Shown one piece after another: positions 1-64,000 of a stretch of 64,000 nt of DNA. The DNA lies in assembly GCF_018873765.1 (NCBI RefSeq), contig NC_057926.1:47483043-47547042 (forward strand), given 5' to 3'. The notes below the pieces were generated by a model. It had not been told where the DNA came from and did not search any database. It was given only the letters and a program-made list of their open reading frames with translations. The stretch's first letter is position 1. The number at the start of each line of letters is the position of its first letter. A program made the position numbers and the translations under genes. Origin of the DNA: Telopea speciosissima. Taxonomy: Eukaryota > Streptophyta > Magnoliopsida > Proteales > Proteaceae.

Positions 1-1379
1 ATTATTTATTTAATCTCTCATTTATTACAATCTATCTAACAAATCCAAGATGGATTATAGAGGTTAATGTAGAAATCGCAACCAAGGAATATCAGTTAGG
101 GAAACAATTACAATTAATCCAAAGGGAATGTCAATTAGTGTAACAATCTTATTTAGTTTATGAAGGGGAGCAGAGGGCATACACTTTTTTTGAGCATTTT
201 TTGTATTCAGTTTTTTCTTTGCTTGACAAGTAACATTTGGGAAAGAAAGCCTTAGTAAAAGAAGACAAATAATTTGTTTAGGCTAAATCTATAATATAAA
301 ATAGAGTATACGAACCACCATTGTTCATCAACTAGAGCAGTAGTTGCCGAGTATGTTGATAGGGGAGTCCATAATCAAATCAAATCTATGTCAAAAAAGA
401 AGTCCCACACATTGTTGGATGGGGATTGGAACACACTATACTTTTAGATTCTAAATCGTCTTCTTTAATATTAGATTGAGTTGTCTGTGTTTACAACAAA
501 TTATATCCTTTCTCTTAATCATTTTTTTCTTAACTCATGTTGTGCTTTTGTTTGGAAGAGAGCAGACCTCGGCACAATGGTAAGGTTGCTCCATTGCTAC
601 CTAGTGGTCTTGGGTTCAAGTTAAGAAACAACCTCCTCTAAACCATGCAGTGGAAGAAGCCTGTTGTACTGGGTACACCAATGGTGAAGCTCACGCACCG
701 GATAAAGAGGCTTCTCTTTGTAAATCCTGACATCCTATTGGATAAGTGCTTCTCTTCTTTCTTTCAATAATATTTTCATTTTTTCCTTATGACAAAAAAA
801 AAAAATGTCTAATTATTCATCTATTCAATATGAACCAATGCATATTTTGCAATGTGGAGAAATTAATCTTTGAAAATCTGGTGTATCTAAAGAAAGATGA
901 ATAACAGGAAATACAAGCGGCTAAAAAAATTTGAAAACATAGCAAAGCATGTGTTTGAAATGGATAAAAAAAAAATGACCAAATTAACCGTCCAAAACAT
1001 AAGAAAAACAATTTACTGATAAAAAGTACTGTCATATAGGCAACTATGGAAAGATAACTTCCCAATAAAAAGGAAAAATGTTTTCCTTCACTACGCGATG
1101 AAGATTCACCACAAATACCCTATGAGATTTTAGTAAGTTCCTCCAAAATATCCTCTGGTGCACATCTGAATCCATTCACCGTGGCTGAAGGAAAACTCGT
1201 CCTAAAAAGAAAACCGTAAGCAATGAAAAAAAAAGAAGATTAATTCATTGTTTTATTTGATCCAATCTTAAATCTTATACAAGTATTTTAACTCAAATTT
1301 CAAACATGATTTATTGAAAAAAAGACAACCCAAGAAAATAATAGGTCAAACTAGGAACTAAGAAAAGTTATTAAAAAAA
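1..1379. repeat. 3' flank module of an unseen upstream GH3 copy
   Basis: From about position 44 this stretch matches the DNA just downstream of copies 3 and 4 (39840-41200 and 54720-58200), and parts of 11815-14990 and 29215-29423. Shared marks are the GGATTATAGAGGTT block, the SINE at 556-760 and the AAACGTGAGGAGAT block beyond 3073. This implies another GH3 gene, or its remains, immediately upstream of the window. The small ORF on the minus strand near 817-1065 recurs in damaged form in the sister flanks and shows no known domain, so I do not call it a gene. Confidence 0.75.
556..760 (+). mobile_element. tRNA-type SINE, copy a
   Basis: A box-A-like stretch (ATGGTAAGGTTGC) lies near 587, and a box-B-like stretch (GGGTTCAAGT, 612-621) follows at the spacing of RNA polymerase III internal promoters. 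The body continues with AACA(A/G)CCTCCTC, which resembles the Au family of plant SINEs; that family name is an inference. Related copies sit at the same place in the sister 3' flanks (14144, 40348, 57368), so one old insertion was copied with the GH3 units. I could not define a TSD. Confidence 0.6.
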
Positions 1380-3073
1380 GGGTAAAGTACACGTAACCCC
1401 TTATAATGCACCCAATATTCCTCGTACCCCCCAAGCGGCTCAATATTCCACGTACCACCCTACAATATTCCACGTACCACCTCTGCTTGGCTGCTTTACA
1501 CCTCAAATGCCAGATAGGTCCAATCCATTAAATACCACCGTTAGATGCCAAAATTTTGACCATTTTACCCTTTCTTCCATTTTCTTAAATCTAAAAGACT
1601 TAATTACCCTCACTTATTTGTTGCCCTAAACTAATTGAAAATGACCATTTTACCCTTTGTTTTATTTTTATAAATGAAAAGACCTAATTGCCCTCATTTA
1701 TGTATTACCCTAACCTAATTTGAAAAGACTATTTTACCCCTAAATACTTGTTCCTAAAAACCCCAAAATGCCCTCATCTTCCCTAAATCATCATCTTCTT
1801 TTACATACCCACCACCACCACCGCCACCGCCACCACCACCACTACCACCCACCATTGGCTTTGGGTTCTAAGACAAATGAGAGAAACAGAGAGCAGCAGA
1901 GTGAGGGAGTAAAAGAAAAAAGGAGCACTGAGACAAGAAAGCTCGAACCTTCCCTGAGCCGGGGTAGAAGACTCTCGTCCGACATCGTCTTCTTCTTCTC
2001 CACTTCTCCTTTTATTTTGATCTCTTTTCTTACCATCTCCATCGAATTTCTGAGACCTGCCAAATCCATTTGTTTTTTGTTTTCCCATCTTTAAACCCCA
2101 ATCTCCAATACCCTATTCTCCCTTCTCCATCTAAAAACCCATCTCCGAGAGATGAAATCCCTCTTCTAATCTCCACCGAACCCACTTCTTTATCTTCAAT
2201 TCCTATTTTCTAGTTTTTATTCCATATCAAACCCCACCCATCTCTTTTCTCTTTCCACTCAACCAAACCCAAATCCAACACCGGAAACCTGTTTTATTTT
2301 CTCTTTGATTACCCCAATCCCATAACCAGAACTCCACCGTCCCATCTTCTCTCTTCTCTCATATTCTTCACCCCTTTTTTATTTTAAGTATTAATATGTC
2401 TGTAATAATCCTCAGTCGCTGTTACTTGAAAATTTCTGCAATCGAACGTGGGTCTCCATTCATCTTCTCAACAAAGGTGTTCTTCGTCTCAGTGATCGGT
2501 TGTTGCAAGTGCCGGATCGAGGAGAAGCAGGTTTACAGGGTTCCAGATTTTATTCAAAAAAGGGTTCCCTTCAGTTCACGGCGGCAGCGGCGGCGTAGGC
2601 AGCGGCGATTATCAATTGTCGATTGTCGATTGTCGAGTTGGGTGGTGGTGGTGGCGGTGGCGGTGGTGGCGGTGGCGGTGGTGGTGGTGGGTATGTGAAA
2701 GAAGATGATGATTTGGGGAAGATGAGGGCATTTTGGGGTTTTTAGGAACAAGTATTTAGGGGTAAAATAATCTTTTCAAATTAGGTTAGGGTAATACATA
2801 AATGAGGGCAATTAGGTCTTTTCATTTATAAAAATAAAACAAAAAGTAAAATGATCATTTTCAATTAGTTTAGGGTAATTAAGTCTTTTCAGATTTAAGA
2901 AAATGGAGCAAAGGGTAAAATGGTCAAAATTTTGGCATCTAACGGTGGTGTTTAATGGATTGAACATATCTGGCATTTGGGGTGTAAAGCAAGGGTGGTA
3001 CGTGAAATATTGAGCCGCTTAAGGGGTACGAGAAATATTGGATGCATTATAGAGAGGTACGTGTACTTTACCC
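1380..3073. mobile_element. Mutator-like non-autonomous TIR element
   Basis: The ends are GGGTAAAGTACACGT and its complement, inside terminal inverted repeats of roughly 450 bp that reach the internal ACC/GGT-rich tracts (1810-1855 and 2640-2690). It is flanked by an exact 9-bp TSD TTAAAAAAA (1371-1379 and 3074-3082). Sister flanks at about 41160, 14950 and 58180 carry the unoccupied site (AAGTTATAAAAAAAAGGTC and variants). The 9-bp TSD and long TIRs fit Mutator-like elements. The interior has low-complexity ORFs only and no transposase. A related, damaged element is at 43250-43985. Confidence 0.85.
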
Positions 3074-3082
3074 TTAAAAAAA

Positions 3083-3424
3083 AGGACAAAATGCTCAAAA
3101 CTCAAATGTGTGAAGATTATTAAACGTGAGGAGATCTTTTATCTCGTTCTATTTTTCTTAATGGATCAGTCATAATTCATCCATGACACAAGATAAGATG
3201 ACTCACTCATGAGTCATGACTATCGAGATAAGTCCATTCTTACTCTTTATAGAATAAACACTTTCGGATGACGTTATGGTATTCCATAATAAGATTATCA
3301 GTAAATAAAGTAATAGAACACAAGGTCCATTGAAAGTATACAAACCCGTGTCAGTAGGGAATGAATGAACCCATCGGATCTAACATGAACCACAGAATCT
3401 GGATGTATATTTTCATTTTTTATT
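3083..3424. repeat. 3' flank module, continued
   Basis: This continues the flank interrupted by the element at 1380-3073. It matches 41180-41399 and 58190-58395 plus 60987-61120, including the palindromic GACTCACTCATGAGTCATGA stretch. No gene is visible. The site near 3281-3306 is the empty counterpart of the LINE insertion at 58411-60986. Confidence 0.7.
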
Positions 3425-4458
3425 GGAAAATTACTTGTACACCACTTAGAATATTGCCTATTTTCTTAATATTTCTTATTTTTCAAAACCTTACTTGAAC
3501 ACCTCCTGCATTTTATGATTTCTTTCAAGTAGGTCCTGTCCATTAGTTACCATTTAGTGATGACGTCAAGAGTAAGAAAAATCCAATATACCCACCTATC
3601 CTTTAAAGGTAGTGAACTGACCCTTCTTCTTCTCCTTCTTCCTGCAACCCATCTGCCCCTACTTCCTATTGCATCGCATCTGCAATACGGCTATTCTGTG
3701 CCCGTGGAATGGAAAAAAAAATTGAAATAACCCAAAGAATTCCACATTTCTAGATACAAAGGCTTGTTCTAGGGTTCTTGGGGATCGATTCCATCTCATT
3801 TGAAATTCAGAGACAATAGAGATTGGTGCTCAAGAACCCTAAAATCTGTCTCCGAATTTAAAATACATCCATTGTGAGAGTTTATTTCTAAAAGAATTTA
3901 AGATTAAAAGAAGGGAAAGAGTTAATAGAACCACCAAGAAGGTCACGAGAGGGGACGGGAGTGGCTCATCATCTTTGAACGATGACTGTCCTAGGTGGCT
4001 TGATTCCATGGAGCCCAAATCGGTTCTCTACATTTGTTTTGGGACTTCCCCTTGCTTTCCTGCAGCTCAATTGAGTGAGATTGAGTCGGGTCTTGAAGCA
4101 TAAGGGCATCCCTTCATCTGGGGCGATGGCTTCCAGCAGGGGTCAAAGAGAAAGAATGGAAAGAGAGAAAGAAATGGGAGTTTCTCCAAACTTTTGATAT
4201 GTTTCATTTTTTCTCAACCCATCTGGGTCTTATACCACCTTGCTTCAATTAGCTTTGAGCCCTATTGAATCCCTTAATTGTTGCGATGTTTCCTCTCACC
4301 ACGCCTCGAATCCTCTCAACCAAGAAGAAGCTCTGTTTCTTAGGATCATAGAACAGTAGCAAAATCAAAGATGGGATCAGTGAACTATTGAGAAATCTGG
4401 AAAAGATAAGGGCATTGATGATTGGCTCCTAATCTTCTTCAATAAAACGGAGAAGAAG
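3425..4458. mobile_element. Partial copy of the TIR element seen whole at 41400-42576
   Basis: It starts with GGAAAATTACTTGTACACC exactly like the left end of 41400-42576 and follows it through the conserved block containing GGGATCGATTCCATCTCAT. The right terminus is missing: after about 4458 the sequence passes into the tandem-duplicated segment at 4459-4735. A third partial copy without its left end lies at 18645-19500. No transposase motif was found. Confidence 0.6.
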
Positions 4459-5090
4459 GGTAAGTTGGTCATTTAACCTCATAAGGGTAATCTCATTCCA
4501 CCCTACCATATGCTTTTGACATTCAAATTTAAAGACTACCCATCCATGTCCCCTTTTTGATTTTGTAGAAAGTAAAAAATTTCATGTCCAATAACTTTAA
4601 ATTGGTCATTTAACTTTATAAGGGTAATCTCATTCCACCCTATCATATGCTTTTGACAATCAAGTTTAAAGACCACCCATTCATGTCCCCTTTATGATTT
4701 TTTAGGAAGTGAAAAATTTCATGTGCAATAACTTTATCGGACAACATCTTTGTCGGTTGACACCAACACTAATACCTGGCTGATATCCTATCATTCCACG
4801 GTACTATGATCACAATGGTATAATGGTCAAAATACCCTTTGGTATCGGTATCTTTGAGGGTAAAACTTTTCATTAGATCCGATACTGTTTGATATCATCC
4901 CCATATCCGATCTGATACCGATACTCGATATTGATCCCCTGATACTCAATACCTAAAACCATAAACTTGGTACGAATGATCATGGTGAATCGATTCGTCT
5001 ACATATATATTTACAACTATTTCCCGCAAAATGCTTCTGCATTGCTATGCAAGATGTATCCAAATTCCTAATCTTACAGAGTACTTTCTC
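4459..5090. repeat. Tandem duplication and GATACC-rich segment
   Basis: About 136 bp is present twice in tandem (around 4465-4595 and 4605-4735), each with ATCTCATTCCACCCTA and AAAATTTCATGT blocks. From 4790 to 4980 the sequence is rich in GATATC/GATACC words. The whole stretch matches 19497-20375, where a LINE tail interrupts it. No gene is seen. Confidence 0.6.
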
Positions 5091-7440
5091 TCTAGGGTTT
5101 TAGTGTGTTCCAAAAATACTCATTTGATATCTTTTCCTGCCCTCTTCCACCTTATGGTATCCCATTCACCTTGGGTAGAGGGAAACTCGGTCCTATCTTT
5201 TATATCTATTTCTTACAGATCAAGATCCTCTGCTGCGCAGCTGCCCCAACTGCTCTACTGTGCAAACAAAACAAGGCACAAAATGAACGTCTTACTCCCA
5301 CTCGGGCAAGGTGCTCGGGCAGAGGTAAAGCGGTCATTGTGCACCTTGCTATGTCTGCAAAGTAGGGTAGTTGGGGCAGCCTATGAGGATAATAACCCGA
5401 CAGGGGATCGTCACGTGTCTTCCACCTCATCCCTCTTTGGGGAGAAGAGAGAGGTGAATTGAATGTTCGGAGTCGCCACCTAGAGGAGGGTCTAGGACCC
5501 AAGATTGTAATGTAATGACTCTCATAAACGCCCTTTGGGGGACAAATGGTTTGTTGGTCTGGGTACGGGTCAAGTTACAGTCTGGGGAAGGTATTATGCA
5601 TCCCAGTCCGCCGGGATTTGTCAGTCTCTAGGCAATGGTATAACATGTTTTGATAGAACGTAAGATGCAAGTACAAAGAAAATAAAACACAAGGAGAGTG
5701 AAAAGAGCACATACCCGGAGGTTCGGCTGTGAAACAATAGTTAGTATACTAGAATGTAAAATAAAGGAGTCAAGACCTAAATAACTTAAGCATGGTGGAC
5801 TCGAGGCTAAGCATGAAGAGATGATAAAAAGAAAGAGACAGAAATGATGGCTAGGCCTGTGCATGAGGTGGAATATGGATAACAATAATAAAACACGAAA
5901 ATATGTGTACATGGCATGTGAGAAGACTCGTAAACTGAATGCATGAGGGAATCTTAAATTACGGGGGATGGGGATCATACAAAAAGTGCATGCATGGAGA
6001 TGAATAAAAGAGTGATATGCATGAACTTAGGAAGAAGCAGAGAGAGGAGAGAGAAGGTGTGATCACCATCTAGAGAGATGGGATCACACCCTTTCAGGAG
6101 ATACAAAACGAAAATTAAAAATGAGAAATCAAGTAAAATGTAAAGGAAGAATAGACTCTTACCTAATGACAGCAAAAGACTAAAGATGTGGAGGTTTCCC
6201 TTTTGTAACTAAGGAGATTTGTACGTAAGAACAAGTTTCGCCGCTTGTAAGGCTTCTCTTGTCTCTTGTACTCAGGCACTTCGCAGTCAAGCCGAGATTC
6301 TCGGATTGGTGTTTCCAAGTCTTGAGGTAGGGGAAGTTTGGAGGATTGTGGTATTCAAGTGGTAGAGAGGCAATAGACCAGGGCTTAGTGGGATGTCAAA
6401 GTTAAGGGCTCAAAGGTTTTGAATGGAGGCTAAGTATGGGTGTAGGGGGGCAATATCTCTGAACTGGGGACTAAGCAAAGCTCCTCTCAAGTGAATGTCT
6501 AACCCTCCTCAACGTGAGACGGGGTGTATTTATATATAGGTGTAGAGGGGTGTGTGCACTCTCAAATTCGTGTAGGGTTGGTGGAGTCGTCCAGGTGGCC
6601 GGGGGGTTTTTGCATCGACGGTGGGTGTAAAGTAAAGGTAAGGACCAATGGTGGGGGGCAAGTGTTTAGTTGTCTTAGGAAGTGTTCCTTGGGGTCTAAG
6701 GAAGCCAAGATTGAGATCCAAAGTGCTCAAAATAGGCTGGGACACGAAAGGAATCGCAGTCGGAGTGAAATATGGAAGGTTTGGGCTTCTCGGATTTGTT
6801 GTTATTCGACAATGAAAGTGCCTGATTCGACATCGAAGTGGGGTATGGTAGACATCGAGTGGCTGTTGATGAACAAGACTCGACGTTGAGGGAAATGGAT
6901 CTGGTGTCGATTACCATTGACTGAATGTCGAAGTGAGATAGATAGTAAAAGTGCATTATTCGACAGTGACGAGGTATGGATCGATGTCGAAGGAAGGTGG
7001 GTTCGGTGTCGACTCGAGGCCTTTGAGTGTCAATGGGAATGGGTTGGTCTGTTTGGACCAGGCTGGTTCTAAGGAGTCTGGGTCATGGCTAGCCTTTCTA
7101 GGGTTTCTTGGAAGTTCAGGTTTGGGCTCCTGCAAAGGGGAATAGGTGATCGGTAAACGGATTCAGGTGGTGCACACTGACGCTACATCCTCAGATATAC
7201 CGACTCTAGACCTTGGAGGGTGCTCAACATCGTTACGGGAAACCTCTGGGGTAAAAGACAACATGAGGTGTCTACACAGCCGCGCGTAGTAGGAGACCCC
7301 AATCCATTTCTTGCATGTCAAACACAATGAATGAAACTCTGCACATACGTGAAAATGCACGTACATGTGAGAGGAACCACCTGTCCTATTTTTTCCATTT
7401 ACAAGGGATGGAGGAGTATTTATGGAAACAAAATAAACAT
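5090..7440. repeat. Long direct repeat, matching 22060-24230
   Basis: This unit recurs almost collinearly at 22060-24230, with pieces at 15660-16080 and 49310-49500. Landmarks are GAGTCGCCACCTAGAGGA (5470), the region around GATGTGGAGGTTTCCC (6185), and a TCGAC/GTCGA-rich stretch near 6800-7020. The ORFs it contains are short, are not conserved in frame between the two copies and show no domain. It may derive from an LTR-type element, but I see no reverse transcriptase or clear LTR ends. Confidence 0.6.
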
Positions 7441-7489
7441 GTAATTGGCTCTGAGATGTACGTCACATACGTAACAAATTATACATGTG

Positions 7490-8160
7490 ATTGTGATGCA
7501 GCCTGTATTGGGGCAGGATTGAATAGCGTAGGGATTGACTGATCACTCTTCAAGGCAATCTTCAATACCTAAAAAAAATCTAACTCTTCAAGGCTAGATC
7601 CAAAAAAAACTCTTCAAGGTTCTGAGTGGGAGATAATCTCTCTTTTTTTATTCAACTCCAAAAACTGTTTTATTCATCCTCAACGTGGGCTATTTATCAT
7701 AGTCATTACAAGAAGAAAGTTCCTTAACCCAATTTCAACTCCAATATCCTATGGTTGAGATTAAATCTAATAACAAAAGAAAACTTACATTCAAAGAAAT
7801 AAATCCTACGCAAACTAAAGAGAGGAATAAATCCTAATAAGTAGGAATTAAATTTGTTAATTTAACTCCAATAAAATAGAAAGCACCAATAAAGTAGGAA
7901 TTGCAATTGAGAAGATCCGCATCCACATGGTTTAGCCTCTTCACACTCCCACGCATAGTATCTTTTCTAATTAATGAAGTAATTGATGAAGAGTGTCCAG
8001 CCCACACTCTACTACTTAATGTGGAACCCTTTAAGTCTAGTAGAGCTGTAACTAAACCAGCTAGGTTGGTTCCAGACTGCATTTAAGTTCCGGACTGAAT
8101 TTAACTTAAACCGTCGACTGAGTTGGGTCTCCACTTGGTCTGCTATCAATTTCGGACCTA
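7490..8160. other. Unclassified insertion within the promoter module
   Basis: The promoter module (TAATTGGCTCTGAGATGTAC) occurs on both sides, near 7443 and 8162, with about 670 bp of unrelated DNA between. The insert begins with three CTCTTCAAGG words (7545-7620). On the minus strand, near 8130-8155, it contains a GATAGCAGACCAAGTGG stretch resembling a retroelement primer-binding region. No gene or LTR pair could be recognised. Confidence 0.35.
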
Positions 8161-8460
8161 TAATTGGCTCTGAGATGTACGTCACATTCGTGCAGTTTAT
8201 GGAAACAAAATATGCATGTGACTGGGTCTAAGATGTAACATTCACCTGCACAAAATAAACATGATTCATTCTCAAATGAGCATGCAACTTGCTCCACATT
8301 CTATTTTTACAAGAAACGGACACAGAAATATTCAAACATATCCAAGTCGGATTCTCACGAAACAGAATTCATCATAATCTATAAAAATTCAATCAAAAAA
8401 TTTTTCTAAAAAGAGAAGATCTCAGGATCTGAATTCCACATACAGTCGCCCTATCTTTAT
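8160..8460 (+). promoter_or_regulatory. Distal promoter-like module of GH3 copy 1
   Basis: This block recurs upstream of copies 2 and 4 and at several gene-less places (16080-16212, 24220-24520, 31090-31340, 47640-47952, 50030-50416). Shared words are GATGTACGTCAC, ATTCTCAAATGAGCATGC and GAATTCCACATACAGTCG. The last word imitates the sequence downstream of the real TATA boxes but is not followed by exon 1 here. A regulatory role is inferred from position and repetition only. Confidence 0.45.
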
Positions 8461-8640
8461 TCAATCAAAAAAACGTTTTTTTTTTTTTTTTGCTTTATTA
8501 GTCATGTAAACTTGGGTCCTATCTATATTCAATTGAAAAAACGTGTTTTTTTTTCTTGATTAGTCATGTAAGCTTGGGTCCTATCTTTATTCAATTAAGA
8601 AAACGTTTTTTTTTTCTTTATTAGTCATGTAAACTTGGGT
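8449..8640. repeat. Triple tandem repeat of about 66 bp
   Basis: Three head-to-tail copies share CCTATCTTTATTCAAT, an AACG-poly(T) tract and TTAGTCATGTAAACTTGGGT. Sister promoter modules at 21125, 24505, 31330 and 48160 have a single copy, so the expansion is local to copy 1. Confidence 0.75.
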
Positions 8641-8850
8641 CTACTAGATAGAGGTCAACAAAACCACAATTATTAACAAAATTAAAAAGCTCCGGACACG
8701 TGAGTCCTACTAAGAAATGAGATTTAAATATATACTGTAACCTTCACATCAAAATTAAAAAGTTCGTCGGAATTTCCTACTAAAATGGCGGAGGGGAAGG
8801 GGTGGCGGCGGACGTACGTGCAGATGATTCAATCAAGCATCTATGTCGTC

Positions 8851-8858
8851 TATAAAAG
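8851..8858 (+). promoter_or_regulatory. TATA box of GH3 copy 1
   Basis: TATAAAAG lies 77 bp upstream of the ATG at 8928. The same box and the following GAGATTTC...GAATTCCACA stretch stand 77-78 bp before the ATG of copies 2, 3 and 4. Confidence 0.7.
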
Positions 8859-9230
8859 AGGAGATTTCGGAATCTGAATTCCACACATAGTCGTTAATCA
8901 TAAATCCTACAGAAAGGCTAAGAAAATATGAAGAAGACAGAAGAAATCCAAAGGAAAGCCTGCCATAGCCATGGTGATCGCCATTGCTCCTCTCTCCACC
9001 TCGGATCCTTTTTCTTTCTCTTCATCATCTTCTTCATCTTCCCTTCTCCTCAAGCTCGTTACAAGGATCCAACACTCCCAATTGAAAACCGAATCTCAGA
9101 ACTCCTTTCTCGGATGACCACTCATGAAAAGATCGGCCAAATGGCCCAAATCGATCACTCCGTCGCCTCTCCTGACGTCCTTATTAATCATTCCATCGGT
9201 TCGTCCCCTGTGTTTTCTATAGTTTTCTAA

Positions 9231-9355
9231 GGCCGTGTTTGGTATGCATTCTTGGAACACGTTCTAGGTTTATTTTACATTCTTGGATGATAAAAACAAC
9301 TATTTTTATTATTCGGGAATGCGAAATCAACATAAAATGCATACCGAACACAGCC
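9231..9355. mobile_element. Tourist-like MITE in intron 1 of copy 1
   Basis: About 125 bp with inverted ends GGC(C/T)GTGTTTGGTATGCAT and ATGCATACC(A/G)AACACAGCC, flanked by TAA on both sides. The same insertion is in intron 1 of copies 2, 3 and 4. Copy 5 has the plain TTTTTTAAGTTTTCC site without it, which confirms the 3-bp TSD typical of PIF/Harbinger MITEs. Confidence 0.85.
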
Positions 9356-9783
9356 TAAGTTTTTTCTTCTTGTTTGAAGATTAATTTTCTTGAATTCTTT
9401 GAAGCTCAAGAAGATGAAACACTAACGATGAAGGTTGTTCTGGTTATCAATTTCAGGGAGTGTAGTGAACGGAGTAGGAGTAGTGCCGGTCGGTCATCCT
9501 GTTATAGCGCCAGACGCGACCCCTGCAATGTGGGCGGACATGATCGATGGGTTCCAAAAGTCTGCGTTGTCGTCAAGGCTTGGGATTCCCATGATATATG
9601 GTACTGACGCAATCCATGGCCATAATAACATACTCGGTGCCACTATTCCGTCAAGGTTTTTCTCATTTTCTTGTTTTGTTCTCATGAAGGGATGAGGATT
9701 TAATGGTGAGGATCGGAAGTGCCACTGCTTTGGAGGTTCTGGGCACCGGAATGCCGTACACTTTTGCTCCCTGTATTGCTGTA

Positions 9784-9784
9784 A

Positions 9785-9819
<35 letters not shown>
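9784..9819. repeat. CT microsatellite at the intron 3 donor
   Basis: An uninterrupted CT run begins three bases after the exon 3 donor (GTAAGT). Copies 3 and 4 have shorter CT runs at the same place (36640, 51392). Confidence 0.85.
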
Positions 9820-9820
<1 letters not shown>

Positions 9821-10364
9821 CCAGTAAGAGCGAGGTCGGTCATTCAGATCCGTAACGCTATACAATCGTTGAAGGAATGTTCATGCTACCCAGTTCACAG
9901 CCAAAGAAATGGAATCTAAAAGGAAATTTTAGAAAATACAAAAATCTAAGAGGGTATTTATGAAGCCAAAGGAATGAAATTATCCAATTTCTATGGTTGG
10001 AAGCACGGGTAGCAGGAGCATTCTTCCAACCTGGATAGGGCAATTTTCTTCTTTTTTTCTCTTTTCAAATGTTGGATAATGTCCCGTTCATCTTTTAACT
10101 AATGGTTGGGGTTTTTGGTGTGTGGAAATGCATGTGTAGGGATCCGCACTAGGGTCGGTGCTACGAGAGCTACAGCGAGGATACGCAGATTGTGAGGAGC
10201 ATGTCCAAGATCATACTAGGGCTACAGGGCTACCCTACTCACAATCATACCCTTGGTTACCCCTTCGTCGCTTCTGGGTACTTCCTTTTTCTGTTTAAAG
10301 TGTATTTCCATTTTCACCCCTATTGAGATTAGATCCTCTGCAAATACGTGCACCTAAAGATCTA

Positions 10365-10489
10365 GGCTATGTTTGCTATGTATTCTAGGTCAATTTTGCA
10401 TCCCCAGACAATAAAAACAACAACTTTTACTATTCGAGAATGCAAAATCGACCTAGAATGCATTCCAAGAATGCATACCAAACGCAGCC
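10365..10489. mobile_element. Tourist-like MITE in intron 4 of copy 1
   Basis: Same inverted-end family as the intron 1 element (GGCTATGTTTGCTATG ... GCATACCAAACGCAGCC). It is present at the same place in copies 3 and 4, and left-truncated in copy 2, so it predates those duplications. Confidence 0.75.
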
Positions 10490-11811
10490 CTAATATCATT
10501 ATACTATTTTACCTTTTATTTTTATTCGTATCATCAATCCATTATCAGTTCAACACCGATACCAAAAAAACCATGGTCTCTAGCAATTTATTGGACGGTA
10601 GATATTCTAAATTTTGATGATTGTTATTGAATGGGTCCATTATAGGGGAAAGAAAGTGCTGGCTTGTGCAAAACACTACGCTGGTGATGGTGGGACACAA
10701 GGAGGGGTCGATGTGCACAACACGGTGACCACATATGATGACCTATATCACATCCACATGACCCCTTATATTGATGCAATCGCCATGGGGGTGTCAACTA
10801 TCATGGCTTCTTACTCTAGCTGGAACGGGATCAAGATGCATGCCAACTCTTTCCTCCTCACTCACATTCTCAAACAAGAGATGTCCTTCCAGGTAGAATA
10901 AAATTATCGTACAACATCTCTGAATTTACATTTCTACCCTTAACTTGGTCCTGACTCCCTAGTGGTCATCACTTTGTATGGGCTGCTACATGGGACAGGG
11001 TATGGTCATATCAGATTGGGAAGCAATTGACCGGATGACCAACCCACCCGGTTCACACTACAAAGAGAGCCTAAAGGCAGCCATCAACGCTGGAATCGAC
11101 ATGGTCATGATCCCTTACAAATACCAACAATACATCACATACATGACAGAGCTTGTGTCGTCCGGCGAGATTCTGATCAGCAGGATTGATGATGTTGTGA
11201 GGCGAATCCTAAGGGTGAAGTTCATTCTTGGGCTTTTTGAACAGTCCATGGCTGACCGGTCTCTCCATCCCATGGTTGGACACAAGGTTAGTCCAAAACC
11301 CAACAGAAATAATCGATTTCATTGATATGGATATTTTGGTCATTAAATTTGGTTTAACTTTTTAACCTTTTGGATCCACAGAAACACAGGGAATTGGCAA
11401 GAGAAGCCGTGAGGAAGAGCTTGGTGTTGTTGAAGAACGGGAAGGGAGAGGAGAAGATGCTTCCTTTGAGTAAGAATGCCCCCAAGATCCTTGTGGTTGG
11501 GTCTCATGCACACAACATCGGCTACCAATGTGGAGGGTGGACTGTTTCATGGAAGGGCACCTCAGGCAACATCACCAAAGGAACAATCATCTTAGAAGGC
11601 ATCAAGAGGGTTGTTAGCAAGCAGACCCAGGTCGTGTTCCAAGAAAAACCCAACAAGCAATTTGTTAATAGACGGTGATAGCAAAGAGCTTAGGCTAGCA
11701 CTGGACGGAGAGGAGACTATCAAGACTATGTGCAAGGATGTGAAATGTTTGATTATCGTTGTGTCCGGTCGACCCGTTGTGATAGAGCCTTATGTTGACA
11801 TGATGGAGGCA

Positions 11812-12435
11812 TGTCATATAGGCAACTATCGATTGGGAAAACAACTACCATTAATCAAAAAGGAATGTTACTGAGTGTAACAATCTTATTTAGTTAATGA
11901 AGGGAAGTGGATAGGATATACTTTTTTGGAGCATTTTTTTCATTTTTTCTTTGCTTTTTTTTTTTGCTAAAAGATCATTGTATTAAGGAAAAGAAAAAAA
12001 GATACAAAGAAAACAAAACCCAGACACTAGCGCCCATCCTCAAGGAATCCACTGCAGGTGGATCCAACAGGAGGGCCTGGCCTAACATCACCAAAATCGA
12101 AATCTAGGCAAACCCATGGCATCGTGAGCTAGCTGTTCTTCATTTTTTCTTTGCTTGAGTAGTAACATTAGTGAAAGAATGCCTTAGTAAAAGGAGACAA
12201 ATATATAATTGAGCAAGCTAAAGCTATAAAACAAAATAACGAACCACCGTTGTTCATCAACTGGAGGAGTAGTTGACGTGTTGATACGGGAGTCCATAAT
12301 CAAATCAAATCAAATTTGTGTCCAAAAAAAAAAAAAAGTTTTCCACACATTGTTGGAGGAGGATTGAAACACACTATATTTTCAGACTCTAAACAACTAG
12401 TGTCTTTCTTAAACCGTTCTTCGTCTTTTTAGTAT
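11812..12435. repeat. 3' flank module of copy 1
   Basis: It matches the flank seen at 44-480 and 39880-40260 (ATCGATTGGGAAAACAACTACC, then the TTGTTCATCAACTGGAGGAG region). It is interrupted by the LINE tail at 11956-12138 and then by the TIR element at 12436. No gene is present. Confidence 0.7.
11956..12138 (-). mobile_element. 5'-truncated LINE tail
   Basis: The insert lies between two exact copies of the 17-bp TSD TTCATTTTTTCTTTGCT (11939-11955 and 12139-12155). Its left end is a poly(T) tract, that is, poly(A) on the minus strand. The minus strand reads EQLAHDAMGLPRFRFW then stop, matching the end of the LINE RNase H frame also found at 19679-19938. Only about 183 bp of the element was inserted. 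Confidence 0.85.
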
Positions 12436-14067
12436 GGGTAAATTACACAGCAACCCCTGAGGTTTGCCCTAATTAAATACAGTGTGATCCCCTGTGTTTC
12501 CAAAATATACACTCCGATCCCCTGAGTTTAGGGTACTTGTTACACTAAGCCCCACTCCGTTAGAGTATTCCTGTTAGTTGTTGACATGTTGGCTATTGAT
12601 GCCTTAAAATGACAAAGATACCCTTAATGGGATGTGAGCTTGCCATTTTGCCCATATGGCAGTCCAAACTTCACACCCCCTTCCTTCTGCAAACATGGGT
12701 TGGCTGCAAGGAAACAATGAAACTGGGCTTGCTCCTTGATGCAAATGCAAAAGCCAATTGGAAGGCTTTCTTTTTCTCTTGTATGGATACTAGTCTTCTT
12801 TCCAAGATAAAATAGGTGGAATAGATCTTACTAGCTAGGATTGGTGACGTCCCTTCCACCAGTATCTGCAGAATATTTTTCAAGTAAATGTTAGTAAATC
12901 TATTGGGATTGGTGTGTGGTTTGTGTGATTACACTTTCATCACAAAAAAGGAAAGCAAGTCTTTGCTGGGTTAATAAGATTGTAACTATTTTCGTTACAG
13001 GTGTAAATGTCACCAGGATTTTTCTCGTACTTCCACATTGTGATCATGTGGGTCTCACATTCATACTCTCTTTCTTTTCTAACCATGTGGTTCTCCTAAT
13101 GAAGAAAACGTTTCCTACAATGTGATTGGTATGGTGTGTGGAAGATTCTTCTGACACAAGTTGCATGAGAAAAATTTTCACCCATGATTCAAATATTGTT
13201 AATAAGCGACTACCATCGATAGACAATATTGTAATCAAAGTAGAAAAAGAAGCGAAGAAATCAACAGACTGTAAAAACTAAAAATCCAAGAATGCCCAAA
13301 TAGTGATCTTGAGGTTTCAGATGCTAGCTTGATCTTCTTCAAGGCATCCCAATAAGACATGGTTTCTGGGTCCTGGGGAGAGGGGTTGTTCACCATTTGG
13401 AGAGATTTTTCAGTGGATTTGGTTGTCAGAGATCTGAAAATTACCTCCCATTCCTTTCTCAGTTAAAATCATATATGGTGGACTCTCTTCTGCTCCATCT
13501 TCTCTTGGTGACCCTAGCCACAACCTCCCTGAGCAATCAAACCCCTAACCTACTGCCCCAATTTCTTCGGTTTCATTGTACACTTTTACTGGAATTCATA
13601 TTTGGAGGCTGAAAGCTCTGATAATCTTTACAATGCGGGGAGCAAGCATAATCAAGCTTGCACCATTCAATGGAACCCCAAAGAAACAGAGTGTCTTAGA
13701 CTCACTAAAACAGAACTGAAGCAAAAATAAAGGGGTTAAACGTGCAAGAGGGGTGGCCTTCTCCAAGGAGAAATGGCCACGATTTTTCCATTCATATGGG
13801 GTTACTGGAGGAAGGCAGAGGATGGTAGACACAATAGTGGGGTGGTCGAAGGTTGCAGCGGTGGTGGGGCGATGGTTGAAGAATAAGAAGAAAGAAGAAG
13901 AGGAAGAAATAGTGGTGGGTCCCACTTTTTATGTTTGAAAAATAAAATATTAGAAAATGGTTAATTGAAGGGCAAAATTGTCATTTAAATTTTATATTTA
14001 ACACCGTCCACTTAAAGGTGCCGGGTGTATATTTTGGAAACACAAGGGATCGCCATGTAATTTACCC
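12436..14067. mobile_element. Mutator-like TIR element, 1.63 kb
   Basis: The ends are GGGTAAATTACAC and ATGTAATTTACCC. Inverted similarity continues inward (GTTTCCAAAATATACAC on both sides), with the left arm containing an extra block. TSDs are TTTTAGTAT (12427-12435) and TTTTAATAT (14068-14076), one mismatch. The empty site CTTTTTTAATATTAGATTG is at about 56420. Interior ORFs are short and not recognised; there is no transposase. Confidence 0.85.
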
Positions 14068-14143
14068 TTTTAATATTAGATTGAGTTGTATGTGCTTACA
14101 TTCTCTCTTAATCATTTTTTTAATCTTAATATGTTTTTGTTTG

Positions 14144-14340
14144 GAAGAGAGCCGACCTCATACAATGGTAAGGTTGCTCCATTACGACCTAGTGGTCACA
14201 GGTTCAAGTCAAGAAACAGCCTCCTCCAAACCTGAGCAGTGGCAAGAGCTTGACGTACTGGGTACACCAATGGTGAAGCTCATTCACAGGCAAAAGTGGC
14301 TTCTCTCTGCAAATCCTGACATCCTATTGGATTAGATCTT
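14144..14340 (+). mobile_element. tRNA-type SINE, copy b
   Basis: Sister of the SINE at 556-760, with box-A-like ATGGTAAGGTTGC and box-B-like AGGTTCAAGTC. It lies in the 3' flank of copy 1, just right of the element at 12436-14067. Confidence 0.6.
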
Positions 14341-14994
14341 CTTTTCTTTCTTTCAATAATATTTTTATTTATTCATGATGACCAAAAAAAAATGTCTAGT
14401 TATTCATGTGTTCAATTTGAATCTACACACACCTTGCAATATGGAGAAATTAATCTTTCAAAATTCGGTGTATCTAAAGAAAGTTGAACAACTGCAAATG
14501 CAAGAGGTAAAAAAAAATTTGAAAACATAGCAACGCATGTGTTTGAAATGGATAAAAAATGACGAAATTAACCATCCAACTTAAGGAAAACAATTTATCG
14601 ATTAAAAGAACTATCATATAGCCGACTATGGAAAGATAATTTTCCCCATAAAGAGGAAAAAAAATTTCTTTCACTACGCGGTGAAGATTCACCACACCAT
14701 CTCAAGATTCACAAACCCTATAAGGTTTTAGTGGGTTCCCCAAAATACCTTCTGGTGCACATCTGAATCCATTCACCGTGGCTGAAGGAAAACTCGTTCT
14801 AAAAAAAACCACAAACAATTGAAATAAATAAAAAGAAGATTTGTTCATGTTTTTGTTGATCCAATCTTATACAAGTATACTAATTCAAACATGATTTATT
14901 GAGAAAAAGACAACTCGAGAAAATAATAGGTCAAATTAGGAACCAATAAAAGTTATAAAAAAAAGTCAAAATGCTCAAAACTCAAATGTGTGAA
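14341..14994. repeat. 3' flank module of copy 1, right part
   Basis: It matches 760-1370 and 40560-41190. Nothing gene-like is seen. It ends where the CACTA terminus begins. Confidence 0.65.
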
Positions 14995-15540
14995 CACTAC
15001 AACAAAAAGGAAATATAACTGCATTTTTTTCGCAATAAAAGGTCCAAATATCCGTAGCAATAGCCTACATATAGCTGCGGATTACCTACAGTTTTCTATC
15101 TGTAATTACAAGTGTCGTCGCTAAGTCTATAGCTATGGATTTCCTACCGCAGGAAAGGGTAATCTGTAGTTGTGGAAAAATCCATAACAAATCTATAACT
15201 ACGGATTTTTAGTTGCAGATGTTTCCGCATCAAACCTATAGCTGTGGATTTTTTGTTGTGGATTTTTGCTCAACAAATCTATAACTGTGGATTTTTTGAT
15301 GTGGATTTTTTCGCCACAAATCTATAACTACGAATTTTTAACTGCAGATTTTTTTTGCTGCAAATCTAAAACTGTAGATTTTAGCTGCGGAATTTGGCGT
15401 CCCAAAATTTATTGGTACAACTTTGTAGTTGCGGATTTTAGTTGTAGATTTATGTGCATCAAAAGGCGGATATTAGCTACGGAAATTTTTTATGAAACAT
15501 GACTATGGATTTTAGTTGCAAATTTTTGTACATCAAGGTC
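14995..15540. mobile_element. CACTA (En/Spm) element terminus
   Basis: It starts CACTACAACAAAAAGG, the standard CACTA end. Some 480 bp of subterminal repeats follow, in both orientations, of words such as CTGCGGATTTT and CTATAACTACGGATTTTT. It was inserted into the 3' flank after AATGTGTGAA. The opposite end is absent, as the sequence passes into another repeat near 15540, so this is a truncated element. Confidence 0.85.
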
Positions 15541-16079
15541 TAAGGGTAATAACGATCAAATCGTGGGTTTTCCTATTTGCAAAGTTGAATTTTCCCTTAC
15601 TTTTAGGATTAAGCTTTCCTCCACCAATTGAGGACGGTTGACCCACCATCCAAGGGTTCACAAATCCCTCCTAGGGTTTTAGTATGTTCCAAAATACCCA
15701 TTTGATATCCTTTCCCGCTCTATTCCACCTTATGGTATCCCATTCACCGTGGGTAGAGGGAAACTTGGTCCTACCTTTTATATCTATTTTTTGCAGATCC
15801 AGATCCTCTACTGCGCAGGTGCCCCAACTGCTCTGTTGGGCAAACACAACAATGCATGAAATGATCGTCTTATCCCCACTCGGGCAGGGGTAAAGCGGTC
15901 ATTGTGCGCCTTGCTATGTCTGCTCAGCAGGGCAGTTGGGGCAGCCGTGCGTAGCAAGAGACGCCAATCCATTTCTTGCGTACCAAACACAATGAATGAA
16001 ACTTTGCACGGTATGTGCAGGTGCACGTACATGTGAGAAGTAACTACCTATCCTATTTTTGCCATTTACAAGGGAGGAA
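15541..16079. repeat. Fragment of the long repeat at 5090-7440
   Basis: It matches 21905-22350 and 49165-49440 (AATAACGATCAAATCGTGGG, then TTTTAGTATGTTCCAAAATAC), followed by a piece equivalent to 7250-7390. The order is rearranged compared with 22060-24230. No gene is seen. Confidence 0.55.
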
Positions 16080-16212
16080 GAGTATTAATGGAAAAAAATA
16101 AATATGTGATTGCCACTAAGATGTACGTCATATACGTGCAGTTTTTAGGAGCAAATAAACATGTGATTGGCTCTAAGATGTACTTTCACCTGCACATATG
16201 TGCAGATGATCC
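16080..16212 (+). promoter_or_regulatory. Gene-less promoter module, split by a solo LTR
   Basis: This copy of the GH3 upstream module (TGTGATTGGCTCTAAGATGT, CATATGTGCAGATGATCC) is interrupted at 16213 and resumes at 16812-16866 with ATTCTCAAATGAGC. A LINE fragment rather than a GH3 gene follows. Confidence 0.5.
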
Positions 16213-16811
16213 TGATGCAGGCCCGATTACTATCGCAAATGAGGTGGAGACGAGCCACAATCATCCCAAGGCCATTAGGCGGTCTGCACAGATTCAAGCT
16301 CGTAAAGGAGGCGATGGTCCAGCTAAGCCAATCGAGCCTACAAGTATAGAACACCAGCACTAGTAGTACGTTATTAGTAGTTGTTTTGAGTTTTGGTGAT
16401 GAGCTGTTTTAGAGATCAAGTAGGAAGTTGTTATTTCTTTATTTTAATAAGAGTTTAGAAGTTTAGAGTTTGTTCTTTACTAGGTGTCCTTAGTTAGGAA
16501 TAACACCTTCACGTTATTAGCTTTTGAGTATGAATAGTATTTTAATTTCAATGGGTTGTAATTGAGGCTATTTAAAAGCCAACGTATTTGGCTGTAGGGA
16601 ATAATTTTTGGATAATAAAAAGAAACGTTCTTCTTTGTGAGGATTTTTAGAACCTAGCAGAGTTCTTGTTTACCAAAGAAACCACGGTGATCGAGTTTCT
16701 CCTTCGATCTTGAAGAATTGAGGGTTCTTTTGGATCGATTCCATCAGTTATTCTTTTGGGGTGCTCGGTTAGTTTCTCTCCTAATCCGTATCTTTCAACC
16801 AGGTTGCATTA
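16213..16811 (+). mobile_element. Solo LTR, 599 bp
   Basis: It is flanked by the 5-bp TSD GATCC (16208-16212 and 16812-16816). The ends TGATGCA and TGCATTA are near-perfect inverted repeats, with the expected final CA now TA. A TATA-like CTATTTAAAAG lies near 16569. Empty sites are at 47729 (CATGATCCATTCTCAAATG) and 24815. The short frame reading into IRRSAQIQARKGG at its start could be the tail of the lost polyprotein. Confidence 0.75.
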
Positions 16812-16866
16812 GATCCATTCTCAAATGAGCAAGCAACATGCTCCACATTCTATTCTTACAAGAGAC

Positions 16867-18640
16867 TTTTTTATTTTTATTTTTTATGAAACGATAAATT
16901 TATAATGCTAAAAAGATGGCAAAGATTGTTTATACATACAAGGAAGAGATTGTGTAGCAGCTAGTTTGGCCTTATATTTTAGCCAGGTTAGAATTCTTTC
17001 ATTACTTATGTTACGGTAAGAGATATCCTTGGACAATTCCGAGTCCTGCAAAAACTAAGCTAGCAGCTCGTAGGGCTAAGGAGATCAGGATGGAGTTGGA
17101 AGAAGGCTAGGCAATGATTTGTCAGAACACCAAACATTTTTCAGCTTCACACCTCTTGTTAGCAAAATTTAACCCGGTCATTATCCCAACCAGCTCTGGT
17201 TCCATATCATGACATTTCTTAATGAAACCTGTACTGACCATAATGAGTTTGCCATCCAACAAAATACCAAAGGCCCATCTAGAAGAGATTAGGTCTCTGG
17301 AGTCAACCCCTGCGCATAACAAAACAAGAAATTCTAAAATAGTTAAATCAGGCATGGAAGAAATAAACATATCCACCAAACAAGAGTCATTTACAGATAG
17401 GGATGAAATTGAGGTTGGGAAAATATGGAGATCCTGTAGCCAAGTCTTAACGTTTTCAGAAACAAGAGAGGATTAGGTTTAACAGACCTAAAATATAAAT
17501 TGTTCCTAACTTCCCAAATACAATAACAAGTTATAATAAACACAGAAAAAACCAGTTGAAAGTGGTCTTATCAAGCCTGTGAGAGAGAAAAGTAGACAAA
17601 CAGAACTGTTCCATTGAAGGATGGGTGAGAAACTCGGTTCTCAGCTCCAGAGGACCAGCTGCCCTGATATGTTTAACCCAATCACAAGAGAAGAAGATAT
17701 GCTAGAGGGTCTCATTACAAGTGCCACATAGTGCACAAGTGGGGTCGACCTAAATCCATTTCGAAACAATATCCTTAACTGGAAGCCTTGCATTTAATAC
17801 ACGTAAAAAAAAACATTTTAAACTTAGGATGCAAATTAAGTTTCCAAAAAATATTCCACCAATTGAAAGAAGAAAAATCACGGTTAGGAGAATCAGAAAT
17901 GAGAAAGTTAGCCGCTCGTTTAGTATTAAAACAGCCATCCTTAGCAAGGGGCACCACCAAGTATCAGGAGAATAAAAAATGGGGATGAGAGAGATGGTTT
18001 GGGCATGATCAGGGACAAGCTGTCTTAGCTGATCAGTATCCCAAGAGAGGGACTGGGTATAAAACAAACAAACTTTCATAGGGTGAGTTCGGTGTGAAGT
18101 ATTTAAATGGATTGAGAAACCAGGAATAGAGGGAATCTAAGGTTCAGTCCAAAAAAAAATATTCTGAGCATTTCCAATCCTTCTAAAAGTAAAGGATCAT
18201 AGAGTTCCAACAACCTTGGTTATACTATTCCAAGTCCAAGACCCTTTCTTTGAAATGGTTTTGGGGTCAAAAAAGGAAGAGTTTGGGGAATAATGGGCTT
18301 TTAGAACCCTAGCCCATAAGGCATTGTCATCGGTTAAAAGTCTCCATCCCAGTTTCAATAAAAGTGCCTCATTATGGGTTCTAGCTCTTCTAAACCCCAA
18401 ACCACCAACAGATAATGGCCGACACAAATTCTTCCAAGAGACAAGAGAAGCTTTCCTATGCTTACCACTACCCCCATTTCAAAAGTTATGACAAATAGAA
18501 TCAATTTTCCTTCAAATAGAGGTAGGGAAATAAAAGCAATTCATGAGATAAGCAGGTAAAGAACCAAGCACAGATTTGATAAGCACTCTACACCCTGCAA
18601 AGGACAAAGAATTAGATTTCCAACCCATCCGTGGCTACCC
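16867..18640 (-). mobile_element. Degenerate L1-type LINE fragment
   Basis: On the minus strand, pieces follow the order of a plant LINE ORF2. Around 18427-18197 is the late reverse transcriptase region (CRPLSVGGLGFRRARTHNEA). Around 18079-17750 is a zinc-binding-like linker (WNIFWKLNLHPKFKMFF, in more than one frame). Around 17379-17122 is an RNase H-like piece (WAFGILLDGK). The left edge is a T-rich tract (16866-16889), as expected for a minus-strand poly(A). The right edge abuts a different repeat at about 18640, so the 5' part was lost. Frames are broken. Confidence 0.75.
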
Positions 18641-20380
18641 TCTATTGCATCGCATTTGCAACACAACTGTTTTGTGCCCATGAAATGAAAAAAAATTGAA
18701 ATAACCCTAAGAATTCCATATTTCTAGATACAAAGGCTGGTTCTAGGGTTCTTGGGGATCGATTCCATCTCATTTTAAATTCAGAGACAGAATAGAAATT
18801 GGTGCTCAAGAACCCTAAAAACTGTCTCCGAATTTAAAATACATCCACAGTGAGAGTTTATCTCTAAAAGAATTTAAGATTAAAAGAGGGGAAAGAGTTA
18901 ATAGAACCACCAAGAAGGTCATGAGAGGGGACGAGAATGGCTCATCATCTTTGAACGATGACTGTCCCTGATGGCTTGATTCCATGGAGCCCAAATCGGT
19001 TCTCTACTTTTGTTTTGGGACTTCACCTTGCTTTCTTGCAGCTCAATTGAGTGAGATTGAGTCGGGCCTTGAAGCATAAGGGCATCCCTTCATCTGGGGC
19101 GATGGCTTCTAGCAGGGGTCAAAGAGAAAGAAATGGGATTTTCTCCTCAAATTTTTGATATGTTTCATTTTTTTCTCAACCCATCTAGGTCTTGTACCAC
19201 CTTGCTTCAATTAGCTTTGAGCCCTATTGAATCCCTTAATTGTTGCGATCTTCCCTCTACTGCAACTACCCTCAGAATCCTCTGGGCCAAGAAGAAGCTC
19301 TGTTTCTGAGGATCATAGAACAGTAGCAAAATCAAAGAGGGGATCGGTGAACTATTGAGAAATCTGGAAAAGATAAGGGCGTTGATTATTGGCTCCTAAT
19401 CTTCTTCAATAAAACAGAGAAATCACTCACCTGTTTTGAGTTTTGGGATTAATAATACATATTTGTGGGCTGCAGCAGGAAGAAGAAGAAGGGTAAGTTG
19501 GTCATTTAACTTCATAAAGGTAATCTTATTCCACCCGATCATATGCTTTTGACAATCAAGTTTAAAGACTACCCATCCATGCACGTCCCCTTTATGATTT
19601 CTTAGAAAGTGAAAAATTTCATGTCTAATAACTTTAAGTTGTTCATTTAACTTTATAAGGGTAATCTCATTCCACCCTATTTTTTTCTAGAAGATCATTA
19701 TATTAAATGACAAAGAGCCAAAAACAGAAACAGGAAAGAAACGAAGAACACTACCATTGGCTGAGAATGCCAGCCAGCTCCCCCCACCCATTACAGAAAC
19801 CAGTATCTAGGCATACCCATAGCATCACGAGCCAATTGTTCTTCAATATGACTAGGAAAGGGAAGGTTTGTCGAAGACACTCCCGTAATCACCACATGCT
19901 TGGCCAAGTAGTCTGCAATAGGATTCCACCCTCTCATATGCTTTTGATAATCAAGTTTAAAGATTACCCATTCATGTTCCCTTTATGATTTTTTAGGAAG
20001 TGAAAATTTTCATGTGCAACAACTTTATCAGACAACTTCTTTGTCGGTTGTCACCAACACTAATACCTGGCTGATATCCTATCATTGCACGGTACTACGA
20101 TCACAATGGTATAATGGTCAAAATACCCTATGGTATCGGTATCTTTGAGGGTAAAACTTTTCATTACATCCGATACTGTTTGATATCATCCCCATATCCG
20201 ATCTGATACCGATACTCGATATTGATCCCCCGATACTCTATACCTAAAATCATAAACTTGGTACAAATGATCATGGTGAATCGATTCGTCCACATATATA
20301 TTTCCCGCAAAATGCTTCTGCATTGCTTGTATGATGTATCCAAATTCCTAATCTTACAGAGTACTTTCTCTCTTGGCTTG
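18641..20380. repeat. Second copy of the 3660-5095 repeat
   Basis: It is collinear with 3660-5095: the CCATCTCATTTTAAATTCAGA block, the tandem ATTCCACCCTA segment, then the GATACC-rich part and ATGCTTCTGCATTGCTTGTA. The left TIR end is missing. A LINE tail interrupts it at 19679-19938. No gene is seen. Confidence 0.65.
19679..19938 (-). mobile_element. 5'-truncated LINE tail
   Basis: It is flanked by the direct repeat ATTCCACCCT (19669-19678 and again near 19925-19934, so the true right edge may be a few bases earlier than given). The left side begins with a T-rich tract. The minus strand reads through NPIADYLAKHVV and EEQLARDAMGMPRYWF, the C-terminal end of a LINE RNase H domain, and shares its tail with 11956-12138. 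Confidence 0.8.
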
Positions 20381-20496
20381 TTTTGAGTTACAATATTGCC
20401 CTTGCTAATAGGTTAGTAGTTAATACTTTAATTTAATTTCAATTTTAACACGTTTACAGAGGTTCTCTAAACAAGCACCCTCAAATTTTGTCGAAT

Positions 20497-21060
20497 GTAA
20501 AATTATGTGGCAGCTCCAAACCCTGGAAACAAGAGAAATGACCTGATTGGACCACATGTCAAATTTGATATTCAAATTCAATCATATCTCGTAGGATCTC
20601 ATTATCTGTGTAATTATTCTTGTAATTATCATCCGTTACGGATTCAATTCAAGACAACCGATGCAATTGCATCTTCTCATCATTTATCCTCTCATTAATA
20701 TCTTCTTATCATGGTATCATTAGTCTAGGTCTCTGGCATCAAGTCTGGTTCTTCTTCTATGGGTACCGAGAATGCATCTGCTTCGTCCATTATGCTCGCT
20801 TTGCCGATGTCTTATACCGATTATCTTTATTCGAGTGATCAACCTGGAGCAACCTTGGTGACTCCTCTGCTAGATGGCAATAAGTATCCTACATGGCACC
20901 GATCCATGTTAATGGTCATTGGAAGCAAAAAACAAGTTGGTTTTCATTGATGGCACTTTACCGAAACCAGATTTGCAAGACACCATGAGGTGGCATACTA
21001 AGAAGCTTCTAATTATAAGAAACATTATTGGGGTTCAGATTAACCAAAAGAGAGTTATGA
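20497..21060 (+). mobile_element. Copia-type remnant: LTR end, primer site, gag start
   Basis: The LTR-like part ends TTATCA near 20709 and is followed at once by TGGTATCATTAG, close to the initiator-methionine tRNA primer site. A frame from 20759 reads SDQPGATLVTPLLDGNKY and WHRSMLMVIGSK, the typical start of a Ty1/copia gag. An extra base near 20930 breaks it (QVGFH then stop), after which FIDGTLPKPDLQ continues in another frame. The rest of the element and the second LTR are absent. Confidence 0.8.
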
Positions 21061-21084
21061 TCACAGCCTAAGGATGGTAAAATA

Positions 21085-22050
21085 GATACCAAAACATTCC
21101 TCCAATCAGAAAAGAAATCAGAATTACAAAAGCGTTTTTATTTTATTTTATTTGACCATGTAAACTTGGGTCTACTTGATTGGAGGTCAACAAAACCAAA
21201 ATTATTAACAATATTAAAAACTCCAGGCACACCAGTCCTATGAAACGAGATTTAAGTACTCTAACCTTCGCATCAAAATTAAGAACTTTGTTGAAATCTC
21301 CTACTAAGATTATAGAAAAGCACAGACATGACTCAAACACCGAGATCTCATTCCAAAAACTAGCTTTTACAGTCAAAGGGAGGGGGAGGGGGAGGGGGGG
21401 AACACAGGGAGGTGGTAGTGTATGCGTGCAACTTGCCAATGTTCTTTCTCCTTATTTTGTAATGTCAAGTGTATATTTTGTAAGGGAAAAAGAACATTGC
21501 TTGGTCGCATGGTTCCATCGCCAAGTCATAGGAGCACACAAATTTACTACCTTGACCAATGTTAATTCAAAATATCCATCCATGTCAATGCCCCTACATA
21601 AGTTCTCATTGCCCCCTTGTGCTGATACAAGGACTTACACGACCAAGCAAGGATCTCTTTCCCATTTGTAATGTACATACGAGAGTGTTTCTCCATTTAA
21701 TGTTGTAGACCTAAACCTACTTTATCATTAGATTAAGCAAATGATCACCTAAGCAGTGCTACATATGGAATACAAGAAAAAAAGAGAGAGGAAAAAACAT
21801 ATATACTTGTCTTTCCTTGGTTGTGAGGTACCTACTTGGCTAATTCAATCTGGGCATTAATTGGAGAAAAGGGTTCTTGGGACATTCAACTCACAAGGGG
21901 TAAATAACGATCAAATCATGAGTTTTTCATATTTGCAAAGTTGATTTTCCCCTTTGTTTTAGTATTATGTTTTTTTTTTTTTTTACCCTTACCTTTTAGG
22001 AATAAGTTGTCCTCCATCAATAAAGGATGATTCACCCACCATCTTAGGGT
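21085..22050. repeat. Gene-less upstream module and following spacer
   Basis: 21085-21430 matches 48110-48470 and in part 31330-31600 (TGACCATGTAAACTTGGGTC, the AGATCTCATTCCAAAAACTA block). It contains the purine run at 21377-21405, GGGAGGGGGAGGGGGAGGGG and more. 21430-22050 matches 48755-49300. No gene is visible. Confidence 0.55.
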
Positions 22051-22059
22051 TCACAAATC

Positions 22060-24230
22060 CCTCCTAGGGTTTTAGTATGTTCCAAAATACTCATTTGATA
22101 TCCTTTCCCACCCTCTTCCACCTTATGGTATCCCATTCACCGTGGGTAGAGGGAAACTTGGTCCTACCTTTTATATATATTTTTTGCAGATCCGGATCCT
22201 CTATTGTGCAGTTGCCCCAACTGCTCTGCTGGGCAAACACAACAAGGCATGAAATGATCATCTTATCCCCACTCGAGCAAGGTACTCAGGCAGGGGTAAA
22301 GCGGTCATTGCGCCCTTTGCTATGTCTACCCAGCAAGGCAGTTGAGACAATCTGTGAGGACAATGACATGGCAGGGGATCGCCACGTGTCCTCCACCTCA
22401 TCCCTCTTTAGGGAGAAGAAAGAGGTGAATTGAATATTTGGAGTCGCCACCTAGAGGATGGTCTAGGACCTAAGTTTTAATGTAATGACTCTCATAAATG
22501 CCCTTTTGGGGACAAATGGTTTGTTGGTCTAGGTACGGGTCAAATTATGGTCCGAGGAATATATTATGCACCCCAATCCGCCCGAACTTGGCAGTCTTTC
22601 TATTACTTGGCTAAGCAATGGTATAACATGCTTTGATAGAACGTAAGATGCAAGTACAAAGAAAATAAAACACAAGGAGAGTGAAAAGAGCACATACCCG
22701 GAGGTTCGACTGTGAAACAATGATTAGTATACTAGAATTTAAAATAAAGGACTCAAGGCCTAAATAACTTAAACATGGTGGACTCAAGGCTAAGCATGAA
22801 GAGATGATAAAAAGAAAGAAACGAAAATGATGGCTAGGCCTGTGCATATGGTGGAATGTGGATAACGATAATAAAAAACGAAAACATATGTACATGGCAT
22901 TTGAGAAGACTCATAAAATGAATGCATGAGGGAATCTTAAATTACGGGGGATGGGGATCATACAAAAGTGCATGCATGGAGACGAATAAAAGAGTGATAT
23001 GGATGAACTTAGGAAGAAGGAGAGAGAGGAGAGAGAAGGTGTGATCATCATCTGGAGAGATGGGATCACACCCCTTCAGGAGATGCAAACGGAAATTAAA
23101 AACGAGAAATCAAGTAAATGTAAAGGAAGAATGAGCTCTTACCTAATGAGAGCAAAAGACTAAAGATGTGGAGGTTTCCCTTTTGTAACTCAAGAGATTT
23201 GTACGTTGGAACAAGTTTCCCCGCTTGTAAGGCTTCTCTTGTTTCTTGTACTCGGGCACTTCGCAGTCAAGTCAAGATTCCTAGATTGGTGTTTCCTAGT
23301 CTTGAGGTAGGGGAAGTTTGGAGATTATGGTGTTCAAATGGTAGAGAGGCAATAGACCAGGGCTAAGTGGGATGCCAAAGCTAAAGACTCAAAGGTTTTG
23401 AATGGGGGCTAAGTATGGGTGCAGGGGGGTACTGTCTCTGAGGTGTTCCTTGGGGCCTAAGGGAGCCAAGATTGAAATCCAAAGTACTAAAAATAGGCTG
23501 GGATGCGAAACGAATCGCAACCGAAGCAAAATATGGAAGGTTTGGGCTTCTTGGATTTGTTGTTATTCAACAGTGAAAGTGCCCGACTCGACATCGAAGT
23601 GGGGTATGGTCGACATCGAGTAGTTGTCGATGAACAAGACTCGACATCGAGGGAAATGGATCGGGAGTCGATTACCATTGACTGAATGTCAAAGTGAGAT
23701 AGACAGTAAAAGTGCACTGCTCGACAATGAAGAGGTATGGCTCGATGTCGAAGGAAGGTGGGTTCGGTGTCGACTCAGGGCCATTGAGTGTCGATGTAGG
23801 TTTTAGTATCGATGGGCATGGTTTGGACTGTTTGGGCCACGCTGGTCGTTCCAAGGAGTCTGGGTCATGGCTAACCTTTCCAGGGGTTCTTGGAAGTTCA
23901 GGTTCGGGATCCGATAAAGGGGAATGGGTGATCAGTAAATGGATTCAAACGGTACACACTAACACTACATCCACAAATACACCGGCTCTAGACCTTGGAA
24001 GGTGCTCATCATCGTTACGGAAAACCTCTGGGAGAAAAGACAAAATAGGATGTCTACACAGCTGCACACAACAGGGGACCCCAATCCATTTCCTGCGTGG
24101 CAAACACAATAAATGAAACTCTGCACATACGTACAGGTGCACGTACATGTGAGAGGTAACCACCTGTCCTATTTTTGCAATTGACAAGGGATTGAGGAGT
24201 ATTTATGGGAACAAAATACACATGTAATTG
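22060..24230. repeat. Second copy of the long repeat at 5090-7440
   Basis: It is collinear with 5090-7440, with small deletions such as the absence of the stretch around 6500-6680. The TCGACATCGA-rich stretch is at 23580-23790. ORFs are not conserved in frame with the first copy. Confidence 0.65.
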
Positions 24231-25041
24231 GCTCTGAGATGTACATCAAATACGTGCAGTTTATGGAAACAAAATATACATGAGATTGGGTCTAAGATGT
24301 AAGTTCACTTGCACAAAATAAACATAATTCATTCTCAAATAAGCATGCAACATTCTGTTCTTAGGAGACGTACACTGAAATATTCAAATATCTAAGTCGG
24401 ATTCTCACGTAACAGGATTCATCATAATCTATAAAAATTCAACTTAAAATAATATTTCTAAAAAGAAAAGATTTCAGAACCTGAATTCCACATACAGTCA
24501 CCCTATCTTTATTTAATTAAAATACGCGTTTTTTTCTGCTTTATTAGTCATGTAAATTTGGGTTTGGAGGTCAACAAAACCACAATTATTAACAAAAACA
24601 AAATTAAAAAGCACCCGGCACGCCAGTCTTACTAAGAAATGAGATTTAAATATATACTTTAACCTTCACGTCAAAATGAAAAAGTTCGTCGAAATTTCCT
24701 ACTAAAATTCCACAAAGGCACAGACGTACGTGCAGATGATTCGTCGAAATTTCCTACTATCTCCGCTTTCCAAAATGGCGGACGGGGAGGGTCGGCCGTG
24801 GGCTGACGTACGTGCAGATGATTCGTTCTCAAATGAGCATGCAACTTGCTTCACATTCTGTTGTTACAGGAGCTGTCGACAGAAATATTCCTCATTCAAG
24901 CATCTCAGTCGTCTCACGAAACCGACTTCATCAAAATCTATAAAAATTCACCCTAAAAAAAACTATAAAAAGAGGAGATTTCAGAATCTGAATTCCACAC
25001 ACAGTCGTTAATCATAATTCCTACAGAAAGGCTAAGAAAAT
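24231..25041 (+). promoter_or_regulatory. Upstream region of GH3 copy 2
   Basis: Two successive promoter-like blocks are present. The distal one (about 24230-24520) ends with a pseudo-start GAATTCCACATACAGTCA. The proximal one (about 24720-25041) has GACGTACGTGCAGATGATTC twice, ATTCTGTTGTTACAGGAG, and then the real TATA box TATAAAAA at 24964-24971, 78 bp before the ATG. The ACGTACGT cores are notable, but no binding factor can be assigned. Confidence 0.55.
24964..24971 (+). promoter_or_regulatory. TATA box of GH3 copy 2
   Basis: TATAAAAA, 78 bp upstream of the start codon at 25042, in the same context as copies 1, 3 and 4. Confidence 0.75.
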
Positions 25042-28000
25042 ATGAAGAAGACTGAAGAAATCCAAAGGAAAACCTCCCATAGCCATGATGATCGCCATTG
25101 CTCCTCTCTTCACCTCGGTTCCTTTTTCTTTCTCATCGTCATCTACTTCATCTTCCCTTCTCCTCAAGCTCGTTACAAGGATCCAACACTCCCAATCGAA
25201 AACCGAATCTCAGAACTCCTTTCTCGGATGACCACTCATGAAAAGATCGGCCAAATGGCCCAAATCGATCACTCCGTCGCCACTCCTGACGTCCTTATTA
25301 ATCATTCCATCGGTTCGTCCCCTGTGTTTTCTATAGTTTTCTGAGGCTGTGTTTGGTATGCATTCTTGAAACACGTTTTGGGTTGATTTCACATTATTGG
25401 ATAATAAAAATAACTATTTTTATCAGTCGATAATGTGAAATGAACATAGAATGCATACCAAACACAGCCTAAGTTTTTCCTACTTGTTTGAAGCCTAATT
25501 TTCTTGAATTCTTTGAAGCTCAAGAAGATGAAACACTAACGATGAAGGTTGTTCTGGTTATCAATTTCAGGGAGTGTAGTGAACGGAGTAGTGCCGATCG
25601 GTCATCCTGTTATAGCGCCAAACGCGACCCCTGCAATGTGGGCGGACATGATCGATGGGTTCCAAAAGTCTGCGTTGTCGTCAAGGCTTGGGATTCCCAT
25701 AATATATGGTACTGACGCAGTCCATGGCCATAATAACATACTCGATGCCACTATTTTTCCTCATAACATCGGCCTTGGAGCTGCAAGGTTTCTCCATCTT
25801 CCTCTTTCTCTGTTTGTGTGAATCTATGTAACTGTGGGAAATACATAAGCTTGAGATCATTTAAAGATAAATTGTTAACAGATTTTTTGCCAATATTTTC
25901 CTGTTTTCTCATTTTCTTGTGTTATTCTGATGAAGGGATGAGGATTTAATGGTGAAGATCGGAAGTGCCACTGCTTTGGAGGTTCTGGGAACCGGAATGC
26001 CGTACGCTTTTGCTCCCTGTATTGCTGTAAGCTCTCTCTCTCTCCCTTTCCTGTAAGAGCGTAGTTGGTCATTCAGATCAGTAAAGCTATACAATCATGG
26101 CAGGAATGTTCATGCTACCCCGTTCACAGCCAAAGAAATGGAATCTAAAAGGCCATTTTAGAAAATATAAAAACCTAAGAGGATATTTATGAAGTCAAAG
26201 GAATGAAATTATCCAATTTGGTTGGAAGCATGGGTAGCAGAAGCATTCTTCCAACCTGCGTAGCTGCAATTTTTTTTTCTCTTTTCAAATGTTGGCTAAT
26301 GTTTGTGAGATTTTTTCAGTTTGTATGAAGCCGTTGCCTGTTTAGGATTAATTTAATTAATGGTTACAACTTCTAGAAACCTTCTACCAACTTTAATTGT
26401 TTTTTATTTATTGAATACTTTAATTGTCTTTGTAATAAAAAAGGATTTGACCAAAAGGTTCATGCACGATTGAGTAGAGATCTTATAAAAAAATATATGT
26501 TGTTATATGGAAATCATTTATGGCAGTATTTATATAATAGGATTTAAGAAATCATATGGTCTCAATATTTTTTTTAATAAGTTTCTACCTATATAAATAA
26601 AAAAAGAAAAACACTCTTAGTTACAACCCAAATTACCAATGGAAAGGCCACTTCAAAGCCCTAACTCACTAATCAGATTAGAAACCGTAGGAGCAGCTTT
26701 CCCATCCCTAGTGGTATAGTATTCGTTGTTCCTATACCATTTCGAAGAATGAGTAGATCCCCAATCCCTCAAAAGTAGCACCTACTATTGGATAATTGAC
26801 ATCTTTTGCCACGATTGTGGTCTCGTTCATCTTTTAACTAATTAATCTCTTTGAGAATGGTTGGGGTTTTTGGTGTGTGGAACTGCAGGTGTGTAGGGAT
26901 CCGCGGTGGGGTCGATGCTACGAGAGCTACAGCGAGGATACGCAGATTGTGAGGAGCATGTCCAAGATCATACTAGGCCTACAGGGCTACCCTACTCACA
27001 ATCATACCCTTGGATACCCCTTCGTTGCTTCTGGGTACTTCCTTTTTCTGTTTAAAGTGTATTTTCATTTTCACCCCTATGTATTCTAGGTCAATTTTGC
27101 ATTCTCAGACAATAAAAACAACTATTTTAACTATTTGAGAATGTGAAATCGACCTAGAATGCATACCAAATGCAGCCCTAATATCATTATACTATTTTAC
27201 CTTCTATTTGTATTGTATCATCAATCCGGTATCAGTTCAACACCGATACCAATATAATATGATATGACCATTTCAATACCGATTCCTAAAACCGGGTGGT
27301 CTCTAGTTATTTATTGGACGGTAGAATTTCTAAATTATGATGATTGTTATTGACTGGGTCCATTACAGGGGAAGAAAAGTGCTGGCTTGTGCAAAACACT
27401 ACGCCGGCAAAGTGCTGGTAGAATTTCTAAATTATGATGATTGTTATTGACTGGGTCCATTACAGGGGAAGAAAAGTGCTGGCTTGTGCAAAACACTACG
27501 CCGGCGATGGTGGGACACAAGGAGGGGTCGACGCGCACAACACGGTGACCACATATGACGACCTATATCGCATCCACATGACCCCTTATATTGATGCAAT
27601 CGCCATGGGAGTGTCAACAATCATGGCTTCTTACTCTAGCTGGAACGGGATCAAGATGCATGCCAACTCTTTCCTCCTCACTCACATTCTCAAACAAGAG
27701 ATGTCCTTCCAGGTAGCATAAAATTATCATACAACATCTCTGAATTTAAATTTCTACCCTTAACCTGGTCCTGACTCCCTAGTGGTCATAACTTTGTGTG
27801 GGTTGCTACATGGGACAGGGTATGGTCATATCAGACTGGGAAGCAATTGACCGGATGACCAACCCACCCGGTTCACACTACAAAGAAAGCCTGAAGGCAG
27901 CCATCAATGCTGGAATCGACATGGTCATGATCCCTTACAAATACCAACAATACCTCACATACATGACGGAGCTTGTGTCGTCCGGCGAGATTCCTATCAG

Positions 28001-28943
28001 CAGGATTGACGACGCTGTGAGGCGAATCCTTAGGGTGAAGTTCATTCTTGGGCTTTTTGAACAGCCAATGGCTGACCGGTCTCTCCATCCCATGGTTGGA
28101 CACAAGGTTAGTCCCAAAACCCAACTGAATTAATCGATTTCATTGATATGGGTATTTTGGTCATTAAATTTGGTTTAACTTTTCAACTTTTTGGACCCAC
28201 AGAAACATAGGGAATTGGCAAGAGAAGCCGTGAGGAAGGGCTTGGTGTTGTTGAAGAACGGGAAGGAAGAGGAGAAGATGCTTCCTTTGAGTAAGAATGC
28301 CCCCAAGATCCTTGTGGTTGGGTCTCATGCACACAACATCGGCTACCAATGTGGAGGGTGGACTGTTTCATGGAAGGGCACCTCAGGCAACATCACCAAA
28401 GGAACAACCATCTTAGAAGGCATTAAGAGGGCTGTTAGCAAGCAGACCCAAGTGACGTTCCAAGAAAAACCCGACAAGCAATTTGTTAACAAGAACCAGG
28501 ATTCTTCCTATGCGATCGTGGTTGTTGGCGAGCTCCCATATGCAGAAACAGACGGTGATAGCAAAGAGCTTAGGCTAGCACTGGACGGAGAGGAGACTAT
28601 CAAGACTGTGTGCAAGGAGGTGAAATGTCTGGTTATCGTTGTGTCGGGTCGACCCGTTGTGATAGAGCCTTATATTGACATGATGGAGGCATTGGTGGCT
28701 GCTTGGCTTCCAGGGAGTGAAGCTGGAGCAGGGATTGCTGATGTTATATTTGGGGATTATGATTTCCAGGGTAAGCTTCCGATCACATGGTTCCGGCGGG
28801 TCGACCAGCTGCCGATGAATTTTGGGGATCCGTATTATGACCCGCTATACCCGTTTGGGTATGGGCTCCAGACTGGTACCCAATCGCACAAAAGAGGCCA
28901 TGGTGTTTCATCTTCCTCTGTATCAACTTTTTCATCTATTTGA
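25042..28943 (+). CDS. GH3 beta-glucosidase / glucan exohydrolase-like, copy 2
   Basis: Exons are 25042-25312, 25571-25787, 25936-26026, 26889-27034, 27466-27712, 27819-28106 and 28203-28943, giving 2001 nt or 666 residues with consistent phases and GT-AG borders. A hydrophobic stretch near residues 29-40 may be a signal anchor or signal peptide, suggesting secretion to the cell wall. Family landmarks: [11 protein letters not shown] (Asp139), [25 protein letters not shown], the nucleophile block ISDWE (Asp330), GGWTVSW, and PYAE (about Glu535) where barley ExoI has its acid/base. The end [10 protein letters not shown] is complete and followed by a Ser-rich tail. Hydrolysis of beta-glucosides or beta-glucans is inferred from the family. 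Oddities: Gly149 of GATIFPHN is Asp here, and a 97-bp duplication offers an earlier, frame-breaking exon 5 acceptor. A polyadenylation-like AATAAA is at 28964. Confidence 0.88.
25345..25469. mobile_element. Tourist-like MITE in intron 1 of copy 2
   Basis: GGCTGTGTTTGGTATGCATT ... GCATACCAAACACAGCC, at the same site as in copies 1, 3 and 4. The left TSD is TGA (mutated TAA) and the right TSD is TAA. Confidence 0.85.
27078..27177. mobile_element. Left-truncated MITE in intron 4 of copy 2
   Basis: The right part of the family is present (GAATGCATACCAAATGCAGCC). The left end and some flank are missing relative to 10365 and 37972. Confidence 0.7.
27320..27513. repeat. 97-bp tandem duplication over the exon 5 acceptor
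   Basis: The block from GGTAGAATTTC through ACACTACGCCGGC occurs at 27320 and again at 27417, offset 97 bp. It duplicates the end of intron 4, the acceptor TTACAG and the first 44 nt of exon 5. The first acceptor (exon at 27369) leads to a stop within about 30 codons. The second (27466) keeps the GH3 frame. Copies 1, 3 and 4 have one copy. Confidence 0.92.
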
Positions 28944-29423
28944 TTCGTTATGGTATTGATTATAATAAAAAATTTGTATATAAAGGGCTATATGAGGATC
29001 AGAAGGGTATGTAGTATTCATATAATTGTTGTTTTGATCAATGTAAATGTATGAAATACCAAGGCTGTGTTTGGTATATATGTTTTTGGAATGCATTAGA
29101 GGTTGTTTTTGCATTCTCAGGTAATAAAAACAATTATTTTTATCATATGTGAAATCGACTTAGAATGCAAACATAATAGGAGTTTTTCTGCTACATTCAT
29201 GGAAGCTTAGACAATCCAATATGGATTATAGAGGTTGATGTAGAAATCGCAATCAAGGAGTATCGATTGGGGAAACAACTACCATTAATCCAAAGGGAAT
29301 GTCAATAAGTGTAACAATTTTATTTAGTTTATGAAGGGGAGCGAATGGCATACACTTTTTTTGAGCATTTTTTTCTGTTTTTTTTATTTGCTTGACTAGT
29401 AACATTTGGGAAAGAAAGCCTTA
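28944..29423. repeat. 3' flank of copy 2 with MITE at 29063-29175
   Basis: It carries the downstream MITE (GGCTGTGTTTGGTATATATG ... AATGCAAACATAATAGG), also present after copy 4, and then the common flank (GGATTATAGAGGTTGATG). The common flank stops at 29423 after AAGAAAGCCTTA. Confidence 0.7.
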
Positions 29424-30092
29424 AAGCATGTGGAACCAGATTATTCAAGCACCTTCCACACCACCATGGACCGAGTGCAAATACCTTATCACGGTCAGCG
29501 CTCGATTAAAACTCTACAGTAAACCCACCACGATCATAACAACAGAGATAAACCAGACCAAGAGATTCCCACATCTCCACAAGTTTGGAACAAAGGGTAT
29601 CTTTAGACGGGCCAGGGTACCCCAAAATAAACCCAAACAAAATTTTTGAGCGAAATAAGGGTTTCGATGCAGCACCCCCAGTAGGGGAAGAAGACGACAC
29701 CACGTTAGTCCTCCACACCACAGAAGAAGAACCCCTCGGGGTAGAGTTAGACCGATCCTCCCTCAAACCAGATATCCTTCGATCCACATCAGCGGAGACA
29801 GCACAAACCGGAGAGAGACGGCAAACCAAGCAGTGAGATTGCGACATCATGACCCAAGCCAAACGGCAAGGGCAATTAAAGGGAAAAGAAACACGGAAAC
29901 ACGCCAAAACCTAGAACAAAGAAAAAAAGGACGAAGTGCTGGCCCAACAAGAGGAAAGAGGAACCAGCAGGAAAAGCATCATAGAGCAGAGAAACCAGAC
30001 CAGGCAACAAAGGAGGATGTCGTGAAGTACAAGGCAAAGAAAAAGGAGATAAAAAGTAAAAAGAGGAGAAAGGAAGAAAACCAGGATAGAGG
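29424..30092 (-). mobile_element. Probable LINE ORF1 / 5' fragment
   Basis: The minus-strand frame 29907-29506 (133 residues, no stop) has an N-terminal basic, Ser-rich part and then a segment with WESLGLVYLCCYDRGGFTVEF-like spacing. That segment resembles the start of plant LINE ORF1 (DUF4283-type), a weak inference. The 3' side is cut at 29424, where it joins the 3' flank of copy 2. It could instead be a host gene fragment. Confidence 0.35.
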
Positions 30093-30880
30093 CATTTACT
30101 ATCACTATCCTATACTTAGCCTATATTTATTAAAATTATCCTATCTTAAACTTATTTATTGAAACTATCCTATTTTTAAATTTTTACATCTCCTTCTATC
30201 CTCAAGTTTTTAAATACTCAAGTTGCCCTTTCTTTTCACCTAGTAACCTGCTAATCTATTTAATCTATCATTTTTCTTCTATTTTTTACTATTTTTGTCA
30301 TTAAAATAATAAAAAATCAAAGTACCTACCCTCTTCTTCTCTCTCTCGTTTTTTAATCCATTCGTTTTTGTTTTTTCTTCAATTTTTCTATTTAATTAAT
30401 TTTTTATTTAACATTTCATCTTCATCGTTCTTTTTTGAACAGATCATAGTTCTAAGTATTGATATCGTATCGTTCGTATCGAGTAATATGTACTGATTTT
30501 GCTAGTCACCGATACCATACTGATACCGTATCGATAGCACGATACAGACAAAGGATGAAATGTTGAATAACAATTAATTTAGTAGAAATATTGAAGAAAA
30601 AAAACTGAAAGGAGTATAAAACAGAGAGAGAAGAAGCAGGTAGATGCTTTCATTTTTTACTATTTTAATGATAAAAATAGTAAAAAATAGAAAAAGAATG
30701 GTAGGTTAAATAGATTAGAAGGTTACTAGGTGAATATAAAGGACAATCTGGATATTTAAAAATATGAGGGTAGAAGATGTAAAAATTTAAAAGAAGGATA
30801 GTTTCAGTAAAGAAATTTAAGGTAGGGTAATTTTAATAAATATAGGCTAAAAATGTAGGATAGTGATAATAATTACACCG
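30093..30880. mobile_element. MITE-like element with about 240-bp inverted repeats
   Basis: The left arm (TATCACTATCCTATACTTAG ... TTTTTACTATTTTTGTCATT) is repeated in reverse complement at the right (AATGATAAAAATAGTAAAAA ... AGGATAGTGATAATAA). Between the arms is about 300 bp of AT-rich DNA with GATAC/GTATC words (30455-30545). No clear TSD or ORF was found. Confidence 0.75.
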
Positions 30881-31090
30881 AAAAAAGAAGGATAGTAGAA
30901 ATTGGGTACCCAAGCTTGACAACGGAGTGGCTGGAGGAGAAAAAATCTTGAAGATACATCCCTTACCTAGATACTGGGAAAATAAATGAGACACCCACCT
31001 GGCTCGGAACCCGAAACTTAAGGGAAAGAGATAGCAATGAACGAGACAAAACTCCATCAACATATTCTCTCCCAGAAGAAGACTGCTATT
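30881..31090. other. Unassigned sequence, possibly right part of the interrupted LINE piece
   Basis: About 200 bp with no repeat partner that I noticed. On the minus strand it has an open stretch without a known domain. It may be the continuation of 29424-30092 beyond the MITE-like insertion. Confidence 0.25.
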
Positions 31091-31669
31091 CTTTTTTCTT
31101 TCTTACAAGAGACTTGCACACAAATATTCAAACATTCAGTGCCGGATCAACTCATCAATCACCTACTACGAAGAGAAATTCTAATATCGTAGCTGCTCAT
31201 GGTTATTTTGACCGATTGATCTTCTAATATGTAAACATCTAAGTCGTCTCAGAAATCGAATTCATCAAAATCTATAAATTCAACCAAAAATAATTTATAA
31301 AAAGAGGAGATTTCAGAATCTATACAGTCGCCCTATCTATTTATTGACAAAAAAGCGTTTAGTTAAAAAAAGGTTTTTTTGATTAGTCATGTAATTGGAG
31401 GTCAATAAACCAAACTTTTCAACAAAATTAAAAAGGTCTAGGCACGGCAGTCCTAAGAAACGAGATGTAAATACTCTAACCTTCACATCAAAACTAAGAA
31501 CTTTGTTGAAATCTGCTACTAAGATTATAGAAAGCAACAGAGACGAGACAAACACCGTTTATCTCATTTCAAAAACTACGTTTTACAGTCAAAGGGAGGG
31601 GGCGGAAGCGGAACACCAAGATCTCATTCCAGAAACTACCTCTTACAGTCAAAGGGAAGGGGCGGGCGG
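31091..31669 (+). promoter_or_regulatory. Promoter-like module ahead of copy 3, now distant
   Basis: It begins CTTACAAGAGACTTGCAC and includes a TTTATAAAAAGAGGAGATTTC stretch near 31296 that mirrors a real GH3 TATA region. CCCTATCT and a spacer follow instead of exon 1. Two tandem AGATCTCATT / CAGTCAAAGGGA purine-rich blocks lie at 31555-31669. Copy 3 itself starts almost 4 kb further on. Confidence 0.45.
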
Positions 31670-31998
31670 GTGTTGAGACCTTAATTGAAAGAGGAAGAAA
31701 AATGAGAATCTCCTTCAAGAAGAAGAAGAAGAAAAAAGAAAGTTCTTTCGTATTAAACTGAAAGAAAGAAACCTGGCTTCGAGGCAACTGAACCTCCAAG
31801 AACATTCCAGAAGAATGGTAAGAAGACTAAAAATCACATAACCCTCAATCCCACCCTTATTTACATATTTATAGCCAATGTGGTAGCCCAATTGGTTCTA
31901 ACTACTTGACTAACCACCATAACTTCGTAATCGACTCTGATACAATCTATTCCTTCTCTGTAGCTAATCCTTAGGCCTCGCTGGCACCTCTCTCTAAC
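31670..31998 (-). mobile_element. Solo LTR, copia-like, about 330 bp
   Basis: On the minus strand it runs from TGTTAGAGAGAGG to GGTCTCAACA, with a TATA-like CTATAAATATG near 31870. The ends TGTT...AACA are typical LTR ends. No matching 5-bp TSD is seen, so a border may have recombined. Confidence 0.65.
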
Positions 31999-32215
31999 AC
32001 CGAGATCTCATTCCAGAAACAAGCTTTTACAGTCAAAGGGAGGGGGCGGGGTGACGAGGAAGCGGGGGGGGAGGCGGCAGAAAGACGTCAAGATGAAAGG
32101 GGAGTGGGGGGGGGGGGGGGACATACGTGCAGACGTACACAGAAATATTCAAACATGACGTCTCACGAGACACTGACTTCAACAAAATTTATAAAAAATC
32201 AACCCAAACAAAAAG
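31999..32215 (+). promoter_or_regulatory. Severed promoter segment of copy 3
   Basis: It carries ACATACGTGCAGACGTACAC, a partial copy of the upstream block, and TTTATAAAAAATCAACCCAA. It would adjoin the copy 3 TATA box were it not for the 3.3-kb insertion at 32216-35552. A run of 15 G (32106-32120) lies within it. Confidence 0.55.
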
Positions 32216-32277
32216 GGAAATATCATCCCCCTCTATCCATAATATCAACCTTGGTAGCCAAGTTTTGAATAATGATA

Positions 32278-34022
32278 GGGTAATTTACACATATCAACCC
32301 TGAGGTTTAATGAAAATATGATTTTATCCTCCAGTTTTGAAAAATTCTGCGTACCCCCTTGAGGTTTACAAATATTAACAAATACACCAATTCCGTCAGT
32401 TCATGACTAACAGTGTTAAAATCAATGGATAAAGTTACAAAAATACCCCTTCAAGGAAAAAAAAAAAAGAAGCCTGCAACTCATCTTCCCCAAATCGATT
32501 GGGGAAGATGAGTTGCAGGTATCCCCATCGATTGCTCCATCCATGGCTTCTAATGGAACATTTCCGGTGAGCTTCCGGTGTTAATTTGGATTAATGAAAC
32601 TAGGGTTTTCTTGGCTTTTAGAATATTTCCAATGATTTATTCCTCTGTGCAAGAAAACACTTTCTGATTCCCCCAGACGACCCAGCTTCAGATGGTGTTC
32701 CTAAAATTTCAAGGCAAGACACTGCAGGCAACTTGGACGACGATTTCTTCCTCTGATGATGAAGAAAACACTTTCTCGTGTCCGAAGAAGACACAGCTTC
32801 AGATGGGTCATGGCCAGACACTGCAAGCAACTTGAATGACGATTTCTTCCTCTGATCATGAAAACACTTTAGGGTTGCATTTGTCATCTGGCTGCATTCA
32901 CCGGCTGGGAAGACTCCTCTACACATAGCGGCTGAAATGGTCTGCCCGGACATGGTTGCTGTTTTACTCGACCATCATGCAGATCAAAATGTTCGAGCCG
33001 TCGATGGTATCACACCACTTGACGTGCTTCGAACTCTCACTTCAGATTTTCTTTTTAAAGGGCCAATTCCTGGGCTTTCTCATATTGAACCCAACAAGCT
33101 ACGTCTTTGCTTAGAATTGGCTCAATTTTGGAATTGGTGATTATGAGTCTCATTTTTGGGATTTCAGAAACGGAAGGAGAAGAGGGTTGGGTGGCTTATG
33201 GAAGTTGCCGGCGATTTGACTCGAACGAAGGCAGAGGTGGGTTGGCAACCAGGATTGGAGGTTTAGAGGGTATGAAATCGTTGCTGGGATTGAAGCTTCA
33301 GTTAGTAGAGCTGAAGAGGAAGCAGATAGGTAAAAGGTAGATTTGGGGAAGATCTCTCTCCCTTCTTCAGCATCTTTCTTTGCTTATATTTTCTCTGTTA
33401 TTTAATGTTTAAACCTCTCTCTCTCTCTCTCCCCTCTTCCTTGCTTCTCATCCGAAAAGGAAAAAAACCGAGTTTTCTTCAAAACCCCTTTGCAGAAGAA
33501 GATTAACTAATCAAAAACTCTCTTTCTGATCTAAGAGGATCTGCCTTGATTAATTGGCTTTGATAATTCTTGTTTTTGAAAACTGGAAATTTTAATTCTT
33601 CAGTTGCATCTCATCAGGTTTAAAACCCAGGAATCAGATCCGGAATGGAATTTGCCTTGAATCATTGGAAATATGCTAAAAACCAAGAAAACCCTAGTTT
33701 CGTTAATCCAAATTAACATCGGAAGCTCACCGGAGATGTTCCATAGAAGCCATGGTTGGAGCAATCGATGGGGATACCTGTAACTCATCTTCCCCAATCG
33801 ATTTGGGGAAGATGAGTTGCAGGTTTTTTTTTTTTCTTTTTTTTCTTGAAGGGGTATTTTTGTAACTTTACCCCTTGATTTTAACACCATTAGTCATGAA
33901 CTGACGGAATGGGTTTATTTGTTAACGTTTGTAAACCTCAGGGGGGTACGCAGAATTTTTCAAAACTGGGGGGTAAAATCATACTTTCGTAAAACCTCAG
34001 GGGTGGTATGTGTAAATTACCC
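32278..34022. mobile_element. Inner Mutator-like element with a captured gene fragment
   Basis: The ends are GGGTAATTTACAC and GTGTAAATTACCC, with TIRs of about 390 bp that include ACCTCAGGGG, AACTGACGGAAT and the GGGGAAGATGAGTTGCAGG block. An exact 9-bp TSD ATAATGATA lies at 32269-32277 and 34023-34031. It carries an ankyrin-coding fragment (32898-33125), a degenerate tandem duplication of about 100 bp (32650-32875), and no transposase. It fits a Pack-MULE. Confidence 0.88.
32898..33125 (+). pseudogene. Captured BOP/NPR5-type ankyrin-repeat fragment
   Basis: The frame reads SPAGKTPLHIAAEMV, then LLDHHADQNVRAVDGITPLD, LRTLTSDFLFKG and HIEPNKLRLCLELAQ. This matches the last ankyrin repeats of plant BLADE-ON-PETIOLE (NPR5/NPR6, NOOT) BTB-ankyrin co-regulators. 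About 75 codons are open. The frame then ends FWNW-stop, so the C-terminal domain and the BTB domain are absent. It lies wholly inside the TIR element 32278-34022 and is a transduplicated fragment, not a working gene. Family recognition is from memory of the conserved motif. Confidence 0.85.
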
Positions 34023-34601
34023 ATAATGATAATATCCTTCCCTACTTTTGAAAGATTCTATCAAGTGTACCTAATGGTTAAAAAACGCCATTAAGTGATG
34101 ACGTGGGCATTTTCAATTTTTCTAAAACCTCAGATTACCCTTAATATAATTTTATTCCAATTTTACCCTTCTCAACCCCAAACCCTTATTTCATCTTCTT
34201 CCCCAAAAACCCTTTTTTGCGTTTCTTCATCTTCTTGTTCTTCTTCTTCCTCGCATGCCCCAGCCCTGCAAGGGATAGAGAGTATTGAGAGACTCAATCC
34301 TGTTATCATATCTTCTACTTTCTTCTATTTTCTATTTTTTTTTTAATTCCAATCAATTCTGTGACTGTGATCTGCTGCAAATACCAACCCTGATCGATTC
34401 TTAATTTCTGCTCCTACAACATATTCAATTGTTAGAAGGCTGTTGAGAAAGTATTGCTTGAATTCCTGATTGAAGGACCTACAGAATAGTGCATGCGATC
34501 TGGTTCTAGGGGTTTTATTGCTGAAATCCTAGTTCAGTCGATATCCCCATCTAAGCATCAACTGCTGCTGATATTTTGAAGATCAAACTAGTAGGGTTAC
34601 T

Positions 34602-34781
34602 CGGGAAAATTATCACCTCCAGTTTGCTGACCGGCCCAGTTCCCTAGTTCCTCTAATAGGGGGATGGTGGACCCCACCCGGGCAGGGTGTTTGGGCATGG
34701 GTAGAGAGGTCATTTCAGCCCCCCTTTGTTAGAGGAACTGGGGAACTGGGCCGGTCAGCAAACTGGAGGTGATAAAGATCC
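34602..34781. mobile_element. Hairpin MITE, about 180 bp, hAT-like
   Basis: Two arms of about 45 bp are inverted: TTATCACCTCCAGTTTGCTG ... and CAGCAAACTGGAGGTGATAA. Both contain GACCGGCCCAGTTCCC or its complement. It is flanked by the 8-bp direct repeat GGGTTACT (34594-34601 and 34782-34789), as for hAT elements. It is nested in the outer element 32216-35552. Confidence 0.75.
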
Positions 34782-35564
34782 GGGTTACTAGACAGTAGAT
34801 GAATGAAAAAGATAATAGAAATCAAATCTCCAAAGCTTAATTTCAGTTTTAATAAACCAGCGGATTCTCTATTTTTCTACCTATTTCAGCATGGTTTGCT
34901 TTGTTAATTAAATCTGATTTTGTAACCTGTTCAGCCCCAACTTTTGGCATCTCCTAGGTAACCTTCGACCTTAGTTTGGTGGGCTTCAGATCAATATCTT
35001 GGCTGCTATCTGAAATCACCCAAAACCTGCAAATTTTGGAATCCAGAATTTTGGGTATCGTTTTTTGGAGTTTTGGAAAGGGAGTGGGTCACAGTGTGAT
35101 GATAAATTTGGTTAATGGAAGGAAAAGAGAGATGGGTTCGGTTAGGGTGTTTGGAGAAGAAGAAGAAGAATGCGGGAAGAAGATTGGAGATGGAGATGAG
35201 GGCTTGGGTTTCAGTTTCGTATAGAGAAAGAGATGGGTAATATCCAGTCCCAGAAGCTCCATTGTATCTCCTGTTCCATGCTCGACGAATTGCCTCAGAA
35301 ACTTTTTCCAGTCGAATGGTAGATGACTCAACACCGTTGCACCGATCCTCATCCGTTCTCAAATCAAAATTCTCTAGAAGGAGAAAGAAGAAAAGGGTAA
35401 TATCGTCTTTTGAACTGTTATTTTAATACTGTTAGCCATTTAGGGTACGGTCAATAGAATCTTTCAAAAGTAAGGGAGGGCATTATCATTATTCAAAATT
35501 TGGGTACTAGGTTGATATTATGGATACTTAGAGGGGAGGGGGTGATATTTCCACAAAAAAAAAC

Positions 35565-35572
35565 TATAAAAG
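35565..35572 (+). promoter_or_regulatory. TATA box of GH3 copy 3
   Basis: TATAAAAG, 77 bp before the ATG at 35642 and only 12 bp after the right end of the inserted element. Confidence 0.75.
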
Positions 35573-35641
35573 AGGAGATTTCATAATCTAAATTCCACAC
35601 ACAGTCGTTAAAACTAATTCCTACAGAAAGGCAAAGAAAAT

Positions 35642-38600
35642 ATGAAGTTCACAGAAATCCAAAGGAAAACTTCCCATACCCATGGTGATCGCCATTGCTG
35701 CTCTCTCCACCAGCTCTTTTCCTTTCTCTTTCTCTTCATCTTCATCTTTCCTTCTGCTTCAGCCGAACCAGCTCAAGCTGGTTACAAGGATCCAACACTC
35801 CCAATCGAATACCGAATCTATGATCTCCTTTCTAGGATGACCACCCATGAAAAGATCGGCCAAATGGCCCAAATCGATCTCTCCGTCGCCTCTCCTGATG
35901 TCCTTATTAATCATTCCATCGGTTCGTCCCCTCTGTTTTATATAGTTTTTTTTTAAGATCGTATTTGGTATGCTTGGAAAGCAGTCTAGGTTGATTTCAC
36001 ATTCTCGGATGATAAAAACAACTTTCTTTAATATTCGAGAATAAGAAATCAACATAGAATGCATACCAAACACAGCCTAAGTTTTTCCTTGTTGTTTGAA
36101 GCTTAATTTTCTTGAATTCTTTGAAGCTCAAGAAGATGAAACATTGACGATGAGGGTTGTTCTGGTTATCAATTTCAGGGAGTATAGTGAACGGAGTAGT
36201 GCGGATCGGTCATCCTGTTATAGCGCCAAACGCGACCCCTGCAATGTGGGCAGACATGATCGATGGGTTCCAAAAGTCTGCGTTGTCGGCAAGGCTTGGG
36301 ATTCCCATAATATATGGTACTGACGCAGTCCATGGCCATAATAACATACTCGGTGCTACTATTTTTCCTCATAACATCGGCCTTGGAGCTGCAAGGTTTC
36401 ACTATCTTCCTCTTTCTCTGTTTGTGTGAATCTGTGCAACTGTGGGAGAAACAGAAGCTTGAGATCATTTCAAGATAAATTGTCATTAGATTTTTGGCCA
36501 ATATTTTCCTGTTTTCTAATTTTCTTGGTTTGTTCTGATGAAGGGATGAGGATTTAATGGTGAAGATCGGAAGTGCCACTGCTTTGGAGCTTCAGGGAAC
36601 CGGAATGCCGTACACTTTTGCTCCGTGTATAGCTGTAATCTCTCTCTCTCTCTCTCTGGTCAGAGCGAAGTCGGTCATTCAGAACAGTAAAGCTATACAA
36701 CCGTTAAATGAATGTTCATGCTACCCGGTTCACAGCCAAAGAAATGAAATCTAAAAGGACATTTTATAAAGTACAAAAACCTTAGAGGGTATTTATGAAG
36801 CCAAAGGACTGAAATTATTCAATTTCTTTGGTTGGAAGCACGGGTAGCAGAAGCATTCTTGCAACCTGGGTAACAACAATTCTTTTTTTCTCTTTCAAAT
36901 GATGGAAAATGTTTGTGAGATTTTTTAGTTTACAGGAAGCCCTTGCCTGGTTGGGATTAATTTTATTAGGGGTTTCAACTTCTAGAATCCTTGTACCTAC
37001 TTTAATTGCCTTTGTAATAAAAAAATTTGACCAAAAGATTCATGCACAATTGTGTATCATATGAAAAGGGGGAAGTTTTCATATACGGCCTGTAAGCATG
37101 CACGGTTGTGTCCCCTCTCATAAAGAGTTGCAAAAGTTAAAAACCCCCACCCATTAATAAATGCCTTGAAACTCTCACCCTCTCACATATACGGCTTACA
37201 CAGCCGTGTATGAAAACTTTCCCCATATGAAAATCATTTAATGCAGTATTTATATAATAGGATTCATATTCATTGAAAAAAAATACATGTTATCTAAAAG
37301 AAATTTAAAGTAAGGTTTCAACTTCTTAATCCACTATTTTTGTTAAGAGAACAATTTTTTTTAATTAATTCTCATTTAAAATGATTTTTAATTATTATGG
37401 TTAAGTAATCATATGATCTCAAAATTTTTTTATAACTTTCTACTTGTATAAATTAAAAAAAATATCTTAGTTCCAACCTAAATTACTAGTGGAAATGCCA
37501 CTTCAAAGCCCCAACTCACTAATCAGGTTAGAAACTGCAGGAGCAGCTTTCCCATCGCTAGTAGTTTAGTACACGTTGTTCTGATACCATTTTGAAGAAA
37601 GAGTAGGTCCCCGATCCCCCAAAAGTAGCACCTACAAATGGATAATCAACATCTCTTACCTCGGTTGTGGTCTCGTTCATCTTTTAACTAATTAATCTCT
37701 TTGAACATGGTTGGGGTTTTTTGTATGTGGAATTGCAGGTGTGTAGGGATCCACGGTGGGGTCGGTGCTATGAGAGCTACAGTGAGGATACACAGATTGT
37801 GAGGAGTATGGCCAAGATCATACTAGGCCTACAGGGCTACCCTCCTCAGAATCATACCCTTGGTTACCCCTTCGTCGCTTCTGGGTACTTCCTTTTTCTG
37901 TTTAAAGTGTACTTCCGCTTTCACCCTTATTGAGGTCGGATCCTTTTCACATACGTGTACCTGAAGATCTAGGCTGTGTTTGGTATGTATTCTAGCTCAA
38001 TTTTGCATTCTCAGACAATAAAAACAAGTATTATTTCTATTCGAGAATGCAAAATCGATCTAGAATGCATTTCAAGAATGCATACCAAACGCAGCCCCAA
38101 TATCATTTACTATTTTACCTTTTAATTGTATCGTATCATCAATCCGGTATCAGTCCAACACCGATACCAACACATAATATGATATGACCAATTCAATATC
38201 GATTCCTAAAACCGTGGTCTCTAGTTATTTATTGGACGTTAGAGGTTCTAAATTATGATGATTGTTATTGAATGGATCTATTACAGGGGAAGGAAAGTGC
38301 TAGCTTGTGCAAAACACTACGCCGGTGATGGTGGGACACAAGGAGGGGTCGACGCGTACAACACGGTGACCACATATGATGACCTGTATCACATCCACAT
38401 GACCCCTTATATTGATGCAATCGCCATGGGGGTGTCAACTATCATGGCTTCTTACTCTAGCTGGAACGGGATCAAGATGCATGCCAACTCTTTCCTCCTC
38501 ACTCACATTCTCAAACAAGAGATGTCCTTCCAGGTAGCATAAAATTATCATACAACATCTCTGAATTTACATTTCTACCCTTAACCTGGTCCTAACTCCC

Positions 38601-39841
38601 TAGTGGTCATCACTTTGTATGGGCTGCTACATGGGACAGGGTATGGTCATATCAGACTGGGAAGCAATTGACCGGATGACCAACCCACCTAGTTCACACT
38701 ACAAAGAAAGCCTGAAGGCAGCCATCAACGCTGGAATCGACATGGTCATGATCCCTTACAAATACCAGCAATACCTCACATACATGACGGAGCTTGTGTC
38801 GTCCGGCGAGATTCCGATCAATAGGATTGACGATGCTGTGAGGCGAATCCTTAGGGTGAAGTTTGTTCAAGGGCTTTTCGAACGGCCCATGGCTGACCAG
38901 TCTCTCCATCCCATGGTTGGACACAAGGTTAGTCCAAAACCTAACTGAATTAATCGATTTTATTGATATGGGTGTTTTGGTTATTAAATTTTGTTTAACT
39001 TTTTAACCTTTTGGACCCACAGAAACATAGGGAATTGGCAAGAGAAGCTGTGAGAAAGAGCTTGGCGTTGTTGAAGAATGGGAAGGGAGAGGAGAAGATG
39101 CTTCCTTTGAGTAAGAATGCCCCCAAGATCCTTGTGGTTGGGTCTCATGCACACAACATCGGCTACCAATGTGGAGGGTGGACTATATCATGGAAGGGCA
39201 CCTCAGGCAACATCACCAAAGGAACAACCATCTTAGAAGGCATCAAGAGGGTTGTTAGCAAGCAGACCCGGGTCATGTTCCAAGAAAAACCCGACAAGCA
39301 ATTTGTTAACAAGAACCGGGATTCTTCCTATGCAATCGTGGTTGTCGGTGAGCTCCCATATGCAGAAATAGACGGTGATAGCAAAGAGCTCAGACTAGCG
39401 CTGGACGGGGAGGAGACTATCAAAACTGTGTGCAAGGAGGTGAAATGTCTAGTTATCGTTGTGTCAGGCCGACCCGTTGTGATAGAACCTTATGTTGACA
39501 TGATGGAGGCATTGGTGGCTGCTTGGCTTCCAGGGAGTGAAGCTGGAAAAGGAATTGCTGATGTTATATTTGGGGATTATGATTTCCAGGGTAAGCTTCC
39601 AACGACATGGTTCCGACGGGTCGACCAGCTGCCGATGAATTTTGGGGATCCGTATTATGACCCACTGTACCCGTTTGGGTATGGGCTCCAGATGGGTATC
39701 CAATCACATAAAAGAGGCCATGGTGTTTTATGTTCCTCTGCATCATCTTTTTCATCTATTTTTATCATCGGTGAAATCGACTTAGCATGCAAGCATAATA
39801 GGAGTTTTTCTACTACATTCATGGAACCGAAGGCAATCTAA
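35642..39841 (+). CDS. GH3 beta-glucosidase / glucan exohydrolase-like, copy 3, extended C-terminus
   Basis: Exons are 35642-35921, 36179-36395, 36544-36634, 37739-37884, 38287-38533, 38640-38927 and 39023-39841, giving 2088 nt or 695 residues, all phases consistent. The N-terminus has a hydrophobic core ending [10 protein letters not shown], a plausible signal peptide. Catalytic landmarks are intact: [35 protein letters not shown] (Asp333) and PYAE (about Glu538). Relative to copies 2 and 4, a 200-bp deletion between CTATTT repeats removed the normal stop. The protein therefore runs 26 residues further ([15 protein letters not shown] ... EPKAI) in former 3' flank, and the downstream MITE start and polyadenylation region were lost. 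Its distal promoter is displaced by the insertion at 32216-35552, so expression may differ from the other copies. Confidence 0.86.
35957..36077. mobile_element. Tourist-like MITE in intron 1 of copy 3
   Basis: A sister of 9231-9355 with a decayed left end (GATCGTATTTGGTATG) and a good right end (GCATACCAAACACAGCC). TAA lies on both sides. Confidence 0.8.
37068..37224. mobile_element. 157-bp TIR MITE in intron 3 of copy 3
   Basis: The inverted ends are GGGGAAGTTTTCATATACGG and CCGTGTATGAAAACTTTCCC. An exact 9-bp TSD ATATGAAAA lies at 37059-37067 and 37225-37233. Copies 2 and 4 have unoccupied sites (TTATATGGAAATCATTTA, TTATACGAAAATCATTTA), so it arrived after copy 3 separated. Confidence 0.88.
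37972..38096. mobile_element. Tourist-like MITE in intron 4 of copy 3
   Basis: GGCTGTGTTTGGTATGTATT ... GCATACCAAACGCAGCC, at the same site as in copies 1 and 4. Confidence 0.8.
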
Positions 39842-41399
39842 GATGGATTATAGAGGTTGATGTAGAAATCGCAACCAAGGAATATCGATTGGGGAAACAA
39901 TTACCATTAATCCGAAGGGAATGTCAACTAGTGTAACAATCTTATTTAGTTTATGAAGGGAAGCGGATGGCATACACTTTTTTTGAGCATTTTTTCAGTT
40001 TTTTCTTTGCTTGTCTAGTAACATTTGGGAAAGAAAGCCTTAGTAAAAGGAGACAAATAATTGTGCAAGCTAAATCTATAAAATAAAATAGAGTATACGA
40101 ACCACTGTTGTTCGTCAACTAGAGGAGTAGTTGCCGAGTACGTTTATAGGGGAGTCCATAATCAAATCAAATCAAATCTATGTCACAAAAGAAGTTCCAC
40201 ACATTGTTGGAGGAGGATTGAAACACACTATATTTTCAGATTCTAAATCGTCTTCTTTAATATTAGATTGAGTTGTCTATGTTTACAGCAAATGACATTC
40301 TTAATCAGTTTTTTTTTTTTTTTTTTTACTCATGTTGTGTTTTTGTTTGGAAGAGAGCAGACCTCGGCACAATGGTAAGGTTGCTCCATTGCGACCTAGT
40401 GGTCATGGGTTCATGTTAAGAAACAGCCTCCTCCAAACCATGTAGTGGCAGGAGCCTGATGTACTAGGTACACCAATGGTGAAGCTAATGCACCAGCAAA
40501 AGTGGCTTCTCTTTGTAAATCCTGACATCCTAATATTTAAGATCATTTCTTTCTTTCAATAATATTTTCATTTCTTCTTGATGACAAAAAAAGTATCTAA
40601 TTATTCATCTGTTCAATTTGAACCTACGCATATCTTGCAATGTGGAGAAATTAATCTTTGAAGATTCGGTGTATCTACAGAAAGTTGAACAACAGAAAAT
40701 GCAAGAGCTTAAAAAAAGTTGAAAACATAGCAAAGCATGTGTTTGAGTCGGATAAAAAATGACCAAATTAACCGGCCAACTTAAGGAAAACAATTTACCA
40801 ATAAAAAGAACCGTCATAGAGGCGACTATGGAAAGATAATTTTCCCAATAAAAAGGAAAAATGTTTTCCTTCACTACGCGATGAAGATTCACCATACCAT
40901 CCCAGATTAAAAGACCCTATGAGGTTTTTGTAAGTTCCCCCAAAATATCCTCCGGTGCACATCTGAATCCATTCATCGTGGCTGAAGGAAAACTCGTCCT
41001 AAAAAGAAAACTGTAAAAAATAAATAAATAAAATAAAGATTAGTTCATGTTTTTATTTGATCCAATCTTATACAAGTATACTAATTCAAATTTCAAACAT
41101 AATGTATTGAGAAAAAGATAACCCGAGAAAATAATAGGTCAACCTAACAACTAAGAAAAGTTATAAAAAAAAGGTCAAAATGCTCAAAACTCAAATGTGT
41201 GAAGATTATTAAACGTGAGGAGATCTATTACCTCGTTCTATTTTTCTTAATGGATCAGTCATGATTCATCCATGACACAAGATAAGATGACTCACTCATG
41301 AGTCATGACTATCCAGATAAGTCCATTCTTACTCTTTATAGCATTATCACTCAGAATCTGGATGGAACTGGCTGGGATGTATATTTTCATTTTTTATTG
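39842..41399. repeat. 3' flank module of copy 3
   Basis: The cleanest example of the common flank, matching 44-1379 plus 3083-3424 without the element found there. Apart from the SINE at 40348-40540 it holds nothing gene-like. Confidence 0.7.
40348..40540 (+). mobile_element. tRNA-type SINE, copy c
   Basis: Box-A-like ATGGTAAGGTTGC is conserved. The box-B-like stretch is changed to GGGTTCATGTT, so it is probably inactive. Confidence 0.6.
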
Positions 41400-42576
41400 G
41401 GAAAATTACTTGTACACCCTTTAGAATATTGCCTGTTTTTTTTAATATTCCCCATTTTTCAAAACCTTACTTGAATACTCTCAGCATTTTACGATTTCTT
41501 TCAAGTAGGTCATGTCCGTTAGTTAGTCACCATTTAGTGATGACGTCAAGAGTTAGAAAAATCCTAAAGACCTAAACTACCCTTTAAAGGTAGTGAAGTG
41601 ACCCTTTTACCCCCCCTCCTCCTCCTCCTCCTTCTTCTTCTTCTTCTAGCAACCCATCCGCCCCTACTCCCTAGTCCCTACTGCATCACATCTGCAAGAC
41701 GACTATGTTGTGCCGAACTAACCCTAAGAATTCCATATTTCTAGATACAAAGGCTGGTTCTAGGGTTCTTAGGGATCGATTCCATCTCATTTTAAATTCA
41801 GAGACAGAATAGAAATTGGTGCTCAAGAACCGTAAAATCTGTCTCCTAATTTAAAATACATCCATAGTAAGAGTTTATCTCTAAAAGAATTTAAGATTAA
41901 AAGAGGGGAAAGAGTTAATAGAACCACCGAGAAGGTCACGAGAGGGGACGGGAATGGCTCATCATCTTTGAACGATGATTGTCCTAGATGGCTTGATTCC
42001 ATGGAACCCAAATCGGTTCTCTACGTTTGTTTTGGTACTTCCCCTTGCTTTCTTGCAGCTCAATTGGGTGAGATTGAGTCGGGTCTTGAACCATCAGGAC
42101 ATCCCTTCAACTGGGTCCTCAGAGGAAAAGAGAACCAGGGGTGATGGCTTCCAGCAAGGGTCAAAGAGAAGGAATGGAAAGAGAAAGAAATGGGATTTTC
42201 TCCTCAAACTTTTGATCTGTTTTATTGTTTCTCAGCCCATCTGGGTCTTGTACCACCTCGCTTCAATCAGCTTTGAACCCTATTGAATCGCTTAATTGTT
42301 GCGATCTTCCCTCTACTGCAACTGCCCTCAGAATCCTCTCGGCCAAGAAGAAGCTTTGTTTCTTGGGATTAATAATACATATTTGTGGGTTGTAGTAGGA
42401 AGAAGAAGAAGGGTAAGTTGGTCATTTAATTTCATAAGAGTAAAATGGATATTTTCATTTAAACACTAACAGCAGACTAACATCGTTAGGTTTTAGGGGT
42501 GTCAAGTAATTGTTTGAAAAGTTGGGTATATTAAGAAAACGGACAATAGTCTAGGGGGTGTACAAGTAATTTTTCC
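41400..42576. mobile_element. Complete TIR element, about 1.18 kb
   Basis: The inverted ends are GGAAAATTACTTGTACACCC and GGGTGTACAAGTAATTTTTCC, with similarity continuing over about 100 bp. Flanks TTTTTATTG / TTCTTATTT give an imperfect 9-bp TSD. The empty site (TTGATTGTGTTTTATATTC) is near 61108. Inside is the AGGGATCGATTCCATCTCAT block and a short frame 41975-42286 without known domain. It is probably a Mutator-like relative, non-autonomous. Confidence 0.75.
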
Positions 42577-43249
42577 TTCTTATTTAATATTCATCTCCAT
42601 TTTTGATAATTTTACTACCACTTTGAAAGAGAAAAGTTTCTTGTGGGGGAGTGTACTGTTCACACTCAGACACAGTGGAGGTTAAATGACCGCCCTACTC
42701 CCAATGAAAGGCAGAAATCCCACCCCCATGATGCTTCTGTGGGTGTTCTCATTGGCTCCCCACACCCACGGGAACCACATGCCCCCACAAAGAACTCTTG
42801 CCCAATTTTGAATCAGAGTTTGAGCAACTTTCCTTGCTTATTTGGGACTAAATTTTGACCATTAAAATGCGTGAGGAGTCCTCTATCACATTGACCACCA
42901 AGTGGCAAAAGTGAAGCATTATACTTCATTAGGGATAGTGACGCCTAGAAGGACCCTGTATATAATTTTCATCTGCAACTGTTCCTGAAGGAAATTAGAG
43001 ACAAACATTATAGCTAGCCTATTTTCAAAATGATCAAAATACCTTTAGCACAATAACAATGTAAGTGAGCCAAAATGTGATCTCATTAAGATTGTATATA
43101 AAGCTTTAAATCGAAAGCTAAGTATCAAACACCTTAATTAATAGCTTAATCGTAGTAAAACTAATAAAATTCGCCAAAACATAGAATTCGATCAACAAAA
43201 GTTCAAAGAAGGCAAATCAGAAACGAAACAAAAGAGCCCTTTCTTACTT
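42577..43249. repeat. Repeat shared with 61125-61765
   Basis: Collinear similarity (GAAAAGTTTCTTGTGGG, AGAAGGACCCTGTATATAAT, AACGAAACAAAAGAGCCC) with 61125-61765. This is the next part of the duplicated unit beyond the 3' flank. No gene is seen. Confidence 0.65.
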
Positions 43250-43985
43250 TTATAAATGTAGATACCCAATACTACCACCACCCACTATCACCCTCCATCA
43301 CCGCCCTCTTCCTCTTCCTAATCTTCTTTTATTTTTTCCGCTCCACAACAGTGCATAGGGCATCAATCCAATAATGTGGCATGCAGCTCCATTCAATTGT
43401 TCTAATATATTTGCATGGAGTGTTCACATTGTGAATCTAAACGAATAAGGGTTTAAGGACAAATGGTAGGAAAGAACCTGTGGCCTCTTCCAAGCGCGCA
43501 TTGTTGGAAATAGCGGTGAGAACGCCCCAGACACCAGGGTCGGCATTCTGGAGAAAAAGTAGTGGATTGGCCAAACCATCTTGGTTGTAGACTGAAAATT
43601 AAAATTAAGTTAAAGCATTGACAAGGAAAGAACTAAGTGAACAGAGGTGGTGCAACTTTGTTGTGTCTGCGAATCCAAAAAAAAAGCATCTATGTTTTTT
43701 CTTACCCCAAATCAGGTTTCGATTTCTGGAATGGTGAGTGGTGGTGGTGGTGGTGGTGGCTACGGCAATGGTGGGTGGTGGACATTTGTAAAAGAAGAAG
43801 ATGATTTGAAGAAGATGAGGGTTGGGCAAAAAGGTCTTTTTAAACTATAGAGGTGCTAGAAGAAAGGATAGTTTGGTCAATAAAAAGGAATTTTAAACGT
43901 ACGATGGTGCGTATGGAATTGTCAGAACCTTAGGGGTGCATGCGGAATATTGGGTCCATTTTAGGGGGTATGTGTATTTAACCAT
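43250..43985. mobile_element. Damaged relative of the 1380-3073 element, with an exon-like insert
   Basis: The right end (TATTGGGTCCATTTTAGGGG ... ATGTGTATTTAACC) and the GGTGGTGG tract (43737-43762) resemble the right arm of 1380-3073. The left arm is eroded to a CCACCACCCACTATCACC piece. The interior carries the exon-like segment 43478-43591. Confidence 0.55.
43478..43591 (-). pseudogene. Exon-like captured fragment, 114 nt
   Basis: The minus strand has TTTTCAG just before and GTTCTTTC just after an open stretch reading YNQDGLANPLLFLQNADPGV then WGVLTAISNNARLEEATG. Intron-style borders and a compositionally normal peptide suggest a genuine exon taken from a host gene. I do not recognise the family. 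It lies in a damaged TIR element, as in a Pack-MULE. Confidence 0.5.
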
Positions 43986-44240
43986 TCCTGCAACCAGGGT
44001 AGTAGCAATTTTTTTTTTTCTCTGTTTGGATTAATTTAATTAAGGATTACAACTTTTAGAAACCTTCTACCTTCTTTAACTGTCTTTGTAATAAAAACAA
44101 TTGACCAAAAGATTCATGCATGATTGTGTAGAGACCGTATAAAAAAAAAATATATGTTATTATATAAAAATTATTTAATGAAGTATTTATATAAAATGAT
44201 ATTTCATAGGATTTATATTCTTTCAAAAAAAAAATACATA
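43986..44240 (+). pseudogene. Orphan piece of GH3 intron 3
   Basis: It matches intron 3 of copies 2 and 4 (TTACAACTTTTAGAAACCTT, GACCAAAAGATTCATGCA, TTATATAAAATGATATT). No exon is attached. It marks a GH3 copy largely lost from this interval, or one breakpoint of an unequal exchange. Confidence 0.8.
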
Positions 44241-44608
44241 TGAGAGGTAACAACCTGTCCTATTTTAGCCATTTACAAGGGGAGGAGAAGTATTTATGGA
44301 AATTTATAATAAAATAATTGGATTGAATTCTCTAGTGCCTTAATATAATAGGTTGTTGCTAAATTTGAAAACAATGAGAGTCAAACATGGATTGGTAGAA
44401 GTGCATGTATATGTGAAATTTGTAATAAAGTAATTGGGTTGAATTCATTCAAATACACTAGTATAATAGTATTCAATGTTTCTATGAATATTTTGGATTT
44501 TCTATAAATTAAATTCATATTCTTTTCAATGTGACTTGTTGAGTACATCCAACAAACATTAAATTCGGTGTAAAACAAGCAACCCGTTTAGGATCCAAGT
44601 ATCTAAAA
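44241..44608. repeat. Upstream-module piece, matching 49497-49868
   Basis: GAGAGGTAACAACCTGTCC through TTTAGGATCCAAGTATCTAAAA matches the distal upstream region of copy 4 at 49497-49868. The LINE at 44609 interrupts it. Confidence 0.7.
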
Positions 44609-47455
44609 CTGACAAGCATTGACTTCAACTTGAACCCAGCTGAACTAGGGTTACCTCCTGATTCTGCAAGAGTTTAAATAATCTTTACAAAGAGGAGATC
44701 TATTTGTGTGACTTCTAAAATTCGTGACGATCGTGGGGGAAGCTTTCCAGTCATGCTCAAGTTTGAACTTTTTAATATTTGCTTCTTCTGTGGCCGCATC
44801 TTCCTGTTAAGGACTTGGGTCCCATCCTCAAAAACTAGCCGTTGAGGAGAGGGTGTCCAAGTACCTAATAACTCACTCACATCCCCTTTCATATCCGATG
44901 TGGGACTATTCTTTTTACCTTATGCGTGGATATCCCAACACTTCCATGATTTGGCTCATTGTCCCTTCTTAGAGGATCCCTAGACCCACAGTTACCACCA
45001 CTTGGTTTCTATAATAATGCCTTGACCCCTCCTCTTATGGTCAACTTCCATCAAGGTATTGTTGGGGATACTCTGTCGGTTGCGACTGGTTCCCTCTCGT
45101 CATCTGATATGGACATCTCTAGCTCCCCTACGCGTCGGTCGACTTCAGTGGAGAATGCAGAATCTCAAGCTCCTCCTTCCAATGTTAATCCAATTGGCCC
45201 GTTACTCAACTTTCTAGCTTCTGGTATTACTATAGGAGCAAATGACCTCAATGACATCATGCTCTCGGATTTACCAGAAAACTTTATGAGTCCTGCCCCT
45301 TCCTTGTTCACCATTGCGGAGGATCTAAATTGGCAGCCTCTTAATCCCTCTGTGTTGCCAATCCAGTCTCAGACTCATGTTGTTGCTAGCACCAATGTTG
45401 TGTTTGGATCTACCACAACACACCCTCAACTATCTATGTTCCTGCAGCAAAATATTTCCCAAGGCACTTCAGTTTTTACTAACCAGAGTCAAGTGAACCC
45501 TAGACGTGAGAATCGTTCCTGTCTGGATCCATCTCTTTGCTCTTTGGGTAATTCAAGTACCCTTTCCTTTTCCAAGAAAAGAAAATATACCCTTCCTGAC
45601 TGGCCTGCTCAAGTTGTTTCAGACTTCGAAAAGATTAAGTTATTTCTCTCCAACTCGTTGAAATCATCTGCAGATCCGTCCTCCCTTCTTATCCTTGTCA
45701 AAGAAAGGTTCTTTGAGCTCTCCACTCCTGGTTTTGAGGGGATATCGATCAATGCACATCCAAGAGCCCATCTGTATACGTTCAGTGAATCACAGGAACG
45801 TTTGGATTCAATCTAGGTACCCCCTTCTCATTCCATCTCTAATTTCTATTGTTTTTTCTCTGTTTATTTTACTGTTTTCCTTAGCTTATCTCTCTCATGG
45901 TACCTACTTAGTAAAAAGGCTCTACAACGAGAATTTATACCTAGAAGGTGATTCTTTAGTTTTTTTCTTCTACCCTTGCATCTTATTATCTTTAAAGTTT
46001 ATGATATACTTCTATCTCTTCACTGTTGTGTTTCTAGCTATGATAATCCTCTACTGGAATGTCAGAGGCTTACAAAGCCGTTTCACAAAGATGTGCCTCA
46101 CCCATCATGTTAAAAAAATAAATCCGGATTTTATCTTTCTTTGTGATATTGAATGTGCAGATCACTCAAACATGGAATTTCCAGCACTTACAAGAAGATA
46201 TGTCTATCTCAGTCATTATAACCTTCTTTGAGAATCAGTTTAGTGTCCAATCTCATCTCAAACTATAATTTGAACAAGGAATTAATTTATGATCTTTTGG
46301 CTCCTAATTATGGTACTGAAATTTTAAAAATTCCCATTTCAGACAATGAGGATCAATGGAGATGTCTCTTTCAAGTTCTGGGCGGTTTTCCACCCAACTA
46401 GCTGCAAAATTCATTTCCAAATCTCACCATAGCCCCATCAATGCAAGAAGGTGGTGATTTTTCTGGAAAATTAAGATACATCCAAAATTTAAAATATTTT
46501 TTTGGCGTGTCTTAAATGCAAGACTTCTTGTCAAAGACGAGCTTAGGAAATGGGCGACGGTCGATCCTACATGTGTATTATGTGGGTGTTGTGATGAGTC
46601 CATGTGGCATCTATTCCTTTCTTGTGATTGGACTAAGCATATTTGGGCATTTGGCCCTCTTGGATTGAGAACAGAGCTTCTCTCCAGTACGTCTCTAGAT
46701 CTTCTGTGTGATTCTCTATTTTCATCCCGTGACAATCTTTGGCTTGGTTTTTTGTTTTTTTTTTTTTTTTTTTTTCTATATAATAACTTGTTATTTTATT
46801 TGGATTGTAAGACACAATGTGCTCCATGGTTCAGCTAAGGTTGATCCAAACTTGGTTATTCGATATGTATCTAAATGGTTGGGTGGTCTCAATATCACTC
46901 CACAATCTTTGTCCCCCTACCTCATAACTTTCAATACAGCTCTTATGTCTTATCATAATCTACCTGATAATATTACTAATCTTGATGCTCAATGGCCTAT
47001 CTTAATCTGCGCAGGTCTTTCTGAACCACACTTAAGAATAACAAGTTGGACATTTTGCATTTTGCTAGATGGAAAGGTCATTCTAACATCTGCAGGTACT
47101 TCACCATCTATGACCAAAGAAGAAGCTGAACTACATGAACTACTGGAAAGATGGAAAGCAGCAATTAAAGAACGTATCAAGCCCAATGAAGTCTGGTGTA
47201 CCAACATCTCCTTGAACAACTACCTCCACCCTTCTGACAACACCAGAATTCCTTGGAATAAGATATCAAGTTTTTAAACACTAGCAAACTTAACGTCTAA
47301 CTTCTCTGCTGTCCATTGAACCATCCATATGTAATTATGTCGGTAAAATAGCTCTAGATGCTATAGAAGGGATACCCAATACCCTTCAAACTCAGCACAT
47401 GTACTTACCATCTTAACTTTAATATATTTCTTTTTTTCTATCAAAAAAAAAAAAA
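44609..47455 (+). mobile_element. L1-type LINE, internally deleted
   Basis: The 12-bp TSD AAGTATCTAAAA (44597-44608 and 47456-47467) and a terminal A-run (47443-47457) define it. The empty site is at 49858-49869. The frame 44959-45816 (285 residues, Ser/Pro-rich) is the C-terminal part of ORF1; just upstream a broken FELFNICFFCGRI zinc-knuckle-like piece is visible. ORF2 starts near 46040 (MIILYWNVRGLQSRF, endonuclease start) and stops at 46231. The reverse transcriptase core is missing. Zinc-linker sequence (CVLCGCCDESMWHLFLSC, about 46440-46740) and an RNase H-like frame (46777-47277) follow. It cannot move on its own. Confidence 0.88.
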
Positions 47456-47639
47456 AAGTATCTAAAATCGTGATCAGAACCATTTAGGGTCGATAAATCG
47501 AAACCGTTTAAAAATCGAGAAACTGAAATTGTTTGGTAAATGGTTTTGGTTTCAATGAGTGAAACTGTTTAATAAACGGTTCGGTTTTGATTTCACCTAA
47601 AAATCCTTGCACCGAACCAATCCGATTACACCTGTCCTA

Positions 47640-47952
47640 TTTTTACCATTACAAGGGAAGGAGGAGTATTTATGGAAACAAAATAAACATGTGATTGGCT
47701 CTAAGATGTACGTTCACCTGTACATACGTGCACATGATCCATTCTCAAATGAGCATGCAACTTGCTCCGCATTCTGTTCTTAAAAGAGACGTACACAGAT
47801 ATATTCAAACATCTAAGTCGGACTCTCATGAAACCAAATTCATCAAAATCAATAAAAATTCAACCAAAAAAAATCTATAAAAAGAGGAGATTTCAGAATC
47901 TAAATTCCATGTACAGTCGCTAATGGTCATTTCTACATAGAGCTAAGAAAAT
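47640..47952 (+). promoter_or_regulatory. Complete promoter module before an exon 1 remnant
   Basis: It carries the blocks of a GH3 upstream region in order, ending with TATAAAAA at 47876-47883, 77 bp before the ATG at 47953. It is thus a fully arranged promoter without a complete gene. Confidence 0.6.
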
Positions 47953-48105
47953 ATGAAGAAGACAGAAATCCAAAAAAGAAAAACGTCCCATAGCCATGGT
48001 TATCGCCATAGCTCCTCTCTCCCTCTGTTCCTTTCTCTCTCTTCATCTTCATCTTCCCTTCTGCTGCTGCTCAAGCACATCAAGCTCGTTACATGGATCC
48101 AAAAA
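47953..48105 (+). pseudogene. GH3 exon 1 remnant
   Basis: It starts MKKTEIQKRKTSHSHGYRH like copies 1 to 5, with small indels in the Ser/Leu-rich part. Similarity ends after the GTTACATGGATCC (YKDP) region near 48105. The sequence then passes into the module shared with 21085-21430. No other exon follows before copy 4. Confidence 0.85.
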
Positions 48106-49440
48106 ACTCTTGCCCATATCAAAACATTCCTCCAACCAGAAAAGAAATCAGAATTATTGACAAAAAAGGGTTTAATTAAAAAAAGGTTTATTTTTCTCTT
48201 GATTAGTCATGTAAACTTAGGTCTACTTGATTGGAGGTCAACAAAACCAAAGTTATTAACAAAATTAAAAAGCTCCAGGCACGCCAGTCCTAAGAAACGA
48301 GATTTAAGTACTCTAACCTTCACATCAAAATTAAGAACTTTGTTGAAATCTCCTACTAAGATTATAGAAAGGCACAGACACGAGTCAACACCAAGATCTC
48401 ACTTCAAAAACTAGCTTTTACAGTCAAAGGGAGGGGGAGGGAGGACACAGGGAGGTGCTAGTGTATGCGTGCACAGGTCTCCCAGTGGTGGGAAGAAGCC
48501 CCAAGCTTTGCTCATAACGAGATAGAGTGGGACTTACTTGAAAGGGGTCGATTTCGGTTTCGATGACAGTTGGGGTAGGTGGGATCCCCTAATTTCGTTG
48601 GTGTAGGTTGCTCTTTGATGGCATCATGCCAAAGAAGAGAGAAAGAATTGTAGATCTTAAAGTCCCCATCTGGGGATCTCTCAGAACACGTAATTTGATA
48701 TTTGATAGTTAATACATACTTTGCTGACCTTTAGCAAAAAAAAATGCGTGCACACAACCTGCCAATGTTCTTTCTCCCTATTTTGTAATGTCAAGTGTAT
48801 ATTTTGTAAGGGAAAAAAAACATTCCTTGGTCGTATGGTTACTCCGCTAAGCCATAGGAGCACACAAATTTACTACCTTACCCATTGTGAAATCAAAATA
48901 TCCATCCATGTCGATGCCCCTACGTACATTCTCATTGGCCCCTTGTGCTGATGCAGGGACTTACACGATCAAACAACGATCTCTTTCCCATTTTGTAATG
49001 TACATACGAGAGTGTTTCTCCATCATTAGATTAAGCAAGAATTGGCTACTTCACTGTGAGCATATGGAATACAAGAAAAAAAGAGAGAGGAAAAGGGTAC
49101 TACTTGGCTACTTCACCGTGAGCATTAATTGGGGAAACGGGTACTTGGGATATTCAACTCACTAGGGGTAATAACGATCAAATTGTGGGTTTTCCTACTC
49201 GCAAAGTTGAATTTCTCCCTTGTTTTTGTATTATGTTTTTTTCCAGTACCTTTTAGGAATAAGTTTTCCTCCACCAATAGAGGACGATTCACCCATCATC
49301 CTAGGGTTCACAAATCCTTCCTAGGGTTTTAGTATATTCCAAAATACTCATTTGATATCCTTTCCCGCCCTCTTCCACTTTACGGTATCCCATTCACCGT
49401 GGTTAGAAGGAAACTCGGTCCTACCTTTTATATCTATTTC
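48106..49440. repeat. Spacer module matching 21085-22160
   Basis: It is collinear with 21085-22160, including the purine tract (48425-48447). It differs by the retroposed insert at 48475-48743. No gene is seen. Confidence 0.6.
48475..48743 (+). mobile_element. Short retroposed insert with poly(A)
   Basis: The 10-bp TSD ATGCGTGCAC lies on both sides (48465-48474 and 48744-48753). The insert ends in a run of nine A. The empty site is at 21422 (GTGTATGCGTGCAACTTGCC). The body of 269 bp is not recognised: either a truncated LINE, a SINE or a processed host transcript piece. Confidence 0.75.
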
Positions 49441-50416
49441 TTGCGTGCCAAACACAATGAACGAAACTCTACACGTACGTGCACATGCACGTACATATGA
49501 GAGGTAACCACCTGTCCTATTTTTGCCATTTACAACGGGAGGAGTATTTATGGAAATTTGTAATAAAATAATTAGGTTGAATTCATTAGTGCCTTAATAT
49601 AATAGGTTGTTGCTAAATTTGAAAACAATGAGAGTCAAACATAGATTGGTTGAAGTGCATGTATATGTGAAATTTGTAATAACATAATTGGGTTGAATTC
49701 ATTTAAATACATTAGTGATTAGTATAATAGTATTCAATGTTTCTATGAATATTTTGGATTTTCTATAAATTAAAATCATATTTTTTTCAATGTGGCATGT
49801 TGAGTACATCCAACAAGTATTAAATTCAATGTAAAACGGATAAACCATTTAGGAACTAAGTATCTAAAACCGTGACCAAAACCATTTTGGGCCAATAAAC
49901 CAAAACCATTTAGAAACCGAGAAATCGAAACTGTTTAGTAAATGGTTTTAGTTTCAATAAGTGAAATCGTTTAATAAACGATGCGGCTCTGATTTCACCT
50001 AAAAATCCTTGCATTGAACCGCTACACCTGTCCTATTTTTTGCCATTTACAAGGGGAAGAGTATTTATGGAAACAAAATAAACATGTGATTAGCTCTGAA
50101 ATTTACGTTCAACCTGCTGCACATACGTGCTGTTTATGGAAATAAAATAAACATGTGATTGGCTCAAAGATATATGTTCACCTGCACACATACGTGGACA
50201 GATGATCCATTCTCATATGAGCATGCAACTTGCTCCTCTTACAAGAGATATACACAGAAATATTCAAACATCTAAGTCGTCTCACGTCTCACGAAACCGA
50301 ATTCATCAAAATCTAAAAAAATTTCAACCAAAAAAAACCTATAAAAGGAGGAGATTTCAAAATCTGAATTCCACATTCAGTCGCTAATCGTCATTTCTAC
50401 AGAAAACTAAGAAAAT
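49441..50416 (+). promoter_or_regulatory. Upstream region of GH3 copy 4
   Basis: It contains the distal block shared with 44241-44608 and 47456-47640, then the common module (ATGTGATTGGCTC, ACACATACGTGGACAGATGA, GAGCATGCAACTTGCTCC). It ends in TATAAAAG at 50340-50347, 77 bp before the ATG. It has no intervening transposon, unlike copy 3. Confidence 0.55.
50340..50347 (+). promoter_or_regulatory. TATA box of GH3 copy 4
   Basis: TATAAAAG, 77 bp upstream of the start codon at 50417, in the shared context GAGGAGATTTCAAAATCTGA. Confidence 0.75.
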
Positions 50417-53400
50417 ATGGAGAAGACAGAAATCCAAAGAAGCAAAACCTCCCATAGCCATGGCAATCGCCATTACTCTTCTCTCCACTTCTTTTCCTTT
50501 CTCTTTCTCTTCATCTTCATCTACCCTTCTGCTTCAGCAGAAACAGCTCAAGCTCGTTACAAGGATTCAACACTCCCGATCGAATACCGAATCTCAGATC
50601 TCCTTTATCAGATGACCACTCATGAAAAGATCGGCCAAATGGCCCAAATCGATCGCTCCGTCGCCTCTCCTGACGTCCTTATTAATCATTCCATCGGTTC
50701 GTCCTCTCCTCCGTTTTCTATAGTTTTCTAAGGCTGTGTTTGATATGCGTTTTTAGAACGCATTCTAGGATGATAATCATCTGAGAATGCAAATTCAACA
50801 TAGAATACATTACAAGAATCATACCAAACACAAACTAAGTTTTTCTCTCTCTTTTTTTTTTTTTAACTTAATTTTCTTGAATACTTTGAAGCTCAAGAAG
50901 ATGAAACAGTGACGATTATTAATTTCAGGGAGTGTATTGACTGGAGTAGTGCCGAACGGTCGTCCTGTTATAGCACCAAACGCGACCCCTGCAATGTGGG
51001 CGGACATGGTCGATGGGTTCCAGAAGTCTGCGTTGTCGGCAAGGCTCGGGATTCCCATAATATATGGTACTGACGCAGTCCATGGCCATAATAACGTCCT
51101 CGGTGCCACTATTTTTCCTCATAACATCGGCCTTGGAGCTGCAAGGTTTCTCTGTCTTCCTCTTTTTCTGTTTGTTTGAATCTATGCTACTGTGAGAGAA
51201 ACAGAAGCTTGAGATCATTGAAAGATAAATTGTTATCAGATTTTTGGCCAATATTTTCCTGTTTTCTCATTTTTCTTGTTTTGTTCTGATGAAGGGATGA
51301 GGAATTAATGGTGAAGATCGGAAGTGCCACTGCTTTGGAGGTTCTGGGCACCGGAATGCCGTATGCTTTTGCTCCCTGTATTGCTGTAAGCTCTCTCTCT
51401 CTCTCTCTCTGTCTCTACGGCAAGAGCAATCGAAGTCGGTCATTCAGAGCAGTAAGGCTATACAACGGTTGCAGGATTGTTCATGCTACCCGGTTCACAG
51501 CCAAAGAAATGGAATCAAAAAGGACATTTTAAAAAATACAAAAACCTAAGAGAGTATTTATGAAGCCAAAGGAGTGAAATTATCCAATTTCTTTGGTTGC
51601 AAGCACGGGTAGCAGGAGCAATGACACCCTGGCCCGGATGGCTCTATCGGCTGTCGCTTACGTGCTCAACAGTTTGGCCAGTATCTTCTCCTTGGTTGCG
51701 TGAGTTATGTTCGTTGTAGCATGTTTCTCCTAAATAAAGTTCACCTACTTACAAAAGAAAAACTAAAAATAAGGGTTACAACTTCTAGAAGCCTTCTACC
51801 TTCTTTATTTGTCTTTGAAATAAAAAAGAATTGACCAAAAGATTCATGCACGATTGTGTAGAGACCGTATAAAAAAATATATGTTATTATACGAAAATCA
51901 TTTAATGCAGTATTTATATAAAATGATATTCCATATGATTTATATTCATTGAAAAAAACACATGTTATCTAAAAGAAATTTAAGGATTCAACCTCTTAAT
52001 TCACTAATTATGTTAAGATAAGAATTTTTTTTTAATTCATTCTCATTTAAAATGATTTTTAATTATTCTGATTAAGAAATCATATGGTCTAAATTTTTTT
52101 TATAAGTTTCTACTTGTATAAATAAATAAAAAAAACTTAGTTCCAACCTAAATTACCAGTGGAAAGGCCACTTCAAAGCCCTAAGTCACTAATCGGGTTA
52201 GAAACCGGAGCAACTTTCCAATCCCTAGTAGTATAGTATCAGCTGTTCCTATACCATTTCGAAGAAAGAGTAGGTCCCCGATCCCTCAAAAGTAGCACCT
52301 ACTATTGGATAATCAACATCTCTTACCACGGTTGTGGTCTCGTTCATCTTTTAACTAATTAATCTCTTTGAAAATGGTTGGGATTTTGGGTGTGTGGAAT
52401 TGCAGGTGTGTAGGGATCCGCGGTGGGGTCGGTGCTACGAGAGCTACAGCGAGGATACACAGATTGTGAGGAGCATGGCCAAGATCATACTAGGCCTACA
52501 AGGCAACCCTCCTCACAATCATACCCTTGGCTACCCTTTCCTCTCTTCTGGGTACTTCCTTTTTCTTTTTAATGTGTATTTCCTTTTTCACCCCTATTGA
52601 GATCGGATCCTCTACAAATACTTGATCTAGACTGTGTTTGGTATGTATTCTAGGTCAATTTTGCATTCTTAGACAATGAAAACAACTATTCTTATTATTC
52701 GACAATGCAAAATTGACCTAGAATGAATTCCATGAATTCATAACAAACGCAGCCCTAATGAGTCAATTTGAAGTTTTGTATGTGATGGTTCTGCTTTCAA
52801 AGATGCCAATCCAGTATCATATATTTGCAATTTCACCTTCTATATGTATCGTATCATAGATCCGTATGAATTGATATGACCAATCCGATATCGATTCCTA
52901 AAACCGTGGTCTCTAGTCATTTATTGAATGGTGGAGATTCTAAATTATGATGATTGTTATTGAATGGGTCCATTACAGGGGAAGGAAAGTGCTGGCTTGT
53001 GCAAAACACTACGCCGGCGATGGTGGGACACAAGGAGGGGTCGACGAGTACAACACGGTGACCACATATGACGACCTGTATCGCATCCACATGACCCCTT
53101 ATATTGATGTAATCGCCATGGGGGTGTCAACTATCATGGCTTCTTACTCTAGCTGGAACGGGCTTAAGATGCATGCCAATCCTTTCCTCCTCACTCGCAT
53201 TCTCAAACAAGAGATGTCCTTCCAGGTAGCATAAATTATCATACAACATCTCTGAATTTACATTTCTACCCTTGACCTGGTCCTGACTCTCTAGTGGTCA
53301 TCACTTTGTATGGGCTGCTACATGGGACAGGGTATGGTCATATCAGACTGGGAAGCAATTGACCGGATCACCAACCCACCCGGTACACACTACAAAGAGA

Positions 53401-54455
53401 GCCTGAAAGCCGCCATCAATGCCGGAATCGACATGGTGATGATTCCTTACAATTACCAGCAATACTTCACAGACATGACGGAGCTTGTGTTGTCCGGCGA
53501 GATTCTGATCAATAGGATTGACGATGCTGTCAGGCGAATCCTAAGGGTGAAATTCATTCTTGGGCTTTTTGAACAGCCCATGGCAGACCGGTCTCTCCAT
53601 CCCATGGTTGGACACAAGGTTAATCCCGAAACCCAACTAAAATAATCGATTTCATTGATATGATTATTTTGGTCATTAAAATTGATTTAACTTTTTTACC
53701 TTTGGGTCCCACAGAAACACAGGGAATTGGCAAGAGAAGCTGTGAGGAAGAGCTTGGTGTTGTTGAAGAACGGGAAGGGAGAGGAGAAGATGCTTCCTTT
53801 GAGTAAGAATGCCCCCAAGATCCTTGTGGTTGGGTCTCATGCACACAACATCGGCTACCAATGTGGAGGGTGGACTATATCATGGCAGGGCACCTCAGGG
53901 AACATCACCAAAGGAACAACCATCTTAGAAGGCATCAAGAGGGTTGTTAGTAAGCAGACCCAGGTTGTGTTCCAAGAAAAACCCGACAAGCAATTCGTTA
54001 ACAAGAACCAGGATTCTTCCTATGCAATCGTGGTTGTCGGCGAGCTCCCATATGCGGAAACAGATGGTGATAGCAAAGAGCTTAGGCTATCGCTAGACGA
54101 GGAGGAGACTATCAAGACTGTGTGCAAGGAGGTGCAATGTCTGGTTATTGTCGTGTCGGGTAGACCCGTGGTGATCGAGCCTTATGTGGACATGATGGAG
54201 GCATTGGTCGCTGCTTGGCTTCCAGGGAGTGAAGCAGGAACAGGAATTGCTGATGTTATTTTTGGGGATTATGATTTCCAGGGTAAGCTTCCGAGGACAT
54301 GGTTCAGGCGGGTCGACCAGCTACCGATGAATTTTGGGGATCCGTATTATGACCCACTGTATCCATTTGGGTATGGGCTCCAGATGGGTATCCAATCACA
54401 CAAAAGAGGCCATGGTGGTTCATCTTCCTCTGCATCATCTTTTTCATCTATTTGA
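50417..54455 (+). CDS. GH3 beta-glucosidase / glucan exohydrolase-like, copy 4
   Basis: Exons are 50417-50696, 50929-51145, 51295-51385, 52406-52551, 52979-53225, 53331-53618 and 53715-54455, giving 2010 nt or 669 residues. Phases and GT-AG borders all agree, and no lesion is seen, so this is the best-preserved copy. A signal-peptide-like start (hydrophobic FLFLFIFIY, then PSASAE) suggests secretion. Landmarks: [48 protein letters not shown], nucleophile block ISDWE (Asp333), GGWTISW, PYAE (about Glu538) and [10 protein letters not shown] at the end. The usual plant GH3 length is about 600-660. The substrate cannot be read from sequence; beta-linked glucosides or cell-wall glucans are the family expectation. 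Intron 3 carries a foreign insert near 51620-51770. Confidence 0.92.
50732..50835. mobile_element. Tourist-like MITE in intron 1 of copy 4
   Basis: GGCTGTGTTTGATATGCG ... CATACCAAACACAAAC between TAA repeats. Shorter than its sisters through internal deletion. Confidence 0.78.
51620..51770 (+). mobile_element. Probable LINE tail in intron 3 of copy 4
   Basis: It replaces about 90 bp of the intron seen in copy 2. It reads [20 protein letters not shown] and then stops, similar in style to the end of LINE RNase H frames, followed by an A-rich stretch. No TSD was found. Confidence 0.4.
52630..52755. mobile_element. Tourist-like MITE in intron 4 of copy 4
   Basis: GACTGTGTTTGGTATGTATT ... AACAAACGCAGCCC, at the same site as in copies 1 and 3. 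Confidence 0.78.
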
Positions 54456-55158
54456 TTCATTATGATATAGATTATAACAAAAAATTTGTAGATAAAGGGC
54501 TATATGAGGATCAGAAGGGTATGTTTGTAGCATTCTTATAATTGTTGTTGTGATCAATGAAAATTTATTAAATACCAAGGCTATGTTTCGTATGTGTTCT
54601 TAGATTGCATTATAGGTTGATTTTGCATTCTCGGGTAATGAAAACAACTATTTTTATCAACTGTGAAATCGACTTAGAATGCAAGCATAATAGGAGTTTT
54701 TTCGCTACATTCATGGAAGCGGACGCAATCTAATATGGATTGTAGAGGTTGATGTAGAAATCGCAACCAAAGAGTATCGATTGAGGAAACAACTACCATT
54801 AATCCAAAGGGAATGTCAATAAGTGTAACAATTTTATTTAGTTTATGAAGGGGAACGGATGGCATACACTTTTTTTGAGCATTTTGTTATATTTTTTTAT
54901 TTGCTTGACTAGTAACATTTGGGAGAGAAAGCCTTAGTAAAAGGAGACAAATAATTGCAAGCTAAATCTTTAAAATAATATAGAGTATAAGAACCACCAT
55001 TGTTCATCAACTAGAGGAGTAATTGCCGAGTACGTTGATAGGGGAATCCATAATCAAAATCAAATCAAATCTATTTCAAAAAGAAGCTTTACACATTGTT
55101 GGAGAATGGAGATTGAAACACACTATATTTTCAGATTCTAAATTACTAGTGTCTTTCT
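54456..55158. repeat. 3' flank of copy 4 with MITE at 54579-54690
   Basis: It carries the downstream MITE also seen after copy 2 (GGCTATGTTTCGTATGTGTT ... GAATGCAAGCATAATAGG), then the common flank. The RTE insertion at 55172 interrupts it. No gene is seen. Confidence 0.65.
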
Positions 55159-55171
55159 TAAACCATTCTTC

Positions 55172-56405
55172 AACAATAGAAAACAAACTCACCCTTATCC
55201 CAACTTAATGGGGTCAGCAATATGGATCCAAACAAAAGAAAGAAGGAAAACTGAGGTCTAAAAAAAGATAATTAAGAGATGGATAAAGAGGCATGGAGAA
55301 AATGAAAAATAGAAAATGAAAAAGGGCAAATGGACAAAAAAGAAAAAGAAAGAGAAAGATGATTGTGATAGGAGAGGCACAACCAAGCAAGTCAAGAGAT
55401 TCTCAGCTAAATGGGTTCCGCTGTATGGATCATTGCCCTCCAATGGGCTCTATCCGAGGTCATATTTAGTACAAGACCTAAACTATGTATGTCCTTCCTC
55501 ACAACTTCTCTTATGGTCATTTTTGGCCTTCAATGAACATAATCATACCACCTCAAACGACTCTCTCAGAGCGTGTCATTGATAAGAGTGATTCCCAACT
55601 CAACACTAATACGATCATTCTTTGCCTTAGCTTTCCTAGTTTTTTCGTATATCCATCTTAACATCCTCCTCTCTGCTACACATAGCTTCTCAACATGACA
55701 CTTCTTAACTATCGAACATTCTACTTCAAACATCATAGTTGGTAGTTTAATAGTCATATAGAACTATCCTTTAAGCTTCAAATGAATACATCGGTCACAT
55801 AGCACTCTGGATGCATCTCTCCACTTCATCCATCCTGTTAGGATTCCACGCGGAAGGCGAAAAAAAATCCTACATCGGATAGGAATAAGGATGCGGGTAG
55901 GTTGATAGGTACTTGGGCACCTTCTCCTTAATGGCTAACTTTTGCGGATGAGTTGTACCCAAATCCCTAACAAGTGGTAACAAAGTCAAGGTTGTGGCAG
56001 GGCCAGGGTGTGGGAGGGCCAAGCTTGGGGGAAAGCCAGACGTGGAAATCCGGTGTGATCTCGGGATGCTCCCGTGTGGAAGGGGGGATGGGGAAGATCC
56101 TGGTAGCTCTCACGTGGAGGGGAAGATTGTTGGGTTCCACGCGGAAGGTGAAAAAAAATCCCACATCGGATATTAATAGGGATGTGGATGGATTAATAAG
56201 TACTTGGGCACCCTCTCCTTGATAGCCAGCTTTTGAGGATGAGTTCTTCCCAGGTCTCTAACACATCCCACTTAAATTCTGTGTGAAACATTATTCTTTA
56301 TGTCACATTCTTTATTTATGATTGCCCCCAGATATTTAAAATAATCACTTTTCGGTAACTCTCTTTCCTCAATTCGCACTAAATCAATATCCATCATAAT
56401 GTGGC
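55172..56405 (-). mobile_element. RTE-type LINE remnant, 5'-truncated
   Basis: The 13-bp TSD TAAACCATTCTTC (55159-55171 and 56406-56418) encloses it. The minus strand shows the RTE C-terminal block: the frame 55757-55566 reads MTIKLPTMMFEVEC, then VEKLCVAERRMLRW. The 3' end has the typical CCCAACTTAATGGGGTC stretch (55199-55215, on the + strand as written). A TRIM is nested inside. About 800 bp of RTE sequence remains, with broken frames. Confidence 0.85.
55836..56263 (+). mobile_element. TRIM (terminal-repeat retrotransposon in miniature)
   Basis: The 5' LTR is 55836-55972 and the 3' LTR is 56128-56263, each about 137 bp, starting TGTT(A/G)GG and ending CTAACA. A primer-binding site TGGTAACAAAGTC (55975-55987), close to initiator-Met type, follows the first LTR. 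A purine tract GGAGGGGAAGA precedes the second. An exact 5-bp TSD CATCC lies at 55831-55835 and 56264-56268. Total length is 428 bp, with no coding capacity. Confidence 0.95.
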
Positions 56406-56521
56406 TAAACCATTCTTCGTCTTTTTTAATATTAGATTGAGTTGCATGTGTTTACAGCAAATGACATTCTTTCTCTTAATCATTTTTTTACTCATGTTTT
56501 GTTTTTATTTGGAAGAGAGTA

Positions 56522-57367
56522 TGTTACGTCAAGAAATCGTCCGGTGGATCCTCCGAGTATCGTAACCTACAAAAGGACCAGAGTGACAAAGGAGAACCGG
56601 TGTGGTTCTGGCCTAGGACTCTTCGATGCCTAAGTTAGATCTCTCTGAGAAAACAGATGAATAATAGAATTCAAGATGGTTTGATGGGGTAGAGTACCTC
56701 TGCTTTTATAGTGGAATGCGGCGGTGTGGAGAGTCCCAGTCGATGGCGAGTAGTCCTCATAGTTGATAGGGTCCCTGGGTAGTAGGGCTCTTCCTTGATT
56801 GGTTGTCTCCCTAAGGGAGGTAGTGTCCCAGTAGGGTTGATGTCCTTATTAGATAGACGCTTATATGTGTTGGATAAGGTCCTTGGTGTTTGAGTCCGTC
56901 TGGGACTATGTGGCTAGTAGGCGGTGGCCTAGTGTCCTTGAGATAGTGTATGTCTTGTTGATAGCGGTGGTAGTAGTCTGTTGTACTTGTACTTGGATCT
57001 TGGTGGCGGTCATGTCCCTGGGCCTGGTCTACGCCCGAGGACCGAGCCCGTGGTCTTGCCTGGGTCCACGCTTGTGGCCTTGCTTGAGGTCGCGCCCATG
57101 GTAGTGAGGTTGCGCCTGTGAGGCCGTGCCTATGAGGCCGCACCGGTGGTAGTGAGGCCACGCCTGTGGTCTTGAGGCCGCGCCCGTGGTCATGAGGCCG
57201 CGCCTGCGGTTGGTCCATGCCCACGGCCGCTCCTGTCTGGTCTGTGCCCATGGTCGTGCTTGTGGTTCATGTCTGAGCTGGTTCTCCGCCGAGCCTGGGA
57301 CGGCCCACCTCGTTGGGCCAGGACAAGTGGGTACTCTCGATTGGCCGGTGTGATTTTGGGTTTATCA
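56522..57367. mobile_element. Solo LTR, 846 bp, inside the SINE 5' edge
   Basis: It starts TGTTACGTC and ends GTTTATCA, with TSDs GAGTA (56517-56521) and GAGCA (57368-57372). The sister flanks have GAAGAGAGCAGACC, the unoccupied site. It has a TATA-like CTTTTATAGTGG near 56702. From about 57010 to 57250 it contains GC-rich irregular repeats of GGCC(G/A)CGCC(C/T)GTGGT words. ORFs across it are low-complexity and not genes. Confidence 0.85.
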
Positions 57368-57560
57368 GAGCAGACCTTGGCACAATGGTAAGGTTGCTCC
57401 ATTGCGACCCAATGGTCATGGTCACATGGGTTCAACTCAAGAAACAGCCTCCTCCAAATCATGCAATGGCAGGAGCCTAATGTACTGGGTACACCAATGG
57501 TGAAGCTCATGCACGGGCAAAAGTGGCTTCTCTATGTGAATCCTGACATCTTATTGGATA
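57368..57560 (+). mobile_element. tRNA-type SINE, copy d
   Basis: Box-A-like ATGGTAAGGTTGC is kept. A small duplication (GGTCATGGTCACATGGGTTC) alters the box-B region. Its first bases are separated by the solo LTR at 56522-57367. Confidence 0.6.
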
Positions 57561-58395
57561 AGATCTTCTCTTGTTTCTTTCAATAATATTTTTATTTCTC
57601 TTAATGACAAAAAAAATGTCTAATTATTCGTGTGTTAAATTTGAACCTACGAACATCTTGCCATGTAGAGAAATTAATCTTTGAAAATTCGGTGAATGTA
57701 AAGAAAATTGAATACAGCAAATGCAAGAGGTAAAAAAAAGTTGAAAACATAACAAAGCATGTGTTTGAGATGGATAAAAATGACCAAATTAACCGTCCAA
57801 CTTAAGGAAAACAATTTACCGATAAAAAATATGTACTGTCATATAGGCGACTACATGTGGAAAGATAATTTTCCTAATAAAAGGGAAAAAGTTTTCCATT
57901 ACAAATAAAAGAAAATATGTACCATCATATAAGCACATATGAATCCATTCACCGTGGTTGAAGGAAAACTCGATCCTACAAAGAAAATTGCAAACAATTG
58001 AAAGAAGAAAAAAAAGTTCATGTTTTTGGTTGATCCAATCTTATACAAATATATAAACTAATTCAAAGTTTTTTTTTTTTTTTTTTTTTGGGTAAGATAT
58101 ACTAATTCAAAGTTCAAACATGATTTATTGAGAAAAAGACAACCCGAGAAAATAATAGGTCAAATTAGGAACCATGAAAAATTATAAAAAAAAGGTCAAA
58201 ATGGTCAAAAGTCAAATGTGTGAAGATTATTAAACGTGAGGAGATCTATTACCTCGATCATTGTATTTTTCTTAATGGATCAGTCATGATTCTTCCATGA
58301 CACAAGAAAAGATGACTCACTCATGAGTCATGACTATTGAGATAAGTCCATTCTTATTCTTTATAGCATCACCACTTTGGGATAAGGTTATGGTG
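57561..58395. repeat. 3' flank module of copy 4, right part
   Basis: It matches 760-1370 plus 3083-3280 and 40560-41340. Nothing gene-like is seen. The L1 LINE follows. Confidence 0.65.
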
Positions 58396-58410
58396 TTCCA
58401 TAATAGGATT

Positions 58411-60986
58411 TTTTTTTTTTTTTTAACCCCGAATATTACTTGGACCTGGGGGAGGCCCTTAGAACTTTATTGATAATTTGAAAAATCAAGTACAGAGGGG
58501 GGGACATACCCGCCTTACCCCGGCCCAAATGATACATAATCTCTCAAACTCTCGTTGAGCCCCCAGCCCTTACATTGTTGACTATAAGAAATCTATTTCC
58601 TTAAAACTGGCAGCCCTTCCCTGTCCTCCCAAAGTATTTGCTGAAGGCCTCTTAGGAGCGCAGAGTCAGAGCGGTAAACGTTATTGCAACCTGTTTCACA
58701 AGCAAAGTTGGCTAGCCAATACGCTGATCTATTGCTTTCCCTATAGGCAAAAGAGACTGCGAGTTGACAAGAGCAGCTAATCATCATGATATCCTCGAAC
58801 CAGTACCACCCTTTCCAAAGTTGACATTTCCTCTGGTTAACCATTTGCACCATCATGGCTGAGTCAGAAATCACGTCAAAAGCAACATAGCCCAGCTCCT
58901 TGCAGAGTAATAGCCCATCTCGTAGGTCCCTTAACTCGGCCTCTGAACTAGTGAAATGCCCATAATAGTTAGAGAATGCCCAAAGAACCTTACCTTCCCT
59001 ATCTCTTACAACCCCTCCCCCTCCTCTTATGCCCGGATTTCCCTTACATGCGCCATCAATGTTTAGCTTTACAGTCAAATCCGGCGGCCGCCAGCAAACA
59101 GGGATTGGGGGTTTCCCCACCGGGTTGTGACCCTTCAGCCCAAAGCACTACAAAATCAATTCCTCCTTGAGACTCGACTTGTGCCTGACTTTGGAGGGGA
59201 AAGGGAGGCTGTGCACCCACTCCTTAATTTTCCAAATAATAGTACTAGCCGTCCTTGGATTTTCTCCATGCCTCCTATTGTTCCTTTCACGCCACAGCTC
59301 CCACATAATTAATGAAGGAATGAAACCAGCGATCCGTCCACACATGCTTTGATAATTAGCCGCATTGAGCCAAAGTAAAAATTCTCTCCTCAAATCCTGA
59401 TTGTGAACCAAAGCAATGTCAAAAATCCCAGCAAAGTAACGCCATACCTTAGCCGTCGTTCCCCCCTCCACCAAGCAATGGATGGCCGTGTCACTCTTTG
59501 GGTTGCCACAGCAAACACATCTTGACGCTAGGGGGATTCCTAGGGACATCAACGAGTCATCAACAGGGATTTTACTGTTCAAAACCTGCCATATGAAAAA
59601 CCCAATCTTCGTAGGGATGGAGTGATTCCATATCCATCTCGTGTAGGGAGTTGTAGCCGCCTGCTCCCTCAACTCGTTCTAGGCTGATTTAATTGAAAAG
59701 CGACCATCTGACGAGGGTGTCCAGACCAGCCTGTCCTGCTTAGTAGTTCTATGGAAATTCCTCATGACAATGCACTCCTTGACCGACACTGAGTCAATTT
59801 GATTCACTACAGCCCAATCCCACTCACCATTCACGTCGAGCACATCCTTGACACATAGAGAAAGATCCGCCTGCAAGGCGTTGTCCACAAAATCGATTAG
59901 TGGACCCACCCCCACCCAATCATCAAGCCAGAAGCTTACATCGCCTGAGCCGATCAACCACCTAGACCTTTCAAGGATAAACTCTTTATGTGCCAAAGCT
60001 CTTCTCCAAGACTTGGACCCAACACAGCCTGATCCAACTAAAACAAAGTGAACATTCTTGAAGAACTTAGCCTTAAAGAAATTGCTCCATAACGAGGTCT
60101 CAGACAGGATTCGCCAAACGCCCTTTAACCTGAGAGCCAGCCCCACATCTTCCAAGCACCTTATACCCAACTCACCTTCCGTCAGAGGCCTACAAAATTT
60201 CCTCCAGCTCACCCAATGATGTCATTTACCCCAGTCCGAATTCCCCCATAAGAAGTCCGCACAGATACCATTGAAACTACGAATAACTGTTCTGGGCAGG
60301 TCCACTGAAGCAATGATATGTATTGGCATGGATGCCAAAACATGTCTTAGAAGAGTGAGACGTCCTCCTGCAGATAAAAGCCTCCCTTGCCACCTCACAA
60401 TCTTAGTCCTTATCTTACCCAAAAGCTCATCAAAAAACACAGCCCGTGCTCTTCCAGTAAAGATGGGAACCCCTAGGTACATGATGGGGAGCGTTCGCCT
60501 GCTAAACCCTGAAATACTTCCAACCATTCGAGCCCTAGCTTCTGAGGTCTTATGACTCATAATGTAGCAGCTCTTCTGTCTGTTAACCAACTGCCCTGAG
60601 AAATCCTCATATCTGCCTATAAATCCAAGGATTTGCTTCAACGAGCTCTTCAAACCCTTGGTAAAAATAATGGTGTCATCTGCAAACAAAGAATGGGAGA
60701 TGCTAGGACATCCCCTCGGCAGATGAAAGTAAGCAGCCCGTCCCTCCTCAAAGAGCTTCCTCAAACCTCTGTTCAAAACCTCTTCTGCAAGAATGAATAG
60801 GGCAGGTGAAAGAGGGTTGCCTTGTCTCAGCCCACGGGTGGACTTAAAGTAGCCCGTTGGAGCCCCTCCCCAAGCAACTGAAAACCAACAGTTCTCCACG
60901 GTCTTTTTAATCAGGCCAATCCAAGCATCTGCAAAACCAAACCGTGCCAGAACTAAATAGAGAAAACTCCACTCCATCCTGTTGTA
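58411..60986 (-). mobile_element. L1-type LINE, 5'-truncated, ORF2 with three stops
   Basis: The 15-bp TSD TTCCATAATAGGATT (58396-58410 and 60987-61001) and a poly(T) tract (58409-58424) mark a minus-strand insertion. One continuous minus-strand frame runs from about 60986 to 58593, broken only by in-frame stops near 60222, 59679 and 59148. In order it shows reverse transcriptase motifs (GLRQGNPLSPALF, FADDTIIF, YLGVPIFTGR), a zinc-binding linker (CVCCGNPKSDTAIHCLVEGG) and RNase H (LNIDGACKGNPGIRGGGG, SSEAELRDLRDGL, VISDSA). The last RNase H aspartate is replaced by Tyr in SAYWLANFA. The 5' half is absent. Confidence 0.93.
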
Positions 60987-61001
60987 TTCCATAATAGGAT
61001 T

Positions 61002-61765
61002 ATCTGTAAATAAAGTAATAGAACTCAAGGCCAATAGGGAATGAATGAACCCATCAGATCTAACATGAATCACAGAATATGAATGGAACTGGTTGGAATG
61101 TATATTTTGATTGTGTTTTATATTCATCTCAATTTTTTTGGTAATTTTACTTAAATTTTGAAGGAGAAAAGTTTCTTGTGGGAGAGTGTACCGCCTTGTT
61201 CAGACACAATGGAGGTAAAATGACTGCCATACTTCCAATGAAAGGCAGAAATCCCGCTCCCAGGATGCTTCCGCATATGTTCTCACTGGCTCCCCACATG
61301 CGCGGGAGCCACGCTACCCATAAAGAACTCTTGCCCAATTTTAATTCAAAGTTTGAGCAATTTTCCTTGGGTACTTTGGACTAAAATTTGACTATTAACC
61401 TACATTTGGAGTCCTTTATCACATGGACCACCAAGTGGTAAATAGTGAAGCATTATAATTCACTAGCCATAGTGACACCTAGAAGGACTCAATATATAAT
61501 TTTCATCTACAACTGTTCCTGAAGGAAATTAGAAACAAACATTAAAGCCTATTTTTAAAATGATCAAAATACCTTTAGCACAATAACAATGTAAGTGAGC
61601 CAAAATGTGATCCCAAGATTGTATATAAAGCTTTAAATCAAAATCAAAGTATCAAACACCTTAATAGCTTAATCGAAGTAAAACTAGCAAGATTCACCAA
61701 AACATAGAATTCAGCAAAAGTTCAAAGAAGGTAAATCAGAAACGAAACAAAAGAGCCCTTTCTTA
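61002..61765. repeat. Duplicated-unit segment matching 41380-43249
   Basis: 61002-61120 is the flank with the empty site for the 41400-42576 element. 61125-61765 matches 42577-43249. No gene is seen. Confidence 0.65.
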
Positions 61766-62620
61766 CTTTCTAATTATTGGCTTGTTAGAAGGTCAAACAA
61801 GGTTAAACAACAATTTGTGATTCTGATTACTTAATATATGGAACTTGTTTATATCCCCTTTTTGGTGTATTTCGGTCAATAAAGAAATAGACTGAAATTT
61901 ATTTCAGTCAAGACTAATCTGTTAGTCAGTGACTGAAAAACGGTCAGTGACTAACAAAACAATCAGAAAACGGTCAATGACTGGAAGTGGCCAGTCACTG
62001 AAAATGGTCAATAACCGAAAATGGTCAAAGACTGATGGATTGACAGTGACCGATTAACGGTCAGTGACCGGTAAACAGTCACCAGGGTGGTTATAGACAA
62101 TTTCAAATAAGTGAGAATTGTAAAAATTACCTAATAACTATAGAAACCACCAAAACAGTCTAGGATGCCTATAAATAGAGAAATTTAAAACAAAGGAGAA
62201 TCCAACAAATCAATCAAACAAGTCTTTATTTTTATCTTTTATTTTTCTTTTTTAGGAGTAGTGTAATGTAGATTTTCATCCATCTATATATTTTTTGGCT
62301 TGCTTCAAAAGACATCCATTATCATCAATTTGCAAGCTTCAACAGTTCTGGCTGGGAGAGTTGTGAAGACTTCAACAAATTCGTTTATATGTTGTTAACA
62401 ATTTGGTCATAGAGTGGTGGTAGTGTAAATACTAAGTTGTAAGCCTCATCAATTTCGGATTTGGCAAGTTGTAATGATTTCAACAAATGCGTTCTGTAAA
62501 GTAAGTAATTTGAATTCTTCTTCTTCTTCTTGGCATTGCAATCTTCGTATTTTTAAAAGTCCTTAGATTACCAAGGCACTAGTAGAATTCATCATCACAT
62601 GGAACACGATCTTTATTAGT
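61766..62620. other. Unassigned spacer with GGTCAGTGAC repeats
   Basis: 61925-62092 holds many irregular copies of CGGTCAGTGACTGAAAA-like words. The rest is AT-rich with CTT repeats at 62518-62532. No partner elsewhere in the window and no gene was recognised. An LTR-type origin is possible (AGGATGCCTATAAATAGAG near 62163 looks like a TATA box). Confidence 0.45.
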
Positions 62621-63562
62621 TTCCTCTGTCTGTAACGGTCTCTAGGCCAAAAGGAATTTTGGAGGAAACAGAACACATTTATGTTAATTATAGTTATTGC
62701 ACAAGGCAATTACCAATCAAATGTATTTGGCCTTTATATAATTGGACGTCGACCCAATAACCACTTTCTAGTTGGATCTTACAATTAGAACATAAAATGG
62801 ACTCAACCATGTATAAGTTTAGGTTTGTAACTAACAAAATGACAGGAGATCAGTACTTGGTCGCATGGCCTCTACACCAATGTCTGGGCCAATGGGGGAG
62901 CACTTCTATGTATCTACCTAGAGGCAGGAGCATCATTTTATGGTGCCCTGTGAGAGGGCATAGAGGGTGCCACCAAGTAGGGATTCTTTTCCGGTAATAA
63001 AAATTTGGTCTGAAGGGCCAATCCATACTTATTCCATTATTGCTTTCAAGGCATGAGCAGGACATGAATAAGAAGCCCTTTGCCAAACCTGTCATTGGGC
63101 CATTCAAGTGCATGGGCCACTATGTATCAAGTTTTCTCGCATGATTTTCATATTTTATATCATTTAGGACAAAATTTACTTTTTTGAACTAACTGCCAAA
63201 CCACTATACCAATAGGAAGAGAAGTCAAATCAATCCAAAATTTTTTTGGTGAGAAAATCAATCCATAATTGTTATATTTAGATGCTATGGATAACCTTTC
63301 TTTTTTTCATTTTATTTATTTAGTAAAATTTTGTCTTGTAATTAAAAAAAATTCCTGGCATGGCCAGTGTGAAAAACCATACCACACGAAAAGTGTCTTT
63401 CTCTCTTATTTTGGCCCATGCAAATTTTATTTCTTCAAACTAACTTATAAAGCCTATGTTGACATGTGTACCGTAGCTGATGATTGAATTAATTTTTTAA
63501 ATTTAACTCAAGTTTATATGCAGACATGGACAATTCGTCCACAAAAATTGGGATCCGAAAAT
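62621..63562. other. Unassigned sequence upstream of copy 5
   Basis: No similarity to the GH3 promoter module of copies 1-4 is visible, and no ORF with a known domain. The short frames around 62800-63110 lie opposite each other on both strands and look fortuitous. Confidence 0.4.
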
Positions 63563-64000
63563 ATGAAGAACACAGAAATCCATAGAAGCAAAACCTCCCA
63601 TAGCCATGGCGATCGCCATTGCTCCTCTCTCCACCTCCGTTCCTTCCTCTTTCTCTTTGCCTTCATCTTCATCTCCCTTCTGCTTCAGCGGAAACAGCTC
63701 AAGCTCGTTACAAGGATCCAAGACTCCCGAAGGAATACCGAATCTCAGATCTCCTTTCTTTGATGTCAACTCATGAAAAGATCGGCAAAATGGCCCAAAT
63801 CGATCCCCCGCGTTTCTTATATAGTTTTTTAAGTTTTCCTTCTTGTTTGAAGCTTAATTGTCTTGATTTCTTTGAAGCTCTAAAGATGAAACAGTGACGA
63901 TGAGGGTTGTTCTGGTTATTAATTTCAGGGAGTGTAGTGAACGGAGCAGTGCCGAACGTTCCTTCTGTTATAGCGCCAAATGCAACCCCTGCTATGTGGG
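63563..64000 (+). pseudogene. GH3 copy 5, damaged 5' end, runs off the window
   Basis: Exon 1 starts at 63563 ([19 protein letters not shown]). One base is missing near 63674 relative to copy 4 (ATCTCCC for ATCTACCC), which throws the signal-peptide region out of frame. After AAATCGATC about 65 bp is deleted, including the end of exon 1 and its donor site. Exon 2 begins normally at 63929 (GSVVNGAVPN) and continues past 64000. Intron 1 lacks the MITE. The usual promoter and TATA box are absent upstream. A later in-frame start could rescue part of the protein, but this copy is most likely non-functional. The remainder is outside the window. Confidence 0.8.

What the first reader, a model, noticed from the sequence alone, without database searches (positions are those of the whole stretch)
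32898..33125. BOP/NPR5-type ankyrin fragment captured by a Mutator-like element
The peptide motifs (TPLHIAAEM, LLDHHAD, VDGITPLD, LTSDFLFKG, IEPNKLRLCLEL) match the end of the ankyrin domain of BLADE-ON-PETIOLE proteins. The piece lies entirely within TIRs with a perfect 9-bp TSD. A developmental regulator fragment now sits upstream of a GH3 gene. It could produce small RNAs against the parent gene.
Basis: partly seen in the sequence, partly recalled or inferred. Interest (0 to 1): 0.75.

Follow-up and report, generated by a model that had tools for sequence, protein, structure and literature searches.

The report
Jumping gene carrying BOP gene fragment
A small plant transposon has picked up a 227-base piece of a leaf- and flower-patterning gene (BOP) together with scraps of other genes; this is a documented, ordinary kind of gene-fragment shuffling, and the captured piece looks like an inert passenger.

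Summary
Window 32278-34022 is a 1745-bp non-autonomous element with ~360-bp terminal inverted repeats (91%) and a perfect 9-bp duplication. It holds 227 bp (32900-33126) of BOP/NPR5-type coding sequence. The donor exists: a BTB-ankyrin gene without an NPR1 C-terminus on contig C10 (93.8%; second BOP on C8, 79%).

Nine other places carry all (C2) or the last 149 bp (eight loci) of the same piece, all ending at the same donor base: one capture, amplified. The cargo is a mosaic: antisense EF-hand-gene fragment, a 32-bp TIR1/AFB auxin-receptor scrap, BOP, then a segment shared with sister elements carrying a larger TIR1/AFB fragment. BOP probably replaced most of an older TIR1 cargo.

Changes among copies are 27 nonsynonymous:10 synonymous, as expected without constraint; one copy has a stop codon. 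It reads as a Pack-MULE-type element with a dead passenger, about 1.6 kb upstream of a glycoside-hydrolase-3 (not auxin GH3) gene. Small-RNA action is possible (36 of 207 21-mers match the donor locus exactly) but untested. No autonomous partner was identified. New member of a known kind.

The parts
32269..32277 (.). left 9-bp target site duplication ATAATGATA
   Evidence: identical to 34023-34031
32278..32637 (+). left terminal inverted repeat, starts GGGTAATTTACACATATCAACCCTGAGG
   Evidence: 91.5% to 33660-34022 reversed; its first 31 bases with up to 3 mismatches occur 582 times forward and 585 times reverse in the genome, 0 and 0 for the reversed-pattern control
32473..32519 (.). palindrome inside the left TIR (21-nt arms, 100%)
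   Evidence: repeat I5
32632..32870 (-). captured fragment of an EF-hand-type gene (donor frame on - strand), from its internal tandem-repeat part
   Evidence: 96.2% over 239 bp to C3:17590326-17590564 (L059:1727-1965); the 298-aa frame there scores EF-hand_1 E 6.8e-10, in another part of the frame
32869..32900 (-). 32-bp scrap of TIR1/AFB auxin-receptor sequence
   Evidence: 31/32 to sister element L022 and 27/30 to the AFB-like gene L062. As a 30-mer: 29/30 in 700 bp of L022; best of 620 control 30-mers from the window in the same 700 bp 20/30. Only 17/30 in L020 and 15/30 in L021
32900..33126 (+). captured BOP/NPR5 ankyrin fragment, sense orientation
   Evidence: 93.8% ungapped to the ankyrin frame of the BOP gene on C10 (L018:3919-4145, - strand); 79.3% to the C8 paralogue
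33130..33333 (.). shared segment B1, origin unidentified; in sister elements it extends up to 63 bp further to the left
   Evidence: two frames of it in the window gave no Pfam hit
33347..33543 (.). segment B2, also found upstream of a dUTPase-like reading frame on C4 (L071)
   Evidence: 83% at C4:14351474-14351671; the frame in L071 matches dUTPase chains, best E 1.3e-8, but gave no Pfam hit at E 0.01
33660..34022 (-). right terminal inverted repeat
34023..34031 (.). right 9-bp target site duplication ATAATGATA
35642..39841 (+). neighbouring glycoside hydrolase family 3 gene (approximate limits; one unit of a tandem array); not part of the element
   Evidence: Glyco_hydro_3 in frames 36154-36426 and 38604-38945, and below its cut-off in 37688-37930; Glyco_hydro_3_C in 38999-39838; start codon read by eye

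Best explanation
A Pack-MULE-type non-autonomous DNA transposon. SHOWN: TIRs, TSD, matching donor sequences, mosaic cargo, ten BOP-bearing places whose BOP piece ends at the same donor base, no sign of protein-level constraint among copies. INFERRED: an ancestor already loaded with a TIR1/AFB fragment plus segment B suffered a break; repair copied in BOP and EF-hand-gene pieces by template switching, leaving a 32-bp TIR1/AFB scrap; a transposase supplied in trans then spread the result. One derived lineage lost the first 78 bp of the BOP piece and has a different left part. The window copy landed between two units of a glycoside-hydrolase-3 array and is now an inert passenger without a BTB domain.
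For: TIRs and perfect TSD. BOP piece ends at the same donor base in 10 of 10 BOP-bearing places; the bases of the right junction were printed and agree for 3 of them (window, L009, L010). L020-L028, fetched because they match segment B, carry segment B without BOP in 9 of 9, with up to 63 bp more of it on the left. The TIR1 scrap is collinear with L022, 229 bp from scrap end to segment B in both; one L020 frame matches TRANSPORT INHIBITOR RESPONSE 1, E 1.9e-25. Overlaps of 2 and 1 bp at the segA/TIR1 and TIR1/BOP joins. Copies 27N:10S, against about 75% N expected (p 0.85). TSD with at most one mismatch in 5 of 10 BOP-bearing elements (window, L009, L011, L014, L015).
Against: No autonomous MULE with these TIRs was identified. 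Of two long same-TIR stretches read, L072 has a DUF659 frame (hAT-type, label recalled), perhaps a nested insertion, and L073 has no frame longer than 112 aa. TSDs were not found in the other 5 of 10 BOP-bearing elements. The scrap is clear in L022 but not in the other two TIR1-bearing sisters (17/30 in L020, 15/30 in L021), so the replacement story leans on L022 and the gene L062. Repair by template switching is inferred from structure only.
Confidence: 0.9

Rival explanations
1. The captured fragment is a source of small RNAs that reduce expression of the C10 BOP gene.
For: 36 of 207 21-mers of the window fragment match the C10 BOP locus exactly, 74 of 207 in the C2 copy, 10-31 of 129 in the other eight. 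Long TIRs could form a hairpin if the whole element were transcribed (inference). [quoted passage not shown]
Against: No expression or small-RNA data were available. Of the 25 inverted repeats shown of 26 found, only one 13-nt arm touches the BOP piece. The donor frames are open. For the C8 paralogue the window copy has 0 of 207 exact 21-mers; the other nine have 0-7.
Confidence: 0.06
2. The fragment encodes or contributes to a selected short protein (for example an ankyrin micro-protein interfering with BOP).
For: The window copy keeps a 92-codon open frame across the whole BOP piece; 5N:9S against the donor taken naively.
Against: Five of those nine synonymous differences are shared by every copy that covers them, so they say nothing about the window copy; the window branch alone is 5N:3S, with two multi-state sites left out; copies together are 27N:10S (p 0.85 against neutral; still p 0.28 if three of the shared differences are moved to the copies). 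The C2 copy has a stop.
Confidence: 0.02
3. The BOP piece is a local segmental duplication or processed pseudogene, not transposon cargo.
For: The same genome holds another partial duplication of the BOP 3' end on C1 (L060, L061).
Against: The window piece is an internal 227-bp stretch of one frame, flanked by unrelated segments inside TIRs with a TSD, and recurs at nine dispersed places with the same right end.
Confidence: 0.01

Closest known systems
Pack-MULEs of rice (Jiang et al. 2004, seen only as a reference in PMC13317346 and PMC8211194)
   Same: Non-autonomous, inverted repeats, host gene fragments inside; multi-donor mosaics and lack of constraint recalled as common
   Different: This TIR family is not tied here to an autonomous MULE; cargo comes from BOP, EF-hand and TIR1/AFB-type genes
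Genic MULEs of Oryza (PMC4858842, passages read)
   Same: TIRs usually 100-500 bp, TSD usually 8-11 bp, derived putative genes tend to have multiple parental sequences, only a small proportion constrained by Ka/Ks
   Different: Those putative genes are generally GC-rich; this element is 40.8% GC and its BOP piece 46.7%
Pack-TIRs of metazoans formed by gap filling or template switching (PMC8277862, passages read)
   Same: Chimeric cargo, short microhomology at joins, repeated transposition of one chimera
   Different: There most captures come from nearby sequence; here the donors lie on contigs C10, C3 and C8 and the window copy on C11, though where the capture happened is unknown

Membership tests
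Pack-MULE | Long TIRs (usually 100-500 bp) | tested here: met
   360/363 bp, 91.5%; range from a passage of PMC4858842
Pack-MULE | TSD of 8-11 bp | tested here: met
   perfect 9 bp
Pack-MULE | Internal sequence from host genes, no transposase | tested here: met
   BOP, EF-hand and TIR1/AFB-type matches; Pfam gave only ankyrin families in the 92-aa frame and nothing in two segment-B frames; the internal part is about 1 kb
Pack-MULE | TIR homology to an autonomous MULE with a transposase | tested here: inconclusive
   PF10551 transposase is abundant (150 matches scored of 827 candidates) but none was linked to these TIRs; the place lists are partial and were compared by eye only
BOP/NPR5-type fragment | Donor has BTB plus ankyrin domains | tested here: met
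   two open frames of L018: BTB E 4.6e-14; Ank_2 E 9.7e-14 and DUF3420 E 3.4e-12; splicing not tested
BOP/NPR5-type fragment | Lacks the NPR1-type C-terminal domain (recalled as separating BOP from NPR1) | tested here: met
   PF12313 found at 15 places, none at the C10 or C8 BOP genes; present at the less similar relatives on C2, C3 and C306/C768
BOP/NPR5-type fragment | Orthology to named Arabidopsis BOP1/2 by a tree | not testable with these tools
   no annotated plant protein set; likeness to Arabidopsis BOP is recalled
siRNA-producing captured fragment | 21-24 nt RNAs from the fragment | not testable with these tools
   no small-RNA reads

The most novel reading that the evidence does not exclude
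One MULE family has loaded pieces of both a boundary regulator (BOP) and an auxin receptor (TIR1/AFB) into dispersed copies, and small RNAs from them tune these developmental genes in trans.
Probability: 0.04. Interest if true: 0.7.

Novelty: new member of a known kind. Interest (0 to 1): 0.3.

Why it matters
It is a readable case of cargo turnover in a Pack-MULE-type family: donor, captured piece, sister elements with the probable older cargo, and a 32-bp remnant of that cargo are present in one genome. That lets the order of captures be proposed and the template-switching model be examined at the joins. It also shows how a naive comparison with the donor (5N:9S) can look like constraint on a captured fragment when most of the synonymous differences are shared by all copies.

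Tried and rejected
Selected-ORF reading: disfavoured after splitting changes by branch. Independent captures in each copy: disfavoured because the BOP piece ends at the same donor base in 10 of 10. Segment B1 as a recognisable gene: no Pfam hit in two window frames or one L023 reverse frame; a longer L023 frame gave a weak Expansin_C match (E 1.9e-4, 21.9 bits, cut-off 24.6) outside the shared part, and an L027 frame gave DUF7309 at E 0.076. Pfam gave nothing for three TIR1-like frames of L020 and only sub-threshold LRR matches for the AFB-like gene frame; the TIR1 label rests on the PDB match of one L020 frame and, for L062, on similarity. Autonomous partner: not resolved. PDB search with the fragment lists generic ankyrin proteins first, so it does not separate families; the own-genome comparison does. 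Empty-site test with other units of the tandem array: the sequence right next to the insertion has no close duplicate in the window.

Literature: 'Pack-MULE' + 'BLADE-ON-PETIOLE' gave 1 paper, where Pack-MULE occurs once, in the reference list. 'Pack-MULE' + 'Proteaceae' gave 1 paper, the Nelumbo genome, seen as a listing only. 'transduplication' + 'ankyrin' + 'Mutator-like' gave 0. These searches cover only the held open-licence library.

Full report
Host. The window lies at C11:47483043-47547042 of an assembly of 822,943,500 bases in 1287 contigs. Size and chromosome number fit Telopea speciosissima, given as 823 Mb and 11 scaffolds in a table of PMC13080361 (passages read). That is an inference, not a test.

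Observation. The element runs 32278-34022. Its TIRs are 91.5% identical and it is flanked by ATAATGATA on both sides. Pfam sees only ankyrin families in it.

Donor. A whole-genome search with window 32850-33360 gave 27 matches. A BOP-type gene on C10 matches 227 bp at 93.8%; a second on C8 matches at 79%. The C10 gene has a BTB domain in one open frame and ankyrin plus DUF3420 in another; splicing was not tested. PF12313, the NPR1 C-terminus, is found at 15 places but at neither BOP gene. Relatives that do have it nearby match the donor frame at only 35-38%. So the fragment is of BOP type; the name BOP itself rests on recalled likeness to the Arabidopsis proteins.

Copies. Besides the window, C2 (L009) carries all 227 bp and eight loci (L010-L017) carry the last 149 bp. 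A protein search of the genome lists the same ten among 19 matches. The BOP piece ends at the same donor base in all ten; the right-hand junction was printed for the window, L009 and L010 and agrees. TSDs with at most one mismatch were found for 5 of 10. Bodies of 5 of the 8 members of the 149-bp group were compared and differ by K2P 0.015-0.045; window and C2 bodies differ by 0.055; the window's two TIRs by 0.077.

Mosaic cargo. Window 32632-32870 is 96% identical to part of an EF-hand-bearing frame on C3, in antisense. Window 32869-32900 is 31/32 identical to a TIR1/AFB-derived stretch in sister element L022 and 27/30 to an AFB-like gene on C8. In a matched control, the 30-mer scores 29/30 in 700 bp of L022 and none of 620 other window 30-mers exceeds 20/30. 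The larger TIR1/AFB fragment is present in L020, L021 and L022, upstream of segment B; one translated piece of L020 matches the solved TIR1 protein at E 1.9e-25. But the 30-mer itself scores only 17/30 in L020 and 15/30 in L021. In L022 the 32-bp stretch lies 229 bp before segment B; in the window the gap is also 229 bp and is filled by BOP. The equal length may be coincidence: short exact matches in L020 and L021 put the spacing there at 257-258 bp. Segment B continues up to 63 bp further left in L020-L028 (50 bp in L027), where the BOP-bearing elements instead have BOP. The simplest order is TIR1/AFB plus segment B first, BOP and the EF-hand piece later. Overlaps of 2 and 1 bp at two joins resemble the microhomology (1-36 bp, median 2 bp) reported for Pack-TIRs in animals (PMC8277862, passages).

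Selection. Changes among the copies are 27N:10S, close to the roughly 75% nonsynonymous expected without constraint (p 0.85; two multi-state sites left out). Differences shared by every copy that covers them against the donor are 0N:5S. They lie on the donor side or on the common stem of the copies: by the C8 paralogue, two (67, 130) point to the donor, one (46) to the copies, two (64, 139) are open. The contrast 0:5 against 27:10 has Fisher p 0.0035. If position 46 is moved to the copies it is 0.012, and if 46, 64 and 139 are moved it is 0.12, while the copies stay compatible with neutrality (p 0.28). An earlier polarisation gave 0N:6S for the donor. So absence of constraint on the copies is well supported; the constraint on the donor branch is likely but rests on few sites. 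L009 has a stop.

Family. The 31-base TIR end with up to three mismatches occurs 582 times forward and 585 times reverse, against 0 and 0 for the reversed-pattern control, so the family is large. Nine further loci were fetched, seven chosen as TIR pairs and two as segment-B matches. L066 carries a Stress-antifung fragment (E 9.9e-27); L063 and L064 show similar peptides by eye. One frame each from L065, L067, L068 and L069 gave no Pfam hit at E 0.01. So at least three kinds of gene fragment recur in this family. MULE transposases are common in the genome, but none was linked to these TIRs.

Function. The element lies about 1.6 kb upstream of a glycoside hydrolase family 3 gene in a tandem array. 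No evidence links it to that gene's expression. Small-RNA action on the donor is possible on sequence grounds (36 of 207 exact 21-mers) and has precedent in maize (review passage, PMC13317346), but nothing here tests it.

Noticed in passing
L060 and L061 (C1:87213000-87217000 and C1:87749900-87753900): A separate duplication of the 3' end and downstream flank of the C10 BOP gene (85-93%), in two copies about 540 kb apart, joined to another coding sequence that looks synaptotagmin-like by eye (not tested).
   Followed up: partly
L020, L021, L022: Sister elements carry a TIR1/AFB auxin-receptor fragment; the best non-element match is at C8:2712363-2712789 (85%).
   Followed up: partly
L063, L064, L066: Same-TIR elements carry a Stress-antifung domain fragment (Pfam run on L066 only).
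   Followed up: partly
L072 (C1:79361390-79368190): 6757-bp stretch with the same TIR ends and a perfect 9-bp TSD, containing a DUF659 frame (hAT-type, label recalled), perhaps a nested insertion.
   Followed up: partly
window 32473-32519 and 33776-33824: Near-perfect palindrome inside each TIR; a similar stretch recurs in other family members.
   Followed up: no
window 8850-12393, 24955-29423, 35547-40248, 50321-55143: Tandem array of glycoside hydrolase family 3 units by DNA self-match, with parts of further units at the window ends; Pfam run on frames of three of them only.
   Followed up: partly
window 58593-61199 (-): Retroelement-like frames (RVT_1 at 60222-61196, RVT_3 at 58593-59144), split over several frames.
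   Followed up: no
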